Shown: piece after piece, positions 1 to 64,000 of the stretch | Layout: each line of letters opens with the position of its first letter | Numbering within the stretch: position 1 is the first letter of the stretch | Assembly (NCBI GenBank): GCA_028282805.1 | Contig: JANQHD010000047.1 | Coordinates: 1-64,000, forward strand | Direction: 5' to 3' | DNA length: 64,000 bases | Origin: Phycisphaeraceae bacterium | GTDB taxonomy: Bacteria > Planctomycetota > Phycisphaerae > Phycisphaerales > Zrk34 | The notes under the pieces: model-generated | Database searches by the model: none | What the model saw: the letters and a program-made list of their open reading frames with translations, nothing else | What the model was told of the DNA's origin: nothing | Position numbers and translations under genes: made by a program

Positions 1-60
1 GAGCGTGCCTTGTTCGCCGAGGCCGCGATGAAGGTGCTCACCTATGCCATCCGGCGTTAG
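1..60 (+). CDS. C-terminal end of an unidentified protein (partial)
   Basis: An open frame enters from the left edge and ends at TAG 58-60. The 19 visible residues read ERALFAEAAMKVLTYAIRR. It is in tail-to-tail contact with the minus-strand gene that stops at 57-59. Nineteen residues are too few to assign a family. Confidence 0.5.
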   Translation, partial: ERALFAEAAMKVLTYAIRR

Positions 61-713
61 GCAAGGCCCCGCAAGACGGAATGGATTCTACTGAGCAAAC
101 TTGCTTCCAACTCGACGCGAGCTAGGGCAGCTTTTAGCTGCTTATTTTCTTCGCTTGTGGCTCGAAGCTGTGTCTTAAGATCGTCAATCGCGCCAGCATG
201 AATATCAACGATCTTTCTTAGTGTTTCAGAATCAACCGCCCCTGTGTTGATCGTTGGATTACCAACGACAGCACCGATACTGCCTGGGCCCTTCGCTGTG
301 CCTGTCACGGTCTGTTTGGGTTGCTGGGGGTGGCGGGATCGCAGGTCGAAGTAGCCGAAGGCGACCGAGCTGATGAGGGCCGTGGTCGCGGCCCATGGGG
401 CGGCTTCGGTTGTGATGTCGATCCAACCGCCTTCCCATTGGATGGCGGCAGACACGGATGGCCATGCGCTGGCAAGACAGCCAAAGGTAAAGAAAGCCGA
501 GGACCGGCGGCGGTACCAGCGTTTGGGGTTGAAGTACAATACAACCGTAAAGGCGGTGGCGATCGCGGCGATGATCCAGGTGCCAGTCCAGGTGGGCGCC
601 AACCAGATGAGGAGGCCGAGGCCGACGATCAGAAGCGAAGCGATGAGGGCCACGAACCACCAGCGGTCGGGGGGTGTCGGGGACTGCGGGGGTTGAGAGG
701 AGCCCGCGGACAT
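57..713 (-). CDS. Hypothetical membrane protein with C-terminal coiled coil
   Basis: 218 aa, not recognised. After a Pro/Ser-rich N-terminus come about four hydrophobic segments (roughly residues 19-40, 44-62, 72-90 and 104-122). A Gly-rich linker containing GNPTINTG follows, then a heptad-like charged helix (about residues 160-215) that looks like a coiled coil. This suggests a membrane anchor with a cytoplasmic oligomerising or partner-binding helix. The 3' half of the gene is clearly less GC-rich than the rest of the window, which fits recent acquisition. It is divergent from the phosphatase gene and their 5' ends are only about 60 bp apart. No function is proposed. Confidence 0.7.
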   Translation of the reverse strand: MSAGSSQPPQSPTPPDRWWFVALIASLLIVGLGLLIWLAPTWTGTWIIAAIATAFTVVLYFNPKRWYRRRSSAFFTFGCLASAWPSVSAAIQWEGGWIDITTEAAPWAATTALISSVAFGYFDLRSRHPQQPKQTVTGTAKGPGSIGAVVGNPTINTGAVDSETLRKIVDIHAGAIDDLKTQLRATSEENKQLKAALARVELEASLLSRIHSVLRGLA

Positions 714-771
714 GGGGCTGAGTATACCACGCGTCTGGGAGGTGGGTGCCGGGTCAAGGTATCATGCAATC

Positions 772-2124
772 ATGGCGAAGCTCATCGCTCTCATCGTGTT
801 GGCGTGCGTGGGGTTTTCGGGCGTGGGGTGCGCGGGGCCGGCTTACTTTGCGAACGGGGTGAAGGTCGGCGAGGTCACGGCGGGCTCGGCGATCGTGTGG
901 ACGCGGCTCGGGGCGAGCGAGACGTTCGACCCGAACACGTACCGCATCGAGCCGAGCGCGGGGGCGGTGCGGTTGATTTACTGGCCGAAGGGCGATGAGG
1001 ACGCGGCAGTCGAAACGGCGTGGGTCGACGTCGACCCGGCCGACGACAGCACGCACCGGTTCGAGTTGAAGGGGCTCAAGGCCGACACGGCGTACGCGTA
1101 CCGGCTGCTCGCGCGGCAGCGCGGCTCAACCGCCATCACCGATCGATTAAGCGGCGAGTTTAAAACCGCGCCGGTGGCGGGCGAGGCGAAGGCGGTGACG
1201 TTTGCGGTGCTGACGGGGCAGAAGTTTCGCAACATGGACGACCCGCCGCGCGGGCACCGGGTGTACAAGACATTGCTCGGCGAAGACCTCGACTTCATGG
1301 TGCACACCGGCGACATTGTTTATTACGACAACGACAAGCCGGGCCCGGTGGCGCGGAGCGTGGGCGAGGCGCGGGCGCACTGGCATCGTTTGTACAACCT
1401 GCAACACGAGCGGGCGTTTCATCGGCGGGTGCCGAGTTACTTCATCAAGGACGACCACGACACGTTGAAGAACGACTGTTGGCCGGGGCAGCGGGCGGGG
1501 GAGCTGACGTTTGCGCAGGGGGTGGCGTTGTTCAAGGAGCAGAACCCGGTGGGCGAGGTGCCGTACCGCACGGTGCGGTGGGGGCGGGACCTGCAGGTGT
1601 GGTTTGCGGAGGGGCGGGAGTTTCGTAGCGCGAACCCGGCGCCCGACGGGCCGGGCAAAACGATTTGGGGCGCGGAGCAAGTCGCGTGGTTCAAGCGGAC
1701 GGTCGAGGCGTCGGACGCGACGTACAAGGTGTTGGTCAGCGCGACGCCGATCGTCGGGCCCGACCGGGGGAACAAGAACGACAACCACGCGAACAAGGGT
1801 TTTAAGCACGAGGGCGACTGGCTGCGGCGGTACCTGAAAGACCGGGGCGTGCACGTCGTGTGCGGCGATCGGCACTGGCAGTACGTTTCTGTCGACGGGG
1901 CGACGGGGCTGTGGGAGTTTTCGTGCGGGCCGACCAGCGACAAGCACGCGGGCGGGTGGAACCCGAACAACAAGCTGGCCGAGCACAAGTTCCTGCGGGT
2001 CAAGGGCGGGTACCTGCTGGTGAAGGTTCGGCCTGCCGCGAACAATCGGTCTGCGGTGTTGACGTTCGAGCACCATGGGGTGGACGGGAAGATGCACCAC
2101 CAGGTGAACTTCGGGGGGCATTGA
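772..2124 (+). CDS. PhoD-like metallophosphatase, lipoprotein
   Basis: 450 aa. Start ATG 772 is preferred over ATG 712 because it opens with a signal peptide ending in a lipobox-like GVGC, so the protein is probably lipid-anchored outside the cytoplasm. An N-terminal Fn3/PhoD_N-like beta domain (about residues 25-135) precedes the metallophosphatase domain. Metal-site motifs seen are HTGDIVYYD, KDDHD and GDRHWQY, typical of PhoD-like phosphodiesterases/alkaline phosphatases. The substrate cannot be told; phosphate scavenging from esters is the family role. A CACCGC-TGAA-GCGGTG hairpin follows the stop. Confidence 0.85.
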   Translation: MAKLIALIVLACVGFSGVGCAGPAYFANGVKVGEVTAGSAIVWTRLGASETFDPNTYRIEPSAGAVRLIYWPKGDEDAAVETAWVDVDPADDSTHRFELKGLKADTAYAYRLLARQRGSTAITDRLSGEFKTAPVAGEAKAVTFAVLTGQKFRNMDDPPRGHRVYKTLLGEDLDFMVHTGDIVYYDNDKPGPVARSVGEARAHWHRLYNLQHERAFHRRVPSYFIKDDHDTLKNDCWPGQRAGELTFAQGVALFKEQNPVGEVPYRTVRWGRDLQVWFAEGREFRSANPAPDGPGKTIWGAEQVAWFKRTVEASDATYKVLVSATPIVGPDRGNKNDNHANKGFKHEGDWLRRYLKDRGVHVVCGDRHWQYVSVDGATGLWEFSCGPTSDKHAGGWNPNNKLAEHKFLRVKGGYLLVKVRPAANNRSAVLTFEHHGVDGKMHHQVNFGGH

Positions 2125-2148
2125 GCGCGCGCGACTGGCCGGACCCGC

Positions 2149-2164
2149 ACCGCTGAAGCGGTGC
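2149..2164. repeat. Short stem-loop after the phosphatase gene
   Basis: A perfect 6-bp inverted repeat, CACCGC and GCGGTG around TGAA, with no T-run. It could protect the mRNA 3' end or be a small palindromic repeat. Confidence 0.4.
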
Positions 2165-2229
2165 TCGCCCGGGGGGAGGTGTTTCGCGGTGGGCGTGTGG
2201 CGGGGTACACTGCGGGGGCGGAGGTCGAC

Positions 2230-3066
2230 ATGCCTGTGACCGGGAACGCATCGGGGCGACGTGGTGGGGTAACGCTGGTTGAGTTGCTGGTGATCATCGC
2301 GGTGGTTGCGCTGATACTTGCGATCGTGCTGCCCGCGACACGGCGGGACCCCACTTCTTACCGGGTTGTGTGCGGTTCGAACCTGCGATCGATCACGCAG
2401 GCTTCGCTCATGCTCGCCGACGAGAACGACGGTGTGTATGTGCCACTCGACGTGGCGGGGCGCGACCACCACCTGGCGTGGGTGAACACGGCGTTGATCG
2501 ATGCGTGGGTCGGCGAGGGGCTTGAAGTGTACACGCTTCGCTGCCCGACGCGGCTCAAAGACACGGTGTATTTCGACGACGTGACGCCCGATGACGACCT
2601 GGCTACGCGACCGGTGTGGGAGCTGGGTTACTTTGTCATGGCCGGTCGGCCGACGACTTTGGACGGCAAGCCCGACGGGCTGCGCGCTTTTGGGCCGGTG
2701 ACGGCTCAACCGGGCGGGGGCGAATGGGTCGTGCCGGTGAACAGCAATCAAGCCGGCGACCTGCCGATCGCGGCGGACCGCAACGAGCTCGGGGCGGACA
2801 CGCTCAAGGGCGCACGTTCGGTGTACCCGCACAAGGGGCGCGACGTGGTTGTGACCGACGCGGGCACCCGACCGACGGACGCCGGAGCGGCGGGGGGCAA
2901 CACGGCTTTCATGGATGGGTCGGTGCGGTTCAACAGGGTGCGCGACTTGCGTGAGTACCACGTCACCGCGTCGGGCAGCGCGACGAACCGGGGGTACTGG
3001 TCGAAAGACGGGAACGTGGCTGAACCCGAGGAAGCCGAGCCGCGAGGGAGCGGGCCGGTGTTTTAA
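2230..3066 (+). CDS. Prepilin-type N-methylation domain protein
   Basis: 278 aa from ATG 2230. The N-terminus carries a type IV pilin/type II secretion pseudopilin processing site: short basic leader ending RRGG, then VTLVE with the conserved Glu at +5, then a hydrophobic helix (VVALILAIVL). The rest is a globular extracytoplasmic domain with a C-terminal GNTAFMDGSVRF segment, the H-X-G-like motif seen in the many planctomycete pseudopilin-like proteins. It would be cut by a prepilin peptidase and anchored or assembled at the membrane; the specific role is unknown. No pilus assembly genes are adjacent. Confidence 0.8.
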   Translation: MPVTGNASGRRGGVTLVELLVIIAVVALILAIVLPATRRDPTSYRVVCGSNLRSITQASLMLADENDGVYVPLDVAGRDHHLAWVNTALIDAWVGEGLEVYTLRCPTRLKDTVYFDDVTPDDDLATRPVWELGYFVMAGRPTTLDGKPDGLRAFGPVTAQPGGGEWVVPVNSNQAGDLPIAADRNELGADTLKGARSVYPHKGRDVVVTDAGTRPTDAGAAGGNTAFMDGSVRFNRVRDLREYHVTASGSATNRGYWSKDGNVAEPEEAEPRGSGPVF

Positions 3067-3550
3067 TGGCGCGCATGGGAAATACCGGGGCGGTGCGAAA
3101 AATTATTTTGCGGGCGGGCCGGATCACCCGTTTGGGGTGGTGGGCCATCATGTTGCGCTGGGTGGCGGGGGCGACCACTATGGCTAGCCCGAGGGCGGGC
3201 GGTGGGCCGTTGGCGGAATTGGCGATATCGCGTTGATCGGCTTGAATCGCGGTTTTCGGCCTTGCAATTGGGTCCGGGTTTGTTATTTTACATTTTGTAA
3301 ATCGTCAATTGAACGGGTCTAAGTCCGATGGGCGATGAACAGAAGTGTGACCGAACGGAGGCGGGTGGGCCGTTCGGCCGGCCCGTTGCCGGGTACTCGA
3401 AGGCGTGAATCTTTGTGTGGACCAAACCGCGAACGACAACACCGCGAAGGAACGGATGCCTTGCTTTGCCGTGGGCGCGAAGGGTGTGTTTCGTTTGTGT
3501 GAGCGTGTGAAAGAACAGGGCCGCTGAGTGTGGCCGGGAGTTCGTTTGGG
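3067..3550. other. 480-bp gap without a convincing gene
   Basis: Between the prepilin-like gene and the merR-type gene no ORF has good coding character. It holds an AT-rich patch at 3,275-3,305 with a perfect dyad, TTTACA and TGTAAA around TTT (3,287-3,301), in otherwise GC-rich sequence. This is a plausible promoter or operator for the plus-strand genes downstream. No tRNA or known RNA motif was recognised. Confidence 0.5.
3287..3301. promoter_or_regulatory. AT-rich dyad, possible operator
   Basis: TTTACA-TTT-TGTAAA, a perfect 6+3+6 inverted repeat about 250 bp before the MerR-type gene. A -35 like TTGCAA lies at about 3,262. The binding protein is unknown. Confidence 0.35.
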
Positions 3551-3814
3551 ATGACAGCAACCAGCAGTTCAACCGCACCGATCGTGCCGCCCAAGCTCTA
3601 CCGCATCGGGGAGATCGTCCGCCACACCGGGCTGAGCCGGCAGACGATCCACAACTACACGGTGCTGGGTTTGATCAGCGAGACGGACTGGACGCCGGGC
3701 GGTCATCGGCTCTACGAGGAGTCGGTGTTCTTCCGGCTGCAGCGTGTGGCGGAGTTGAAATCGCGGCGGAGTATCGCGGAGATCAAGAGGATCCTCGACA
3801 GCGACTCGGCCTGA
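3551..3814 (+). CDS. MerR-type helix-turn-helix protein, DNA-binding domain only
   Basis: 87 aa from ATG 3551 (GGGAG at 3,536-3,540); GTG 3530 would add 7 residues. After a Ser/Thr-rich tail, residues 18-85 form a MerR winged helix: LYRIGEIVRHTGLS, then GLISETDWTPGGHRLY and SIAEIKRIL. It stops where the dimerisation helix and effector domain of full MerR proteins would begin, so sensing must differ or be absent. Only 45 bp separate it from the TPR gene; a role in controlling the downstream flagellar block is possible but rests on position only. Confidence 0.8.
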   Translation: MTATSSSTAPIVPPKLYRIGEIVRHTGLSRQTIHNYTVLGLISETDWTPGGHRLYEESVFFRLQRVAELKSRRSIAEIKRILDSDSA

Positions 3815-3859
3815 TCGGCCGGTCGGTACTGTGCGTTGGAGCGAAAGGATGCGCCCGGC

Positions 3860-6286
3860 GTGACCGAAGAAAGCCCCGACAAATCGTCGCCCACCCTGGT
3901 TCAGGTCTGGCAGTTGCCGCTGTTGCTCGTGGCGGTGTTGCTGCTGGTGGCGGGCTTTTTCATGTCGTCGCCCGAGACGCCGCCGCCGGATCCGCGCGCG
4001 CCGCTGATCGAGGCGCGGTCGCTGATCACCGCCGAGCGGTACGAAGACGCGATCGAGGTGCTCAAGGGCGTGGCCGCGGCGCCGACGCCGTTGCCCGACG
4101 ACGAGTTGCAAGCCGAGTGGCACGTGCTGTACGGCGACGCGGTGGCGCGGCTGCTGCGTGTCAAGGACTGGTCGAACAAGGAAAACCATCAGCTGGTGGT
4201 CGACCGCTACCAGAGCGCGCAGGAGCTCGGGCGTGAGCTGGACAACCGCCAGCTGGAGATATTGGCCGACAGCCTGCTTGAGCTCGGCCGGGGCGAGGAG
4301 GCGTGGGCGTTGCGCGAGAAGTTCGGCGAGTCGGGCGTGGAGGTGCGTAACCGGCTGCGGCGTCGCCACCTCGAGGTGATCGCCGGCCAGCCCGACAAGG
4401 CCCGGGAAGCGATCGAGGGCCTGATGAGTTTCGCCACGGACAAGGGCGTGGGGCGGGAGCACCGGATATGGGCCATCGCTCGGCAGGCGGAGATACTGCT
4501 GCGCGACCGCGACCCGGTCGGCGCCGAGTTTTTGCTGCAGCGCTGGATGCCGCAGTTCGGTTACGGCGAGCCGGGCGTCAACGACATCGGCGAGCTGTTG
4601 GTGCTGCTGGGCAAGGCGTACCTGGCCAACGGCAACCACCGCTCGGCCGAACGGCAGTACCTCGAAGCCCAGCAGATGCTCGACGCGATCGACCCGATGC
4701 AGGGCGAGGCGTTGGCGGACCTGGGGCGTATCCGTTACGAGGAAGACAACGTGCCCGATGCGCTGGAGCTTTTCAACGGCGCGATCGAGCAGTTCCCCAA
4801 CACGCCGGCTTACCTGCGGGCGCTGGTGGGGCAGGCCGAGTGTTACGCGCGGTTGGGCGACGGGGCCAGCGCGCTGGCCAGTTACACGCTGGCGGTGGAG
4901 CGTGTGACCGAGCGCGGCGCCGACCCGGCGTGGGTCGACCGGGTGGCCGAGTCGCTGGCGACGCAGCGTGAGTGGCGGCTGTCGCAGGACGAGTACGAGG
5001 TGGCGTTGAAGCTGTTGGAGCAGGAGCAGAGGCTGCACGGCGCGGCGTTGCCGCGGGCGCTGATGCTGAAGATCGCCTCGGCGCACGAGCGGTTGGCCGG
5101 GCGGATCGTGGGCGGCGACGACTCGTCGGACCAGCGCGAGCGCATGCGTGCGCTCGACGCGGCGACCCGCGCGGAGGTCGCCCGGCACTACAAGGCCGCG
5201 GCCGACCAGTACGACGCCCACGCCCAGCAGGCGATCGACAACCACGACGTCGACGGTTACAGCGAGAGCATGTGGCGCGCCGCCGACTGCTACGACAAGG
5301 CCGGCCGGCACGACCTGGCGATCCGCGCGTTTCAGGACTACGCCAAGACGCGCGAGGACGACCCGCGCCGCTTGCGGGTCACCTTCCGCCTGGCCCAGGC
5401 GCACCACGCCGAGGCGCAGTTCCAGCTCGCGGCGGACATGTACCAGCAGCTGGTCGAACAGAACCCCAAGAGCCCCGAGGCGTACGCGTCGCTGGTGCCG
5501 TTGGCCCGCTGTTATTTGGCGATCGGCACCGACAAGTGGCCGCGCGCCGAGCAGGTGCTGCTGGCGGTCGTCACCGACCACGAGGCGCTGCGCCCCGAGA
5601 GCCGGGAGTACCGCGAGGCGCTGATCGAGCTCGGCCGGCTGTACTACAAGCGCGGCGAAGAGGGCGACTACGTCAAGGCGATCGAGCGGCTCAACGAGGC
5701 GGTGGCGCGCTACGGCGAGGACGAGCTGCTGCCCGACCTGCTGTTCCAGCTGGGCGACGCGTACCGCAAGAGCGTGGCGCAGATCGACAAGAAGCTCGAG
5801 GAGCCGCTGCCTCCGAGCCAGCGCGCCAAGTTCCGTGCCGAACGCGCCAACCGGCTCGCCGAGGCGCAGCGCGCGTTCGATCGGGTGATCCGCATGTACG
5901 AGGCCGGCGACACCGACCGGCTCAGCGACCTGCACAAGCTGTACTTGCGCAACGGCTACTTCTACCGCGCCGACTGCGCCTACGACCTGGGTCGGTACGA
6001 TGGGCCCAACGGCTCGATCGCGCTGTACGACGCGGCGGTGCAGCGATACAGCAAAGAGCCCGCCGTGCTCATCGCGCTGATCCAGATCGTCAACAGCTAC
6101 TGCGAGCTCGGCGAGTACGACAAGGCGCGCACCGCCAACGAACGCGCCAAGGTGCACCTCGAACGCATACCCGACGAGGCGTTCAACGACCCGAACCTGC
6201 CGATGGACCGAGACCATTGGCGGCGTTGGCTGGAGTGGACCAGCCAGCTCAGCGCCGTGAGTGACGCCGCGGCCGACTCGCCGTAA
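3860..6286 (+). CDS. Membrane-anchored tetratricopeptide-repeat protein
   Basis: 808 aa from GTG 3860, which has AAGGA at 3,845-3,849; TTG 3836 would add 8 residues. One N-terminal transmembrane helix (LPLLLVAVLLLVAGFFM, about residues 19-36) anchors a long alpha-helical region of degenerate TPR-like repeats (A..L..G....A...Y) to the C-terminus. It probably scaffolds a protein complex in the periplasm or at the membrane. It lies directly upstream of the flagellar genes on the same strand with a gap of only 46 bp, so it may be co-transcribed. No flagellar TPR family was recognised. Confidence 0.75.
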   Translation: MTEESPDKSSPTLVQVWQLPLLLVAVLLLVAGFFMSSPETPPPDPRAPLIEARSLITAERYEDAIEVLKGVAAAPTPLPDDELQAEWHVLYGDAVARLLRVKDWSNKENHQLVVDRYQSAQELGRELDNRQLEILADSLLELGRGEEAWALREKFGESGVEVRNRLRRRHLEVIAGQPDKAREAIEGLMSFATDKGVGREHRIWAIARQAEILLRDRDPVGAEFLLQRWMPQFGYGEPGVNDIGELLVLLGKAYLANGNHRSAERQYLEAQQMLDAIDPMQGEALADLGRIRYEEDNVPDALELFNGAIEQFPNTPAYLRALVGQAECYARLGDGASALASYTLAVERVTERGADPAWVDRVAESLATQREWRLSQDEYEVALKLLEQEQRLHGAALPRALMLKIASAHERLAGRIVGGDDSSDQRERMRALDAATRAEVARHYKAAADQYDAHAQQAIDNHDVDGYSESMWRAADCYDKAGRHDLAIRAFQDYAKTREDDPRRLRVTFRLAQAHHAEAQFQLAADMYQQLVEQNPKSPEAYASLVPLARCYLAIGTDKWPRAEQVLLAVVTDHEALRPESREYREALIELGRLYYKRGEEGDYVKAIERLNEAVARYGEDELLPDLLFQLGDAYRKSVAQIDKKLEEPLPPSQRAKFRAERANRLAEAQRAFDRVIRMYEAGDTDRLSDLHKLYLRNGYFYRADCAYDLGRYDGPNGSIALYDAAVQRYSKEPAVLIALIQIVNSYCELGEYDKARTANERAKVHLERIPDEAFNDPNLPMDRDHWRRWLEWTSQLSAVSDAAADSP

Positions 6287-6332
6287 CGCGACGGACAAAA
6301 CCGCGGGCGGAGCCCGCATCGAAAGGTCACGG

Positions 6333-6794
6333 ATGACCGACACTTTGCCCCCGGGCTCGACATCGGAGCTGATCACGCTGCTGGACCGCCAGAAGGCGAT
6401 CTACCACCAGCTGCGCAGCCTCAGCCAGCGGCAGGCCGAGCAGGTCGCCGCCGCCGACCCCGAATCGTTGCTCAACACGCTCTCGCAGCGCCAGGTGCTC
6501 ATCGATCAACTCGTCGAGATCGGCACGTCGGTCGAGCCCTACAAGCGGGCTTGGCCGCAGCTGGTTTCGCAGCTCGACGACGAGACGCGCAGCGAGCTGC
6601 GCAGCCGCATCGAAGCGGTGCAGACGCTGCTCGACGAGATCATCAAGCAGGACGAGGTCGACCGCCAGGCGTTGGTCGGCCACCGCGGCAAGATGGCCGA
6701 CCAGTTGCAGCGCATACGCCAGGGCACCGCGGTGCACAAGGCGTACGGCGCGCCCGTGCCCAGTTCGCCCCGCTTGACGGACAGGAAGGGCTAA
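6333..6794 (+). CDS. flgN: FlgN-like flagellar export chaperone
   Basis: 153 aa from ATG 6333 (AAAGGT upstream); earlier in-frame starts run into the TPR gene. The protein is all-helical with the FlgN layout: an N-terminal helix LITLLDRQKAIYHQLRSLS, then NTLSQRQVLIDQLVEI and a long second coiled region, and a disordered tail. FlgN proteins escort hook-filament junction proteins FlgK and FlgL to the export gate. FlgK and FlgL are not in the window. The assignment rests on shape plus its place 4 bp before the kinase gene. Confidence 0.6.
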   Translation: MTDTLPPGSTSELITLLDRQKAIYHQLRSLSQRQAEQVAAADPESLLNTLSQRQVLIDQLVEIGTSVEPYKRAWPQLVSQLDDETRSELRSRIEAVQTLLDEIIKQDEVDRQALVGHRGKMADQLQRIRQGTAVHKAYGAPVPSSPRLTDRKG

Positions 6795-6798
6795 CGGC

Positions 6799-7673
6799 AT
6801 GACGCAGACGACCGATACGCCGACCGCCGCCCCGCCCGCGCCCCGCGCCGACGAACAGCGCATCGCCGACCTCGGCGAGATCGTGCGCGCCTACAGCGAG
6901 GTCACCCAACGCCTCGAAGAGAGCCACGAAACGCTCAACCGCGAGGTGGTGCACCTGCAACAAGAGTTGGCCTCGGCCAACGCGGCGTTGCAGCGCTCGC
7001 GCCGGCTGGCGGCGCTGGGCGAGATGGCCGCGGGCATCGCCCACGAGATCCGCAACCCGCTCGCGTCGATCCAGCTGTACGCCAACATGCTCGAGACCGA
7101 CCTCGCCGGGTCGCCCGATCAGCGCGACCTGGCGACGAAGATCGCCTCGGCCGTGCGCGGGCTCGACGGCATCGTCAACGACGTGCTCGCGTTCGCCCGC
7201 GAGATCAAGCTGCGCCCCGCCGAGTTCGGCGCCGCCGACCTGTTCGCCCGCGCCGTCGAGGCGGTGCGGCCGATGATCGAGGCGTCCGCCGTCAGCGTGC
7301 AGATGCCGCACGACGACGCGCCGGTCTGTTGCGATTGCGAACTGCTGCACCGGGCTTTGGTGAACCTCGTGCGCAACGCGGTCGAGGCGATGCCGACCGG
7401 CGGCGTGCTGATGCTCAGCGTCGAAACCGCCGGCGCCCACTGCCAGCTGACCGTGCGCGACACCGGCCCGGGCATCGACGCCGACGCCATCGACCGCATC
7501 TTCAACCCGTTTTTCACCACGCGCGCCACCGGCACGGGCCTCGGCCTGGCCATCGTGCACCGCATCATCGATGCGCACGGCGGGTCGATCGCCGTGCACA
7601 ACGACGAGGGCGCCGTGTTCACCCTTTTGCTACCCGTCACAACTTCCGGCGCCGCACACGGAGGTGAAGCCGC

Positions 7674-7677
<4 letters not shown>
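6799..7677 (+). CDS. Cytoplasmic sensor histidine kinase (FleS/FlrB-like)
   Basis: 292 aa with no transmembrane segment. After a disordered N-terminus and a coiled coil (about residues 15-70) comes HisKA with the H-box GIAHEIRNPLASIQLY, then HATPase_c with N-box LVNLVRNAVEAMP, G1 VRDTGPGID and G2 GTGLGLAIVH. The stop overlaps the start of the response regulator by 4 bp (ATGA), so the two are a translationally coupled pair. By position and architecture it resembles flagellar kinases FleS/FlrB, which monitor an assembly checkpoint rather than an external signal; that role is inferred. Confidence 0.85.
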
Positions 7678-9074
<1,397 letters not shown>

Positions 9075-9083
9075 CAACCCGGC

Positions 9084-9100
9084 TTGGCGCAAGAGTTGCG
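9084..9100 (+). promoter_or_regulatory. Sigma-54 like promoter before flgB
   Basis: TTGGCGC, five bases, TTGCG: the invariant GG (9,086-9,087) and GC (9,098-9,099) are 10 bp apart as in -24/-12 promoters. It lies 9 bp after the sigma-54 activator gene and about 165 bp before flgB. The same bases form a palindrome (GCGCAA-GAG-TTGCGC) whose near copy occurs inside flhB, so it could instead be a repeat. Confidence 0.45.
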
Positions 9101-9266
9101 CCCCGGCGGCGCAAGACGTGCGTGCGGCCCGGCCGTGCGGCTGGGGCGTGAACGCGCCCAAGGCCCGCGGCGGCCGCGGTTTGGCGATGAAACGGGGCCG
9201 CGCGGCGGCGCGGCACGGCCGTTGCGGCTCAACCGCCGGTGAACTGCGCGATTGGAAGGTTTGACC

Positions 9267-9701
9267 GTGATCGAAGGGCTGTTCAACTCAGGTTCGATGC
9301 CCGTGCTGGAGCGCATGGCTCAGTTCACCGAGCAGCGCCACCGGCACATCGTCGACGCGATCGCGAACCTGTCGACGCCGAACTACAAGCCGACCGACCT
9401 GGACGTCGGCTCGTTCCAGGCGGCGCTGGCCAAGGCGGTCGACGAGCGGCGCAACGAGACGGGCGGGCCCAACGGCGACCTTCGGGTGCGCCACACCGAC
9501 CAGCTGCGTTTCGAGCCCGACGGCATCGAAACGCAGCCGGGCTTCCGCAACCAGAACCTGTTGTTTCACGACCGCAACAACCGCAGCGTCGAGCACGTGA
9601 TGAAGGACCTGGCCGAGAACGCGATGATGCACAACGCGGCGATCGAGATGCTGCGAAACCAGTTCCACATGCTCGAGACGGCGATCTCGCTACGCGTCTG
9701 A
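9267..9701 (+). CDS. flgB: Flagellar basal-body rod protein FlgB
   Basis: 144 aa from GTG 9267 (GGAAGG at 9,255-9,260). The N-terminal rod signature is ANLSTPNYKPTDLDVGSF and the C-terminus is a helical region with AIEMLRNQFHMLETAISLRV. FlgB is the proximal rod subunit exported through the type III gate. It heads a run of structural genes, followed 21 bp later by flgC. The 190 bp upstream hold the sigma-54 like site. Confidence 0.95.
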   Translation: MIEGLFNSGSMPVLERMAQFTEQRHRHIVDAIANLSTPNYKPTDLDVGSFQAALAKAVDERRNETGGPNGDLRVRHTDQLRFEPDGIETQPGFRNQNLLFHDRNNRSVEHVMKDLAENAMMHNAAIEMLRNQFHMLETAISLRV

Positions 9702-9722
9702 CCGGCGCACGGAGATGATTGA

Positions 9723-10130
9723 ATGTTTGGCGCGTTAGACATTTCGACCTCGGCCCTGGTGGCGCAGCGGACGCGGATCAACACGATCAGCGCGAACATG
9801 GCCAACCAGTTCTCCGTGTACGACGAGCAGGGCAACTACAGCCCGTACCGCCGGCGGGACGTGATCTTCGCGCCCGGCGACCCGGCGACGGGCAACCCCC
9901 ACGGCGTGCACGTGCGCGAGATCAAGCTCGACGACGCGCCGTTCAAGCAGGTGTTCGTCGGCGAGAACCACCCGCTGGCCGACGAGAAGGGCATGATGAA
10001 GATGCCGAACATCGAGCCCATGATGGAGATGATCAACGCCTTGGAGGCCAGCCGGGCCTACGAGGCGAACGTGACGGCCGCCGAGGCGACCAAGAGCATG
10101 CTCAACACCGCGATCCGCCTGATCGCGTAA
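9723..10130 (+). CDS. flgC: Flagellar basal-body rod protein FlgC
   Basis: 135 aa, the usual length. The N-terminal rod helix (ALDISTSALVAQRTRINTISANMAN) is followed by a short central part and a C-terminal EMINALEASRAYEANVTAAEATKSM coil typical of rod proteins. It builds the proximal rod with FlgB and lies between flgB and fliE. Confidence 0.95.
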   Translation: MFGALDISTSALVAQRTRINTISANMANQFSVYDEQGNYSPYRRRDVIFAPGDPATGNPHGVHVREIKLDDAPFKQVFVGENHPLADEKGMMKMPNIEPMMEMINALEASRAYEANVTAAEATKSMLNTAIRLIA

Positions 10131-10148
10131 GGATAAGCGAGGACCACG

Positions 10149-10454
10149 ATGCCCGACCCATTGGGACTCATCGGATCAGCCGGCGGCGCGGGGCCGCCGA
10201 TCAAGCCGCCGGCGCCGGGGCCGGGCGGCGACGGCGCGTCGTTCAAGGACGTGCTGCTGGACAACATCAAGCAGGTCAACGACCTGCAACAGGACGCGCA
10301 CAAGGCGATCGAGGACCTCAACGCCGGCCGGCGCGACGACGTGGCGAACGTGATGATCGCCAAGCAGAAGGCGGACATCGCGTTCAAGGCGTTGCTGGCG
10401 GTGCGGAACAAGATGATGGATGCGTACCAGGAGATCAAGGACGTGCGGGTGTAA
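10149..10454 (+). CDS. fliE: Flagellar hook-basal body protein FliE
   Basis: 101 aa. A Gly/Pro-rich N-terminus leads into the conserved FliE helices (SFKDVLLDNIKQVNDLQ, then VMIAKQKADIAFKALLAVRNKMMDAYQEI). FliE joins the MS ring to the rod. It follows flgC by 18 bp; the gap to fliF carries an inverted pair of heptamer arrays. Confidence 0.95.
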   Translation: MPDPLGLIGSAGGAGPPIKPPAPGPGGDGASFKDVLLDNIKQVNDLQQDAHKAIEDLNAGRRDDVANVMIAKQKADIAFKALLAVRNKMMDAYQEIKDVRV

Positions 10455-10458
10455 AGGA

Positions 10459-10549
10459 GGGTCTTGAGTCTTGAGGTTTGAGTCTTGAGTGGCTTCTCAA
10501 GGCTTGTACCCCAGGGCTCAAGACTCATCGCTCGAGACTCAAGACTCAT
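10459..10549. repeat. Inverted pair of degenerate heptamer arrays
   Basis: Left arm 10,459-10,491 reads in units of GAGTCTT; right arm 10,515-10,549 has GGCTCAA, GACTCAT, CGCTCGA, GACTCAA, GACTCAT. Read on one strand both arms fit the RACYCRR consensus of the other arrays in this window. The arms are complementary and could form a long stem in the fliE-fliF mRNA gap. Confidence 0.7.
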
Positions 10550-10569
10550 TCGGCATGGAGGCCGACGAC

Positions 10570-12228
10570 ATGGACTTTATTCGCAAGTGGATCACGCAAG
10601 CCCAGGCGCACCTGTCGGGGCTGTCGCTCAGCACGAAGATGCTGATGGGGATGTGCGTGGTCTTCCTCATCGCGACGCTCGGCGTGGTGGCGCTGTACGC
10701 CGGCCGGGCGGAGCTGGCGCCGCTGATCGATCAGCCGATCGCGGCGACCGAGCGGGCGACGATCACCTCGTACCTGGACATGCGCGACATCAAGTACGAG
10801 CTGCGCGGCGACCGGGTCTGGGTGCCGGTCGAGCGGCGCATCGACGTGCTCGCCGCGTTGCAGACCAACCAGATGCTGCCGGAAGACACCAGCCACGGCT
10901 TCGCGAAGCTGCTGGAGGGCCAGTCGATCTGGCAGTCGACCGAGCAGGGCCGGATGAACTTCGACATCGCGCTGCAGAACGAGCTGAGCCGGATCGTCAG
11001 CCGGATGCGCGGCGTGGACTCGGCGAGCGTGATCATCTCGCGGCCGCAGAAGACGGGCTTCGGCGCCTCGAACAAGCACCCCAGCGCCTCGGTGAACGTC
11101 GAGCCCACGGGGGGGAGCTTGAACCGCAAGACCGCCGAGGCGATCGCGGGGCTGGTGGCCGGCGCCGTGGCGGAGATGCAGCCGCCGGACGTGACCGTCA
11201 TCGACTCGCACGCCGGCCGGCAGTTCCGCACGCAGGACGACAGCGCCTACGGCGGCACCGAGCTGATCGAGATGGTGCAGGGCCAGGAGCGTTTGTACCG
11301 CGAGAAGATCGCCGACGTGCTCGGTTACATCCCCAAGGTCATCGTCGCGGTCAGCGTCGAGGTCGAGCCCACCCGCAAGCACACCGACTCGGTCGCCTAC
11401 GACCGGGCCAAGTCGGTCGAGCCGATGATCAGCTCCGAGGATAGCGAGACCAGCAGCTCGTCACCGATCGCCGGCGGCGAACCCGGCGCACGGTCGAACA
11501 CGGGCGCCGACATCGAGGGCGGCGGCGCGGTCACGCAGACGTCGAACACCACCACCGCCAAGAAAGAGTTCGCCCCGAAGACCGGCTACGAACACACCAC
11601 CGCCTACAACCCCGCGGGTGTGCCGACGCGCATCAGCGCCACGGTCAACGTGCCGCGCAGTTACTTCGTGGCTTTGTACAACCAGGCCAACCCGCCCGCC
11701 GAAGGCGAAGAGGCCAAGGAACCGACCGACACCGAGCTCCAACCGCTGGTCGACGACCACCTGAAGCGCATCAAGGACCAGGTGATGAACCTGGTGAGTT
11801 GGCAGAACGACGGGCGGGTCGTGGTCGACGTGTACCCCGACCAGTCGCTGGCGGTTGCGCTGGCGGGCATGGGTGTGCGCGGCGGCGGGGGCGTGGGCGG
11901 CCTGCTCGGCAACGGCATGATCAAGACCGGCGGCCTCGGCGCGCTGGCGCTGGTGGCGGTGTTCGTGGTGTTCATGATGGCGCGCAAGCCCATGAAGGAG
12001 CAAGAGGTGCCCAGCGCCGTGGAGCTCGCGGGGCTGCCGCCGGACCTGACCGCCGAGGACGACGTGGCGGGCGAGGCCGGAGAGGTCGAGACCGCGCTGA
12101 CCGGCATCGAGCTCGACGACGACCAGCTCGCCTCGCGCAAGGTCTCCGAGCAGGTGACCGCCATGATCAAGAACGACCCCATCGAAGCGGCGCAGCTGCT
12201 GAAACGCTGGGTGCGGCAGGAAGACTAA
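10570..12228 (+). CDS. fliF: Flagellar MS-ring protein FliF
   Basis: 552 aa from ATG 10570, which has GGAGG at 10,557-10,561; ATG 10555 would add 5 residues and earlier starts lie in the repeat. TM1 is MCVVFLIATLGVVALYAG, the YscJ/FliF ring-building domains follow (TSYLDMRDIKYELRG... VDSASVIISRP), then a Ser/Gly-rich loop, TM2 (LGALALVAVFVVFMMA) and a C-terminal FliG-binding tail ending AAQLLKRWVRQED. It forms the ring that houses the export gate. It is followed by fliG 12 bp later, as in most flagellar operons. Confidence 0.95.
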   Translation: MDFIRKWITQAQAHLSGLSLSTKMLMGMCVVFLIATLGVVALYAGRAELAPLIDQPIAATERATITSYLDMRDIKYELRGDRVWVPVERRIDVLAALQTNQMLPEDTSHGFAKLLEGQSIWQSTEQGRMNFDIALQNELSRIVSRMRGVDSASVIISRPQKTGFGASNKHPSASVNVEPTGGSLNRKTAEAIAGLVAGAVAEMQPPDVTVIDSHAGRQFRTQDDSAYGGTELIEMVQGQERLYREKIADVLGYIPKVIVAVSVEVEPTRKHTDSVAYDRAKSVEPMISSEDSETSSSSPIAGGEPGARSNTGADIEGGGAVTQTSNTTTAKKEFAPKTGYEHTTAYNPAGVPTRISATVNVPRSYFVALYNQANPPAEGEEAKEPTDTELQPLVDDHLKRIKDQVMNLVSWQNDGRVVVDVYPDQSLAVALAGMGVRGGGGVGGLLGNGMIKTGGLGALALVAVFVVFMMARKPMKEQEVPSAVELAGLPPDLTAEDDVAGEAGEVETALTGIELDDDQLASRKVSEQVTAMIKNDPIEAAQLLKRWVRQED

Positions 12229-12240
12229 ACGGACGACGAC

Positions 12241-13269
12241 ATGCCCGACACCGCGGAAAAAGTCGAAGACCTCAACGGGCTGCAGAAGGCGGCGATCCTC
12301 ATCCTCGCGCTCGACGAGGAGACCGCGTCGCTCATCCTCAAGGAGATGGACCCGCTCAGCGTCGAAGAGGTCACCCGCCAGGTCGCGTCGATCACCAACA
12401 TCGACCCCGACACGCGCACCACCGTCGTCAAGGAGTTCTACGACTTGGCGATGGCCAAGAGCTGGGCCGCGGAGGGCGGGCTCGAGTACGCCAAGAACCT
12501 GCTGAAAAAGAGCTGCGACCCGAAGGTGGCCGACCAGATCATCCAGCAGGTCGCCCAGTCGGTGCACCAGACGCCGTTCGCGTTTTTGCAGAAGGCCGAG
12601 TCCGAGCACCTGCTGACTTTTATTCAGGACGAGCACCCGCAGACGATCGCGTTGATCGTCAGCCACCTGCCGTACCACAAGGCGTCGGAGATACTCGGCG
12701 GGCTGCCGGCGCAGAAGCAGATCGAGGTCGTCAAGCGCATCGCCAACATGGAACAGACCAACCCCGAGGTGATCCGCGAGGTCGAGGCGGGGCTGGAGAC
12801 GCGCCTGTCGACCATGCTCTCGCAGCGCATGGAGAAGGCGGGCGGCGTCGACACCGTGGCCGAGGTGCTCAACCTCGTGGACCGCGCGACCGAGAAGGGC
12901 ATCCTTGAAGGTTTGGAGACCGACGACCCGGACCTCGCCGAGTCGATCCGCCGGCTGATGTTCGTGTTCGACGACATCATGCTCGTCAACGACAAGGGCA
13001 TCCAGTCCGTGCTCAAGGAGGTCGACAACGACGAGCTGTCGCTGGCGCTGAAGACGGCGAGCGACGAGATGAAGGACAAGATATTCAACAACATGTCGGA
13101 GCGCGCCGCGGAGCTGATCAAGGAGGACATGGAGTTCATGGGCCCCGTGCGCGTCAGCGACGTGGAACAGGCGCAGCAGCGCATCGTGGACATCGTCCGT
13201 CGCCTCGAGGAGGCCGGCGAGATCATCATCGCCGGCCGCGGCGGCGGCGAGGGCGACGTGATTGTTTAG
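12241..13269 (+). CDS. fliG: Flagellar motor switch protein FliG
   Basis: 342 aa, usual length. The N-terminal FliF-binding domain starts GLQKAAILILALDEETA; the middle domain contains EHPQTIALIVSHLPYHKAS (the EHPQR-like motif); the C-terminal torque domain has charged residues in MFVFDDIMLVNDKGIQSVLKEVD. FliG transmits rotor-stator force and switches direction. It lies between fliF and fliH. Confidence 0.95.
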   Translation: MPDTAEKVEDLNGLQKAAILILALDEETASLILKEMDPLSVEEVTRQVASITNIDPDTRTTVVKEFYDLAMAKSWAAEGGLEYAKNLLKKSCDPKVADQIIQQVAQSVHQTPFAFLQKAESEHLLTFIQDEHPQTIALIVSHLPYHKASEILGGLPAQKQIEVVKRIANMEQTNPEVIREVEAGLETRLSTMLSQRMEKAGGVDTVAEVLNLVDRATEKGILEGLETDDPDLAESIRRLMFVFDDIMLVNDKGIQSVLKEVDNDELSLALKTASDEMKDKIFNNMSERAAELIKEDMEFMGPVRVSDVEQAQQRIVDIVRRLEEAGEIIIAGRGGGEGDVIV

Positions 13270-13282
13270 TGATGAGTGATTC

Positions 13283-14053
13283 ATGCCGTTAATCAAAGAC
13301 AACAACGCGCAGCGCATGCAACACGAAGCGGTCGTGCTCGACCTCGGCGACCTTCAGGCCGTCGGCGAGCGCATGAAGGCCGAGGCGAAGGCCGAGGCCG
13401 CGCGCATCATCGCCGAAGCGCAAGCCGAAGCGCAGCGCCTTTCCGACGGCGCCGCCGAGCGCGGCCACGCCGAGGGCTTCGAGCAGGGCAAGGCCGCGGG
13501 CTTCACACAGGGCCGCGCCGAGGGCCACGCCCAGGCGTTGGCCGAGGCGCAGGAGCAGCTGGCGACGTTGCAACAGGCGTGGGTCAACGCCGCGCAGCAG
13601 TGGGACGCCGACCGCCGACAGATGCTGCTCGATGCGCGGCAGTCGCTGCTCGCGTTGGCGTTGGACGTCGCCGGCAAGGTCGTGCACCGCGTGCCGCGCG
13701 TGGACCCGAGCGTCGTCGTCGACCAGGTCGCCGCGGCCGTTGAACACATGGCCCGGCCCGCCGACGCGACGATCCGCGTTCACCCCGACGACCGCGCGCT
13801 CGTCGCCGAGGCGCTGCCGCAATTGGTCGAGCAGTGCAACAAACTCGAACACGCCCACCTCGCCGACGACGAAACCCTCACGCCCGGCGGGTGTGTTGTG
13901 ACCTACGGCAACGGCGCCATCGACGCCACGCTCGAAACCCAACTCAAGCGCATCGTCGAAACCCTGCTACCGGTCGACGCAACCCCGAGCCCCGAACCCC
14001 GAGACCCGGAACCCGACAACCCGAAACCTGACAACCCGGAACCCGGAGCCTGA
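13283..14053 (+). CDS. fliH: Flagellar assembly protein FliH
   Basis: 256 aa. A long Ala/Glu-rich coiled coil (about residues 25-105, with GHAEGFEQGKAAGFTQGRAEGHAQ, the GxxxG-like FliH repeat) precedes the V-ATPase subunit-E-like C-domain (VVHRVPRVDPSVVVDQVAAAVEHM, IRVHPDDRALV). FliH restrains the FliI ATPase. Oddly, the last ~24 residues are a Pro/Asp/Asn/Glu tail encoded by a degenerate heptamer array (13,982-14,060) that also contains the stop codon. Confidence 0.9.
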   Translation: MPLIKDNNAQRMQHEAVVLDLGDLQAVGERMKAEAKAEAARIIAEAQAEAQRLSDGAAERGHAEGFEQGKAAGFTQGRAEGHAQALAEAQEQLATLQQAWVNAAQQWDADRRQMLLDARQSLLALALDVAGKVVHRVPRVDPSVVVDQVAAAVEHMARPADATIRVHPDDRALVAEALPQLVEQCNKLEHAHLADDETLTPGGCVVTYGNGAIDATLETQLKRIVETLLPVDATPSPEPRDPEPDNPKPDNPEPGA

Positions 14054-14060
14054 ACCTTGG
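13982..14060 (+). repeat. Heptamer array over the fliH end and fliI start
   Basis: Eleven units fit AACYYGR-like heptamers (for example ACCCCGA, GACCCGG, AACCCGA, AACCTGA, AACCCGG), with single C insertions at 14,017 and 14,032. Unit AGCCTGA contains the fliH stop; the last unit, ACCTTGG, contains the TTG start of fliI; GGAG at 14,045-14,048 is the likely SD. Because 7 is not a multiple of 3, coding units cycle through all frames and give the repeated PEP/NPKPDN tail of FliH. Confidence 0.8.
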
Positions 14061-15421
14061 CCCTGTTCGCCCCCGCCATGTCGACCATCGAACGCATCAC
14101 GCCCGTCGAGCAGACCGGTTGCGTGAGCGAGGTGCGCGGCTTGACGCTGCTGGTGTCGGACCTGTCGATGCCGATCGGCGCGACGGTCGAGGTGTTGACC
14201 GCCGACGGGCCGCGCATGGGCGAGGTGGTGGGCTTCGACCACGAACAGACGATCGTGATGCTGATGGCGTTCACCAGCGGCGTGCGGCGCGGCGACCGGG
14301 TGGTCGGCCTGCACGCGGCGGGCGTGGCGCCGGTCGGCCACGAGTACCTCGGCCGGGTCGTCGACGCGATGGGCCGGGCGATCGACGGCGGCGCGCCCGT
14401 GCGCGACACCATGGCGCGGCCGATCCAACCGGACCCGATCGACCCGCTACGCCGCGTGCCCATCGACACGCCGCTCGGCACCGGCGTGCGCGCGATGGAC
14501 ACCATGCTCACCGTGGGGCGCGGCCAACGACTCGGCATCTTCGCGGGGCCCGGCGTCGGCAAGAGCACCTTGCTCGGGCAGATCGCCAAGCACACCGACG
14601 CCGACGTGTCGATCGTGGCGCTGGTCGGCGAGCGCGGCCGCGAGGTCAACGACTTCTTGCACCATGCGCTGGGCGACGAGGGCCTGCGGCGCAGCGTGGT
14701 CGTGGTGGCCACGGGCGACGAGCCGGCCCCGCTGCGCGTGCGCGCGGCGCAGTATGCGCTGACCCTCGCCGAGTTCTTCCGCGACGAGGGGCTCGACGTG
14801 GTGCTGTTCATGGATTCGGTCACACGCTTCTGTCAGGCCCAGCGGCAGATCGGCCTGGCGGTCGGCGAACCCCCGGCGACCAAGGGGTACACGCCCAGCG
14901 TGTTCGCGATGCTGCCGACGCTGATGGAACGCTGCGGGCGCACCGGCGTCGGCTCGATCACCGGGTTCTTCACGATCCTTGTGGAGGGCGACGACATGAC
15001 CGAGCCGGTGTCCGACGCGGTGCGCGGCATACTCGACGGGCACGTCGTGCTCGCGCGCGAGCTGGCCAACCGCGCCCACTGGCCGGCGATCGACGTGCTG
15101 CACTCGGTCAGCCGGTTGTCGCGGGCGATATCGGAAAAGGCGCACGTCGCGGCGCGGGACCAGCTGATGCAACTGCTGGCGGCGTACGACGAGATCGAAG
15201 ACCTGGTGAACATCGGCGCCTACGCGGCGGGCGCGAACCCGACGCAGGACCTGGCGATCGCGCTCAAGCCGATGATCGACGACCTGCTCAAGCAGGACGC
15301 CGACGAGCACGTGACGTTCGAGCGGTCGCGTTCGCAGTTGATGGAGCTGGCGCTGAGCGTCGGCACGAAGGCCGAGGAGCTGGCCCGCGCCGCGAAGAAC
15401 GGCGCGCCGGCTGTGCGGTAG
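14057..15421 (+). CDS. fliI: Flagellum-specific ATPase FliI
   Basis: 454 aa from TTG 14057, 3 bp after the fliH stop; ATG 14078 is an alternative that drops 7 residues but has no SD. F1-beta-like fold with Walker A GPGVGKST (about residues 164-171), LVGERGREVNDF, Walker B LDVVLFMDSVTR and the export-ATPase segment VGEPPATKGYTPSVFAMLPTLMER. It energises delivery of export substrates with FliH and FliJ, whose genes flank it. Confidence 0.95.
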   Translation: MALFAPAMSTIERITPVEQTGCVSEVRGLTLLVSDLSMPIGATVEVLTADGPRMGEVVGFDHEQTIVMLMAFTSGVRRGDRVVGLHAAGVAPVGHEYLGRVVDAMGRAIDGGAPVRDTMARPIQPDPIDPLRRVPIDTPLGTGVRAMDTMLTVGRGQRLGIFAGPGVGKSTLLGQIAKHTDADVSIVALVGERGREVNDFLHHALGDEGLRRSVVVVATGDEPAPLRVRAAQYALTLAEFFRDEGLDVVLFMDSVTRFCQAQRQIGLAVGEPPATKGYTPSVFAMLPTLMERCGRTGVGSITGFFTILVEGDDMTEPVSDAVRGILDGHVVLARELANRAHWPAIDVLHSVSRLSRAISEKAHVAARDQLMQLLAAYDEIEDLVNIGAYAAGANPTQDLAIALKPMIDDLLKQDADEHVTFERSRSQLMELALSVGTKAEELARAAKNGAPAVR

Positions 15422-15441
15422 GGATTTAAACGGAGCCACGG

Positions 15442-15900
15442 ATGGCACGGTTCGAGTTCAAGATGGAGCCTTTGCTGACGCACCGGCGTCGGCTCGAAGA
15501 CGAGCGGCAGCGCGCGTTGGCGGTGTTGCTGCGCGAGAAGCTGATACTCGAAACCCAGCTCCGCAACCAGCAGCAATCGATCAGCGAGGACAAGCAACGG
15601 CTGTCGGGCGCGTTGGCCGGGCGGGTGGACGTCGACTCGATCCGCCGGCACGCGGCGCACAACCACCGGCTGGCGGTGCGGGCGCAGCAGATCGCCATCC
15701 GTTTGTTTGAATTGACGCGGCAGATCGAAGCCGCGCGCGTGGCGCTGGTCGAGGCGACCAAACAGCGCAAGGCGATCGAGCTGTTGCGCGACAAGCGGTT
15801 CGACCGCTGGCGCAAGCGACAGCAGCGCAAGGCGACCGCGGAGCTGGACGAGCTGGCGACGCAGAAGTACGGGCGTAAACGCCGGGAGGTCGCGGCATGA
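15442..15900 (+). CDS. fliJ: Flagellar export protein FliJ
   Basis: 152 aa, entirely alpha-helical and charged, with the FliJ start FKMEPLLTHRRRLEDERQRAL and a long antiparallel coiled coil. FliJ is the stalk of the FliH-FliI ATPase complex and couples it to FlhA. The stop overlaps the start of motE by 4 bp (ATGA). Confidence 0.85.
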   Translation: MARFEFKMEPLLTHRRRLEDERQRALAVLLREKLILETQLRNQQQSISEDKQRLSGALAGRVDVDSIRRHAAHNHRLAVRAQQIAIRLFELTRQIEAARVALVEATKQRKAIELLRDKRFDRWRKRQQRKATAELDELATQKYGRKRREVAA

Positions 15901-16586
15901 AGGCGTTGAGCACGGCGATCATCATCGTGCTGGTGGTGCACGGCCTGGCGCTGATCGGGCTGGCCAGCTACCTGCTGGGCACGGGCCGGTTGAGCAAGGA
16001 CCGGTTGGAACAAGCGCGGGAGATGTTCGCGCTATCGGTCGAGGCTGAGCGCGAGCAGAAGGAGAAGGAAGAGGCCGAGGCGGCGGAGCAAGCTGCGGAG
16101 CAGGCGGCGAATCAGCCGGGTGTGTTCGCGTCGACGGCCGACCGGCTGGCCGAGTCGGAAGAGCGTAACGAGATCTTGCTGCGTCAGCTCGAGCGCACGC
16201 GGCGTGACATCGAATCGCTGACGCAGAACCTGAACCTGACGCGCAAGCGGATGAGGGAAGAGCGCGAACAGACCAAGCTCGCGCGCGAGGCGTTCGACCA
16301 GAAACTCAAGGGCGTGACCGAACGGCTGGACGACGAGGGTTTTCAGAAGACCGTCGCGCTGTTCGAGCAGCTGCCGGCCAAGCAGGTCAAGGGCATGTTC
16401 GTGGAGCTGATGGCCCAGGGCCAGACCGAGCAGGTGGTGACGTACCTGGAGGCGATGCAGCCGCGCGTCGCGGCGGCGGTGCTCAAGGAGTTCAAGGCGG
16501 GCAGCGAGTTACAGGCGGCGGTGGAACTGACCGAACGCCTGCGCTCGCGCGGCAGCGACCTGGCAAAGCAAGTGGAAGGCGTGTGA
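15897..16586 (+). CDS. motE: MotE-like protein (MgtE N-terminal domain)
   Basis: 229 aa. One N-terminal transmembrane helix (STAIIIVLVVHGLALIGLASYLL), a long periplasmic coiled coil (about residues 40-145) and a C-terminal MgtE-N-like helical domain (ALFEQLPAKQVKGMFVELM...VVTYLEAMQPRVAAAVLKEF). This is the layout of MotE/FlaA-22.9 proteins, which act as chaperones or structural parts of the stator MotC/MotB in other bacteria. Between fliJ and fliK, where this family is usually found; both junctions overlap. Confidence 0.75.
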   Translation: MKALSTAIIIVLVVHGLALIGLASYLLGTGRLSKDRLEQAREMFALSVEAEREQKEKEEAEAAEQAAEQAANQPGVFASTADRLAESEERNEILLRQLERTRRDIESLTQNLNLTRKRMREEREQTKLAREAFDQKLKGVTERLDDEGFQKTVALFEQLPAKQVKGMFVELMAQGQTEQVVTYLEAMQPRVAAAVLKEFKAGSELQAAVELTERLRSRGSDLAKQVEGV

Positions 16587-18121
16587 TGAAGCTCGAAGGA
16601 TTCGGCACACCGACCGACCTGCCCGAACTGCCGATCAAGGCGTCGGGCAAGACCGACGGCCAGACGGACGAGTTCGGTTCGCTGTTGAGTGGGTTGCGCG
16701 AGCCGGTCGAGGTAGACGAACAGGTCGCTAAGCCGCAAGCGGCTCGGGCACGCGACGACGGCGATGAGGTCGATAAGGTCAACGCCGACGAGGCGCAACC
16801 GGTGGGTGATGAGGAAGTGGTTGCTGATACACCGGTTGATGACGACGAGCAGGCGGCGGACGTCGGCCCGACAAACGTAGAAGGCCAGCGCGAGCCGTCG
16901 ACAAAGCCGCAAACCGACGACGGCGACGACGCGGACCCGCCGGCGCAACCGAAGCCCGCGACGCCGGTGGTGGTTGACGAAGTCAAGCCGAGCGAAGAAC
17001 CGGACGCCGACGATACGCCTAAGCCGCCCGCGGCGGACCCGCTGCAACACCTCGACGCCGAGCGGCCGGAGTTGCAAACGCCCGAGCCGACGCAGGCCGA
17101 GCAGGTGGTTGCCGAGCTGAAAGCGGTTGCGCCGGTGGCGGCCGTGCCAGCGCCGGTCGAAGCGCCTGCGCCTGTGCCGGTGACACCCGCACCCTCGGCG
17201 AGCGCGACCGACAAGCCGCAGCCTGCGCCGACGAACCAGCCGACGGTTGACGCCGACGCGGTGGTGGTCAAGCCGGACGCGAAGGGCGGCGAGCCTTCGT
17301 CGAACCAGTCGGGTCAATCGGACCGGCGTTCGGAACAGCAGGGCCAGCAGCGCGGCGCGGCAGCGGAGCAAGCGCCGAAGCAAGCTGCGCCGGAGGTGGA
17401 GGTGGTGCGGGACGCTAAGCCGCAAGCGGCGACGCCGAGCCCGTCGGTGGCCGAGCAGCAGGCACAGCAAACGCCGGTGGCACGGGCCGATGCGTCGACC
17501 CACGTCAGCGCGCCGGCCACCCCTGCGCCGACGCCGGGTGTGGCGGTGGAACTCGCTGCGCCGGCCACGGCGATCGACGCGACGCCGTCGAAACCGGCAC
17601 CCGCGCCGAGCGCGAGCGCCACGCAGGGCGGCGCCCAAGCCGCGCCGCAGGCGGAGCTGCCTGAGGCTGACGCCCAGCGCATCACCGACCGCGTGGTCAA
17701 GGGCTTGCGCAGCGTGATCAACCAGCGTGGCGGCACGCTGACGCTGCGGTTGAACCCCGCGGAGCTCGGCGCGATGCGCATCAGCGTGAAGATGGACGGC
17801 ACGGCGGTGGCGGCGCAGTTTCAGGCGAGCACCGCCGCGGCCAGCCAGGCGCTGAACCAGAACTTAGCGGCGCTGCGGCACGCGCTGGAGGCGCAGGGCC
17901 TGACGGTGGAGAACCTGAACGTGCAGGTGACGTCTTCGTCGTCGTCATCGGGCTCGTCGCAATCGCAGACCGAACAGCACACCGACGGTTCGCCGACGGA
18001 CGGGCAGAGCAAGGGCCTGATGCGCGACGGCGACCAGGCGCACGGCGGTCGTGGAGACGGCCGCGAAGATCAACCGGAGCACCACGACTTCAAGCAGGAG
18101 CTGCTGGACCTCGTGGTCTAA
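16586..18121 (+). CDS. fliK: Flagellar hook-length control protein FliK
   Basis: 511 aa from ATG 16586 (GGAAGG at 16,573-16,578); GTG 16583 is possible. About 350 residues of Pro/Ala/Glu-rich low-complexity ruler sequence lead into the conserved FliK C-domain (TLTLRLNPAELGAMRISVKMDG, then NQNLAALRHALEAQGLTVENLNV). FliK measures the hook and switches export specificity through FlhB, encoded 10 kb downstream. Two copies of an 18-bp palindromic repeat lie in the ruler part in the same frame, each encoding AKPQA. Confidence 0.9.
   Translation: MKLEGFGTPTDLPELPIKASGKTDGQTDEFGSLLSGLREPVEVDEQVAKPQAARARDDGDEVDKVNADEAQPVGDEEVVADTPVDDDEQAADVGPTNVEGQREPSTKPQTDDGDDADPPAQPKPATPVVVDEVKPSEEPDADDTPKPPAADPLQHLDAERPELQTPEPTQAEQVVAELKAVAPVAAVPAPVEAPAPVPVTPAPSASATDKPQPAPTNQPTVDADAVVVKPDAKGGEPSSNQSGQSDRRSEQQGQQRGAAAEQAPKQAAPEVEVVRDAKPQAATPSPSVAEQQAQQTPVARADASTHVSAPATPAPTPGVAVELAAPATAIDATPSKPAPAPSASATQGGAQAAPQAELPEADAQRITDRVVKGLRSVINQRGGTLTLRLNPAELGAMRISVKMDGTAVAAQFQASTAAASQALNQNLAALRHALEAQGLTVENLNVQVTSSSSSSGSSQSQTEQHTDGSPTDGQSKGLMRDGDQAHGGRGDGREDQPEHHDFKQELLDLVV
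16726..16743 (+). repeat. Palindromic repeat CGCTAAGCCGCAAGCGGC, copy 1 (in fliK)
   Basis: An 18-bp element with a GCCGC-AA-GCGGC hairpin, identical to copies at 17,413-17,430 (fliK) and 30,632-30,649 (flhF). In frame it encodes AKPQA. Confidence 0.75.
17413..17430 (+). repeat. Palindromic repeat CGCTAAGCCGCAAGCGGC, copy 2 (in fliK)
   Basis: Second identical 18-bp copy inside fliK, same strand and same reading frame (AKPQA) as the first. Confidence 0.75.
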
Positions 18122-18139
18122 CGCAGGGAGGTACGACTT

Positions 18140-18565
18140 ATGCAGGTCACATCCGCCACATCGTCGACGTCGGCGGGCACGAACAAGTTCGCCGAGCTCG
18201 AGTCGACGGAGTTTGTACGCATCTTGGTCGAGGAGTTGCAGAACCAGGACCCGTTCTCGCCGAACGACTCGGCGGCGATCCTCGAGCAGCTCAGTTCGCT
18301 GCGCAACATCGAGAGCCAGACGTTGCTCGGCGACCAGATCGGCGAGCTGGTCAAACAGAACCAGGTCGCCGCGGCGGGCAACCTGATCGGCAAGCTCGTG
18401 GAGGGCATCGACTCGAGCAACAACAACACGTCGGGCGTGGTCACTTCGGTGCGCGTGACCGACGAGGGCGTGTTCCTCGAGCTCGACACGGGGCGCACGA
18501 TGGACGTCACGCAGGTGTCGCAGATCTCCGAGCTGAGCGGCGGGGCCGAAGGCGACGCGGCTTGA
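18140..18565 (+). CDS. flgD: Flagellar hook assembly/capping protein FlgD
   Basis: 141 aa, a short FlgD. It has the conserved N-terminal segment FVRILVEELQNQDPFSPNDSAAILEQLSSLRNIES and a following SNNNTSGVVTSVRVTDEGVFLELDTG domain part. It lacks the larger tudor/Fn3 domain of enteric FlgD, as is common outside proteobacteria. It caps the growing hook. SD GGGAGG lies at 18,126-18,131; the next gene starts 9 bp on. Confidence 0.9.
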   Translation: MQVTSATSSTSAGTNKFAELESTEFVRILVEELQNQDPFSPNDSAAILEQLSSLRNIESQTLLGDQIGELVKQNQVAAAGNLIGKLVEGIDSSNNNTSGVVTSVRVTDEGVFLELDTGRTMDVTQVSQISELSGGAEGDAA

Positions 18566-18574
18566 GGTAAACCG

Positions 18575-19030
18575 ATGAGTCAGGGCGCAGAACTGTTGCG
18601 GGCGTTGGAGCCACCGGTCAGGCCGGCCGGGAGCCCTGCGCCGAGCGTGAAGCCGGCGTCGCCGATCGAGCGGCGCAGCTTCGACGAGCTGCTGCGCGAC
18701 GCGGCCGCGGCCGCGGAGTCGACGCGGGCCGAGCCGATCCGCATCTCGGCCCACGCGCTCAAGCGGTTGGAGCAGATGGGCATCGAGCTGAACGACGGCG
18801 AGCTGCAGGCGATCGGCGAGGCGACGGACCTCGCCGCGGCGAAGGGCGCGCGGGAGTCGCTGATGCTCATGGAGCGGTTGGGGCTGATCGTCAACATCCC
18901 CAACCGGACCGTGATCACCGCGCTCAACGAGCAGCGCATGAACGAAGGCATCATCACGCAGATCGATTCGACCGTGTGGGTCAAGCCGTCGGCCGAAGAT
19001 TCGGCGGCCGGGCCCTTGGAACCAACATGA
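18575..19030 (+). CDS. Flagellar operon protein, TIGR02530/DUF3766 family
   Basis: 151 aa. After a Pro-rich N-terminus the conserved domain begins at about residue 65: ISAHALKRLEQMGIELNDGEL, then LMLMERLGLIVNIPNRTVITALNEQR and ITQIDSTVWV. This matches the small flagellar operon protein usually found between flgD and flgE in Firmicutes, spirochaetes and planctomycetes. Its function is not established. Position between flgD and flgE supports the call. The stop TGA lies in a heptamer unit. Confidence 0.8.
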   Translation: MSQGAELLRALEPPVRPAGSPAPSVKPASPIERRSFDELLRDAAAAAESTRAEPIRISAHALKRLEQMGIELNDGELQAIGEATDLAAAKGARESLMLMERLGLIVNIPNRTVITALNEQRMNEGIITQIDSTVWVKPSAEDSAAGPLEPT

Positions 19031-19058
19031 AACTCGGAACCTGAAACTTGGAACGGAT
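19024..19058 (+). repeat. Heptamer array before flgE
   Basis: Units AACATGA, AACTCGG, AACCTGA, AACTTGG, AACGGAT follow without gaps, in the same register and consensus as the fliH/fliI array. The first unit contains the stop codon of the preceding gene. Confidence 0.7.
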
Positions 19059-19133
19059 AACGACGGGCTGGACCCGCGAGGGAAGCCCGGGGCGGTCGAA
19101 CGACGGAGACCGCCTTGACCCAGGAGACAACCC

Positions 19134-20912
19134 ATGTCCTTGACCGGCGCTTTCGCTACCGGGCTGAGTGGCCTCGACGCCAACTCGCAGAACATCGACA
19201 TCATCGGTAACAACATCGCCAACGTGAATACGCCTTCGTACAAGGCGAAGCGCGCGCTGTTCACGACGCAGTTCATGCGCAACCTGTCGCTCGGCTCGCC
19301 GCCCAGCGGCGCTTCGGGTGGCACGAACCCGATGCAGGTCGGCCTCGGCACGCGCATCGGCGGCATCCAGACCGACTTCACCAACGGCGGCATCTCCGGC
19401 ACCGGCATCGCCACCAACATGGCCATCGAGGGCAACGGCTTCTTCATCGTCGAGCAGGCCAACGAGCAGTTCTACACCCGAGACGGGCAGTTCGCGCTCA
19501 ACAGCGAGAACAAGCTCACCACCGCCACCGGCGCGCTGGTGCAGGGCTACGCCGTCGACCAGAACTTCAACATCGTGCCCGGCGTGCTCAACGACCTGGA
19601 CATCCAGATCGGCTCGCTCACCATCGCCGAGGCGACGGGGAACGTGAACTTCGAGGGCAACCTCAACGCCGCGGGCGAGGTCTCGTCGGGCGGCTCGCTG
19701 CACGACTCCCGCACGTTCTTCACCGACGCGGCGCTGACGCCCGGCAACGAAGAGGCGGGCGCCACGGACCTGACCGTCGGCGGCAACAACCTGTACATCG
19801 ACGACGGCGCCGGCGGCTCGTTCCTCGCCTTCGAGGGCGGCACCGACACGATCATCACCATCTCCGGCGTGGAGAAGGCCGGCCAGGCGCTGGCGAGCAA
19901 GACGTTCGCTTTCTCCACCGACCCCACGGTCATCGCCACCGTCGACGACGCGGGCACGAACATCAACGACTTCATCGCCTTCATCAACGATGCGCTGGGC
20001 CTGTCGAGCGTGAGCATCAACGGCGAAACGCTCGGCGGCGGCGCGTCGCTGGTGGCCGGCGAGATCGTCATCGCCGGCAACGAAGGCGCGGTGCAGGACC
20101 TGCTGCTCGAGACCGGCCACATCACCGCCTCGTCCAGCGCGCCGGGCTTCAGCGGCATCGCCAACCCGATGGTCATGCAGAAGACGCAGGCCGCCGACGG
20201 CGAGGCGGGGCGGACCTCGTTCGTGGTGTTCGACTCGCTGGGCACCGAGATCCAGGTGGACCTGACGTTCATCAAGCAGTCGGTCGTGCCCGACGGCGGC
20301 ACGGTCTGGCAGTGGGTCGCTGAGTCGAACGACAACGACGCCCTGCCGCGCATCGTGGGCCTGGGCAACGTCGAGTTCGACCAGAACGGCGTGTTCGTCA
20401 GCGCGAGCAACTCGGCGTTCTCCCTCACCCGCCTCAACGGCGCCGACGACCCGTTGACGGTCAACATGGTGTTCGACAACGGCATCGATTCGATCACCGC
20501 GCTGGCGTCGACCAGCAGCGTCGTGTCGCCCGTGCGTCAGGACGGCTCGCCGCTCGGCACGCTCGACGAGTTCAGCGTCGGCGAAGACGGCACCATCACC
20601 GGGTCGTTCACCAACGGCCTGACCCGCACCATCGGCCAGGTCGCGATCGCCACGTTCATCAACAACGACGGCCTGATCGAGGCCGGCAACAACATGTACA
20701 CGTCGGGCGCCAACAGCGGCAACGCCGTGATCGGCACGCCGCTGACCCTGGGCGCCGGGCGGGTCGTTGCCGGCGCGATCGAGCAGTCGAACGTGGACCT
20801 CGCCGAGGAGTTCGTGAACCTGATCACCTCGTCGACCGGCTTCTCCGCCGCGTCGCGCGTGATCACCACCACCGACCAGATGCTCCAGCAGCTGCTGCTG
20901 ATCGGGCGGTAA
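19134..20912 (+). CDS. flgE: Flagellar hook protein FlgE
   Basis: 592 aa, longer than the ~400 aa of enteric FlgE, as in many non-proteobacterial hooks. N-terminal D0 signature SGLDANSQNIDIIGNNIANVNTPSYK, FlgE D2/D1 domains between, and C-terminal SNVDLAEEFVNLITSSTGFSAASRVITTTDQMLQQLL. The central ~300 residues are Gly/Asp/Thr-rich. SD AGGAG lies at 19,121-19,125. It polymerises into the hook universal joint. Confidence 0.95.
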   Translation: MSLTGAFATGLSGLDANSQNIDIIGNNIANVNTPSYKAKRALFTTQFMRNLSLGSPPSGASGGTNPMQVGLGTRIGGIQTDFTNGGISGTGIATNMAIEGNGFFIVEQANEQFYTRDGQFALNSENKLTTATGALVQGYAVDQNFNIVPGVLNDLDIQIGSLTIAEATGNVNFEGNLNAAGEVSSGGSLHDSRTFFTDAALTPGNEEAGATDLTVGGNNLYIDDGAGGSFLAFEGGTDTIITISGVEKAGQALASKTFAFSTDPTVIATVDDAGTNINDFIAFINDALGLSSVSINGETLGGGASLVAGEIVIAGNEGAVQDLLLETGHITASSSAPGFSGIANPMVMQKTQAADGEAGRTSFVVFDSLGTEIQVDLTFIKQSVVPDGGTVWQWVAESNDNDALPRIVGLGNVEFDQNGVFVSASNSAFSLTRLNGADDPLTVNMVFDNGIDSITALASTSSVVSPVRQDGSPLGTLDEFSVGEDGTITGSFTNGLTRTIGQVAIATFINNDGLIEAGNNMYTSGANSGNAVIGTPLTLGAGRVVAGAIEQSNVDLAEEFVNLITSSTGFSAASRVITTTDQMLQQLLLIGR

Positions 20913-20927
20913 GCGTTAACCCCATTA

Positions 20928-20947
20928 GCCCCCGGTTTGACCGGGGG
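20928..20947. repeat. Stem-loop after flgE
   Basis: TAGCCCCCGG, TTTGA, CCGGGGG: a perfect 7-bp GC stem 15 bp after the flgE stop, without a T-run. It may be a palindromic repeat or a processing/stabiliser hairpin rather than a terminator. Confidence 0.45.
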
Positions 20948-20973
20948 TGAGCGAAGCGATGAGAAACAACGAT

Positions 20974-21044
20974 AGCCATCGAGCCAACCAGCCACCGAGC
21001 CAACCAGATCGATCGAAGGTCTGTTGGCTCTTGGCTGATGGCTT
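20974..21044. repeat. Octamer array and its inverted heptamer counterpart
   Basis: 20,974-21,005 holds four AGCCNNCN octamers (AGCCATCG, AGCCAACC, AGCCACCG, AGCCAACC). 21,024-21,044 holds TTGGCTC, TTGGCTG, ATGGCTT, complementary in core but with period 7. Together with flanking GCGATGAG/CATCGCTGA they can fold into one long imperfect stem between flgE and flbD. Confidence 0.6.
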
Positions 21045-21072
21045 GTTCGCCCATCGCTGAGGTAAAAGAACC

Positions 21073-21270
21073 ATGATCAAGCTGACCCGCCTCAACGGCC
21101 AATCCTTCGTCGTGAACGCCGAGCTGATCAAGACGGTCGAGTCGCGGCCGGACACGACGATCAAGCTGATCAACGGGGACACGTTGATCGTGTTGGAAAC
21201 GATGGACGACGTGGTGGACCGGTCGGTGGAATACGGCCGATCCCTGCGGAAGCTGCTGCCGCCGAGTTGA
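21073..21270 (+). CDS. flbD: Flagellar protein FlbD
   Basis: 65 aa, the typical small FlbD/YlzI: IKLTRLNGQSFVVNAELIKTVE, then PDTTIKLINGDTLIVLETMDDVVDR. It lies between flgE and motA as in Firmicutes and spirochaetes; its molecular role is poorly defined. The gap before it carries a long imperfect inverted repeat, and a T-run terminator follows, so it ends the first half of the cluster. Confidence 0.9.
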   Translation: MIKLTRLNGQSFVVNAELIKTVESRPDTTIKLINGDTLIVLETMDDVVDRSVEYGRSLRKLLPPS

Positions 21271-21301
21271 GCGGCGAGCCGCGTTATTGCTTTGTTCCCG
21301 C

Positions 21302-21327
21302 ACCGCCGGGTTGCTCGGCGGTTTTTA
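21302..21327 (+). terminator. Rho-independent terminator after flbD
   Basis: Stem ACCGCCG/CGGCGGT with loop GGTTGCT, followed by TTTTATT, 31 bp after the flbD stop. It separates flbD from the motA transcription unit, which has its own promoter. Confidence 0.8.
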
Positions 21328-21443
21328 TTGCGCGCTGCGTGCGGGTCGCGGCTAAACGTTTGGTTGATCCGCTGCGTGGGGGAGGCGGTGTAACCGGTGT
21401 GGACGTGGTGTTATCGGGGCTCAATTCACACTTGTCCGCGGCT

Positions 21444-21470
21444 TAAGTGGCCGCCTGGGCGGGTCGATAA
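21444..21470 (+). promoter_or_regulatory. Sigma-28 (FliA) type promoter of motAB
   Basis: TAAG at 21,444-21,447, 15 bp, GTCGATAA at 21,463-21,470. This is 10 of 12 bases of the TAAA-N15-GCCGATAA consensus with exact spacing. It is 55 bp before the motA ATG and after a terminator, and the cluster encodes a FliA-type sigma factor. Confidence 0.75.
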
Positions 21471-21525
21471 ATCCACAGGACACAGTGCGCTAACGGACCG
21501 GTTCGGGACCGGGTGGGAGTGTTTG

Positions 21526-22302
21526 ATGGACCTGGTAACCATTGTCGGCGTGATCATGGCATTCGCGCTGATCGCTTGGGCGATCGTTTCGGGCGGCAGC
21601 CCGCAGGCGTTCGTCGACGTGCCCTCTATGGCGATCGTCATCGGCGGCGCGATCGCGGCGTCCATGGCGGCCGTGCCCTCGTCGACGCTCAAGTCGATCG
21701 CCAAGATCTTCAGCAAGACGATCAAGCACAAAGCCCAGTCGCCGGCCAAGCTGATCGAGGACCTCGTGTCCTACGCCGAGGTCGCGCGGCGCGACGGCAT
21801 CCTCTCGCTCGAGTCGATGTGCAAGGACATCGAAGACCCGTTCATCGTGCGCGGCATCCAGATGGCCGTCGACGGCACCGACCCGGAGTTGATCGAGCAG
21901 ATCATGATCACCGAACTGGAGAACCTGGTCGAGCGTCACGAGTCCGGCCGGAACCTGTTCTCGACGATCGGCAAGTACGCGCCGGCGTTCGGCATGATCG
22001 GGACGCTGGTCGGCCTGGTGGCGATGCTGGCGAACATGGACGACCCGTCGAGCATCGGCAGCGGCATGGCGGTGGCGTTGCTGACCACCATGTACGGCGC
22101 GATCTTGGCGAACGTGGTGTTCCTGCCGCTGGCCGACAAGCTTCAGTCGCGCAGCGCCGAAGAGGTGCTGCTGAAGACGATCATCATCAAGGGCGTGATG
22201 TCGATCCAGTCCGGCGACAACCCGCGCATCGTGGAACAGAAGCTCAAGACCTTCTTGCCGCCTTCGGCGCGCGGCGCGGAGGAAGAGGCCGAGGCCGCCT
22301 GA
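21526..22302 (+). CDS. motA: Flagellar motor stator protein MotA
   Basis: 258 aa from ATG 21526 (GGGAG at 21,515-21,519). Four transmembrane helices: two at the N-terminus (VGVIMAFALIAWAIVSGG, VIGGAIAASMAAVP) and two after the cytoplasmic loop (YAPAFGMIGTLVGLVAML, GMAVALLTTMYGAILANVVFLPLADKL). With MotB it forms the ion channel driving rotation. It sits behind a sigma-28 type promoter. Confidence 0.95.
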   Translation: MDLVTIVGVIMAFALIAWAIVSGGSPQAFVDVPSMAIVIGGAIAASMAAVPSSTLKSIAKIFSKTIKHKAQSPAKLIEDLVSYAEVARRDGILSLESMCKDIEDPFIVRGIQMAVDGTDPELIEQIMITELENLVERHESGRNLFSTIGKYAPAFGMIGTLVGLVAMLANMDDPSSIGSGMAVALLTTMYGAILANVVFLPLADKLQSRSAEEVLLKTIIIKGVMSIQSGDNPRIVEQKLKTFLPPSARGAEEEAEAA

Positions 22303-22327
22303 TCGGCCCGAACAGGAAACCGACCGC

Positions 22328-23080
22328 ATGGCAGCGAAGTGCAAATGCCCCGACGGCGTGCCCGAGTGGGTCGTCACCTACGGCGACATGATGTCGCTGC
22401 TGCTGTGCTTCTTTATCCTGTTGGCGGCGTTCAGCGAGATGAAGGACGACGACTTCGAGCCGGTCATGATCGCGATCAAGAACGCGTTCGGCGTGTCCAA
22501 CGGCGCGGGCAACGCGCCGATCAACGACCTGCCGCTCAACAGCGTGCTGTCCATGTTGGAGGACGCCTGGCTGCACAAGGAGGAACTGCCCACGCACTCG
22601 AACGCCGACGACCCGGGCATCCAGGGCCGCGAGACCACGCTCACGCGCATCCGCGAGGGGCTGCAGTTCACGGTGGGCGGGCTGCTGACGTTCGAGCCGG
22701 GCAGCGCCGAGCTCAAGCCGCAGGCGCGGGCGGAGCTGGCGAAGATCGCTGCGCACGTGCGCGGGCAGAACAACAAGATCGAGATCCGCGGCCACAGCGC
22801 CGGCGCCGACCTGCCGGACGGTTCGCCGTACGGCTCGATGTGGGAGTTGAGCTTCGCGCGGGCGCAGTCGGTGATGGACGTGCTGACCGCGTCGGGCAAC
22901 GACATCGACCCCCGCCGTATCCGCCTGGTCGGGTGCGGCGACAAGGAACCGCTGACCAGCCGGGTGTACGACCCGAAGCAGCTGGCGATCAACCGCCGGG
23001 TGGAGATCATCGTGACCGAGTCGCTGGTGCGCCAGTTCGATGCGCCCGCGGAACAGACGCAGGCCCCCGCCTCGCGCTAA
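22328..23080 (+). CDS. motB: Flagellar motor stator protein MotB
   Basis: 250 aa. The single transmembrane helix carries the ion-binding Asp20 in TYGDMMSLLLCFFILL; a plug/linker and a C-terminal OmpA-type peptidoglycan-binding domain follow (LTFEPGSAELKPQARAEL, IEIRGHSAG, NRRVEIIV). It anchors the stator to the wall. It lies 25 bp after motA. The polar residue Ser/Thr pattern that would distinguish H+ from Na+ coupling cannot be judged here. Confidence 0.95.
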   Translation: MAAKCKCPDGVPEWVVTYGDMMSLLLCFFILLAAFSEMKDDDFEPVMIAIKNAFGVSNGAGNAPINDLPLNSVLSMLEDAWLHKEELPTHSNADDPGIQGRETTLTRIREGLQFTVGGLLTFEPGSAELKPQARAELAKIAAHVRGQNNKIEIRGHSAGADLPDGSPYGSMWELSFARAQSVMDVLTASGNDIDPRRIRLVGCGDKEPLTSRVYDPKQLAINRRVEIIVTESLVRQFDAPAEQTQAPASR

Positions 23081-23095
23081 GAAAGGGATCAGGCC

Positions 23096-23632
23096 ATGGC
23101 CGACGAAACACCACAGGAACAGACCTCGACCGAAGAGCAGCAGCCGAAGAAGGGCGGCGCGATGAAGGCGATCATCATCGTCGTCGTCGTGATGGTGATT
23201 GAAGCGGCCGCCTTTCTCGGTATGATGATGATGTCGGGCGGGCCCGACCCGGCCGCGGCGGCCGACGTGGTGCCCGACGACCAGGCCGAGCTGGACAAGC
23301 TGGTCGAAGTGACGATCGTCGAAGGCAAGTTCGACAACCGGCGGACGGGCCGGACGTACCTGTACGACACCGAGATCGTCGTGCTGGTCCGCCAGCGCCA
23401 CGCCGAGCAGCTGGCGCTCGACATCGAGGCGAGCCAGACGCAGGTCTCGGTCGACGTGCAGACGATCTTCCGGCGGGCCGAGCCGGCCCACTTCCAGGAG
23501 CCGACCATGGCCACGCTGACCCGGCAGGTCAAGGCCAAGCTCGACGAGCGCTTCGGCACGGACGCCGAGGACAAGCCCTTGATCGACAAGGTCTTGATCG
23601 CCAAATGTTTAGCGATCCGCATGGATTATTGA
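23096..23632 (+). CDS. fliL: Flagellar basal-body-associated protein FliL
   Basis: 178 aa. A charged N-terminus, one transmembrane helix (MKAIIIVVVVMVIEAAAFLGMMMM, about residues 22-45) and a periplasmic FliL domain (LVEVTIVEGKFDNRR...EIVVLVRQRH, LTRQVKAKLDERFG). FliL surrounds and supports the stator. It is 15 bp after motB, before fliN. Confidence 0.85.
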   Translation: MADETPQEQTSTEEQQPKKGGAMKAIIIVVVVMVIEAAAFLGMMMMSGGPDPAAAADVVPDDQAELDKLVEVTIVEGKFDNRRTGRTYLYDTEIVVLVRQRHAEQLALDIEASQTQVSVDVQTIFRRAEPAHFQEPTMATLTRQVKAKLDERFGTDAEDKPLIDKVLIAKCLAIRMDY

Positions 23633-23676
23633 GCCAAACGGGTCGGGCGGACCGATAATGGGGTAAGAGGTCAAGG

Positions 23677-24195
23677 ATGGCCGAAGAACCTGTCACCAAC
23701 GAGACGCAACCCGACGCCACTACGGATTCGGTCGACGCCGCCGAGCAGGCACTCGCGGAGACCGAGCAGGCTGTCGAACAGGTCGCCGACGAGGCCCGCA
23801 ACGTCGACCTGCCTAATTTCCAACAGGTCTTAGCCGACGTCGAGGCCAGCGGGCTCAACCTGCTTCAGGACGTCGACCTCAACGTCAAGATCGAGCTCGG
23901 CCGCACCCACATGCTCGTCGAAGACGTGTTGCGGCTGAACGAGGGCTCCGTGGTCGAGCTGGACAAGCTCGCCGGCGACCCGGTGGACGTGTTCGTCAAC
24001 GAACGCCTCGTCGCGCGCGGCGAGGTCATCGTGCTCAACGACAATTTCTGCGTACGCATCAGCGAGGTGGTCGGCGACGAAACCCCCGATGCGGCCGCGA
24101 CCGATAGCGCAGGACCTGCGCCAACCGAATCAGACGAATCGCAGGCCGACCCACAGACCGCCGAGGTGGCGGCGGAGGCCGGCGAAGCGCAATAA
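23677..24195 (+). CDS. fliN: Flagellar motor switch protein FliN
   Basis: 172 aa. An acidic Thr/Ala/Glu-rich N-terminal region (about 60 residues) precedes one SpoA domain: [69 protein letters not shown] in segments. The acidic C-terminal tail is unusual. FliN forms the bottom of the C-ring and docks FliH. FliM, normally just before FliN, is not here or anywhere in the window. Confidence 0.9.
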
Positions 24196-24294
24196 GTGCG
24201 CCCGACGGAGCACGGGTGCAACCCGAGGGTGAGGCCGCAGCGCCCGCCCGGCCGCGGCGGTGGACCCGCCGCGATGACCAGCCATGGACGGCGA

Positions 24295-25059
24295 ATGAAT
24301 CGGTGGAACCGAACACCCGCGCTGGCCTGCCTTGGCCTGTTGTTGATCTGCGTCGCGCCCGCGCACGCCGACGACGCTCTCGTCCAATCCAACACCAAGC
24401 GGACCATCTCCATCGACGACGTGCCCGCGCCGTCGCCGCAAGCCAAGCCGTCGCCCAAGCCATCGAGCGAGCCCAAAGACACGCCCAAGCCCGCCCACGA
24501 GGCCGAGCCGCTGCCGGCCCGTGAACTGCTGCCGCTCGGGCCGGTCGGCCAGCCGCTGACCAACAACACCCAACGCACCGACCACTCCACCGGCAGCTAC
24601 TGGTTGCAGACGATCACGGCGCTGGGCATCGTGATCGCGCTGATCTTCGCCCTGCGCTGGGTGATCCGCCGGCTGGGCGGCCCGGCCGCGTCGATCGGCG
24701 GCGGGGGGCTGGTCGAGGTGCTCGCCCGCACGCCCATCGGCCACAAGACCACCGTGATGTTCCTGCGCATCAACCAGCGCATCATCGTCGCGGCGCAGAG
24801 CCCCGCGGGCATCAACACGCTTGCCGAGTTCGACGAGCCCAACGACGTGGCCGACGTGTTGCAACACGTCTCGGCCAACCAGCCGCAGAGCATCAGCCGC
24901 GGCTTCGCCAAGCTGCTCGGCCAGCACACCCGCGACGACGAGGCGCTCGCCCACGAGGCCGGCGGCGACGACGACGAGCACCTCGTCGACCGCACGCGTA
25001 GCGGCATGTCCAGCCTGATCAGCAAGATCCGTTCCATGAAGGGGGGCGACCCGCCGTGA
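24295..25059 (+). CDS. fliO: Flagellar biosynthetic protein FliO
   Basis: 254 aa from ATG 24295; ATG 24274 would add 7 residues. Signal peptide ALACLGLLLICVAPAHA, a Pro/Lys-rich periplasmic stretch, one transmembrane helix (ITALGIVIALIFALRWVIRRLG) and a cytoplasmic FliO domain (LVEVLARTPIGHKTTVMFLRINQRIIVAAQS). FliO helps FliP assemble in the export gate. The stop overlaps the fliP start by 4 bp (GTGA). Confidence 0.8.
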   Translation: MNRWNRTPALACLGLLLICVAPAHADDALVQSNTKRTISIDDVPAPSPQAKPSPKPSSEPKDTPKPAHEAEPLPARELLPLGPVGQPLTNNTQRTDHSTGSYWLQTITALGIVIALIFALRWVIRRLGGPAASIGGGGLVEVLARTPIGHKTTVMFLRINQRIIVAAQSPAGINTLAEFDEPNDVADVLQHVSANQPQSISRGFAKLLGQHTRDDEALAHEAGGDDDEHLVDRTRSGMSSLISKIRSMKGGDPP

Positions 25060-25988
25060 CGCGCCCCCTCAAAACACGTGCGGCCAACCAAACTCGGCGC
25101 CGACGGCACACGCTGCGTTGGGCGCTGGCGCTGATCAGCATTTTCGTCTGGGTGGCGCCCGCGGCGAGCCAGCCGTCGCCCATCACGAGCCCGCCGGCGC
25201 CCGCCCCCGCGCCGCTTGCGCCCGACGCGCCCGATAGCCCCGGGCCGATCAACATCGACAACCCCCTCGGCGTGGTCGAGGACGCCGCCGAGGCGCTGCC
25301 GGGCTTCGAGGGCGGGCTCAGCAGCACGCTCAACGTGCTCATCCTGCTCACCGTGCTCTCGCTCGCCCCGGCGATCTTCATCCTCTGCACGAGCTTCGTG
25401 CGCATCGTGGTGGTGCTCTCGCTGCTGCGCCAGGCGATCGGCACCCAGTCGCTGCCCCCGTCGCAGGTGATCGTGGGGTTGGCGCTGTTCCTCACGTTCC
25501 TGATCATGACACCGACCTTCAAGCAGATCAACGAGACCGCGCTGCAACCGCTCAGCGAGGGGCGGATCGACCAGATGACCGCGTGGAGCCGGGCCAAGCA
25601 GCCGTTGCGCGACTTCATGTTCGCCCAGATCGACCGCACCGGCAACTGGGAAGACGTGGTGATGGTGCTCAACTACCGCGGCGTCGACACGTCCGACCTG
25701 ACCGCCCTCAACCGCAGCGACGTCGACATGCTCACGCTCATCCCCGCGTTCATCCTCAGCGAGCTGAAGACCGCGTTCATGATCGGCTTCCGCATCTACT
25801 TACCGTTCCTGATCATCGACATGATCATCTCGTCGCTGCTGATCTCGATGGGCATGCTGATGCTGCCGCCGATCCTGATCTCGCTGCCGTTCAAGCTGCT
25901 GCTGTTCGTGCTCGTCGACGGCTGGCGCCTGGTCGTCGGCAACCTCCTGGAGAGCTTCTCCGTCGCCCAAACGACGGGGTTTACGTAA
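25056..25988 (+). CDS. fliP: Flagellar export gate protein FliP
   Basis: 310 aa from GTG 25056. A signal-like N-terminus (ALALISIFVWVAPAASQ), an unusually long Pro/Ala-rich linker (about residues 38-70), then the conserved FliP core with SFVRIVVVLSLLRQAIGTQSLPPSQVIVGLALFLTFLIM in segments and FMIGFRIYLPFLIIDMIISSLLISMGMLMLPP. It is the main subunit of the FliPQR pore. The gap to fliQ holds a heptamer array. Confidence 0.95.
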   Translation: MTRPLKTRAANQTRRRRHTLRWALALISIFVWVAPAASQPSPITSPPAPAPAPLAPDAPDSPGPINIDNPLGVVEDAAEALPGFEGGLSSTLNVLILLTVLSLAPAIFILCTSFVRIVVVLSLLRQAIGTQSLPPSQVIVGLALFLTFLIMTPTFKQINETALQPLSEGRIDQMTAWSRAKQPLRDFMFAQIDRTGNWEDVVMVLNYRGVDTSDLTALNRSDVDMLTLIPAFILSELKTAFMIGFRIYLPFLIIDMIISSLLISMGMLMLPPILISLPFKLLLFVLVDGWRLVVGNLLESFSVAQTTGFT

Positions 25989-25998
25989 CGGGCAAAGA

Positions 25999-26039
25999 AC
26001 TCGAAATCGGAAATCGGAAATCGGCAATCGGAGACCCAA
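25999..26039 (+). repeat. Heptamer array between fliP and fliQ
   Basis: AACTCG, then AAATCGG three times, CAATCGG and AGACCCA, leading straight into the fliQ ATG at 26,041. GGAG at 26,031-26,034, in the array, is the probable fliQ SD. Same register as the AACYYGR family. Confidence 0.75.
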
Positions 26040-26040
26040 C

Positions 26041-26292
26041 ATGACATCCGCTGAAGCGATCGACGTGGTGCGGGAGGCGCTGTTTATCGCGTTGCTCATC
26101 AGCGCGCCCATCCTCGCGGTGGGGCTGGTCGTCGGCCTGATCATCAGCATCTTCCAGGCCGTCACCCAGATCCAGGAACAGACCCTCAGCTTCGTGCCCA
26201 AGATCTTCGCCATGGGCGCGCTGACCATCGCCATCGTGCCCTGGATCTACAACAAGATGTTCGAGTACGCCACGATCATGTTCGGCTCGTAG
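26041..26292 (+). CDS. fliQ: Flagellar export gate protein FliQ
   Basis: 83 aa, two transmembrane helices (ALFIALLISAPILAVGLVVGLIISIFQAVTQIQEQTL in segments and IFAMGALTIAIVPWI), the exact family size and signature QEQTLSFVPK. Part of the FliPQR gate. Its SD lies in the heptamer array before it; fliR follows 13 bp later. Confidence 0.95.
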   Translation: MTSAEAIDVVREALFIALLISAPILAVGLVVGLIISIFQAVTQIQEQTLSFVPKIFAMGALTIAIVPWIYNKMFEYATIMFGS

Positions 26293-26305
26293 GGGATGCG
26301 CGCGG

Positions 26306-27082
26306 ATGAACGCCGGCCTCGAATCCATCCTGCCCCACGTGCCCGCCGCGATGATGGTGCTCTTCCGCATCGGCGGCATCTTCATCTTCGGGCCCGTCTT
26401 CGGCTCCAACGTCGTGCCCATGCGCGTCAAGGCGCTGCTCGCGCTGGTGCTCACGATCTGCGTCTACCCCATCGTGCCCCCGCAGGTGCCCATGCAGCTG
26501 AGCCTCGCCACGCTCGGCATCGCCGTCGGCAGCGAACTGCTCATCGGCGCGATCATCGGCTACGGCGCCTCGCTGCCGTTGATCGGCCTGCAGGTCGCCG
26601 GCATGGTCATGGGCCAGCAGATCGGCCTCATGGCCGCCCAGGTGTTCAACCCCGAGTTCGACGACCAGACCGAGGTGCTCGGCCAGTTCATGTTCCTCAC
26701 CGCGCTGATGGCGTTCCTCATCCTCGGCGGGCACCGCGAGGTCCTCGCCGCGCTCGTCCACAGCTTCCAGTCCATCCCCCTCGGCGGCTACGCGCCCGAC
26801 CACACCGTCGTCGAGTTCATCGTCGGCCTGCTCGACGCGATGTTCGAACTCGGCATCCGCGTGTCCGCGCCCCTGCTGTGCCTGGTGTTCCTCGAAACCG
26901 TGGCCATGGGCTTCGTCGCACGCACCGTGCCGCAGTTGAACATCCTCTCGCTCGGCTTCCCGATCCGCATCATCGTCGGCTTCTTCCTGCTCGTGGGCCT
27001 CAGCGCCTTGATGTTCGAGAGCGTCAGCGAGCTGATCATCCGCATGATCCACACGCTGCCCGAACTGCTGGGTTACGGCTAG
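26306..27082 (+). CDS. fliR: Flagellar export gate protein FliR
   Basis: 258 aa with about six hydrophobic helices. Family marks: FRIGGIFIFGPVFGSNVVPMRVKALLAL in segments, QVAGMVMGQQIGLMAAQVFNPEF, and VARTVPQLNILSLGFPIRIIVG. It completes the FliPQR export pore and lies between fliQ and flhB. Confidence 0.95.
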   Translation: MNAGLESILPHVPAAMMVLFRIGGIFIFGPVFGSNVVPMRVKALLALVLTICVYPIVPPQVPMQLSLATLGIAVGSELLIGAIIGYGASLPLIGLQVAGMVMGQQIGLMAAQVFNPEFDDQTEVLGQFMFLTALMAFLILGGHREVLAALVHSFQSIPLGGYAPDHTVVEFIVGLLDAMFELGIRVSAPLLCLVFLETVAMGFVARTVPQLNILSLGFPIRIIVGFFLLVGLSALMFESVSELIIRMIHTLPELLGYG

Positions 27083-27118
27083 CGGTTAAACATTTTGATC
27101 CACGATTGAGGTGACGAC

Positions 27119-28198
27119 TTGCCCGACAGCACCGGCGAAAAAACCGAAGCCCCCACCCCGCGCAGGCTCCAGGAAGCGCGCAACGACGGGCAGGTGGCGC
27201 GCAGCCAGGACCTGACCGCCGCGCTGACCCTGCTCGGCGGCGTGCTGCTGCTCGGCGTGTTCGCCAGCCAGATGTTCGGCGGTATGAAGCTCATCATCCG
27301 CGCCGCGCTCGGCGGCGAGTGGGTCAGCGAGCCCGGCGTCAACGAAGAGTTCGAGCACCTCTCGGCCCTCGTCGTGACCACCAGCGCCCAGACGCTGGCG
27401 CCGATCGTCATCGGCCTGTTCGCGCTGGCGATCGTCGGCAACGTCGTCCAGTTCGGCTTCCTGTTCACCTTGAAACCGATCGCCCCCAAGTTCAGCAAGA
27501 TCAATCCCGCCAAGGGCTTACAGAACCTATTCTCTGCCCGCAGCCTCATGCGGCTGGTCATGTCGCTCGGCAAGGTGTTCATCGTGCTCGTGGTCGCGGT
27601 CATCTACATCTACCTCGACATGCCCAAGGTCATGGCGCTGGGCTACCTCGAGCTGATGCCCATGGTCGCCGCGGCCAGCTCCTTGGTGTTCTGGTTGAGC
27701 ATCAAGATCGCGGTGGTGTTGATCCTGCTGGCGATCCTGGACTTCGCCTACCAGAAGTTCCAGTTCGAGCGCGACCAGCGCATGACCAAGGAAGAGGTCA
27801 AGCAGGAGATGAAGAACATGGAGGGCGACCCGCTCGTCAAGCAGCGCCGCGCAAAAGTTGCGCGGCAGCTGGCGATGCAGCGCATGGGCCAGGCCGTGCC
27901 GCAGGCGGACGTGGTCGTGACCAACCCCACGCACTTCGCGGTCGCGCTGAAGTACGACGACGACATGGCCGCGCCGAAGGTGGTGGCCAAGGGCGCCGAC
28001 CTGATGGCGATGCGCATCCGCCAGCTCGCGACGGCGCACGGCGTGCCGATCGTGGAGCGCCCGCCGCTGGCGCGCGCGTTGTACCGCTACGTCGAGGTCG
28101 GGCAAGAAATTCCCGAGAAGTTCTATTCCGCGGTCGCGGAAATACTCGCCTACGTGTATCGTATAAGCGGCAAGTCGAAAGCTGCCGTCGCCGGGTAA
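27119..28198 (+). CDS. flhB: Flagellar export switch protein FlhB
   Basis: 359 aa from TTG 27119 with GAGGTG at 27,108-27,113. It starts with the typical EKTEAPTPRRLQEARNDGQVARS, has four transmembrane helices, and the cytoplasmic domain carries the autocleavage motif NPTH (VVTNPTHFAVALKYD). It switches export from hook to filament substrates with FliK. A perfect 9-bp palindrome (27,846-27,866) lies in the coding sequence before the cleavage motif. Confidence 0.95.
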   Translation: MPDSTGEKTEAPTPRRLQEARNDGQVARSQDLTAALTLLGGVLLLGVFASQMFGGMKLIIRAALGGEWVSEPGVNEEFEHLSALVVTTSAQTLAPIVIGLFALAIVGNVVQFGFLFTLKPIAPKFSKINPAKGLQNLFSARSLMRLVMSLGKVFIVLVVAVIYIYLDMPKVMALGYLELMPMVAAASSLVFWLSIKIAVVLILLAILDFAYQKFQFERDQRMTKEEVKQEMKNMEGDPLVKQRRAKVARQLAMQRMGQAVPQADVVVTNPTHFAVALKYDDDMAAPKVVAKGADLMAMRIRQLATAHGVPIVERPPLARALYRYVEVGQEIPEKFYSAVAEILAYVYRISGKSKAAVAG

Positions 28199-28230
28199 GG
28201 AGTACCCGGCCGCAGCGCTGAATCCAGCGC
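28189..28230. other. Two stem-loops between flhB and flhA
   Basis: GCCGGGT-AAGGAGT-ACCCGGC at 28,190-28,210 includes the flhB stop, and GCGCTG-AATC-CAGCGC follows. No T-run is present, so they are not simple terminators; they may adjust flhA expression relative to flhB. Confidence 0.45.
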
Positions 28231-28254
28231 AACGTTTGAGCATGGAAGCTCGTA

Positions 28255-30432
28255 GTGACTGACGCGGCCCACATGTCGTTACCCCGTTGGATGCACGCGG
28301 CCAAGCGGTACGCGTCGCTGGCGGTGCCCATCGGCCTGATCATGCTCATCGGGGTGATCATCGTGCCGCTGCCGCCGGTGGTGATGGACGTGCTCATCGC
28401 GGCCAACCTCTCGCTCGCCGCGGTCGTCCTGCTGACGACCGTCTACGTTAAAAGCCCGCTCGACTTCTCCGTCTTCCCGTCGCTGCTGCTGGCCACCACG
28501 CTCTTCCGCCTGGTGCTCAACGTCGCGTCGACGCGGTTGATCCTCTCGGCCGACGCGTCGAGCCCCGACCAGGTCACCGGCGTCGCGGGCGAGGTGATCC
28601 AGGCGTTCGGCTCGTTCGTCACCGCGGGCAACGTCATCGTCGGCACGATCATCTTCATCATCCTCATCGTCGTGCAGTTCGTCGTGATCACCAAGGGCGC
28701 GACGCGCATCAGCGAGGTCGCCGCGCGGTTCACGCTCGACGGCATGCCCGGCAAGCAGATGGCCATCGACGCCGACCTCAACGCCGGCATCATCTCCGAG
28801 ACCGAGGCGCGCCGGCGGCGCGACGAGATCACACGCGAGGCCGACTTCTACGGCGCGATGGACGGTGCGTCGAAGTTCGTGCGCGGCGACGCCATCGCCG
28901 GCATCATCATCACCATCATCAACATCGTCGGCGGGTTCGCGATCGGCGTGTTCGAAAAGGGCTGGGAGATCGGCGACGCGGTGTCGGCGTTCACCATGCT
29001 CACCATCGGCGACGGGCTGGTCAGCCAAGTGCCGTCGTTCATCATCGCCATCGCCGCGGGCCTGATCGTCACCCGCTCGTCGAACGAGCGCGACCTGGGC
29101 CACGAGCTGACCGGGCAGCTGACCAGCCGGCCGGTGGCGCTGTTCATCACCGCGGGTTTTCTGGGGGTGCTGGCGTTCACGGGCATGCCGGCGCTGCCGC
29201 TGCTGCTCATCGGCTCGGGCATCGGCACGCTGGCGTTCTTCATGACCCGCAACGCCAGGCAGCGCGTCGCCGCCGAGGCCGCCAGCCAGCGCGCCGCGGC
29301 CAGCGAACCCAAGGGCCCGCCGCCGGTCGAGCAGCTGCTCAACGTCGACACCATGGAGCTCGAGCTCGGCTACGCGCTGGTGCGGTTGGCCGACGCGTCG
29401 CAGGGCGGCGACCTGCTCGACCGCATCGGCATGATGCGCCGGCAGATCGCCGTGGAGCTCGGGTTGATCGTGCCGCCGATCCGTATTCACGACAACATGC
29501 AGATGCAATCGAACACGTACCAGATCAAGCTGCGCGGCAACACGATCGCGACCAACGAGATCTACGCCGACAAGTGTCTGGCGATGGACTCGGGGCTCGC
29601 GACGGCGCCGATCGAGGGCATCAAGACGCGCGAGCCGGCGTTCGGGCTCGACGCGTGGTGGATCGAGCAGGGCCAGAAGGCCCACGCCGAGACGCTCAAC
29701 TACACCGTGGTCGACGCGACGCTGGTGTTGGCCACGCACCTGACGGAAGTGATCAAGACGCACGCCGAGGAACTGCTCACGCGCGAGGAGACCGGCAACC
29801 TGGTCGAACAGCTCAAGGAGAACTCGCCGAAGCTGGTCGAAGAGGTGGTCGACAAGGTCATCAAGCCCGGCGACCTTCAGAAGGTGATGCAGTCGTTGCT
29901 GCGCGAGCGGGTGCCGATCCGCGACATGGAGGCGATCGTCGAGACGCTGGCCGACTGGGCGCCGCGGACGCAAGACCTGGACGTGCTGACCGAGTACGTG
30001 CGCAACGCGCTGCGGCGGACGATCTGCAACCAGTACATCGAGACCGACGTCGAGACCGGCGCGTCGCGGCTGTTCTGCGTGACGCTGGACCCGGCGCTGG
30101 AGGACATGGTCAACGGCTACATCGCGCGCGACGCGGCGGGCACGTCGATGAGCATGCCGCCGGCGGTGGCCAACCGCGTGACGACCGCCGTGCTCGCGGA
30201 GTTGCAGAAACTGATTTCGACCGGCCACCACCCGCTGGTGCTCGCCTCGCCGCAGGTGCGGGCGCAGGTGCGTCAGCTGCTCGAGCCGCACCTGCCCAAC
30301 GTGGCGGTGCTGGCGTACAACGAGGTGTCGAAGGGGGTTGAGGTCGAGTCGATGGGGCTCGTGCACTTGGAACCACAGGGGGGCGACGCGCCGCTTGAGG
30401 CGGTGGCGGAGCCGCAAGGGGTGAAGCTTTGA
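28255..30432 (+). CDS. flhA: Flagellar export gate protein FlhA
   Basis: 725 aa from GTG 28255 (GGAAG at 28,243-28,247). About eight N-terminal transmembrane helices; the conserved FHIPEP-region loop is seen as TKGATRISEVAARFTLDGMPGKQMAIDADLNAG in segments; the C-terminal cytoplasmic domain has VPPIRIHDN and the GYVYDVDP-like linker region. It is the nonameric export ring receptor for chaperone-substrate complexes. Its stop overlaps flhF by 4 bp. Confidence 0.95.
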   Translation: MTDAAHMSLPRWMHAAKRYASLAVPIGLIMLIGVIIVPLPPVVMDVLIAANLSLAAVVLLTTVYVKSPLDFSVFPSLLLATTLFRLVLNVASTRLILSADASSPDQVTGVAGEVIQAFGSFVTAGNVIVGTIIFIILIVVQFVVITKGATRISEVAARFTLDGMPGKQMAIDADLNAGIISETEARRRRDEITREADFYGAMDGASKFVRGDAIAGIIITIINIVGGFAIGVFEKGWEIGDAVSAFTMLTIGDGLVSQVPSFIIAIAAGLIVTRSSNERDLGHELTGQLTSRPVALFITAGFLGVLAFTGMPALPLLLIGSGIGTLAFFMTRNARQRVAAEAASQRAAASEPKGPPPVEQLLNVDTMELELGYALVRLADASQGGDLLDRIGMMRRQIAVELGLIVPPIRIHDNMQMQSNTYQIKLRGNTIATNEIYADKCLAMDSGLATAPIEGIKTREPAFGLDAWWIEQGQKAHAETLNYTVVDATLVLATHLTEVIKTHAEELLTREETGNLVEQLKENSPKLVEEVVDKVIKPGDLQKVMQSLLRERVPIRDMEAIVETLADWAPRTQDLDVLTEYVRNALRRTICNQYIETDVETGASRLFCVTLDPALEDMVNGYIARDAAGTSMSMPPAVANRVTTAVLAELQKLISTGHHPLVLASPQVRAQVRQLLEPHLPNVAVLAYNEVSKGVEVESMGLVHLEPQGGDAPLEAVAEPQGVKL

Positions 30433-31631
30433 ACGTCAAGACGTACCAGGCACCGACGATGAACCAGGCGCTGTCGCTGGTCAAGCGAGAGCTCGGCGGC
30501 GAGGCGGTGATCCTTCACACCCGGCAGTTCAAGCGGGGCGGGGTGTGGGGCATCGGCGCCAAGGCGGTGGTGGAGGTGACCGCGGCGACGGACGTCAACG
30601 TCACGCCGCGGAAGCGCAAGGCGGGGCAAAGCGCTAAGCCGCAAGCGGCGGGGCCGACCACGCCCGCGCTGCACCTGCTGGCCAAGGCGTACGGCCAACA
30701 GCCCGCGCCGCAACCGCAAGCGCCCGTGGCCGTGGTCAACACGCCCGACCCGCAGCTCGCCGAAGAATTGAAACAGATCAAGCGCATGGTGCGCCAGGTC
30801 GTTAGCACGACGCGCGAGCAGGCGACGCCGGCCATGCCCGACAACCTCGTCGACCACTACGTGCAGCTGATCGAGCAGGAGTTGGCCGAGGAGCTGGCGC
30901 AGGAGGTGATGGACAGCGTCGCGCTGAACACCGAGGGCTTGGACGAAGACGACATGCGTCAGGTGATCGCCGAGGAGGTCGCCAAGCTCGTGGCGGTGGA
31001 CGACCGCGACCTGGTCGAGTCGCGCCCCGACGACGGCCGGCCGCGTACGATCGCGCTGATCGGGCCGACCGGCGTGGGCAAGACAACGACGATCGCGAAG
31101 CTCGCGGCGACGTTCAAGCTCAAGCAGAAGCTGAACGTGGCGATGATCACGATCGACACGTACCGCATCGCGGCGGTGGACCAGCTGCGCACGTACGCCG
31201 ACATCATCGGCCTGCCGCTGCACATCGTGAACAGCCCGATGCAGATGGCGGGCGCGATCGAGCGGTGCCACGGGTACGACGTGGTGCTGATCGACACCGC
31301 CGGCCGCAGCCCGAAGGACGCGGAGAAGCTGGACCAGCTGCGGGCCTTCATCGACGCGGCCAAGCCCCACGAGGTGCACCTGGTGCTCAGCTCGACGGCC
31401 AGCGAATCGGTGATGATGGAGGCGGCGGACCGGTTTGGGGCGATCCGCACAGACCGGGTGATTTTTACTAAAATGGACGAAGCGGTGAACTTCGGCGTGG
31501 TGCTGAACGTGATCCGCCGGGTCAACAAGAAGCTGAGCTACATCACCACCGGTCAGGAGGTGCCGCACGACATCGAGCGTGGCGAGCCCCGCCGGCTGGC
31601 GGAACTGATACTCGGAAAAAGGTTGGGTTAA
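30429..31631 (+). CDS. flhF: Flagellar placement GTPase FlhF
   Basis: 400 aa from TTG 30429, overlapping the flhA stop. An N-terminal basic B-domain with a low-complexity Pro/Ala stretch (about residues 60-110), then the SRP-type NG GTPase: IGPTGVGKTT (about residues 211-220), ITIDTYRIAAVDQLRTYADI, LIDTAGRSPKD and FTKMDEAVNFG. FlhF sets flagellar position, usually at a pole, with FlhG encoded next. An 18-bp palindromic repeat sits in frame in the linker (AKPQA). Confidence 0.95.
   Translation: MNVKTYQAPTMNQALSLVKRELGGEAVILHTRQFKRGGVWGIGAKAVVEVTAATDVNVTPRKRKAGQSAKPQAAGPTTPALHLLAKAYGQQPAPQPQAPVAVVNTPDPQLAEELKQIKRMVRQVVSTTREQATPAMPDNLVDHYVQLIEQELAEELAQEVMDSVALNTEGLDEDDMRQVIAEEVAKLVAVDDRDLVESRPDDGRPRTIALIGPTGVGKTTTIAKLAATFKLKQKLNVAMITIDTYRIAAVDQLRTYADIIGLPLHIVNSPMQMAGAIERCHGYDVVLIDTAGRSPKDAEKLDQLRAFIDAAKPHEVHLVLSSTASESVMMEAADRFGAIRTDRVIFTKMDEAVNFGVVLNVIRRVNKKLSYITTGQEVPHDIERGEPRRLAELILGKRLG
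30632..30649 (+). repeat. Palindromic repeat CGCTAAGCCGCAAGCGGC, copy 3 (in flhF)
   Basis: Identical to the two fliK copies, same strand and frame (encodes AKPQA), in the low-complexity linker of FlhF. Confidence 0.75.
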
Positions 31632-32498
31632 GTGTCATTGGATCAGGCCAGTGAACTCCGTCGTTTGGTTTCGCAGGGCGACCGCGCCGCGGGCAAAGGT
31701 AAGCCTGCGCGGGTGCTGGCGATCACGAGCGGCAAGGGGGGCGTTGGTAAGTCCAACGTGGCGGTCAACTTAGCGGCACGCCTGGCCACGATGGGCCGGC
31801 GCGTGGTGCTGATGGACGCCGATTTGGGCATGGCCAACGCGGACGTGCTGGCCAATGTGACGGCAAAGGCGAACCTGGCGCACGTCGTGGCCGGCCGGCG
31901 TCGGTTGGACGAGGCGATCTGCGAGGGGCCGGGCGGCTTTCGGCTGGTGCCGGGCGCGTCGGGCCTGGCGCAGATGGCGAACCTCAGCGAGTTCGAGCGG
32001 GCGCGGATGGTGGAGCTGATGCGTCACCTCGACGCGTCGGCGGACCTGATCATCATCGACACCGGCGCGGGGCTGAGCCCCAACGTGTTGAGCTTCGTGC
32101 TCGCCGCGGACGAAGCGGTTGTGGTCACGACGCCGGAGCCCACGGCGATCACCGACGCGTACGCGATGGTCAAGACGATCAGCAGGCGCAAAGAGTGCGC
32201 GACGGTCAACCTGTTGGTCAACATGGCGCGCGACCGCGCCGAGGGTCGGCGGGTGTTCGAGCGGATCAACGCGGTGGGGCGGCGTTTTCTCGGACTTTCG
32301 CTGCGCGACGCGGGTTGTGTGCTGGCCGACCCGAAGGTCGCGCACGCCGTGCGCCAGCGCAAGCCGTTCGTGTTGGACGACCCGGACTGTCCGGCGAGCC
32401 TGTGCATCACGCAGCTGGCGCACAAGATCGACCGCCACGCCAGCGCGCCGCGCGCGAAAGGTTTTATCCGGCGCATGGCGAATTGGCTTGCAGGATAG
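31632..32498 (+). CDS. flhG: Flagellar number regulator FlhG (MinD-like ATPase)
   Basis: 288 aa from GTG 31632, immediately after the flhF stop. Deviant Walker A SGKGGVGKSNVAVNLA, MDADLGMANADVLA, and IIIDTGAGLSPNVLSF. It lacks an obvious C-terminal membrane-targeting helix like MinD's but ends in a basic segment (AKGFIRRMANWLAG) that may be amphipathic. FlhG controls FlhF and flagellar number. Confidence 0.9.
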   Translation: MSLDQASELRRLVSQGDRAAGKGKPARVLAITSGKGGVGKSNVAVNLAARLATMGRRVVLMDADLGMANADVLANVTAKANLAHVVAGRRRLDEAICEGPGGFRLVPGASGLAQMANLSEFERARMVELMRHLDASADLIIIDTGAGLSPNVLSFVLAADEAVVVTTPEPTAITDAYAMVKTISRRKECATVNLLVNMARDRAEGRRVFERINAVGRRFLGLSLRDAGCVLADPKVAHAVRQRKPFVLDDPDCPASLCITQLAHKIDRHASAPRAKGFIRRMANWLAG

Positions 32499-32517
32499 CG
32501 CGCCCGTCGGTTACACT
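32488..32517 (+). promoter_or_regulatory. Possible promoter before the small membrane gene and fliA
   Basis: TTGCAG at 32,488-32,493 and TACACT at 32,512-32,517, spacing 18. It overlaps the end of flhG and would give the small membrane gene and fliA housekeeping expression. Confidence 0.35.
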
Positions 32518-32585
32518 TTCTACACGGCCAAAGGATTGGCCGCACCACATCCACCCAGGCGTTTATGCGAAGGAGCGCAGCGTCG

Positions 32586-32924
32586 ATGCCCACCCGTGTG
32601 ATAGCCGGTAGTTTTGCGCTGATCGCTTTTGCGTTGGCGATCGTGATGGGCATGTACGCGGACAACAGCGTGGCGACGACGCTGGGGCGGGCGCTGGTGA
32701 TGATGGGCATGAGTTACGTGGTGGGATTGCTCGTGGCGGTGGTGGGCTTCCGGGCGGTGAACGATCACTTCGATCGTTACAAGCAGCAGAACCCCATGCC
32801 GCGTTTCCGTGACGAAGAAGAACCGATCGAAGTTGAGGTGGTGTCGGAGGACGCCGCGATGGGAACGCAGGATGCGTCCGGCGGATCGGCCGCGAACGGA
32901 TTGTCGCAGCCGAGCGCCGCGTGA
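32586..32924 (+). CDS. Small membrane protein between flhG and fliA
   Basis: 112 aa from ATG 32586 (GAAGGAG at 32,568-32,574); ATG 32565 would add 7 residues. Two transmembrane helices (FALIAFALAIVMGMYA and VMMGMSYVVGLLVAVVGF) and an acidic cytoplasmic tail (RFRDEEEPIEVEVV). Not recognised. Location inside the flagellar cluster directly before the sigma factor invites the idea of an assembly or regulatory role, but nothing in the sequence resembles the anti-sigma factor FlgM. Confidence 0.7.
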   Translation: MPTRVIAGSFALIAFALAIVMGMYADNSVATTLGRALVMMGMSYVVGLLVAVVGFRAVNDHFDRYKQQNPMPRFRDEEEPIEVEVVSEDAAMGTQDASGGSAANGLSQPSAA

Positions 32925-32988
32925 CCGACTTCTTCCGCCCGTTGTTGGGGAAGACAGTCAAGGATGATCTACGGTCAAGGAGCTGACC

Positions 32989-33804
32989 ATGCCGAGACGG
33001 AAGACGGCGACCAAGGACGTGCCGCTCGACGAGCGCGACATCATCGAAGTATGGGTCGAGTACAAGCAGACCGGGTCGGAGACGATCCGCGACTTTTTGC
33101 TGACGAAGTACCTGAAGTTAGTCAAGTACAACGCCGAACGCATCCACTCGAAGCTGCCGGTCGAGGTGGACGTCGAGGACCTGCAGTCGGCGGGGATCTT
33201 CGGGCTGATGGACGCGGTCGACGCGTTCGACCTGGATAGGGGGGTGAAGTTCGAGACTTACTGCGCCCCGCGCATCCGCGGGGCGATCCTCGACGAGCTG
33301 CGCTCGATGGACTGGGTGCCGCGCCTCGTGCGCAGCCGCACCAGCAAGGTCGAGGGCGCCCGCAAGCGTTTGGCGATGCAGATGGGGCGCAACCCCACCG
33401 ACGACGAGATCGCCAAGGAGCTCGAGGTCGACGGCGACGAGTACAAGAAGATGGCCAAGGACGCCGGGGCGGTGGGCATGGTGTCGATCCACCGCAAGTG
33501 GTTCGAGACCGACTCGAACAAGGACGTCCGCGAGATCGACGTGCTCAAGGACCAGCGCCAGCCCAACCCGCTGAGCCAGGTGCAGAAGCGCGACCTCAAG
33601 GACCTGATGACCAAGGGGCTGAGCCGCGCCGAGCGTTTGATCCTCGTGCTCTACTACTACGAGGAGATGACGATGAAGGAGATCGGCCAGACGCTGGACC
33701 TGTCGGAGTCGCGGGTGAGCCAGATGCACTCTTCGATCCTCGCCCGGCTCAAGGCGCAGATGCAGCACCGCGACACCGAGTTCCACGAGGAGCCGCCGCA
33801 GTAG
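32989..33804 (+). CDS. fliA: Flagellar sigma factor FliA/WhiG (sigma-28)
   Basis: 271 aa, strong SD AAGGAG. Region 2: YLKLVKYNAERIHSKLPVEVDVEDLQSAGIFGLMDAVDAFD in segments; the sigma-28 mark DWVPRLVR; region 3 NPTDDEIAKELEVD; region 4 with RLILVLYYYEEMTMKEIGQTLDLSESRVSQMHSSILARL. It should direct late flagellar genes such as motAB, whose promoter-like site is in this window. No flgM was found nearby. A terminator follows. Confidence 0.95.
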   Translation: MPRRKTATKDVPLDERDIIEVWVEYKQTGSETIRDFLLTKYLKLVKYNAERIHSKLPVEVDVEDLQSAGIFGLMDAVDAFDLDRGVKFETYCAPRIRGAILDELRSMDWVPRLVRSRTSKVEGARKRLAMQMGRNPTDDEIAKELEVDGDEYKKMAKDAGAVGMVSIHRKWFETDSNKDVREIDVLKDQRQPNPLSQVQKRDLKDLMTKGLSRAERLILVLYYYEEMTMKEIGQTLDLSESRVSQMHSSILARLKAQMQHRDTEFHEEPPQ

Positions 33805-33839
33805 GGTTTTGCCCTTTCGCCCATAAGTTCGCACAATAG

Positions 33840-33864
33840 CCCCGGTCGCAAGGCCGGGGTTTTT
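33840..33864 (+). terminator. Rho-independent terminator after fliA
   Basis: Stem CCCCGG/CCGGGG with loop TCGCAAGG and TTTTT, 35 bp after the fliA stop. It closes the flagellar cluster. Confidence 0.85.
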
Positions 33865-33881
33865 GCTTGCGGAGCACCGCC

Positions 33882-34376
33882 ATGGCCACCGCCTACATCG
33901 CGCTCGGTTCGAACCTCGGCGATCGCGCGTCGCAATTAAAAAGCGCCCGCCGGGAGGTCGACGCGCTGCCGGGCACGGCGGTGACCGGCGCATCGCGCAT
34001 CTACGAGAGCGACCCGGTCGGGCCGGTCGAGCAGGGCCCGTTCCTCAACGCCGTGCTGCGCATCGCGACCGAGCTCGAGCCCGAGCAACTGTTGGACGAG
34101 CTGTTAAAGGTCGAGCGTCGCCACGGCCGTGAGCGCGAGGTCAAGTGGGGGCCGCGCACGATCGACCTGGACGTGGTGATGTACGGCGACGTGATGCGGG
34201 CGAGCGACACGCTGACGCTGCCTCACCCGCGGTTGCACGAGCGGCCGTTTGTGCTGGTGCCGATGTGCGACATCGACGCCGATGTGTTGCACCCGGTGCT
34301 GGGCAGATCGATGCGTGAATTGTTAACGGAGTGCCCGACGATGGTGATGCACACGTTTGACGTGGACGGGTGGTGA
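33882..34376 (+). CDS. folK: 2-amino-4-hydroxy-6-hydroxymethyldihydropteridine pyrophosphokinase
   Basis: 164 aa from ATG 33882 (GGAG upstream). Family marks: AYIALGSNLGDR at the start, RIYESDPVGPVEQGPFLNAVLRI, and GPRTIDLDVVMYGD plus LPHPRLHERPFVLVPM. It transfers pyrophosphate from ATP to the pterin in folate synthesis. It stands alone between the fliA terminator and the convergent fmdB-type gene; no other folate gene is near. Confidence 0.95.
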   Translation: MATAYIALGSNLGDRASQLKSARREVDALPGTAVTGASRIYESDPVGPVEQGPFLNAVLRIATELEPEQLLDELLKVERRHGREREVKWGPRTIDLDVVMYGDVMRASDTLTLPHPRLHERPFVLVPMCDIDADVLHPVLGRSMRELLTECPTMVMHTFDVDGW

Positions 34377-34409
34377 GCGGAGCACGGCCCTGCGGGCCGT
34401 CGCTAAACG
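34375..34409. repeat. GC palindrome repeat ACGGCCC-TGC-GGGCCGT, copy 1
   Basis: Hairpin core at 34,384-34,400 followed by CGCTAAACG. The same 26-bp core with flank recurs inverted at about 51,490 and directly at 59,187. It lies between the convergent folK and fmdB-type genes. Confidence 0.75.
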
Positions 34410-34712
34410 TCAGGCCTTCTTTTTGGGCTTGGTGTCTTTCGACTTTGTCTTCTTTTCGGTTGAGGCCTTGGCGTCTTTGGTATCCGACTTGGCCTTCTTG
34501 GCGGATTCGGCGCCCTTCTTGTAGCTGTCGGAGCGGTAGTCGGTTTCGTAGAAGCCCGAGCCCTTGAAGATGACGCCGGCGCCGGTGCCGATGAGGCGTT
34601 TGAGCGAGGGCTTGCCGCACTCGGGGCACTTGCGTTTGGGCGCGGCGGTGATGGACTGGAACACCTCGAGCGCGTGGCCGCAGTCGTTGCACTGATAGTC
34701 GTAGGTGGGCAT
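34410..34712 (-). CDS. FmdB-type zinc-ribbon protein
   Basis: 100 aa. An N-terminal zinc ribbon with two Cys pairs (CNDCG and CPECG) in the FmdB form MPTYDYQCNDCGHALEVFQS, then a Lys/Ser/Thr/Asp-rich, basic disordered tail. The family is often called a regulatory protein, but no function is fixed. It is the last gene of the chaperone run; its ATG overlaps the grpE stop by one base. Confidence 0.85.
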   Translation of the reverse strand: MPTYDYQCNDCGHALEVFQSITAAPKRKCPECGKPSLKRLIGTGAGVIFKGSGFYETDYRSDSYKKGAESAKKAKSDTKDAKASTEKKTKSKDTKPKKKA

Positions 34713-35380
34713 CAGGCGTCTTCCTCGTCGTCGCTCGGCTCGGTGTGGCCCGGCGATTCGGGGGCGGTTTCTTCCGGGGCCACGGCGACCTTGGCCGGCC
34801 TCAGCGTGCGGTCGCCCATGGCGTAGCCCGGCTGGAACGTCATCGACACGCAGTTCGGCCCCACGCCCTCGGCCGGCTGGCGCAGCATCGCCTCGTGGCG
34901 CGTCGGGTCGAACGGCTCGCCCACCTCGGCCTCGATCCGGCTGACGCCCGCCATCTGCATCACGCGCAAGAACTCGTCCTTCACGATCTTCACGCCGTCG
35001 TACAACGCCTTCGCCTCGCCCTCGGTCGGCTCGCTCTCCAACGCCGCGTCGAAGTGGTCGAGCACCGCAAAGAACTGGCGGATCACCTCGCCGCGCGCCA
35101 GCGCGATCTGGTCGGCCTGGTTCTGCTGCGAGCGGCGCATGTAGTTCTGGTAGTCGGCCGAGACGCGCTGCAAACGCTCGTACATCTCGTCGCGCTCGTC
35201 CTGCAGCTTCGTCATCGGGTCTTCGGCCCCGGCGTCTACCTCGTCGAGCGCGGCCAGCGCCTCGTCGAGGTCCACGTCTTCGGGCACCTCGATCACGTGC
35301 TCGTCGGCGTCGTTGACCGGTTCGGTCGGCGCGGCCGCGTCGTCGTGCGCGGGCTTCTTGTCTTTCTTCTTACTGCTCAT
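34712..35380 (-). CDS. grpE: Nucleotide exchange factor GrpE
   Basis: 222 aa from ATG at 35,380 (AGGTGA nine bases upstream); TTG at 35,389 is an alternative. An acidic disordered N-terminus and a long dimerising helix with ERLQRVSADYQNYMRRSQQNQ precede the beta-wing domain (GEPFDPTRHEAMLRQPAEGVGPNCVSMTFQPGYAMGDRTLRPAKV in segments). It exchanges ADP on DnaK, which is not in the window. Between dnaJ and the fmdB-type gene. Confidence 0.95.
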   Translation of the reverse strand: MSSKKKDKKPAHDDAAAPTEPVNDADEHVIEVPEDVDLDEALAALDEVDAGAEDPMTKLQDERDEMYERLQRVSADYQNYMRRSQQNQADQIALARGEVIRQFFAVLDHFDAALESEPTEGEAKALYDGVKIVKDEFLRVMQMAGVSRIEAEVGEPFDPTRHEAMLRQPAEGVGPNCVSMTFQPGYAMGDRTLRPAKVAVAPEETAPESPGHTEPSDDEEDA

Positions 35381-35385
35381 TGTGG

Positions 35386-36516
35386 TCAATCACCTGATAA
35401 GACGTCTTTGATCTTATCCCAGAACCCCTTGCTCCGAGGCATAACGTCTTTGTCTTCGGTCTCGGCGAACTCACGCAGCAGCTGTTCCTGCTTTTCGGTC
35501 AGCTTTTTGGGGATCTCCACGTTCACCCGCACCAGCAGGTCGCCCTTGCGCCCGTTGCGCAGGGAGGGCATGCCCTCGCCGCGCATGCGGAAGACCTGGC
35601 CGTGCTGCGTGCCGCGCGGGATGGCCAGCTCGGCGCGCTGGTCGAGCGTGGGCACCTCGACCTGCCCGCCGAGCGACGCTTGTGTGAAGCTGATCGGCAT
35701 GTCGAGCACGAGGTTGTCGCCGTCGCGCATGAACAGGTCGTGCGGCCGGACGCGCACCACGACGTGCAGGTCGCCCCGCGGCCCGCCGTCGCTGCCGGGC
35801 TCGCCCTCGCCGCCGACGCGGATGACCTGGCCGTCGGCGATGCCCGCGGGCACCTTGACCGTGATCGTGCGCTTCTTGGGCTGGCGTTCGGTGCCGCGGC
35901 AGTCGGGGCAGCGTTCCTTGATGATCTTGCCGGCGCCGCCGCAGGCTTGGCACGTCCTTACCATCTGGAAGAAGCCCTGGCGCATGGCGACCTTGCCCTG
36001 GCCGCCGCAGGTCGCGCAGGTCTCCGGCTGCGTGCCGGGCTTGGCGCCGGTGCCCTTGCAGGTCTCGCAGATGTCTTGCCGGGTAAAGTCGATCTCGCGT
36101 TCGATGCCGGCGGCGGCCTCGTTGAGCGTCAGGTCGATGGCGGTCTCGAGGTCGTAGCCGCGCCGCGCCCGCGGGCCGCCGCCGTGGCGTTGGGTGAACC
36201 CGCCGAAGCCCATGTCGCCGAACAGGTCTTCGAACATCGAGAAGATGTCGCCGGCGTTCATGCCCGAAAAATCGTGCATGCCCGCGCCGCGCAGGCCCTC
36301 GTGGCCGAACTTGTCGTAGCGCTGGCGCTTCTCCGGTTCGCTGAGCACCTCGAACGCCTCGGCGCACTCCTTGAAGCTCGCCTCGGCGGCGGGGTCGTCG
36401 GGGTTGCGGTCGGGGTGGTACTTCATCGCCAGCTTGCGGTAGGCGCGCTTGATCTCGTCGGCCGACGCGTTGCGGTCGACGCCGAGCACCTCGTAATAGT
36501 CGCGCTTCGATGCCAT
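35386..36516 (-). CDS. dnaJ: Chaperone DnaJ
   Basis: 376 aa from ATG at 36,516 (GAGGAA nine bases upstream); the upstream extension is not needed. J-domain with HPD ([10 protein letters not shown]), a Gly/Phe linker, four zinc-finger repeats of the CxxCxGxG type ([32 protein letters not shown]) and the C-terminal substrate domain. It is a full type I DnaJ. It precedes grpE in the minus-strand run. Confidence 0.95.
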
Positions 36517-36543
36517 CCGGCGGGCTTCCTCTTTCGTACGACC

Positions 36544-36571
36544 AAGCCCACGGATGGCCATCCGTGGGCTT
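36544..36571. repeat. 28-bp perfect palindrome upstream of dnaJ
   Basis: AAGCCCACGGATGG and its exact complement, centred on GG/CC, 27 bp before the dnaJ ATG. A sister palindrome at 61,711-61,738 differs at one base in each arm so that pairing is kept. Confidence 0.75.
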
Positions 36572-36602
36572 GGGTGTGTTCAATGTGAGCGGCGTGCCGT
36601 TC

Positions 36603-38213
<1,611 letters not shown>

Positions 38214-38258
38214 GGTTGGCTCCTTGCACCGCGCGCTTGGTCGCGGTGTGAATCGTGT

Positions 38259-38549
38259 TTACTTGTCGAGCACGGCGAGCAGGTCGCTCTCGCGCATGAT
38301 CTTGTGCGTCACGCCGTCGATGTCGATGTCCGTGCCGCCGTACTTGCTGTAGATGACCACGTCGCCTTTCTTGACCTCGCACTTGGTGCGGTCGCCGTCT
38401 TCGTTGAGCTTGCCGGGGCCGACGGCCACGACCTTGCCGTGGGTCGGTTGTTCCTGGGCGCTGTCGGGCAGGTAGATGCCGGACGAGGTCTTGGTCTCGG
38501 CCTCGGAAGGCTTGACGAGCACGCGGTCTTCGAGGGGCTTGATCTTCAT
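38259..38549 (-). CDS. groS: Co-chaperonin GroES
   Basis: 96 aa, normal length: IKPLEDRVLVKPSEAETKTSSGIYLPDSAQEQPTHGKVVAVGPG in segments, and DVVIYSKYGGTDIDIDG. It caps GroEL. It lies between the two groEL genes, so one co-chaperonin may serve both. No CIRCE (HrcA) operator was seen in the gaps of this run. Confidence 0.95.
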   Translation of the reverse strand: MKIKPLEDRVLVKPSEAETKTSSGIYLPDSAQEQPTHGKVVAVGPGKLNEDGDRTKCEVKKGDVVIYSKYGGTDIDIDGVTHKIMRESDLLAVLDK

Positions 38550-38624
38550 CGTTTGCGTTTCTCCATGAGCGCGATGAATCGCGTCGCTAAATACTTTGTT
38601 GGTGTTCGGGTTCGTTTGCTTGGT

Positions 38625-40322
<1,698 letters not shown>

Positions 40323-40466
40323 GTTCATATCTCCGTTGGTCGTTGATTACGTCTCATCCACCCGGGCAGACCGATCACACCCGGCCTTGCCTGGTACGCA
40401 CCTTTTGGCAAGCCCGATGCCATCGGTGGGGGCTGGCGGGTGTGGTGTAATTGGCTGTAAGTGCTT

Positions 40467-40502
40467 GTGAATCCGTGAATTGGTGAATAAGTGAATCGGT
40501 GG
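40467..40502 (+). repeat. Octamer array GTGAATNN
   Basis: GTGAATCC, GTGAATTG, GTGAATAA, GTGAATCG follow without gaps, then GTGG. It lies in the 262-bp divergent gap between groEL2 and the C39-like gene; apart from this array and promoters I see nothing in the gap. Confidence 0.7.
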
Positions 40503-40584
40503 CGCCGCCGCGGTCGATTCAGCTTGTCTGCCACTGTGGCAGCAGCCGTTTTCGGGGCTGCCATGCGGGCCTGTAGCGTTTACG

Positions 40585-41433
40585 ATGCGACAACTGGAGG
40601 CAAGCACCGTTTTGAACCCGTTCTGGCTTGATGTTTTCAAAGCGATCGGCTCGGCCGGCACCGTGTGCCTGGTGGGCCTGTTTGGCTTGTGGTTGTCGGG
40701 CAAGAAACGCTGGTGGCTTGTTAGCTTCACGCTGGCGTTGGCCCTGTTGGCGGGTATTTCGCTGTTGCACGGCCTGCGGGCGTACAACACCTGGCCGGTC
40801 ATGCGGTTGCTCGTCGTGGGCCGCAGCGAGTTCGTGCTGCTCGCTGTCGCCGCGGCGTGGTTGTTGATGTCGTTGGTAAAGCAGCTGCGCACCCGGGGCC
40901 AGCGGTGCATCGTGATTACTTTCGCCGTGCTGTTCGCGGGGTACTACGGCCTGTCGCCGTTCGTCTCGCCGTTGATCATCGAAGGCGACCTGCGGGCGCT
41001 TACGAACAACATCGATGACGACGGCATGTGTTTGCAGCAGACCGCGTACAACTGCGGGCCGGCGGCTGCGGTGACCGCGCTGCACGCGATGCGGATCGAG
41101 GCCGAGGTCGGCCGGATCGCGATCGACGCGCGCACCTCGCCCATGCACGGCACCGACCCCGAAATGCTGTGCCACGCGCTGAACGCGAACGGCCGGGGCC
41201 GCATCGAGGCGCGATGCGAATACTTGGCCAGCATCGACGAGATGCGCGGCCGCGAGCCCGTCATCGCGCTGGTCAAGCACAGCTACCTGGTCGATCATTA
41301 CGTGACGGTGCTGGAAGTGACCGACGATCAAGTGGTCATCGGCGACCCGCTCGGCGGCCTCGAACGGTTGAGCCACGCGGGTTTCAACGATCGTTGGCGG
41401 CGTTCGGGCATTTACTTCGAGCGCGTGCCTTGA
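40585..41433 (+). CDS. Membrane-anchored C39-like cysteine peptidase
   Basis: 282 aa from ATG 40585; TTG 40612 (GGAGG about 11 bases upstream) is a real alternative that removes 9 residues. Three to four transmembrane helices fill residues 10-125. The C-terminal half is a papain-like C39 domain with Q.TAYNCGPAAAVTALHAM (Gln and catalytic Cys), His in VDHYVTVLEV and GDPLGG. C39 domains cleave double-Gly leaders, usually fused to ABC exporters. Here it is alone, after its membrane part, so the substrate is unknown. Confidence 0.75.
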   Translation: MRQLEASTVLNPFWLDVFKAIGSAGTVCLVGLFGLWLSGKKRWWLVSFTLALALLAGISLLHGLRAYNTWPVMRLLVVGRSEFVLLAVAAAWLLMSLVKQLRTRGQRCIVITFAVLFAGYYGLSPFVSPLIIEGDLRALTNNIDDDGMCLQQTAYNCGPAAAVTALHAMRIEAEVGRIAIDARTSPMHGTDPEMLCHALNANGRGRIEARCEYLASIDEMRGREPVIALVKHSYLVDHYVTVLEVTDDQVVIGDPLGGLERLSHAGFNDRWRRSGIYFERVP

Positions 41434-41434
41434 T

Positions 41435-42253
41435 TCACCACGGTATCGCGGCCAGTTTCCACGCGGCGGCGCACATCAGCAGTATGAACGCGATGCGCAC
41501 GGCCTTCAGGGGCAGGGTGTGGGTGAGCTTGCCGCCGAGGTAGCCGCCGACGATGGCGGTGGGCGCCAGCAGGCCGGCGAGCATCAGGCTGAGGCGCCAA
41601 TCGAGGCCGTGGCCGGCGAGGGTGGCGTTCTTGTAAAGCGCCCCGAAGCCCGCGGTGAGGCAGATGATCGCCGTGCTGTTAGCGATGCAGTTGCGCAGCG
41701 GCAGGCGCATGACCTGTTGTTGCAAGGGCACGGCCACGCCGCCGCCGCCGACGCCCATCAGCCCGGCCACCAGGCCCATGACGGTGCCGACCAGCCCCCC
41801 GCGCGGCAGGGTGGTGCGCCCGTCGCTCACCGTGTCGCGGCGCGGCTTGATCAGGCGTTTGATGTTCATGGCGATGATGTACACCAGGCCCGCGGCGAGC
41901 ACGCGCCCGAGCCGCACCGCGCCGTCGTTGTCGTGAAAAAAGGGCCGGTTGCTCAGCCACACGCCCACGAGGATGAAAGCCAGCGCGAAGGGCATGACGA
42001 GCTTGAGCACGTGCGGCTGGATCGCGCCGGCCTTGCGGTGTCGGATCGCCGCGGGCACGACAACGGCGATGTTCACGATCATCGCCGCGGCCTGGTAGAG
42101 GTGCTGGTTGTGGCCGGTGGTTTTGTTTTGGCCGAACAGCACGACCATGACGGGGATCATGATGACGCTGCCGCCGACGCCGAGCATGCCGCCGAGCGTG
42201 CCGGCGACGAGCCCGGTGGCGAGCATGGCGATGACCTGCCAGGTTTCGAGCAT
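41435..42253 (-). CDS. TauE/SafE-family permease, copy 1
   Basis: 272 aa with about eight hydrophobic helices. The two TauE/SafE half repeats show as LATGLVAGTLGGMLGVGGSVIMIPVM and GLVGTVMGLVAGLMGVGGGGVAVPL (in segments), with the GxxxGxxxGxGG signature. The family exports sulfite or sulfoacetate or related anions. Tail-to-tail with the C39-like gene, 1 bp apart. A second, distinct TauE/SafE gene is 2 kb away. Confidence 0.85.
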   Translation of the reverse strand: MLETWQVIAMLATGLVAGTLGGMLGVGGSVIMIPVMVVLFGQNKTTGHNQHLYQAAAMIVNIAVVVPAAIRHRKAGAIQPHVLKLVMPFALAFILVGVWLSNRPFFHDNDGAVRLGRVLAAGLVYIIAMNIKRLIKPRRDTVSDGRTTLPRGGLVGTVMGLVAGLMGVGGGGVAVPLQQQVMRLPLRNCIANSTAIICLTAGFGALYKNATLAGHGLDWRLSLMLAGLLAPTAIVGGYLGGKLTHTLPLKAVRIAFILLMCAAAWKLAAIPW

Positions 42254-42353
42254 GCGGGCAGGTTACCCGCGTTGCCGTTCAACCGCGACCCGTCGGGCAG
42301 CGCTACGGTATGATGTAGCCCTCGCTCGTCAACCAAACCAAGGGAGGTCGATC

Positions 42354-43127
42354 ATGCGTTGCCTGCTGGCTGGTTTCATCGTGGGTATTTGCGCCTTGAA
42401 CGTGAACGCCGAGGTGGTGACGAAGACCGTCACGTACAAGCACGGCGACGTCGAGTTGGAAGGGTACCTCGCGTACGACGACGCGCTCGAGGGCCGGCGG
42501 CCGGGCGTGCTGGTCGTGCACGAGTGGTGGGGGCTGAACGATTATGCGAAGCGGCGCGCCCGCATGCTCGCCGAGCTCGGCTACGTCGCGTTCGCGGCGG
42601 ACATGTACGGCAAGGGTAAGGTCACCGCGGACCCCAAGCAGGCGAGCCAGTGGGCTTCGCACCTGACCGGCGACGCCGAACAGTGGCGTAAGCGCGCGCT
42701 GGTGGCTTTGAAGGTGTTACGCGAGCAACCACAAACCGAAGGCGACAAGGTCGCGGCGATCGGCTACTGCTTCGGCGGTTCGACGGTGCTCGAGTTGGCG
42801 ATCGGCGGGGCGGACGTCGACGGCGTGGTCAGTTTTCACGGCGGGTTGCCGAAGGGCATCAAGCCCGGCGCCGACATCGGCGCGAAGGTGGTGATCTGTC
42901 ACGGCGGGGCGGACTCGTTCGTGAAGCCCGATGACATCACCAGATTTCAAAACGCGCTCAACGACGCCGGGGTTGACTGGCAGATGCACACCTACGGCGG
43001 GGCGCAGCACAGCTTCACCAACCCCGGGGCCGACGCTTACGGCATGAACGGCGTGAAGTACGACAAGGCCGCCGACCGGCGCAGCTGGCGGCACATGCAG
43101 CAGTTGTTCGACGAGCTGTTCGAGTGA
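42354..43127 (+). CDS. Dienelactone hydrolase-family protein, secreted
   Basis: 257 aa from ATG 42354 (GGGAGG at 42,342-42,347). An N-terminal signal peptide (LLAGFIVGICALNVNA) precedes an alpha/beta hydrolase of the DLH type: VLVVHEWWGLND, nucleophile Cys in IGYCFGGST, Asp in GGADSFV and His in GGAQHSFT. The Cys-Asp-His triad is complete. Export is unusual for a chlorocatechol enzyme, so the substrate is open. TATGAT at 42,309-42,314 may be a -10 box. Confidence 0.85.
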   Translation: MRCLLAGFIVGICALNVNAEVVTKTVTYKHGDVELEGYLAYDDALEGRRPGVLVVHEWWGLNDYAKRRARMLAELGYVAFAADMYGKGKVTADPKQASQWASHLTGDAEQWRKRALVALKVLREQPQTEGDKVAAIGYCFGGSTVLELAIGGADVDGVVSFHGGLPKGIKPGADIGAKVVICHGGADSFVKPDDITRFQNALNDAGVDWQMHTYGGAQHSFTNPGADAYGMNGVKYDKAADRRSWRHMQQLFDELFE

Positions 43128-44354
43128 TCAGGCGTGGGCGGGGTGCTTGTCGGCGAGGCGGTGGCAGACCTGGCCCAGCGCGTCGCAGGCGTACTTGACG
43201 TCTTGCGTGGTGAGAAACGGCCCGAAGCTGAAGCGTGTGGCGCCGCCGTGGGGCGTCGAGCCGATGGTCGCGTGTGCGCCGGGGGCGCAGTGCAGGCCCG
43301 AGCGTGTGAGCACGCCGTACTCGTTTTCGAGGATGGCCGACAGTTGGTGCGGTTCGAGCCCGTCGATGCGCACGGAGAACACGCCGCAGCGTGACTTGAC
43401 GGTGGGGGGGCCGTAGAGGTGGAAGCCGGGCATCGCGCCCCACTCGGTGAGCGACTCGATCATGGTTTTGATCAGGGCCTGTTCGTGCGACCAGAGTTGC
43501 TCGACGCCGCGTTCGAGGATGTAGGCGACGCCCTCGGACAGGCCGATGATGCCGGGCGTGTTGTGGCTGCCGGGCTCGAAGCGGTCGGGCATGAACTCGG
43601 GTTGGGTGTCGAGGTCGCTGACCGAGCCGGTGCCGCCTTCGCGCAGCGTGGTCATTTGTTTTTCGAGGCCGGGTTTGATGTACAGCACGCCCGTGCCGAG
43701 CGGGCCGAGCAGGCCCTTGTGGCCGGGGGCGGCTAAAAAGTCGATGCCGAGCGCCTGCACGTCGATCGGGTAGTGGCCGAGCGATTGGGCGGCGTCGACG
43801 AGGTAGAGCACGCCGTGGGCGTTGGCGACCTTGCCGATGGCGTCGATGTCTTGCATCGTGCCGGTGACGTTCGACGCGTGCAGCAGGGCGATGAGCTTCG
43901 TGTGGGGCTTGATGGCCTTGGCGATGTCGTCGGGGTCGGCCAGGCCCGTGGTCGGGTCGACGGGCACGCGGGCCTGTTCGACTGCGCCGTCGGCGATGAG
44001 CTTGTTGTACGGGCGGAGGATCGAGTTGTGGTCGAGCTCGGTGGTGATCACGTGGTCGCCCGGCCGCACGACGCCCTTGATGGCGATGTTCAGCGCATCG
44101 GAGCAGTTGAGCGTAAAGACGACGTGCTCGGGGTTCTCGCCGTTGATGAGGGTGTTGATGCGCCCCCGGCACCGATCGAGCAGGCGGCCGGACTCGATCG
44201 ACTCGGCGTACGCGCCGCGGCCGGGCGAGGCGCCGAGCTGTGTGGCGTAGCGCGCCATCGCCTCGTGGACGGCGGGCGGCTTGGGGAAGCTCGTCGCGGC
44301 GTTGTCCATGTACAGGCGTGCGTGCGGCAGCGTGTGGTCGGTGGTCTGGCTCAT
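43128..44354 (-). CDS. Cysteine desulfurase-family aminotransferase class V
   Basis: 408 aa. PLP fold with ATSFPKPPAV at the start, HASNVTGTMQDIDAIG, the PLP-lysine region APGHKGLLGPLGTGVL and the substrate-loop Cys in RSGLHCAPGAH. It resembles the TIGR01977 (EF2568) branch of SufS-like enzymes, which mobilises sulfur or selenium from cysteine. No sufBCD or iscU is adjacent; the neighbours are two TauE/SafE permeases, which hints at sulfur handling. It touches the DLH gene tail-to-tail. Confidence 0.85.
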   Translation of the reverse strand: MSQTTDHTLPHARLYMDNAATSFPKPPAVHEAMARYATQLGASPGRGAYAESIESGRLLDRCRGRINTLINGENPEHVVFTLNCSDALNIAIKGVVRPGDHVITTELDHNSILRPYNKLIADGAVEQARVPVDPTTGLADPDDIAKAIKPHTKLIALLHASNVTGTMQDIDAIGKVANAHGVLYLVDAAQSLGHYPIDVQALGIDFLAAPGHKGLLGPLGTGVLYIKPGLEKQMTTLREGGTGSVSDLDTQPEFMPDRFEPGSHNTPGIIGLSEGVAYILERGVEQLWSHEQALIKTMIESLTEWGAMPGFHLYGPPTVKSRCGVFSVRIDGLEPHQLSAILENEYGVLTRSGLHCAPGAHATIGSTPHGGATRFSFGPFLTTQDVKYACDALGQVCHRLADKHPAHA

Positions 44355-44400
44355 GGTGGCCCGATTGTATCGCTCGTGCCGTGCCGCGTCAGGCGGCGGG

Positions 44401-45258
44401 CTAAACCGGCCAGACCAGTTTCAAACCCGACAGGAACACGATCGCGAGGATCACGGTGCGGAACACATGCTCGCTCATCCGCCGGTGCAGCCAAAGGCCC
44501 AGGCACGTGCCCACCGGCACCAGCGGCAGCAGCCACAAACCCAACCACAGGCTGCGGTAGGGCGTCAGGCCCAGCGCCGGGTAGACCGTCAGCTGCTTGA
44601 GCACGTTGACGGCGAAGAAGTAGACCACCGCCGTGCCGATGAACTTTTGCTTGCCCAGGTGCTGGCCGAGCAGGTAGATCGTGATCACCGGGCCGGCGGC
44701 GTGGGCGATCGTGGTCACCACGCCCGCGACCAGGCCGACGCCGGTGCCCGTGCGGTAGTTGGCGGTCAAACGCAGCGCCGGGGCGAAGCGCCGCTTGACC
44801 AGTTCGCCGATCACGTATGCCAGGCAGATGACGCCGAGCGCGGCGCTGAGGTGGTTGCCCGCGGATTCGAGGTTGGCCTTGTTCAAGTCGCGCGGCGTCA
44901 GCGACCACTCGACCGTCGGCCGGCCCAGCAGCCACCACATCACCACCGCGCCGAGGGCGATGCCGACCAGCGAGCCCGGCGCGAGCACGCGCAGGTTTTT
45001 CGTGTGCCACGTGCCGCGGTGGTGGTACACGCTCAGCGCATCGGCGGCGATCAGCAGCGGCAGCAGCGCCCCCATCGCTTCGCCCGCCCGGCCCGGGCCG
45101 AACGCGAAAGCGAACAGCGGCACGGCCACGATGCCCACGCCCGAGCCGAAGCCGCTCTTGGCGACGCCGATGATCACCACGGCGACGGCGGCCATCGCCC
45201 AGCTCAGCGCGGGGTTGGCCGCCTCGGTGAACGGGAGCTGTATCGCCAGCACGTGCAT
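44401..45258 (-). CDS. TauE/SafE-family permease, copy 2
   Basis: 285 aa, about eight hydrophobic helices. First half repeat AVVIIGVAKSGFGSGVGIVAVPLFAFAF and second GLVAGVVTTIAHAAGPVITIYLLGQ (in segments). Only weakly similar in detail to the other copy, so not a recent duplication. Same direction as the cysteine desulfurase-like gene, 46 bp before its start, and probably expressed with it. Confidence 0.85.
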   Translation of the reverse strand: MHVLAIQLPFTEAANPALSWAMAAVAVVIIGVAKSGFGSGVGIVAVPLFAFAFGPGRAGEAMGALLPLLIAADALSVYHHRGTWHTKNLRVLAPGSLVGIALGAVVMWWLLGRPTVEWSLTPRDLNKANLESAGNHLSAALGVICLAYVIGELVKRRFAPALRLTANYRTGTGVGLVAGVVTTIAHAAGPVITIYLLGQHLGKQKFIGTAVVYFFAVNVLKQLTVYPALGLTPYRSLWLGLWLLPLVPVGTCLGLWLHRRMSEHVFRTVILAIVFLSGLKLVWPV

Positions 45259-45401
45259 CGCGGCGGAGTGTAGCAGACGGCCCGGGTGGGGTCGGGGAAG
45301 CTGGGCAAGTTGTGTCGGTTCTGACAGCGTCGGGTCAGAAGTGCGCGGCGGGGGCGACGATTCGGCGGGCCTGTTGCGGTGGGGGTGTTACAATTGGGGT
45401 G

Positions 45402-45923
45402 ATGAACGAGAGACGCGCCAACCCGCGCGCCGGCGTCGGCTGCGCCCGCTGCCTGCTGTGGCTGCCGGCCGGTTACGAGCCACCGGCGATGCTGCTCGAC
45501 GGCCTGCGGTCGCGCGACGTGGTGGTGCGCCAGGCCAACGATGCGCCCGCCGTCATGACCGAGTTGGCCGAGGGCGGGTTCAACACGCTGGTCATCGTCG
45601 AGCCGGGCCTGTTGCGCGGGCCGCAGCGTGTGGTCGACGCGGTCGGCCGGTACCACCCGAACATCAAAACATGGCGGTTTGTCAGCGAAGGCCAACCCCT
45701 GCTTCGGCCGTGGGCGGACAAACCGGCGCAAGCCACACAAGCCGCGCCACCCGTTGTGGATTCGGCGTTGCCACACGAATCGGTCGAGCCGCGTGAACCT
45801 GAGCCGGTGGGCGACGTACCGCTAGAAGAACCGCTCGAACCAGTCACCACCGAGCCGCCGCTACTCAGCGACGAAGAGCTGGCGATGCTCTTGCAGGAAC
45901 CGGAGGACGAGGACCGCCCATGA
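45402..45923 (+). CDS. Hypothetical protein coupled to a diguanylate cyclase
   Basis: 173 aa from ATG 45402. The first ~105 residues look like a small alpha/beta domain (CARCLLWLPAGYEPPAMLLDGL, GFNTLVIVEPGLLRG, HPNIKTWRFV), in outline similar to a receiver-like fold but without a phospho-Asp motif. An acidic Pro/Glu tail follows, ending LSDEELAMLLQEPEDEDRP. The stop overlaps the cyclase start by 4 bp (ATGA), so it is probably a partner or regulator of that cyclase. Not recognised. Confidence 0.7.
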   Translation: MNERRANPRAGVGCARCLLWLPAGYEPPAMLLDGLRSRDVVVRQANDAPAVMTELAEGGFNTLVIVEPGLLRGPQRVVDAVGRYHPNIKTWRFVSEGQPLLRPWADKPAQATQAAPPVVDSALPHESVEPREPEPVGDVPLEEPLEPVTTEPPLLSDEELAMLLQEPEDEDRP

Positions 45924-47161
45924 CCCGCACCAACGGACAGCACCCCCCGCGCGTCGTCGTGGTCGGCGACCCGGGCTTGGCGCAACAGCTGCCCGCCGAC
46001 GGGGCCGCCGTGGTGTGCGTCGGCGATTACCTGCACGCGCTGGGCGAGCTGTCGGCTGGCGGTGTGCGGGCGATCGTGGGCCGGCTCGATGCGATGGCCG
46101 GCGAGGTCGAGTCGACCGTGCGCGCCGTGCGCCGGCTCGACGGCGAGGTGCCGATGCTGCTGATCACCCACGCCGCCGGCGAACCCGAAGCACAGCACGC
46201 GGTGCGCCTCGGCTGCAACGATTACTTCATCGAACCCCTGCGCCCCGGCGAGCTGACCGAAGCGATGCGCGCCGCCCCCCGTCGCCAGCTCGCGATCACG
46301 CCCGGCGCCGATGCGCCGACCGACGGCTCGCCCGTGATCGCCGCGATGCTCGCCGCGCACGGCTCGCCGCGCGAAGCGCTGGCGCAGTGGCTGAGCGACC
46401 ATGCCGGTGCGCCGGTCGAGCTGACCGAGGCCGACGACCCGCGCCCCGGCGCGCCGCTGCAACACGGCGGCCACACCATCGGCAAGCTCGTCGGCGACTC
46501 GGCCGACGACGACCGGCTGGCAGCCGTCGCCGGCGACGCGGCCCGGTGGCTGGCGCTGATCGAGCAACACGAACAGCTGCGCTACGAGGCCGACCACGAC
46601 GAGCTGACCGGCGCGTGGAACCGGCGCTACTTCGACCGCTTCTTCGACGACATACTCAACCGGGCGCACGAACACCGCTTCCGCGTGTCGCTGATGATCT
46701 TCGACATCGACGACTTCAAGGTCTACAACGACAGCTACGGCCACGCCGCGGGCGACGACATCCTCCGCGAGGCGACCAACCTGATGCGGTCGGTCGTCCG
46801 CCAGCACGACGTGGTCGCGCGGATCGGCGGCGACGAGTTCGCGGTCATCTTCTGGGACGCCGAGGCCCCGCGCAAGGAGCACTCCGAGCACCCCAACACC
46901 ATCGCCACCGCCGCGCGACGCTTCCAGAAAGCCATCTGCGAGCACAAGTTCCCCAAGCTCGCCGACCTCGCCCCCGGCACGCTCACCATCAGCGGCGGGC
47001 TGGCCGGCTACCCGTGGGACGGCCGGTCGCGCGAGGAGCTGATGCGCATCGCCGACGAGATGCTGCTCCGCTCCAAGCAGCAGGGCAAGAACGCGCTGAC
47101 CTTCGGCCCCGGCGCCGAACGCGACTGCGACCCGTTCGATGATTTCAACCTCGGCGCATGA
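45920..47161 (+). CDS. Diguanylate cyclase with degenerate receiver domain
   Basis: 413 aa. N-terminal receiver-like domain (about residues 10-125): VVVVGDPGL, AIVGRLDAMAG where the Asp may stand for the phospho-site, and CNDYFIEPL where the conserved Lys before Pro is Glu; so phosphorylation is doubtful. A middle region, then GGDEF: DDELTGAWNRRYFD, active site RIGGDEFAVIFW and an intact inhibitory I-site RQHD five residues upstream. It should make c-di-GMP with product inhibition. A MshEN-like gene lies convergent beside it. Confidence 0.9.
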   Translation: MTRTNGQHPPRVVVVGDPGLAQQLPADGAAVVCVGDYLHALGELSAGGVRAIVGRLDAMAGEVESTVRAVRRLDGEVPMLLITHAAGEPEAQHAVRLGCNDYFIEPLRPGELTEAMRAAPRRQLAITPGADAPTDGSPVIAAMLAAHGSPREALAQWLSDHAGAPVELTEADDPRPGAPLQHGGHTIGKLVGDSADDDRLAAVAGDAARWLALIEQHEQLRYEADHDELTGAWNRRYFDRFFDDILNRAHEHRFRVSLMIFDIDDFKVYNDSYGHAAGDDILREATNLMRSVVRQHDVVARIGGDEFAVIFWDAEAPRKEHSEHPNTIATAARRFQKAICEHKFPKLADLAPGTLTISGGLAGYPWDGRSREELMRIADEMLLRSKQQGKNALTFGPGAERDCDPFDDFNLGA

Positions 47162-47187
47162 AAAACCCGGCCGCTTGCGCAACCGGG
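47161..47187 (-). terminator. Terminator of the MshEN-like gene (minus strand)
   Basis: Read on the minus strand, CCCGG ... CCGGG with inner TTGC/GCAA pairing, followed by TTTTT. It is 22 bp after the stop of the minus-strand gene; the T-run overlaps the stop region of the cyclase gene. Confidence 0.7.
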
Positions 47188-47209
47188 CGATCAAATCACA
47201 ACCGAAATC

Positions 47210-47692
47210 TCACGACGCGGCGAGGTAGTCGTCCGAGCCCTCCATCTGCGGCCACGGGTAGTGCTCGGCGAGAAACTCTTCGAGCTGCGGCCGCTTGGCC
47301 ACGAGGAAGAACACCGGGTCGTGCAGCCGCCGCCACGCGAAGTTCACCGCCTTGGGCAGGTGGCCCTGGTCGGTGGCCATCAGCAGCTCGTCGTCTTCGC
47401 GGCGCAGCGGCAGCAGCCTGAACTGCCACGCCTGCCGGCGGTTGATCACCTTCAACGCATCCACGTCGATCTGTTGTTCGTCGAGGTTCACCTCGGTGCC
47501 GAAGCTGAGGTACTGCTGGATCCAAGCCTTCTCGATGTCCTCCGGCTTCACGTCGAACATCTGTTCGGCGAGGAACCCGAACGGCCGGCCGCACTGCGCT
47601 TGCTGTTCGAGGATCGCGTCGACCTGGTTGTAGGTCAGCACGCCTTCGCCCACCAGCAGGTCACCCAACTTCACACCTTTGGCCGTGGTCAT
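47210..47692 (-). CDS. Stand-alone MshEN/GspE-N-like domain protein
   Basis: 160 aa. The N-terminus KLGDLLVGEGVLTYNQVDA then ILEQQ fits the first c-di-GMP-binding MshEN motif (RLGxxL..xG.......L...L..Q); a degenerate second motif follows (RPFGFLAEQMFDVKPEDIEKA). The second half (VINRRQAWQFRLLPLRREDDELLMATDQG) is the GspE-N core. No ATPase domain is attached, while this domain normally precedes a pilus or secretion ATPase. It may be a free c-di-GMP effector, next to a cyclase. c-di-GMP binding is an inference. Confidence 0.7.
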   Translation of the reverse strand: MTTAKGVKLGDLLVGEGVLTYNQVDAILEQQAQCGRPFGFLAEQMFDVKPEDIEKAWIQQYLSFGTEVNLDEQQIDVDALKVINRRQAWQFRLLPLRREDDELLMATDQGHLPKAVNFAWRRLHDPVFFLVAKRPQLEEFLAEHYPWPQMEGSDDYLAAS

Positions 47693-47823
47693 CAGCCGCT
47701 CCTCTCATCGGTTTCCCGGACACTTGGAGCATCGACCGTTCGCCGGCCGCGCGTTAGGCCGGCGCGGGCTTCCCGCCCTCGACGGGTCGGTCTGTAACGG
47801 ATGGCCGGGCTGGCGGGCCGCGG

Positions 47824-48660
47824 CTAATCGATGCGGATATCGGACGGGTCGAAATCCGCCCGCGGGTAGCGGAGGCCCAGCGACTCGAGCGTCCGCACCA
47901 TCACGCTGGCGATCAGCAGGTTGCGGAACCACCGCCGCTCGGCCGGCACCACGTACCACGGCGCGTGATCGGTCGAGCAGCGCCCCAGCGCATCTTCGAA
48001 CGCGCGTTGGTAGTCGGCCCACCGTGCCCGCTCGGCCAGGTCCCCAACCTCGAACTTCCAGTTCTTCTCCGGGATGTCCAATCGGCGTTGCAGCCGCTGC
48101 TTCTGGTAATCCTTCGAGATGTGCAGGAAGAACTTGACCACCGCCGTGCCCTCGTCGGCCAGCAGCCGCTCGAAGTCGTTGATGTGGTCGTACCGCCGTT
48201 TCCACACGTCCTTCTCGACGATGCCCTTCACCCGCACCACGAGCACGTCCTCGTAGTGCGACCGGTTGAACACGGCGATGCTTCCCTTGCGCGGCGCCGC
48301 GGCGTGGATGCGCCACAGGTAATCGTGACTGAGTTCCAACGTGCTAGGCCGCTTAAACCCGGTCACGCGGCAGCCCTGGGGGTTGAGCGGGCCGAACACC
48401 TTGCGGATGGTCGAGTCCTTGCCCCCGGCGTCCATCGCCTGCAACACGACCAGCACCGCCCGCGAGCCGTCGGCGTAGAGCAACTCCTGCAACCGCTGCA
48501 ACCGGCGGACCAAACCCTCGAACCGCGCTTCCGCCTCGTCGCGGTCCATGTCGCCTTCGTAGCGCGTGGCGAAGTCTTTCAGGTCGACCGCCTTTCCGGG
48601 GGTGACCCGGTAGTCGTCGGTCTTGATCGGCTTGGCTTCGGTGTGTTCTTCGGGCGGCAT
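47824..48660 (-). CDS. Polyphosphate kinase 2-family protein
   Basis: 278 aa, one PPK2 domain. Walker A QAMDAGGKDSTI, then GCRVTGFKRPSTLELSHDYLWRIH, Walker B-like GSIAVFNRSHYEDVLVVRV and the lid KRRYDHINDFERLL. It matches the TIGR03709-type polyphosphate:nucleotide phosphotransferases that phosphorylate AMP/ADP with polyphosphate. The direction of reaction cannot be read from sequence. It follows the bifunctional nuclease gene by 3 bp, so likely co-transcribed. Confidence 0.9.
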   Translation of the reverse strand: MPPEEHTEAKPIKTDDYRVTPGKAVDLKDFATRYEGDMDRDEAEARFEGLVRRLQRLQELLYADGSRAVLVVLQAMDAGGKDSTIRKVFGPLNPQGCRVTGFKRPSTLELSHDYLWRIHAAAPRKGSIAVFNRSHYEDVLVVRVKGIVEKDVWKRRYDHINDFERLLADEGTAVVKFFLHISKDYQKQRLQRRLDIPEKNWKFEVGDLAERARWADYQRAFEDALGRCSTDHAPWYVVPAERRWFRNLLIASVMVRTLESLGLRYPRADFDPSDIRID

Positions 48661-48663
48661 GGG

Positions 48664-49056
48664 TCAGTTGTTGGCGCTGAGCACGTGCTCTTCAACGTAG
48701 AACGGGGTGTCGTTAGCGATGCCCAGCGCGATCGCGTCGGAGGGTCGGCTGTCGATCTCGACCATGCCACCGTTCTGCTCGACCATGAGCAGGGCGTAGA
48801 ACGTGTCGTCGCGCAAATCGTTGATCAGGATGTGGTCCAGCCGGCCGCCCATCTCCTCGATGACGTTCGACAACAGGTCGTGGGTCTGCGGGCGGTGGAT
48901 CTGGATGCCCTTGAGCCTCCGCTCGATCGCCGCGGCCTCGAACAGGCCGATCACGATCGGCAGCCGGCGCTCGCCGTCGACCTCGCGCAGCTCGATGAGC
49001 TGGTAGTCGCGCGTCTCGGCGATCAGAATCCGTGATAGCTCCATCCGTACGGCCAT
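48664..49056 (-). CDS. Bifunctional nuclease domain protein (DUF151)
   Basis: 130 aa, a single BFN domain: LPIVIGLFEAAAIERRLKG, RPQTHDLLSNVIEEMGG, and the signature RPSDAIALGIANDTPFYVEE with the conserved Ser-Asp-Ala. The family has DNase/RNase activity in plants and is widespread in bacteria with unclear role. It starts the two-gene unit with PPK2, divergent from the glycosylase gene. Confidence 0.9.
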   Translation of the reverse strand: MAVRMELSRILIAETRDYQLIELREVDGERRLPIVIGLFEAAAIERRLKGIQIHRPQTHDLLSNVIEEMGGRLDHILINDLRDDTFYALLMVEQNGGMVEIDSRPSDAIALGIANDTPFYVEEHVLSANN

Positions 49057-49141
49057 GCCAACCTCCGAAAGGACACGCTATTGTCATCGACCCAACCACC
49101 AAAGGCAAATCACACGACGCGATCCGCTAAACTATCCCGCC

Positions 49142-50101
49142 ATGCCGACCACGCTGACCTTACCCCTGCCGCCGCGCTTCAGCCTCACCCACGCCGTGTG
49201 CAGCTATGGGTATTTCATCCTCGCGCCCAACCGATGGAATCCCGAAACGCGCAGCTTCCACCGACCGCTGCGCGACTTGAATGAGCGCGTGATCAAGTGT
49301 CGCATCACCCAAGCCCGTTCTGAGCGAACCACGCGAGCGAAGGGCGGGATACTCAAAATCCACTGCCACCGCACCGTCGCCCGCGCCCATCACGCGTACC
49401 TCAAGGCCCAGGTCGCCCGCACCCTCCGCCTCGACACCGACCCGGCCGTGTTCCGGCGGTGGCATCGTTTGAACCCGGCCGCGAAACGCGCGCGTTTCGA
49501 CCGGCTGTTCCGCTCGCCCACGCTGTTCGAAGACATCGTCAAGACCATCACCGGTTGCAACGTGAGTTGGCCGAACACGATGAACATGAACCGCTTATTG
49601 TGCGCCAAGATCGGCAAGCCGGGCGCATTCCCCACACCCGCCGAGCTCGCGGCGTGGTCGCCGGCCAAGCTCAAAGCCGCGTGCAAGGTCGGCTACCGCG
49701 CCGAGCGCATCATCCGCCTGGCCCGCGAAGTAGAAAAGGGCAGCCTCGACCTGGCCTGGTTTGAATCACCGCAGCGCACCACCGACGAGCTGTACGACGC
49801 CCTGCGCGACATCCATGGCATCGGCGACTACGCCGCGAACAACGTCCTCCAGTGCCTCGGCCACTTCGACCGCCTGCCGATCGACAGCGAAACGATCCGC
49901 CACTTCCGTCAGTTCCACAACCACGACGGCGACCCCCGGCACATCACCGAACGCGCCCGCACGTTCTACGACCGCTACGCGCCGTTCCAGTTCCTCGCTT
50001 ACTGGTTCGAGCTGTGGGGCGACTACGAAACCCGCTTCGGCAAGTCGCACGGCTGGACCGAATCCGACCACGATCAGTTCACCGCAAGCAAGTTGAATTG
50101 A
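49142..50101 (+). CDS. HhH-GPD DNA glycosylase (8-oxoG/3-methyladenine type)
   Basis: 319 aa from ATG 49142. An OGG1-like N-terminal beta part (FSLTHAVCSYGYFILAPNRW) leads to the helix-hairpin-helix DIHGIGDYAANNVLQCLGHF with the catalytic Asp in LPIDSET. The Lys that gives OGG1 its lyase activity is replaced (GIGDYA), so a monofunctional glycosylase is expected. It removes oxidised or alkylated bases. Alone between divergent and convergent minus-strand genes. Confidence 0.85.
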   Translation: MPTTLTLPLPPRFSLTHAVCSYGYFILAPNRWNPETRSFHRPLRDLNERVIKCRITQARSERTTRAKGGILKIHCHRTVARAHHAYLKAQVARTLRLDTDPAVFRRWHRLNPAAKRARFDRLFRSPTLFEDIVKTITGCNVSWPNTMNMNRLLCAKIGKPGAFPTPAELAAWSPAKLKAACKVGYRAERIIRLAREVEKGSLDLAWFESPQRTTDELYDALRDIHGIGDYAANNVLQCLGHFDRLPIDSETIRHFRQFHNHDGDPRHITERARTFYDRYAPFQFLAYWFELWGDYETRFGKSHGWTESDHDQFTASKLN

Positions 50102-50129
50102 TATTCAGCGCCGCGGCTCCGCCGCGCTC

Positions 50130-50978
50130 TTAAAGCACGTCCCGCAACGTCGACACGCACGACCCCAGGTACCCGCCGCCGAACAGGTGCAAGTGGTTCA
50201 ACAGGTGGTGCAGCGTGTACACCTTGATCCGCCGGTCTGCGCCGTCGGCCAGCGGGTACACTTCTTCATACGCCGACTCGAAGCCCGCGCCAAAGCCGAA
50301 CAAGCGCGTCATGCCGAACTCGGCTTCGCGATGGCCGTAGTACGCCGCCGGGTCGAAGATCACGGCGCGCCCCTCGCTGTCGGTCGTCGCGTTGCCCGAC
50401 CACAGGTCGCCGTGCAGTAGCGCCGCCGGCTCGTCGGGCCCGGTCAGCACGTCGTCGAGCCGATCGAGCAGTTGCGCGCCCAGCCGGTCGAGTTCGCCGT
50501 GGCCGCGCACGCGGTCGAGCATCGGTTTCAATCGGCGCTCGGCCCAGAACGCGGCCCAATCGTCGTGCCAACCATTGGGTTGCGGCGTCGAGCCGAGGTA
50601 ATTGTCGACGTCGAACCCGAACCGATCGCTCGGCGTGTTGCGGTGCAACTCCGCCAGTCCCCGCCCGAGTTTCTCGGCGAGCCCGCCGCCCCTCGACTCG
50701 TCGATCGCTTTCATGATGAGGTACGTCGGCCCCGCGTCGATAGGGCGGGGCACGCGCAGCGACGATTCGGCATCGGCCAGCGCCGCCAGGCCCGCCGCCT
50801 CGCTCTCGAACATGCCGGGGTAACGCGACGCCTGCGCGTGTGTTTTCGCAAACACGCGCTGCCCGTCGTCGAGCGTGAACAGGTGGGCCTCGTTGATGCA
50901 CCCGCCCGACGCGGCGCGCTGGCCGGTGATGCGCCGACCGGTGGCGCGTTCGACGTGCTTGCGCAGGTCAGCCGGCAC
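50130..50978 (-). CDS. Fructosamine/ketosamine kinase family protein
   Basis: 282 aa. The FN3K family marks are ASGGCINEAHLFTLDDGQRVFAKTH near the N-terminus, the aminoglycoside-kinase-like catalytic loop LLHGDLWSGNATT and VIFDPAAYYGHREAEFGMTRLFG. It phosphorylates sugar adducts on proteins, or ribulosamines in bacteria, so that they detach. Its start overlaps the end of a low-molecular-weight phosphatase gene by 11 bp, an association known in other bacteria. Confidence 0.9.
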   Translation of the reverse strand: MPADLRKHVERATGRRITGQRAASGGCINEAHLFTLDDGQRVFAKTHAQASRYPGMFESEAAGLAALADAESSLRVPRPIDAGPTYLIMKAIDESRGGGLAEKLGRGLAELHRNTPSDRFGFDVDNYLGSTPQPNGWHDDWAAFWAERRLKPMLDRVRGHGELDRLGAQLLDRLDDVLTGPDEPAALLHGDLWSGNATTDSEGRAVIFDPAAYYGHREAEFGMTRLFGFGAGFESAYEEVYPLADGADRRIKVYTLHHLLNHLHLFGGGYLGSCVSTLRDVL

Positions 50979-51462
50979 GACCGTTCCCGCCGAGCAGGTG
51001 TTCGATGATCGCCGGGCACGCGCTTTCGATCATGTCGATGACGCGTTCGAACCCCGCCGCGCCGCCGTAGTACGGGTCGGGCACGTCGGGCGCGGTGTCG
51101 TCGGTGTGGTCTTCGAGGAAGCTGCCGAGCATCCGCACGTGGTCGCGCGGCCCGCCGGCCAGCGCTTGCAGGTCCGCCAGGTTGTCGCGGTCCATCGCGA
51201 TGACCAGGTCGAACGTGTCGAGGTCGTCGAGCGTGACCTGGCGCGCGGTGCTGTCGAGCGAATAGCCGCGCTCCGCCGCGTGCTGGCGCATGCGCCCGTC
51301 GGCCGGTTCGCCGGCGTGGTAGCCGATCGTGCCAGCCGAGTCGACGGTGATCCGATCGCCCAGCCCGCGCCGCTCAACCATCGCCCACATCACGCCCTCG
51401 CCCGTCGGCGATCGGCAGATGTTGCCCATGCACACGAACAATACGCGCTTGTGCTCGCTCAT
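50968..51462 (-). CDS. Low-molecular-weight protein-tyrosine phosphatase family
   Basis: 164 aa from ATG at 51,462; the ATG at 51,486 would add 8 residues. P-loop VCMGNICRSPTGEGV with catalytic Cys and Arg, and the general-acid Asp in VPDPYYGGAAGFERV. It is a complete enzyme. Coupled to the fructosamine kinase gene, its substrate may be a phosphorylated sugar adduct rather than phosphotyrosine. Confidence 0.9.
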   Translation of the reverse strand: MSEHKRVLFVCMGNICRSPTGEGVMWAMVERRGLGDRITVDSAGTIGYHAGEPADGRMRQHAAERGYSLDSTARQVTLDDLDTFDLVIAMDRDNLADLQALAGGPRDHVRMLGSFLEDHTDDTAPDVPDPYYGGAAGFERVIDMIESACPAIIEHLLGGNGRAG

Positions 51463-51489
51463 GCCGCGTGATTCTACCGGTCTCATCCC

Positions 51490-51527
51490 CGTTTAGCGAC
51501 GGCCCGCAGGGCCGGGCTCTCCGCTAG
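51490..51527. repeat. GC palindrome repeat, copy 2 (inverted)
   Basis: CGTTTAGCG then ACGGCCC-GCA-GGGCCG: the inverse of the copies at 34,384 and 59,187. It lies in the divergent gap between the phosphatase gene and miaB. Confidence 0.75.
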
Positions 51528-51562
51528 TTTCCGACGGCCATGCCATCTACAATGCCCCGCTC

Positions 51563-53104
51563 ATGCCGACCGCCGCACACAAAACCGTCTACCTCGAAAC
51601 CTTCGGCTGCCAGATGAACGTGCTGGATAGCGAGCTGGTCAGTTCCAGCTTGCGCGGGCTCGGTTACGCGTTTACCGACGACCGCGACGCCGCCGACGTG
51701 GTGTTGTTCAACACGTGCAGCGTCCGCGAGCAGGCCGAAAACAAGGTCTACTCACGCCTCGGCGAGCTGAAAGACAAGCGGCCGGACGTGGTGGTCGGCG
51801 TGCTCGGGTGCATGGCCGAACGCGACGGCGAGGGCATGGTCAAACGCCTGCCGCAGGTCGACCTGATGTGCGGCCCGGGCGAACTCGACAAGGTGCCCCT
51901 GCTCATTGACAACGCGCTGAAAACCTCGGGCAAACAGGTCGCCTTGCAGGGCAATACCAACCGCCGATCGGGCACGCTCAACGCCGCGGCCGACCAGCTC
52001 GAACTGCTCGACCTGTCGCGCTCGTTCGACCCCGACCAGTTCCGCGGCTCGGCGTACGTCCGCATCACGCGCGGCTGCAACAAGTTCTGCACCTATTGCG
52101 TCGTACCGTTCACGCGCGGCGCCGAGGTCCACCGACCGCCCAACCACATCGTCGGCGAGTGCCGCAAGCTCGCCGACGCCGGCGTGGTCGAAATCACGCT
52201 GCTCGGCCAGACCGTCAACCACTACCGCTACGACCACGGCGCGTCAACACAGGTTCAAGGCACGGCCCAGCCCCAGGTCGGCCCCGGGCGCGACGCGTTC
52301 AAGAACGACACCAGCCGGTGGAACGTCGGGCGAAAGGTCACGACGTTCGCCGACCTGCTCAAGCGCATCCACGACGACGTGCCCGCGATCAAGCGGCTAC
52401 GCTTCGTCACCAGCTACCCGCAAGACTTCGGCGACGACATCCTGCAAGTCATGGCCGAATCCGACCGCATCTGCAAGTACCTGCACGTGCCGGTCCAGTC
52501 GGGCTCGGACCGCATCCTCAAGCTGATGAACCGCGAGTACACCGTCGGCCAGTACCGCGCGTTCATCGAGCGCTGCCGGTCGTTCATGCCCGATGTCTCG
52601 CTCGCGTCCGACTTCATCGTCGGCTTCCCGACCGAGACCGATGACGACTTCGAGCAGACCGCCGAGCTGATCCGCTGGGCGCGGTATAAGAACAGTTTTA
52701 TTTTCAAATACTCGCCGCGCCCCGGCACGCTGGCGATCGACAAACTGCCCGACGACGTGCCCGACGCGGTCAAGCGCCAACGTAACAACGCGCTGCTCGC
52801 CGAGCAGGCGGTCAACAGCGAGGCGATCCACCGCGCCCAGGTCGGCCGGACCGTCGACGTGCTCGTCGAGGGCGCCAGCAAGTACACGCAAAAGCAGCGC
52901 AACCCCGGCGACGTCGAGCTCCGCTGGGAACGGCCCCACGCCCCCCAGCACCACATCCAGCTCACCGGCCGCACCGACGGCGACCTGATCGTCATGTTCA
53001 CCGGCGACGAGGAGCTGGTCGGCTCGATCGTGCCCGTGACGATCCGCGACGCCAAGCCGCTGACGTTGTTCGGCGAGCTGGCCGAGCAAGTTGCTCAACT
53101 CTGA
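51563..53104 (+). CDS. miaB: tRNA-2-methylthio-N6-isopentenyladenosine synthase MiaB
   Basis: 513 aa; about 50 residues longer than most MiaB. UPF0004 domain with Cys in ETFGCQMNVLDSE, NTCSVRE and GCMAER, radical-SAM cluster CNKFCTYC, and a C-terminal TRAM domain. An insertion after TLLGQTVNHYRYDH (about residues 225-255, rich in Gln/Gly/Asp) accounts for the extra length. It methylthiolates A37 of tRNAs reading UNN codons. Start ATG 51563 gives the conserved N-terminus. Confidence 0.95.
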   Translation: MPTAAHKTVYLETFGCQMNVLDSELVSSSLRGLGYAFTDDRDAADVVLFNTCSVREQAENKVYSRLGELKDKRPDVVVGVLGCMAERDGEGMVKRLPQVDLMCGPGELDKVPLLIDNALKTSGKQVALQGNTNRRSGTLNAAADQLELLDLSRSFDPDQFRGSAYVRITRGCNKFCTYCVVPFTRGAEVHRPPNHIVGECRKLADAGVVEITLLGQTVNHYRYDHGASTQVQGTAQPQVGPGRDAFKNDTSRWNVGRKVTTFADLLKRIHDDVPAIKRLRFVTSYPQDFGDDILQVMAESDRICKYLHVPVQSGSDRILKLMNREYTVGQYRAFIERCRSFMPDVSLASDFIVGFPTETDDDFEQTAELIRWARYKNSFIFKYSPRPGTLAIDKLPDDVPDAVKRQRNNALLAEQAVNSEAIHRAQVGRTVDVLVEGASKYTQKQRNPGDVELRWERPHAPQHHIQLTGRTDGDLIVMFTGDEELVGSIVPVTIRDAKPLTLFGELAEQVAQL

Positions 53105-53137
53105 GTACACATGACTGGGGGATTGTAAAATATGGGC

Positions 53138-53165
53138 TTGCCATTTGTATATCGGATGATATACT
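53138..53165 (+). promoter_or_regulatory. hicAB promoter with operator dyad
   Basis: TTGCCA (53,138-53,143), 16 bp, TATACT (53,160-53,165). A perfect inverted repeat GTATATC-GGAT-GATATAC (53,147-53,164) covers the spacer and -10 box, the expected place for autorepression by the HicB RHH domain. It starts 34 bp after miaB and is 88 bp before hicA. Confidence 0.7.
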
Positions 53166-53252
53166 CAACGCGTCGCCTGTCCATGTGCCGCACCGCATGG
53201 CCATACCTACAAGCATGGCCGGTGTTTCATATGCGGTTTGAAAGGGTTAAAG

Positions 53253-53456
53253 ATGGCACGCGACAAGAGATTCGCAGAAGTCAAGAAACTACTCGAATCA
53301 CATGGTTGGACACTGACCCGGATCAACGGCTCGCACCACATATTCACCAAACCGGGTCGGCCGAACGTGATCATTCCGGTTCACCGTGGCAAGGTTAAAC
53401 CCGCTTATGCCCGCCAAGCGCAAAAAATCATCGAAGAACACGGCCAAGACGATTGA
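53253..53456 (+). CDS. hicA: HicA-type mRNA interferase toxin
   Basis: 67 aa from ATG 53253 (AAAGGG seven bases upstream). The dsRBD-like HicA fold is seen as EVKKLLESHGWTLTRINGSHHIFTKPG, then VIIPVHRGK, with the catalytic His in GSHHIF. It cuts mRNA when free of HicB. Base composition here is lower in GC than the surroundings, which suits horizontal acquisition. The 3' end overlaps hicB by 50 bp in another frame. Confidence 0.9.
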   Translation: MARDKRFAEVKKLLESHGWTLTRINGSHHIFTKPGRPNVIIPVHRGKVKPAYARQAQKIIEEHGQDD

Positions 53457-53895
53457 CACCCCTTTTGCACCCAAAGACCTGAAGCGCGCGAAGGAACTGG
53501 CCCCCCGGTATCGCCTGGTGGTCGAGCAGCAGGTCGACGAGTTCGGCGGCTACGGCGCCACCGTGCTCGAACTGCCCAACGTTTACGGGTGGGGCGAGAC
53601 CATCGAAGACTGTGTCCACGAGACGAACGAACTGCTGGTGACCGCTCTGGCCTACCTGATTGAGCAAGGCGAGCCCATCCCAACGCCGGCTGGCGAGAAC
53701 AAACGCACGGAACAGGTCAACGTCCGGTTGACGCCCTTGGAAAAAATGCGACTCGAAGCCGCGGCGGACTCGGAAGGTTACCGAGGCGTGTCGGACTACG
53801 TGCGAGCCCGAGCATTGCAACCGACTTCCGCACACAAGTCTAAGCCGCGCAAGGCGGCAACAACCAAGCGCCGCGCACGGCGATCGTCCACCTGA
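53407..53895 (+). CDS. hicB: HicB-type antitoxin with RHH domain
   Basis: 162 aa from ATG 53407, inside the end of hicA. A basic N-terminal extension, the partial RNase H-like HicB domain (YRLVVEQQVDEFGGYGATVLELPNVYGWGETIEDCVHET in segments), then a ribbon-helix-helix (TEQVNVRLTPLEKMRLEAA, SDYVRARAL), and a Lys/Arg/Ala-rich tail. The tail holds a variant of the in-frame palindromic repeat (53,839-53,858). It should neutralise HicA and repress the promoter through the dyad upstream. Confidence 0.85.
   Translation: MPAKRKKSSKNTAKTIDTPFAPKDLKRAKELAPRYRLVVEQQVDEFGGYGATVLELPNVYGWGETIEDCVHETNELLVTALAYLIEQGEPIPTPAGENKRTEQVNVRLTPLEKMRLEAAADSEGYRGVSDYVRARALQPTSAHKSKPRKAATTKRRARRSST
53839..53858 (+). 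repeat. Variant in-frame palindromic repeat in hicB
   Basis: TCTAAGCCGCGCAAGGCGGC, a variant of the CGCTAAGCCGCAAGCGGC element, in the same strand and frame relation (SKPRKAA), in the C-terminal tail of HicB. Confidence 0.5.
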
Positions 53896-53896
53896 C

Positions 53897-54982
53897 GTGC
53901 TCATCTTCGACGGCCATCTCGACCCGGCGCTCAACGCGCTGGCGTGCGACCGCGACCTGACGCTCGACGTGCAAACGCTGCGCCAGCGCGAGGCGGGCGG
54001 CGTGCACCACGAGTTCGGCACGTGCAGCACAAGCCTGCCGGCGATGAAACGCGGCGGGGTAGGTTTCTGCTTGGCGACGCTGCTGGCCCGGGCCAAGCCG
54101 TACGTGCCGCTCGACCGCGATTGCAAACGCACCGACGGCGACTGGCCCACCCAGTCGATGGCTTACGCCGTGGCACGCGGCCAGCTGGCGTACTACCGCT
54201 TGCTGGAAGAGCAGGGCCACGTCGTTGTGATCACCGACCGGGTCATGCTCGCGGCGCACACGGAGCTGCTCGAAGCGTCGCCCGACGAAGCGCCGCTGGG
54301 CGTGATCGTCACGCTCGAGGGCGCCGACCCGGTCGTCGAGCCCGATCAACTGCACGACTGGCACGCGCTCGGCGTCCGCACGCTGATGATGGCCCACTTC
54401 GGGCGCAGCCACTACTGCCACGGCACGCCGGCGCGCGAACCGGGCGCGGCGCACGATATCGACGGGCCGCTCACCGACAAGGGCCGCGCGCTGCTGAAGG
54501 TGATGGCCGAGCTGCGCATGCCGCTCGACCTGACGCACACGTCCGACACCTCGTTCGACGAAGCGGTCGACCGGTTCGACGGGCCCATCTACACCAGCCA
54601 CACCGCGTGCCGGGCCCTGGTCGACATCCAACGCAACCACAGCGACGAGCAGATGAAGCGCATCCTCGAGCGCGACGGCGTCGTGGGTTTGCCGCTGTAC
54701 AACCGCTTCCTCGTTTCTGACGGCCCCGCGAGCGTCGCACACTGGGCCCAGCACGTCGACCACGTCTGCGCATTGGCCGGCGATGCGCAACACGTGGCGC
54801 TCGGCAGCGACCTCGATGGCGGGTTCGGCGCCGACGACATCCCCGACCAGATCGACACCGCCGCCGACCTGCCCAAGCTCGCCGAGGCGCTTGAGGCACA
54901 CGGCTATAGCGCCGACGACACCGCCGCCATCCTGCACGGCAACTGGTTGCGCTTCTTCGGGGCGAACCTGCCGGCCGACTGA
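53897..54982 (+). CDS. M19-family (renal-type) dipeptidase
   Basis: 361 aa from GTG 53897, 1 bp after hicB. Amidohydrolase fold: FDGHLDPALNAL with the first metal ligands (HxD), VTLEGADPV with the bridging Glu, LDLTHTSD with His, TSHTACRAL with His, and GSDLDGGFG with the Asp. No signal peptide, so cytoplasmic, unlike many secreted M19 enzymes. It hydrolyses dipeptides. The close spacing may be chance: the gene is unrelated to the toxin pair. Confidence 0.85.
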   Translation: MLIFDGHLDPALNALACDRDLTLDVQTLRQREAGGVHHEFGTCSTSLPAMKRGGVGFCLATLLARAKPYVPLDRDCKRTDGDWPTQSMAYAVARGQLAYYRLLEEQGHVVVITDRVMLAAHTELLEASPDEAPLGVIVTLEGADPVVEPDQLHDWHALGVRTLMMAHFGRSHYCHGTPAREPGAAHDIDGPLTDKGRALLKVMAELRMPLDLTHTSDTSFDEAVDRFDGPIYTSHTACRALVDIQRNHSDEQMKRILERDGVVGLPLYNRFLVSDGPASVAHWAQHVDHVCALAGDAQHVALGSDLDGGFGADDIPDQIDTAADLPKLAEALEAHGYSADDTAAILHGNWLRFFGANLPAD

Positions 54983-54983
54983 T

Positions 54984-55418
54984 TCAACCCTCGGGTTCGA
55001 TCTTGCTCACGCGCCGTCCGTGGCGGCCACCGTCGAAAGGCGTGGCTAAAAAGATCTGCACGGCTTTGAGCGCCATGTCACGCGTGATCGTGCGCTCGCC
55101 GATCGAAATGACGTTCGCGTCGTTGTGCCGGCGGGCGAGCTCGGCGGTCTTCTCGTCCCACACCAGCGCGCAGCGCACGCCCTTGATTTTGTTGGCGACG
55201 ATCGCCTCGCCGTTGCCCGAGCCGCCCAGCACCACGCCGCGCTCCGCCTCGCCGCCGGCCACGGCCTGCGCCGCCGGCCGCACGAAGTCGGGGTAGTCGC
55301 AGTTGTCCGCCGAGTTCGTGCCGAAGTCCAGCACCTCGTGGCCCTGCTCGGTCAGCATCTGCTTGATGGCGACCTTGTACACGTAACCGGCGTGGTCCGC
55401 TCCGATGGCGATCTTCAT
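54984..55418 (-). CDS. rpiB: Ribose-5-phosphate isomerase B
   Basis: 144 aa. IAIGADHAGYVYK at the N-terminus, SADNCDYPDF, the Cys/Ser-Gly loop GVVLGGSGNGEAIVANKIKGVRCAL (here Gly-Gly-Ser replaces the usual Cys-Gly-Ser/Thr), and RRHNDANVISIGERT. The change at the Cys position, the enzymatic base in many RpiB, leaves activity on ribose-5-phosphate open; allose-type activity is possible. Its ATG overlaps the ygfZ stop by 4 bp. Confidence 0.9.
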   Translation of the reverse strand: MKIAIGADHAGYVYKVAIKQMLTEQGHEVLDFGTNSADNCDYPDFVRPAAQAVAGGEAERGVVLGGSGNGEAIVANKIKGVRCALVWDEKTAELARRHNDANVISIGERTITRDMALKAVQIFLATPFDGGRHGRRVSKIEPEG

Positions 55419-56533
55419 GGCGTGTTATCCGTTGGTCTGGCCCGTGAGTTCAATGTTCGGGTGGTCAGCGAGACCGTCGCGCCCTCGGCCGGCGCGTGCA
55501 GCGTCGTGCCGGGCGCGCGGCAGTCCCACTTGACCATCGCGATGCCGATCGGCTTGCCGCTGCGCATCGGCGACGGCGTGCTCGAGGTGACCGCGCCGAC
55601 CGCGTCGCCGCCGGGTTGCGCGTACACCGGCGTGCCCGCCACGGGCAGCTCGTCGCCCTCCGCGTCGAAGCCGACCAGCGTCTTGGCCGGGTGGCCGATG
55701 TCTTTCATGCGCGCCACGATCTCCTGCCCACGGTAGCAGCCCTTGGTAAAACTCACCGCCGCGTCGAGCAGCCCCGTCTCCCCCGGCAGCGAGTCCGACC
55801 CGAAGTCGATCATGAACAGCGGCGAACCCGCCTCGATCCGCGCGATGTTGTACGCCAGCCAGCCCAGCGGCTTGATCGCGTCCGCCTCGCCGGCTTCGAG
55901 CAGCGCCTGCCACAGCACCGGCGCGTGCGGCGTGATCGTCCACAGGTGCAGCCCCACCTCGCCGCACTCGTCGTCGCGGAACGCCAGCGGTTCGATCATG
56001 CCCAGCTTCAGCTTCGTCGCCGCGTGCGGTTCGAGCGGCTCCAGCGAGTGCGGGCTGAACCGTTCGAGCACGCCCATCGCCTTCGGCCCGTGCAGCGACA
56101 GGCGGTGGTACGTGGCGCGGTGGTCGATGATCTGCACGTCCTCACTGAACAGCAGCTTGTCTAGCTCGTCGAGCAGCTGCTGGGCGCACAGCACGTCGAC
56201 GTCCAGCCAGGTCTGTTTCTCGCCGTGCACCACAAACAGGTCGGCGATGATCCGCCCCTGCGCGGTGAGCATGAACGCCCGGCGGACCTGGCCGGGGCCC
56301 ATCGCGTTGATGTCCTGCGTCAGCACGTTGTGCAAAAAGCCTTGCCGATCACCGCCGGTCAGCTCGACCAGGGCGCGGTGGGGGCAGTCCATCAGGGTCG
56401 CCCCTTTGCGGACCGGGGCGTATTCGGTCTCGATCACGTCGTGCATGGCCACAACGGTCGCGCCCTCGCCGAACGGCATCAGCTGGGCGTCGGCGGCTTC
56501 GAATTGCGCTTCCAGCGGCGAGGGGTTGGCCAT
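55415..56533 (-). CDS. ygfZ: YgfZ/GcvT-family folate-binding protein
   Basis: 372 aa from ATG at 56,533; the open frame runs further upstream but through the divergent gene. GcvT-like fold with ELTGGDRQGFLHNVLTQDI, and the YgfZ signature KGCYRGQEIVAR with its Cys. YgfZ aids folate-dependent repair or assembly of Fe-S clusters used by enzymes such as MiaB, whose gene is 2.3 kb away. Translationally coupled to rpiB. Confidence 0.85.
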   Translation of the reverse strand: MANPSPLEAQFEAADAQLMPFGEGATVVAMHDVIETEYAPVRKGATLMDCPHRALVELTGGDRQGFLHNVLTQDINAMGPGQVRRAFMLTAQGRIIADLFVVHGEKQTWLDVDVLCAQQLLDELDKLLFSEDVQIIDHRATYHRLSLHGPKAMGVLERFSPHSLEPLEPHAATKLKLGMIEPLAFRDDECGEVGLHLWTITPHAPVLWQALLEAGEADAIKPLGWLAYNIARIEAGSPLFMIDFGSDSLPGETGLLDAAVSFTKGCYRGQEIVARMKDIGHPAKTLVGFDAEGDELPVAGTPVYAQPGGDAVGAVTSSTPSPMRSGKPIGIAMVKWDCRAPGTTLHAPAEGATVSLTTRTLNSRARPTDNTP

Positions 56534-56581
56534 CCGTGCAGGGTACGAGCGGGGCGGGCGGTCCGTCAACGCATATTTGTC

Positions 56582-56611
56582 TTGACATGGTTCGAGTCCC
56601 ACCGCTAGCAT
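56582..56611 (+). promoter_or_regulatory. Sigma-70 type promoter of the Bax inhibitor-1 gene
   Basis: TTGACA at 56,582-56,587, 18 bp, TAGCAT at 56,606-56,611; 51 bp before the ATG. The -35 is a perfect match. Confidence 0.65.
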
Positions 56612-56662
56612 CGCCGATAACCCAAACGGTACCCGATCACACTCGCCTGCAAGGGGGCAGCT

Positions 56663-57394
56663 ATGACACAGTTCGATTACAGCGACGCCAGCAACCCGTA
56701 CAGCTCCGCCGCGATGGTCGCCGACGCGCCGGCCGAAACCCGCGTCGACTTCATCCGCAAGACCTACCTCCACCTGGCCGGGGCGATCCTGGCCTTCGCG
56801 GGCATCGAGTTCGTCATCTTCGCCACGGTCGACGTCGAGGGCCTGACCAAAACCATGCTCGGCGGCCAGTGGAGCTGGCTGATCGTGCTCGGCCTGTTCA
56901 TGGTGGTCTCGTGGGTCGCCAACGCCTGGGCCCAGAACAGCACCTCCATCGCCATGCAGTACGCGGGCTTGATCCTGTACGTCGTGGCCGAAGCGATCAT
57001 CTTCGTGCCGTTGCTGTTCATCGCCGACAAGTTTGCCGGGGGCGACGTGATCGCGTCGGCGGCGCTGATCACGCTGTTCATGTTCGCGGCGCTGACCATC
57101 TTCGTGTTCACCACCAAGATCGACTTTTCGTTCCTGCGCGGCGTGCTCATGATCGGCATGTTCGCCGCGATCGGCGTGATCGTCGCCTCCATCGCGATCG
57201 GCTTCTCGCTGGGCATGCTGTTCACCTGCCTGATGATCGCCCTCGCGTGCGGCTACATCCTTTACTACACGTCGAACGTGATGAAACACTACCGCGTAGG
57301 CCAACACGTCGCCGCGTCGCTGGCCCTGTTCGCCGCCGTGGCCCTGCTGTTCTGGTACGTGCTCCGCCTGCTGATCTCGTTGAACCAAGATTAA
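56663..57394 (+). CDS. Bax inhibitor-1/YccA family membrane protein
   Basis: 243 aa with seven hydrophobic helices. N-terminal tail with FIRKTYLHLAGAILAFAGIEF, and a C-terminal half with FTTKIDFSFLRGVLMIGMFAAIGVIVASIAIGF in segments; the conserved acidic patch near the last helix pair is NQD at the end. The family forms a pH-sensitive Ca2+ leak channel; in bacteria the role is unclear. A single-gene unit with its own promoter and terminator. Confidence 0.85.
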   Translation: MTQFDYSDASNPYSSAAMVADAPAETRVDFIRKTYLHLAGAILAFAGIEFVIFATVDVEGLTKTMLGGQWSWLIVLGLFMVVSWVANAWAQNSTSIAMQYAGLILYVVAEAIIFVPLLFIADKFAGGDVIASAALITLFMFAALTIFVFTTKIDFSFLRGVLMIGMFAAIGVIVASIAIGFSLGMLFTCLMIALACGYILYYTSNVMKHYRVGQHVAASLALFAAVALLFWYVLRLLISLNQD

Positions 57395-57417
57395 ACGAAC
57401 CGATCGAATACATACGA

Positions 57418-57452
57418 AAGGGCGTTCGTCTTTCGACGAACGCCCTTCTTTT
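57418..57452. terminator. Strong bidirectional-looking terminator
   Basis: 13-bp perfect stem AAGGGCGTTCGTC/GACGAACGCCCTT, loop TTTC, then CTTTTG. 23 bp after the Bax inhibitor-1 stop. The A-rich other flank is short, so it works best on the plus strand. Confidence 0.85.
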
Positions 57453-57463
57453 GTAATCAGTTC

Positions 57464-57544
57464 CGAGCGAGCCGGGTTGTGCCAGCCCGGCCCGGCGCGC
57501 CGCGTGGTCACGTTTTGACGGGCCGGGCCGGCCCGGCTCGCTCG
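57464..57544. repeat. Long GC-rich inverted repeat
   Basis: 13-bp perfect arms CGAGCGAGCCGGG (57,464-57,476) and CCCGGCTCGCTCG (57,532-57,544), 55 bp apart, with further GC-rich complementary stretches inside. It lies between the terminator and the 3' end of cimA and could form a cruciform or back up termination of cimA. Confidence 0.65.
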
Positions 57545-57550
57545 CTGCGT

Positions 57551-59161
<1,611 letters not shown>

Positions 59162-59182
59162 GTGTCGTTCCTTGTCCAATTC

Positions 59183-59212
59183 GAGCACGGCCCCGCGGGC
59201 CGTCGCTAAACG
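59183..59212. repeat. GC palindrome repeat, copy 3
   Basis: ACGGCCC-CGC-GGGCCGT at 59,187-59,203 then CGCTAAACG, as at 34,384. It lies in the cimA leader between the attenuator and the SD. Confidence 0.75.
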
Positions 59213-59224
59213 TGCACGCCAAAC

Positions 59225-59250
59225 AAAAAACCCCGCCTCGCGGCAGGGTG
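59225..59250 (-). terminator. Attenuator terminator in the cimA leader
   Basis: On the minus strand: CCCTGCC, GCGA tetraloop, GGCGGGG, then TTTTTT (seven pairs, one G-U). It is in front of cimA, not behind a gene, which marks it as an attenuator. Its left arm (59,241-59,250) can instead pair with CGGCGGTG upstream (59,270-59,277), leaving a CT bulge, to form an antiterminator. Confidence 0.8.
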
Positions 59251-59267
59251 GTCAGTGTCTTCTTGCG

Positions 59268-59322
59268 ATCACCGCCGATCCTACCGCCCGTGCGAAGGAA
59301 TCATGATAATCTCGGCGATGAT
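59268..59322 (-). promoter_or_regulatory. Competing leader hairpin 1:2 of the cimA attenuator
   Basis: Segment 1 ATCATCGCCGA (minus strand, 59,312-59,322) covers the first two Ile codons of the leader peptide. It pairs over 11 bp (one G-U) with segment 2 TCGGCGGTGAT (59,268-59,278). A ribosome stalled on the Ile codons would block this hairpin and free segment 2 for antitermination. Confidence 0.7.
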
Positions 59323-59337
59323 GCTGCTGTGGCTCAT
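59281..59337 (-). CDS. Isoleucine-rich leader peptide of cimA
   Basis: 18 codons from ATG at 59,337 to TAG at 59,281-59,283: MSHSSIIAEIIMIPSHGR. Five of 18 residues are Ile, all within IIAEIIMI. No SD is visible, and the ATG is only a few bases after the expected transcription start, so translation is probably leaderless. The codons overlap hairpin segment 1. Its likely job is to sense Ile-tRNA charging by ribosome stalling, as in ilv and leu leaders of other bacteria. Confidence 0.75.
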   Translation of the reverse strand: MSHSSIIAEIIMIPSHGR

Positions 59338-59347
59338 AACGTGAAAA

Positions 59348-59375
59348 ATTGTACCTCATGCGTGGGTGAAAGCAA
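59348..59375 (-). promoter_or_regulatory. cimA promoter
   Basis: On the minus strand TTGCTT (59,375-59,370), 16 bp, TACAAT (59,353-59,348). The start site would be near 59,341, about four bases before the leader peptide ATG. Confidence 0.65.
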
Positions 59376-59397
59376 ATCTTTACCACGCCAATACGTG

Positions 59398-59403
59398 TAT
59401 CAT
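59398..59403 (+). promoter_or_regulatory. -10-like box of the MBL hydrolase gene
   Basis: TATCAT ends 7 bp before the ATG at 59,411; no clear -35 was found. If used, the mRNA would begin at or next to the start codon (leaderless). Confidence 0.35.
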
Positions 59404-59410
59404 CGGCCTC

Positions 59411-60079
59411 ATGAGCGGTAAAGTCCACATCGAATCGTTCGCCTTGGGCGTCTGGCAAACCAACTGTTACCTGGTCTGGGTCGAGGGTTCGAGCGATTGC
59501 TGGATCGTCGACGCCGGCTACGAACCGCGGCCGATGATCGACGCGATCCAGCGCCATGACCTTGAGCCCGTCGCGGTCGTGCTGACCCACGCCCACCTCG
59601 ACCACATCGGCGGCTTGGCGGAGGTGCGCGCGGTCTGGCCCGAGGCGCCGATCCTCATCCACCCGGCGGAAAAAGATTACCTGTCCGATCCGATGAACAA
59701 CCTGTCGGTGATGTGGCCGCCGCCGATCACCGGGCCGCAGGCGACGGGCACGATCGATGTCGACCAACCGATGGCGTTGGCCGGCGAAACGTTCGAACTC
59801 CGCCACACGCCCGGCCACAGCCCCGGCGGCGTCACGCTCATCCACCACGGCTCGAAGCAAGCGCTGGTCGGCGACACGCTGTTCGCCTCGGGCATCGGGC
59901 GGTTCGACTTCCCCCACAGCGACGGGCTGGCGCTGATCCGCTCGATCCGCAACGAGTTGATGACGCTCGACGACGGCGTGCGCGTCTACCCCGGCCACGG
60001 GCCGAGCACGACCGTCGGCGCCGAGCGCAAAACGAACCCGTTCCTGCAGGTGTCCGAAGAAGAGCTGGGCATGATGTGA
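59411..60079 (+). CDS. MBL-fold metallo-hydrolase (glyoxalase II-like)
   Basis: 222 aa from ATG 59411. HxHxDH motif THAHLDHIGG, later His in HTPGHSPGG, Asp in LVGDTLFASGIGR and His in VYPGHGPST: the complete two-metal set of YcbL/glyoxalase II-type hydrolases. It lacks the C-terminal glutathione-binding domain of true GloB, so a general thioesterase role is likely. Divergent from cimA with a 73-bp gap. Confidence 0.9.
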   Translation: MSGKVHIESFALGVWQTNCYLVWVEGSSDCWIVDAGYEPRPMIDAIQRHDLEPVAVVLTHAHLDHIGGLAEVRAVWPEAPILIHPAEKDYLSDPMNNLSVMWPPPITGPQATGTIDVDQPMALAGETFELRHTPGHSPGGVTLIHHGSKQALVGDTLFASGIGRFDFPHSDGLALIRSIRNELMTLDDGVRVYPGHGPSTTVGAERKTNPFLQVSEEELGMM

Positions 60080-60092
60080 GCCGGTGCGAGGG

Positions 60093-60395
60093 TCAGCCGT
60101 CGAAGTGCGGCTCGAGGCTCACGATCAGGTTGTGCTTCGACAGCTGAACGTAATACAGCTCGGCCAACTCGCGGTGGGTGTGCAGCAGCATGGCCACGCC
60201 ATCGCGGTGCGCCTCGATCACGCGTCGGGTGGCCGCGGCCTCGCTCAGCGGCGTGCACTCGGTGATCGCTTCGATGGTGTTCGGCCGTTCGGTGATCTCG
60301 TCGTCGTGCAACAGCAACCGCCAGTGGGGCAGCATGTGCCGTACCGTTGGCGGATCGGTCGGTTGCTCGCCTCTTTGATCGTATGGGTCGGCCAT
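60093..60395 (-). CDS. clpS: ClpS-like ATP-dependent Clp protease adaptor
   Basis: 100 aa from ATG at 60,395. The ClpS core is visible: WRLLLHDDEITERPNTIEAI (the N-degron pocket region, with HDDE in place of the usual HND), then SEAAATRRVIEAHRDGVAMLLHTHRELAELYYVQL. It would hand N-degron substrates to ClpAP or ClpC. The altered pocket residues may change specificity. TTGAAG-N17-CATATT upstream (60,449-60,421) is a possible promoter. Confidence 0.8.
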   Translation of the reverse strand: MADPYDQRGEQPTDPPTVRHMLPHWRLLLHDDEITERPNTIEAITECTPLSEAAATRRVIEAHRDGVAMLLHTHRELAELYYVQLSKHNLIVSLEPHFDG

Positions 60396-60600
60396 CGCTT
60401 CTCCCGTTTGCTCCACCCTTAATATGCAGAGCGAACGGTCCAACTTCAACCGTAAAATGCCTTGCGTAATCGTTAATTCCGTTACGGTCGGTGTGACCGG
60501 TGCTTATCCGGCTTGGCCGTTTGTACCGAGCTTCACATGCTTGACCAGATTCACACCCGCTGCGTTTGCGCTGCATCGTGTGAGGCGGCTGGGGCGCACG
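60396..60600. other. Gap upstream of clpS
   Basis: Apart from the possible clpS promoter I see no gene, RNA or repeat here; the right part is the 3' flank of the lipoprotein gene. Confidence 0.5.
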
Positions 60601-60624
60601 AAAAACCCCGGCACGTGACCGGGG
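60601..60624 (-). terminator. Terminator of the lipoprotein gene (minus strand)
   Basis: On the minus strand CCCCGG, loop TCACGTG, CCGGGG, TTTTT; 30 bp after the stop at 60,654. Confidence 0.85.
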
Positions 60625-60653
60625 CTCGTCGAGTTATGTTGTATTAAAGCGCG

Positions 60654-61220
60654 TTACTCCAACGCGCCTTCCAGGTCGCTGGTGTCCGGCTGCGTGGCGG
60701 GTTCTTCGATGATCTTGATCGCGGGTTCGGCCTTGGTCGCGGCGGGCTGTGTTGCCGGGTCTGGCTCCGGTTGCGGCTGCGGCTGCGGCGCTTCTTCGGG
60801 CAACACGATCTGCACGGGCGGCGCCTTGGGCACGTCGTCGACGGTGTCGGTCAGCTCGCGGATCTTCACCTCGATACGCACGGGGTTGCCGGGCAGCTGC
60901 ATCTTGTTTTCGAGGCCGCCGGGCGCGAACCAGTCGTTGGGGTGCACGACCTGCCAGCTCACCGACGACGGCGGCGGGGCGGGCGCCTGGTGGTAGGTGA
61001 AGTTGTCGGGGTCGAAGTCGATGATCAGCTCGCGGCCGATCGGGATGTCGACGTTCAGCAGCTCATCGCCCGTGTAGGTGTCGACGACCAACACCGTGAT
61101 GGGCGTGGCGTGCGTGCTGAGGAAGGCGTGGCGGTTCTTGCTTCCACCGTACGGCCACTGCGTTTTCGTGCAGCCGGTGGTGAGCAGCAGTGCCAGTGCG
61201 ATCAATAGGAGTTTTTTCAT
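60654..61220 (-). CDS. Putative lipoprotein
   Basis: 188 aa. A lipoprotein signal peptide (MKKLLLIALALLLTTGC, Cys17) precedes a beta-rich domain (ITVLVVDTYTGDELLNVDIPIGRELIIDF), then a Pro/Glu/Thr-rich tail (EEAPQPQPQPEPDPATQP). Not recognised; the domain has the look of a carboxypeptidase-regulatory or polysaccharide-type beta sandwich but this is only an impression. Single-gene unit with its own terminator. Confidence 0.75.
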   Translation of the reverse strand: MKKLLLIALALLLTTGCTKTQWPYGGSKNRHAFLSTHATPITVLVVDTYTGDELLNVDIPIGRELIIDFDPDNFTYHQAPAPPPSSVSWQVVHPNDWFAPGGLENKMQLPGNPVRIEVKIRELTDTVDDVPKAPPVQIVLPEEAPQPQPQPEPDPATQPAATKAEPAIKIIEEPATQPDTSDLEGALE

Positions 61221-61287
61221 GATGGTCCCTCTGTCGTTGGACGCCGGAGACGACTAGGATAGCCTCAGACGCCCAGGTATGCCATTG

Positions 61288-61692
61288 ATGGATGAATCCG
61301 CCAACCAACCCGCCGAGCCGGACCCCGACGGTCAGCCGAACCCCGACGCACCCGCGCCGGACGCGTCCGCTAAGGACATATCGGCCGATCGCCGCCGATT
61401 CTTCTCACAATTGCTCGCCCTCGGCCTCGACGGCGTGGAACACGTCGGCCGCAACATGGGCAAGCGGTTCACCGACGCCATCGCCTCGGCCAACCTCAGC
61501 GAGACCGAGCCCGCCCCGCTGGTGACCGGCCCGGACCCCGCCCCCGACGCGATCGGCCGTGGCGAGGACGGGGCCGGCGACGGCGACGAGCAGGACTACC
61601 TCGACCTCGAGGCCTTAGCCGAACGCGAGCCCGACGGCGATGCCGACGACGAGTTCTTCGACCGGGCCGAGGCCGACCCGACGTACGAATAG
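61288..61692 (+). CDS. Hypothetical acidic protein
   Basis: 134 aa from ATG 61288 (AGG ten bases upstream); ATG 61279 is possible. Both ends are Asp/Pro/Glu-rich and disordered. The only ordered part is DRRRFFSQLLALGLDGVEHV (residues ~35-55), an amphipathic helix with an RRxFF start that resembles a Tat-type leader but lies too far in and lacks a clear hydrophobic core. No function proposed. Confidence 0.6.
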   Translation: MDESANQPAEPDPDGQPNPDAPAPDASAKDISADRRRFFSQLLALGLDGVEHVGRNMGKRFTDAIASANLSETEPAPLVTGPDPAPDAIGRGEDGAGDGDEQDYLDLEALAEREPDGDADDEFFDRAEADPTYE

Positions 61693-61710
61693 CGCCAAAG
61701 CTCACACCTA

Positions 61711-61738
61711 AAGCCCACGCATGGCCATGCGTGGGCGT
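61711..61738. repeat. Palindrome, sister of the dnaJ-upstream element
   Basis: GCCCACGCATGG and its exact complement (61,713-61,736), between the acidic protein gene and ychF. It differs from 36,544-36,571 by a G-to-C change in one arm and the matching C-to-G in the other. Confidence 0.75.
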
Positions 61739-61816
61739 TGCCTTACACCGCGTTCGAGACACGCCCGCCGCGCGGCGTTATCATGCCCGGCTTTTCAGAC
61801 CCAAGGTGACCCGATC

Positions 61817-62905
61817 ATGGAAGCAGGCATCGTCGGCCTACCCAACGTTGGCAAGAGCACGCTGTTCAACGCCCTGACCGCGGCCGGCGCGCAGGCGAAC
61901 AACTACCCGTTCTGCACCATCGAGCCGAACGTGGGCATCGTGCCCGTGCCCGACCCGCGCTTGGCGACGATCAACCGGTACATCGAAACCAAAGAGGTCA
62001 TCCCTGCGGTGCTGCGCTTGATCGACATCGCCGGCATCGTCAAGGGCGCCAGCGAGGGCGAGGGGTTGGGCAACAAGTTCCTCTCGCACATCCGGCAGGT
62101 CGACGCGATCCTGCAGGTCGTGCGCTGCTTCGAAGACGACGACATCACCCACGTCGACGGCGCGATCGACCCCTTGAACGACATCGAGACGATCGAGACC
62201 GAGCTGATGCTCGCCGACATGCAGACCGTCGAGAGCGCCTTGGACAAGGCCAAACGCTCGGCCCGCACCGGCGACAAGGAGGCGCTGGCGCGCGTGGCGC
62301 TGCTCGAAAAGTGCCAGCGGTGCCTCGACAGCGACCAGCCCATCCGCAGCCTCGAACTCGACGAGGAAACCGCCAAGGCCACCAAGGGCCTCGGCCTGAT
62401 CACCGCGAAGGACGTGCTGTACATCGCCAACGTCGACGAAGACGACCCGCTCGGCGAAGGCCCACTCGTGCAGAAGGTGCGCGAATACACCGCGGCCAAC
62501 GGCGGGGCGGTGGTGCCGGTGTGCGCGAAGATCGAATCGGAGCTCGCCGAGCTCGACGCAGGCGACCGGTTGGAGATGCTCGAGTCGCTGGGCATGAGCG
62601 AGCCGGCGCTGGCGGTGGTGGCGCGGGCGGCGTACGAGTTGCTCGGTTTGCAGTCGTACTACACGGCGGGCGAGAAGGAGGTGCGCGCGTGGACCATCCA
62701 CAAGGGCGATACCGCGCCGCAGGCGGCGGGCGTGATCCACACCGACTTCGAGCGCGGCTTCATCCGGGCCGAGGTCTACCACGTCGACGACCTGGTCGCG
62801 CACAAGTCCGAGGCGGCGATCAAGGCCGCGGGCAAGATGCGGTTGGAGGGCAAGGCGTACGTCATGGCCGACGGCGACGTGTGCCACTTCCTGTTCAACG
62901 TTTAA
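61817..62905 (+). CDS. ychF: Ribosome-binding ATPase YchF (OLA1 type)
   Basis: 362 aa from ATG 61817 (AAGGTG at 61,803-61,808). G1 [13 protein letters not shown]3 [21 protein letters not shown], the ATP-specific NxxE-type motif as NVDEDD, and a C-terminal TGS domain with ARAWTIHKG-like ([32 protein letters not shown] in segments). YchF prefers ATP and binds ribosomes; it acts in translation and stress response. Confidence 0.95.
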
Positions 62906-63034
62906 CCGGCGTAAACGGCGTTCGCGCCTTAATTTTGCGGCCGGCGTCGCGTTTAATCCGATGAATGAAGTGGTCGCGGGTTCGACCGGGCGCGCGATTC
63001 GTCGCTCCGTTCGGCCCGGGATTTGCGTGTCGTT

Positions 63035-63057
63035 AAATAGGTGGGTCGCACCTATTT
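63035..63057. promoter_or_regulatory. Perfect dyad before the DUF2203 gene
   Basis: AAATAGGTG, GGTCG, CACCTATTT: nine perfect pairs, 54 bp before the next ATG and 130 bp after ychF. It could be an operator, a small palindromic repeat, or a weak terminator. The rest of the 205-bp gap shows nothing. Confidence 0.5.
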
Positions 63058-63110
63058 GATCGGCGCGCCCGAAGCCGAATAATGAGTGGTATTGAAGTTT
63101 GGAGTTTGCC

Positions 63111-63554
63111 ATGCCAACCAACCACACGCCGGCCTACCCGAAGATCGAAGAAGGCAAGAAGTATTTTTCGCTTGATGAAGCGAACCGCGCGTTGCCGTTT
63201 GTGCGGCGCGTGGTGACCGACATCTGCGAGGCCTACCGCCGCGCCGTCGGCCTGCAGCACAAGATGGAGTTCCCCCTGCCCGACCAGGACACCGATCAGC
63301 TGCGTGACGAGTATGAAACGCTCATGACACGTTTGAACGACCTGGTCGACGAGCTGTCGCTGGTGGGCGTGGAGCTGAAGGATTACGACAAGGGCCTCGT
63401 CGACTTCCCCGCGATCCACGAGGACCGCGAGGTGAACCTGTGCTGGATGCTCGACGAGCCGCAGATCACCGCGTGGCACGAGGTCGACGCCGGTTACACC
63501 GGTCGCCGGGACATCGCCACCCTCACGCCGCCCGCAGATGAGGACGACGGCTGA
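63111..63554 (+). CDS. DUF2203 family protein
   Basis: 147 aa from ATG 63111 (GGAG six bases upstream); TTG 63099 would add 4 residues. DUF2203 features: YFSLDEANRALPFVRRVVTDI at the start, a helical middle, LVGVELKDYDKGLVDFPAIHEDREVNLCWMLDEPQI and WHEVDAGYTGRR. Function unknown in the family. A strong terminator follows. Confidence 0.85.
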   Translation: MPTNHTPAYPKIEEGKKYFSLDEANRALPFVRRVVTDICEAYRRAVGLQHKMEFPLPDQDTDQLRDEYETLMTRLNDLVDELSLVGVELKDYDKGLVDFPAIHEDREVNLCWMLDEPQITAWHEVDAGYTGRRDIATLTPPADEDDG

Positions 63555-63591
63555 GCGATTTGACGCATCCGCGGTGAGCGAAACCGCCCAA

Positions 63592-63628
63592 CGGCCGCGG
63601 CCTTAAAAACCGCGGCCGATTTTTTTTT
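63592..63628 (+). terminator. Terminator after the DUF2203 gene
   Basis: Stem CGGCCGCGG/CCGCGGCCG (9 perfect pairs), loop CCTTAAAAA, then A and eight T residues (63,621-63,628). Confidence 0.9.
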
Positions 63629-63666
63629 CGGGTCTCGGGTCTCGGGTTCCGGGTTTCGGGTTCCGG
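63628..63666 (-). repeat. Heptamer array between the DUF2203 gene and rph
   Basis: On the minus strand AACCCGA, AACCCGG, AACCCGA, GACCCGA, GACCCGA: five units, same consensus as the fliH/fliI array. It begins right at the T-run of the terminator. Confidence 0.75.
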
Positions 63667-63710
63667 AACAAGCCGGACTGAAGCGCAGCGCAAGTCCGGA
63701 TCACAGGGCA

Positions 63711-64000
63711 TCATTTGTCCTTCAGCGCCTTGCGCTGCGCCTCGATCAACCGCCCCACCCCCTTGGTCGCCAGGTCGAGCAGCGCGTCGAGCTGCGCCCG
63801 GTCGAACACGCCCGCTTCGCCCGTGCCCTGCACCTCGATGAACTGGCCTCGGTCGTTCATCACCACGTTCATGTCCACGTCGGCCGTGCTGTCGAGTTCG
63901 TAATCCAAGTCGAGGCACGGTTGGCCGTCGCAGATGCCCACGCTCACCGCCGCGACCTCGCCGAGCAACGGGTCGCCTTCGATCAAGCCGTCGGCCTTGG
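63711..64000 (-). CDS. rph: Ribonuclease PH, C-terminal part (partial)
   Basis: The frame ends at TGA 63,711 and runs off the right edge, about 95 residues visible. [52 protein letters not shown] in segments is the RNase PH C-terminal core, with [16 protein letters not shown] containing the metal-binding Asp residues. RNase PH trims tRNA 3' ends using phosphate. The C-terminal helix ends [13 protein letters not shown]. Confidence 0.95.

Follow-up and report, generated by a model that had tools for sequence, protein, structure and literature searches.

A heptamer array across the fliH-fliI junction

In a draft genome of a Phycisphaeraceae bacterium, the junction between the flagellar genes fliH and fliI is built of seven-base units, which raises the question of how DNA with a non-triplet period came to provide protein sequence and translation signals. 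We analyzed a window of 64,000 nucleotides, part of contig 41 of this genome (G000; 3.9 Mb), which is represented by one single draft assembly. Read directly, the array parses into eleven units, nine 7-mers and two 8-mers with one extra base each: AACCCCG, AGCCCCG, AACCCCG, AGACCCG, GAACCCG, ACAACCCG, AAACCTG, ACAACCCG, GAACCCG, GAGCCTG, and AACCTTG, followed by G. It begins at about codon 233 of fliH and carries the final ca. 24 codons of that gene, its stop, a GGAG motif, and the TTG start of fliI (Table 1), as the original prediction had described; the location also held, although the first base is 13981 and not 13982. TRF reported period 7 (9.1 copies) and period 14 (4.6 copies) at 13981-14048.

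Both genes are in the same frame, the fliH stop lies three bases before the TTG with both inside repeat units, and the GGAG, at a spacing of 8 nt from the TTG (14057-14059), would be the Shine-Dalgarno core. FliH matches Pfam PF02108 at residues 103-224, upstream of the array-coded tail, and FliI matches ATP-synt_ab and T3SS_ATPase_C; the neighbors fliE, fliF, fliG, fliP, and fliQ have Pfam matches too. The TTG was aligned opposite the ATG of fliI in G001, the nearest comparison genome, assigned to the same genus as G000.

TABLE 1 Features of the fliH-fliI junction and related arrays (positions in the window unless a locus is named)
Feature	Position	Strand	Remarks
fliE-fliF junction, two inverted GAGTCTT arrays	10456..10548	+	Arms 10461-10545, 25/29 paired in register
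fliH	13283..14053	+	Conserved body ends at about residue 230 (near 13972); tail ATPSPEPRDPEPDNPKPDNPEPGA is array coded
Junction heptamer array, nine 7-nt and two 8-nt units	13981..14059	+	Consensus near AACCCCG / AACCCGG
GGAG, Shine-Dalgarno-like core within repeat unit	14045..14048	+	Putative role
fliH stop TGA, units 10-11 (GAGCCTG A)	14051..14053	+	Sequence, ORF
fliI, TTG start in last unit AACCTTG(G)	14057..15421	+	ORF, Pfam, G001 alignment
8-bp array AGCCAACC	20972..21009	+	Between FlgE-like gene and flbD
GAAATCG array, fliP-fliQ junction	25993..26042	+	Spans 4 nt past fliP stop to fliQ start
8-bp array GTGAATCG	40465..40503	+	Between two genes
CGGGTTT array	63619..63670	+	Unit family of fliH array, on other strand
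912-residue glycosyltransferase ORF	L131 16979-19720 (G000 contig 3, 36979-39720)

A dispersed class of 7-bp and 8-bp arrays

Degenerate arrays with a unit of 7 bp, or less commonly 8 bp, are dispersed across the whole genome, and the junction array belongs to this class. In a sample of 803,050 bases of G000 (21% of the genome: the window, 20 contig starts, and 20 further stretches), we found 48 lag-7 and 17 lag-8 arrays at ≥20/28. Each of the control lags (4, 5, 10, 11, 13, 17, 19, and 20; lags 14 and 16 are harmonics, not controls) gave 0 to 2 arrays in the same sample, and its Markov-3 surrogates 0 to 3. At ≥22/28, 28 lag-7 arrays were observed versus 0 to 1 per surrogate (five Markov-3 surrogates). 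The units form families (the AACCCCG type, AAGACTC/AAGCCTC, AATGACC, and AGATCGC), with 88 unit pairs within one substitution compared to 26 for shuffled units (maximum of 37 in 200), and the fliH unit falls into a cluster together with 11 further arrays.

After merging and removal of contig ends, 58 arrays were left, 48 of them at least 10% intergenic. A stop codon fell inside 16 of these 48 partly intergenic arrays (null 6.8; count reached in 0/500), a bias that depends on a purpose-written codon-usage caller for the genes and on a simple null for array placement. There was no such bias for start codons, which the caller places less certainly than stops (7 of 48, null 7.7).

Inverted pairs and hairpins

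Many arrays have an inverted neighbor. Counting both members of a pair separately, 21/48 arrays had, no farther than 150 bp away, a partner in inverted orientation (p ≤ 0.042), and 3/48 had a direct one. A period-blind scan for long inverted repeats returned 14 in the G000 sample, all mostly intergenic, whose best period was 7 in nine and 8 in three; at a lower threshold there were 24 (period 7 in 14 and period 8 in 3). As RNA, the fliE-fliF hairpin folded with a minimum free energy of -53.5 kcal/mol (z -5.85) and L181 15294-15397 with a z of -10.0, while the fold of L037 3923-4035 was unexceptional (z -1.05). Arms of 22 hairpins were 91% paired in register versus 78% when shifted, which favors specific partner arms, although this test deserves little weight because the hairpin finder picks the best register and is biased. 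In small samples of relatives, period-7 hairpins made up 2/2 in G003, 1/1 in G008, and 1/2 in G005, and G057 had five hairpins, three of period 7 and one of period 8. None had period 7 in the samples of G007 (0/6), G009 (0/1), and G048 (0/1), and the samples of G001, G004, and G006 held no long inverted-repeat hairpins at all.

REP and BIME palindromes are intergenic, often within operons, hairpin forming, and present in high copy number. The G000 arrays share all four traits, but their hairpin arms are themselves 7-bp periodic and the units differ among copies. The class could be a functional element, REP-like, acting in mRNA or DNA as hairpins, G4/i-motif tracts, or 3'-end stabilizers, with the fliH copy as a degenerate or single-arm version. 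The dominance of heptad periods among long intergenic inverted repeats and the stable fliE-fliF fold would fit, as would the heptamer arrays that G005 also carries at fliE-fliF and fliP-fliQ and, on the fliH template strand, nine runs of at least three G within 90 nt (runs counted only). Yet the fliH array folded as RNA no better than shuffles (z -0.41) and gave no REP-like hairpin. Regulatory RNA, promoter, and terminator were sought there and not found, an Rfam search of 9000-27000 returned nothing, and no common function was seen among the array-carrying genes. We consider this explanation unlikely.

Slippage and proposed phase variation

The original prediction had also suggested a phase-variable site, in which slippage by one heptamer would shift the FliH frame and could change fliI translation. 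Such a switch would alter fliH-fliI coupling, and with it flagellar export or motility. The array does cover stop, Shine-Dalgarno core, and start. In silico, loss of one unit gives a FliH of 278 aa with its stop 70 nt within fliI, gain of one unit gives 251 aa with the stop 25 nt upstream of fliI, and a change of three units restores the register. Long perfect arrays elsewhere in G000 (e.g., L050 5104-5273) suggest that expansions occur. However, phase-variable repeats have near-perfect tandem units, and those at fliH are degenerate, the longest exact lag-7 run being 8 nt, i.e., two perfect units. Slippage would not knock out FliH, because its domain ends before the array; a one-unit change affects only the disordered tail, the stop position, and perhaps fliI coupling. 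In addition, the genes that adjoin or contain arrays of this class are functionally unrelated. A switch at this site was not supported and seems very improbable.

The draft state of the assembly needs a comment. Perfect 7- or 8-bp arrays open 5 of the 20 sampled contig starts (L037, L039, L040, L044, and L050), so a handful of long, identical satellites seem to be where the assembly breaks, and the 8-bp unit AGTTGACC recurs among these array-bearing starts. That the junction array or its indels arose from collapsed or misjoined repeats is nevertheless hardly credible for an array of only 79 bp that is degenerate and lies within an 87-kb contig, flanked by syntenic genes and with both reading frames intact.

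The seven-base period belongs to the DNA

Over the 80 bases of the array, identity was 48/73 at lag 7 and 40/66 at lag 14, with only 7/76 at lag 4 and 7/69 at lag 11. For comparison, the 25 residues were re-coded synonymously: the peptide was kept and codons were drawn from the codon use of G000. The lag-7 total was matched by 3 of 20,000 re-codings, the best 28-base lag-7 stretch by 43 of 20,000, and the lag-14 total by none of 20,000, while lag 15, the one expected from the peptide repeat, was unexceptional (2,217 of 20,000 reached the observed value). The repeat is hence a property of the DNA and the peptide its shadow. GC3 was 0.68 in the array-coded tail versus 0.89 in the rest of fliH.

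An ordinary PEP/DN low-complexity tail with codons that are heptameric by coincidence could point to the five-residue repeat DNPKP-DNPEP (38/65 at lag 15) and to tails of relatives likewise rich in P, D, and E, but it is refuted at the DNA level by the re-codings, unless that null is wrong, and the period also extends beyond the stop codon and the unit family occurs in noncoding DNA (e.g., 63619-63670), leaving such a coincidence scarcely plausible.

The junction in related genomes

In G001, fliH ends in an ordinary acidic tail, GATDTTVSQETTTETDTTEDETNDEPQADTDQPTDTEA, there is no lag-7 array, and stop and start overlap as ATGA. This agrees with the earlier proposal that the array arose across an existing junction with both genes left intact. 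Among relatives, 55 junctions have a FliI alignment that begins at residue 1, and 42 of them show the same 4-nt overlap type. In the 98 distinct junctions compared, conservation of FliH stops near residue 230, and the tails that follow are variable. In the 95 of 98 whose tails were counted, namely, those without N and with an alignment to residue 228 or beyond, A, D, E, P, G, and S are abundant and the length ranged from 4 to 105 aa (median, 21); a FliH match was missing at four loci in the junction comparison. A tail conserved in distant relatives, which would have spoken for ordinary coding sequence, was not found in this set.

By these comparisons, the fliH-fliI array is lineage specific. 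Row L130 was left out, since its N run matches at every lag. Excess heptamer periodicity (p ≤ 0.01) occurred in 2 of the 68 relative tails of at least 16 aa that could be re-coded and likewise in 2 at control lag 5, so heptameric coding is no general property of FliH tails. G007, of another genus, has a C-rich FliH tail ending AAGCCTGA, which is equally periodic at lag 9 and reached only p = 0.012 on re-coding, and G057 has a noncoding GGTTTGT array between fliH and fliI, with a unit different from that of G000. An ancestral array shared with these two was considered and rejected on these grounds and because G001 has none.

The samples of other genomes, which by choice are partly the flagellar region, yielded 12 lag-7 arrays in 60 kb of G057, 6 in 40 kb of G003, 6 in 120 kb of G005, and one each in G006 (60 kb), G007 (120 kb), and G008 (19 kb). 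There were none in G004 (14 kb), G009 (40 kb), or G048 (40 kb). G001 had none in 110 kb, or in 129 kb including later loci, and none at seven loci corresponding to array-bearing genes and the flagellar cluster. In G005, of another genus, the arrays at fliE-fliF and fliP-fliQ stand as in G000 with different units, and in G008 a hairpin separates fliG from fliH. Matches to an AAGACTC-family pattern, 64 in G000 versus 6 for the reversed control, occurred in only 10 of 120 genomes of the class, so unit families are patchy and not universal.

Arrays within other coding sequences

Among the called genes of G000 there were 19 array-gene overlaps of at least 9 nt, of which six were followed further: fliH and the five cases below. 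The C-terminal tail of an AlaDH-family protein, ETPEPETRDPAPDDP, is coded by the fliH unit family and is variable in 13 orthologues. A linker of RarA/MgsA, GGKEIRNPESGVRNPGSK, is variable in 11 orthologues within a well conserved protein. The G000 rarA gene with this array is L037 15344-16738, and rarA of G005 has its own heptamer array with a different unit (L217 2184-2221), by arithmetic at about the same linker. The N terminus of a FabF-like protein, MTQASSLKPQASPR, is replaced by other N termini in nine relatives, and an array in an oxidoreductase loop lies where three relatives differ in length. Judged from these comparisons, the array-coded segments fall in length-tolerant places: tails, a linker, an N terminus, and a loop. 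The FabF-like gene of G003 has heptamer arrays shortly upstream of its start region and at its end (L248 1430-1464 and 2782-2820).

The 912-residue ORF unites GT87-like and GT2-DUF2064 parts, which are separate neighboring frames in G005, G003, and G008, and a heptad hairpin lies exactly at the joint. From residue 446 to the point where conserved GT2 sequence begins, no ATG, GTG, or TTG codon was seen. The ORF is thus either a fusion or a case of GT2 starting within the upstream gene, although a sequencing frameshift could also be responsible. Further arrays lie wholly inside ORFs (L045 16368, L046 98376 and L034 58648, both in stitched numbering, L040 12872, and L049 11717), and some of these may be chance.

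Comparison with described repeats

Heptamers GGGAATC and GGGGA(C/T)T near stop codons were described in Xanthomonas and Nostoc (PMC4692102). The G000 arrays resemble them in being dispersed 7-nt arrays, many per genome, at variable positions and mostly intergenic, close to or overlapping stops, with unrelated gene functions and with lengths varying between relatives, and the CGGGGTT-type units have a similar G-run layout (PMC4692102). Many-locus 7-nt periodicity, a shared unit family, and stop-codon proximity were all found in G000, the fliH copy being part of a coding sequence for which it also provides the stop. Unlike the one unit type per genome of that study, G000 has several families and an 8-bp class, often as inverted pairs and with copies entering coding tails and linkers (PMC4692102). 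Its Discussion mentions a hypothesis that a 7-nt slippage step matches the polymerase contact length (PMC4692102).

The TAACTGA direct repeats of Beggiatoaceae are also 7-nt and placed at gene junctions, overlap the upstream stop codon in 13 of 25 repeat-bearing ORFs, and sometimes seem to replace Shine-Dalgarno sequences (PMC4679880). They have one fixed unit, mainly just upstream of starts, whereas in G000 stops are favored and units vary (PMC4679880). Heptamer-derived satellites are generally known in prokaryotes (PMC6749651). As with the heptanucleotide repeats of Calothrix, there are several heptamer families per genome, and as with GATAGRA of Chloroflexus, satellites are scattered through the chromosome; coding use and hairpin pairing, seen in G000, are not among the features that these sources describe in the parts dealing with those two genera (PMC4692102, PMC6749651). 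Tandem repeats in ORFs of Borgs (aaTRs) similarly make new disordered protein segments (PMC9879509). Their units are near perfect and all divisible by three, unlike those of fliH, which have 7 or 8 nt and keep frame via indels (PMC9879509).

In a literature search by titles and the opening of abstracts, with subscription papers mostly outside its scope, we found no description of heptamer, heptanucleotide, or 7-bp repeats in planctomycetes, of tandem repeats in Phycisphaerae, or of FliH/FliI with repeats or phase variation.

A possible origin

In the class as a whole, unit families recur, stop codons are favored, inverted pairs form hairpins, and some copies are coding. The likeliest account, to which we give a probability of about 0.7, is that these are slippage-born heptamer satellites tolerated at gene ends, fliH-fliI being one of them. 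Replication slippage that prefers a step of 7 nt would create and lengthen short repeats, which purifying selection would spare wherever length and sequence matter least: at the 3' ends of genes, at short junctions within operons, and in disordered tails or variable linkers. At the junction, the array may have grown in or into the tolerated FliH tail and over the gene boundary. The C-rich unit has no stop, so FliH would now read through the array; one unit mutated to GAGCCTG plus A would provide a new stop, and GGAG and TTG within units would act as the ribosome-binding site and start of fliI, with the ancestral ATGA overlap lost. The product would be an ordinary FliH with a putatively neutral, or nearly neutral, disordered tail.

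Simple slippage leaves the inverted partners of about half of the arrays unexplained, which suggests another process (template switching) or selection for hairpins; inverted pairs need something more, perhaps snap-back synthesis or hairpin selection. More tentatively than tolerated slippage, one could imagine an active class that shapes Phycisphaerae genomes through a 7- or 8-nt step, inverted copying by snap-back or template switching, settling on stops, and rewriting of gene ends. If so, it would yield new C-terminal tails, stops, starts, N termini, linkers, and even gene fusions, and fliH-fliI would be one snapshot of ongoing gene-end rewriting. These are concrete cases of non-triplet DNA repeats becoming protein and translation signals, several of them with the array-free state kept in a genome of the same genus. 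They also suggest that, within a lineage, long intergenic hairpins and gene ends may be shaped by a single repeat process of small step.

Arrays with 8-bp units of the types CACAGAGA and CGCCAAGA are found again in other genera, some of them as inverted pairs (L148 3133-3180 in G000, L182 15064-15100, L183 6956-6992, and L188 13578-13762).

Follow-up and report, generated by a model that had tools for sequence, protein, structure and literature searches.

Control of amino-acid genes by attenuation has been well characterized in proteobacteria and actinobacteria. The E. coli trp, his and ilv attenuators follow a logic of alternative 1:2, 2:3 and 3:4 pairings and possess a conventional 5′-untranslated region (UTR) with a ribosome binding site; in T-box leaders, uncharged tRNA binds the RNA directly and no leader peptide is involved. 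The 1:2/2:3/3:4 logic has been set out for his attenuation, and Gram-positive T-box leaders place amino-acid genes and tRNA synthetases under the control of tRNA charging (PMC3896937). As summarized in a later paper, the ilvBNC attenuator of C. glutamicum encodes the leader peptide MTIIRLVVVTARRLP, whose start codon lies one nucleotide from the transcription start, has no ribosome binding site and uses a terminator/antiterminator (PMC11857589, citing Morbach et al. 2000). In S. meliloti, trpL is a ribosome-dependent attenuator with an RNA that starts at the leader ATG (PMC7298713), and the leaderless polycysteine ORFs of mycobacteria are presented, in the title of the original work, as amino-acid-responsive attenuators (Canestrari et al. 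2020, cited in PMC13236596).

Our analysis of a planctomycete window, i.e., the whole stretch of 64,000 nt of DNA that was analyzed, indicates that the region upstream of the cimA gene very probably constitutes a ribosome-mediated transcription attenuator through which the level of charged tRNA-Ile controls cimA. A first-pass annotation of this DNA had listed on the minus strand two promoter hexamers, an ORF of 18 codons with five Ile and a terminator with a T run, all of which were found. The features of the region are as follows:

59370..59375, minus strand: −35-like hexamer TTGCTT, read directly; weak
59348..59353, minus strand: −10 hexamer TACAAT, read directly, 10 nt 5′ of the leader ATG
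59281..59337, minus strand: leader ORF MSHSSIIAEIIMIPSHGR, from the ATG at 59337 to the UAG (TAG) at 59281; 18 codons, 5 Ile
59312..59322, minus strand: segment 1 AUCAUCGCCGA, which covers the first two Ile codons; pairs with 59268-59278
59280..59287, minus strand: segment 2a GCGGUAGG, spanning the UAG stop; antiterminator strand, with the partner CCUGCCGC at 59240-59247
59268..59278, minus strand: segment 2b UCGGCGGUGAU, pairing partner of segment 1
59242..59249, minus strand: segment 3 ACCCUGCC, 5′ strand of the terminator stem; the antiterminator partner occupies 59240-59247
59225..59237, minus strand: segment 4 GGCGGGGU with the U run, 3′ part of the intrinsic terminator; loop GCGA at 59238-59241
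59249-59230, minus strand: terminator ACCCUGCC-GCGA-GGCGGGGU, with the T run at 59230-59225
57551..59161, minus strand: cimA, (R)-citramalate synthase, the putatively controlled gene (TIGR00977, 656 bits versus a cut-off of 450)

The two hexamers are separated by 16 nt, and the intrinsic terminator, placed between the leader ORF and cimA, begins 31 nt after the ORF end. The window promoter scored below the sigma-70 consensus in a scan and is weak taken alone, and no Shine-Dalgarno sequence precedes the leader ATG in the window. A divergent plus-strand ORF (59366-60079, start at 59366 or 59411) faces the leader promoter, which is thus confined to a short spacer. Folding of the 119-nt leader, a check that the annotation had proposed, yielded −44.2 kcal/mol versus −35.5 kcal/mol for shuffled sequences (z of −2.7).

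The annotation had further proposed that related cimA genes be inspected for an Ile-rich ORF and a terminator, and both turned out to be widely kept. Among 201 genomes of the order, cimA was called at an E value below 1e-60 in 56, including 9 of 9 genomes of the window's own family, and in 45 of these 56 an Ile-rich short ORF followed by a terminator was located upstream of cimA (9/9 in the own family and 36/46 in a second family). For the other 11 cimA genes of the order, the leader was absent in 10 and reduced to a decayed remnant in one (L038); one of the 45 leaders counted (L052) has just two Ile. The leader peptides are 15 to 25 amino acids long, and their sequences diverge strongly outside the Ile runs (e.g., MNSRIASIIIISNHTKR, MRKTTTIIAGVIIISGQLR, MQPNGTIIIAIISNPPLR among the relatives). 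In the terminator 3:4 stem, 98% of the cells are paired across 33 leaders, with 9 both-side changes. A covariance model built from these 33 leaders and used to search further genomes revealed the same element ahead of cimA in additional families of the class; there, the stop codon sits in the context GGGUAGGG and the terminators start with CCCUGCCC. Planctomycetes of other classes (Gimesia, Pirellulaceae, Gemmata, and others) likewise carry an Ile-rich ORF and a terminator ahead of cimA. Weak matches of the model outside the class (E value above 1e-4) were mostly bare terminators and were discarded.

The isoleucine content of the leaders is bound to one reading frame: over 45 leaders, Ile accounts for 27.3% of codons in frame, whereas the two remaining frames have 1.5% and 0.7%. 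Leader Ile codons comprise 75 AUU and 42 AUC, i.e., AUU makes up 75 of 119 Ile codons, versus 53 AUU and 523 AUC (53 of 592) in the cimA genes of the same genomes (Fisher P value of 1e-35 for AUU/AUC usage). AUU is favored over AUC in the leader ORFs of 24 genomes, although cimA avoids it. Because AUU and AUC are normally read by one tRNA, the leader preference for AUU may serve to adjust stalling or to prevent undesired pairing.

We looked for a −10 hexamer with at least 4 of 6 matches, including A2 and T6, that ends 6 to 10 nt 5′ of the start codon. Such a hexamer was present in 38 of the 45 leaders versus 11% of random upstream positions; two leaders use a GUG start at the same distance from the −10 hexamer, and the remaining 7 have an apparently longer UTR or another in-frame start. 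Provided that transcription starts 6 to 8 nt past the −10 hexamer, this arrangement predicts a 5′ UTR of 0 to 4 nt across the leaders and, because of the 10-nt gap between the −10 hexamer and the ATG, of about 2 to 4 nt in the window. Given the spacing that recurs in these 38 leaders, the leader peptide of cimA is probably leaderless. The annotation had put the ATG about 4 bases from the start site, with no Shine-Dalgarno sequence; the predicted leaderless placement recurs in relatives, and the distance is corrected to the predicted 2 to 4 nt. It had also regarded the cimA target and the leaderless peptide as unusual, yet neither the target nor the probably leaderless placement is peculiar to this genome.

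The leader stop codon is UAG in 41 of the 45 leaders and usually lies within CGGUAGGG, which is complementary to the terminator 5′ arm CCCUGCCG. In the window, the conserved 2:3 helix joins GCGGUAGG (59287-59280, across the UAG) to CCUGCCGC (59247-59240), and not segment 2 to CACC-CT-GCCG, as had been annotated. A 2:3 pairing of GGUG with CACC was set aside for the stop-codon helix, although the window's best antiterminator fold does contain a nearby inner helix. The annotated 1:2 pairing was borne out, as 59322-59312 is complementary to 59278-59268. When pairing energies of each leader's own segments were compared with those of segments swapped between leaders, the own pairing was stronger for 1:2 (P value of 1.5e-5) and for 2:3 (P value of 0.0025) and was not stronger in the 1:3 control (P value of 0.27); for 1:2, this holds for the leaders as a set, not in each leader. 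Column covariation of the 2:3 helix was not significant in the closest 33 leaders, where it is uninformative because the CGGUAGGG/CCCUGCCG core is nearly invariant in this close set; the support for the helix comes from the partner-swap tests and from divergent leaders. In L023, the stop region and the terminator arm are complementary with other letters (GGGGCUGG/CCAGCCCC); L054 carries the complementary pair GGCCGGCG/CGCCGGCC, and L016 and L020 carry GUAGGGC/GCCCUAC. In L045 and L030, CGGCAGGG is shifted and follows UAA or UGA. Complementary pairs were also read by eye in other planctomycete classes, e.g., GACUUGAGG/CCUCAGGUC and CUUCGGGGU/ACCCCGAAG.

To model the switch, we placed the leading edge of the ribosome 15 nt past the middle Ile codon; the resulting probabilities are equilibrium values, whereas the real decision is kinetic. 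The median terminator probability of the 45 leaders was 0.02 with the ribosome stalled at the middle Ile codon, 0.97 with the ribosome at the stop codon and 0.90 without a ribosome. Shuffling the exposed spacer returned the stalled value to 0.94 (P value of 3e-12). In the computation, the terminator was lost at the stall codon in 32 of 45 leaders and formed at the stop codon in 44 of 45; in the other 13, the terminator probability at the selected stall codon stayed above 0.5. For the window leader, the terminator probability was 0.00 to 0.04 with Ile codon 10 in the A site (leading edges of +12 to +16), and for Ile codon 11 it was 0.01 to 0.09 up to +14 and about 0.8 beyond. It was high (about 0.77) for Ile codons 6 and 7, mixed for Ile codon 13, and 0.98 with the ribosome at the stop codon. 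The computed folds, the pairing tests and the divergent variants all show the antiterminator helix and the terminator as mutually exclusive.

The attenuator reading is based on the parts of the leader, their conservation, their pairings and the computed switch; from these we infer the transcription start, translation, stalling and isoleucine response of the cimA leader. Transcription would start about 2 to 4 nt 5′ of the leader ATG, and the ribosome would initiate at the 5′ end of the RNA without a Shine-Dalgarno sequence. With ample Ile-tRNA, it would reach the UAG within the antiterminator strand and cover that strand, so that segment 3 would pair with segment 4, the terminator would form and cimA would remain untranscribed. 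When Ile-tRNA is scarce, the ribosome would stall at the Ile codons, in the window leader mainly at codons 10 and 11, leaving segment 2 free to pair with segment 3 and allowing the polymerase to continue into cimA. Without translation, 1:2 and 3:4 would tend to form, making termination the default. The first-pass reading of the locus as an isoleucine attenuator for cimA is, with the corrections given above, supported by the conservation, the pairing tests and the modelled switch.

Similar leaders precede other amino-acid genes. We scanned 2.27 Mb (58%) of the window's own genome for a −10 hexamer, an ORF and a terminator, ignoring amino acids, and obtained 9 candidates, with the ileS and cimA leaders on top, followed by an aromatic-rich ORF MLTRFFYFVWRFIGGPRPVPVRVRSRR with a terminator (L212:10280, G000:C4) ahead of the gene for DAHP synthase, which catalyzes the first step of aromatic amino-acid synthesis. 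A reversed-sequence control gave 0 matches; as it also destroys real terminators, it bounds chance only loosely. The ileS leader of this genome, MHKTTDSIAIIITSPKNR, shows the same design (L103:1501-1629, equivalent to G000:C31:144014-144142) and scored 80.6 bits with the covariance model, which also matched ileS leaders in other genomes. Among 30 ileS loci read in the order, those with an Ile-rich ORF come from a handful of genomes in the two cimA families (the own genome, G001, G025 and G029) and from one further family (f5), there without a clear terminator in the scan; most of the other loci have no Ile-rich ORF. The model matched thrS leaders of another family that encode, for instance, the peptide MHRPTTTTTTTTATRHRG, and the thrS gene of the own genome is preceded by a poly-Thr leader MNTLTTTTTATTTTLTRGAGGL and a terminator (L247:7133; G000:C32, about 47133), with a less clear promoter spacing and a weak equilibrium switch. 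Similar leaders were seen before thrS at L089, L091, L093, L100, L114, L118, L119 and L120. In other families of the phylum, Leu-rich leader ORFs with terminators (MNHASAISINLLLGLLPLRRS in L098 and MKMISIAALLLLAPDRGVS in L099) lie ahead of 2-isopropylmalate synthase. At L101:1516, an Ile-rich ORF MKKNISLTIIGIIIMPGGSGM with a terminator precedes a gene weakly similar to the B12-dependent radical SAM family.

These parallel leaders bear on the alternatives to attenuation in cis. The terminated leader RNA or the peptide could act in trans, and the conservation could reflect that role, alongside attenuation in cis or in its place, as has been proposed for rnTrpL and peTrpL of S. meliloti, where trpL is likewise leaderless and yields a trans-acting RNA and peptide (PMC7298713). 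We judge such action very unlikely here, since the peptides differ in length and outside the Ile runs, what persists being their richness in Ile, the pairing of the stop-codon region and the terminator, and since the regulatory amino acid follows the downstream gene, as cis sensing predicts. The probability that a small ORF, a promoter-like match and a terminator unrelated to them came together by coincidence is practically negligible. Despite the weak promoter, and although a lone short ORF with five Ile is nothing rare, chance is already refuted by conservation, with the layout recurring in 45 of 56 genomes, and the three best candidates of the genome scan all precede matching amino-acid genes.

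A terminator/antiterminator under another ligand (a T-box, a riboswitch or an RNA-binding protein), with an incidental ORF, would agree with the alternative folds that occur without a ribosome; in 40 of 45 leaders, segment 3 of the untranslated RNA is likewise engaged upstream by the time that segment 4 emerges. However, the in-frame Ile bias and the codon choice need translation, and codon identity tracks the gene, with Ile codons at cimA and ileS and Thr codons at thrS. In Rfam, moreover, we obtained sub-threshold matches only, with no family near its gathering score, including the T-box models and the amino-acid leader families. Control by another ligand is therefore highly improbable, and translation-dependent sensing of Ile-tRNA in cis is the reading that we retain.

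An attenuator of the classical E. coli type seems to be standard in planctomycetes. We lean toward the broader view that planctomycetes have their own regulatory RNA system of leaderless attenuators with a stop-codon antiterminator, in which a mere exchange of the sensor codons would adapt the design to cimA, ileS, thrS and DAHP synthase, with AUU chosen for sensing, and which would do the job that T-boxes do in Gram-positive bacteria. The conserved cimA attenuator shows how planctomycetes would control isoleucine made via citramalate, and leader-peptide control would extend to ileS and thrS. Dozens of probably leaderless leader peptides offer a natural set in which to study translation from leaderless starts, the occupancy of the stop codon and the choice of codons. 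Neither the leaders nor their small ORFs are likely to have been annotated, and the set is large enough for a new RNA-family model. Full-text searches, which covered few subscription journals, gave no account of amino-acid attenuation in planctomycetes; some leaders may have been predicted earlier.

Leaderless leader peptides as such are already known; the present leaders differ from them in phylum and targets, in sensing by Ile codons only and in placing the leader stop codon at the core of the antiterminator. The cimA leader shares the 1:2/2:3/3:4 logic with the trp, his and ilv attenuators of E. coli but is predicted to lack their conventional 5′ UTR and ribosome binding site. In Gram-positive bacteria, T-box leaders also precede ileS and thrS; the leaders described here have a leader peptide instead, and no T-box was found. 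The mycobacterial polycysteine ORFs are likewise short and leaderless but concern cysteine and mycobacteria, and S. meliloti trpL differs in its tryptophan codons, its trpE(G) target, its phylum and its sequence. C. glutamicum ilvBNC resembles the cimA leader in branched-chain control, in the leaderless placement (predicted here) and in the terminator/antiterminator switch; however, it belongs to an actinobacterium and uses mixed Ile, Val and Leu codons, whereas the cimA leader relies on Ile codons only and carries its stop codon inside the antiterminator strand.
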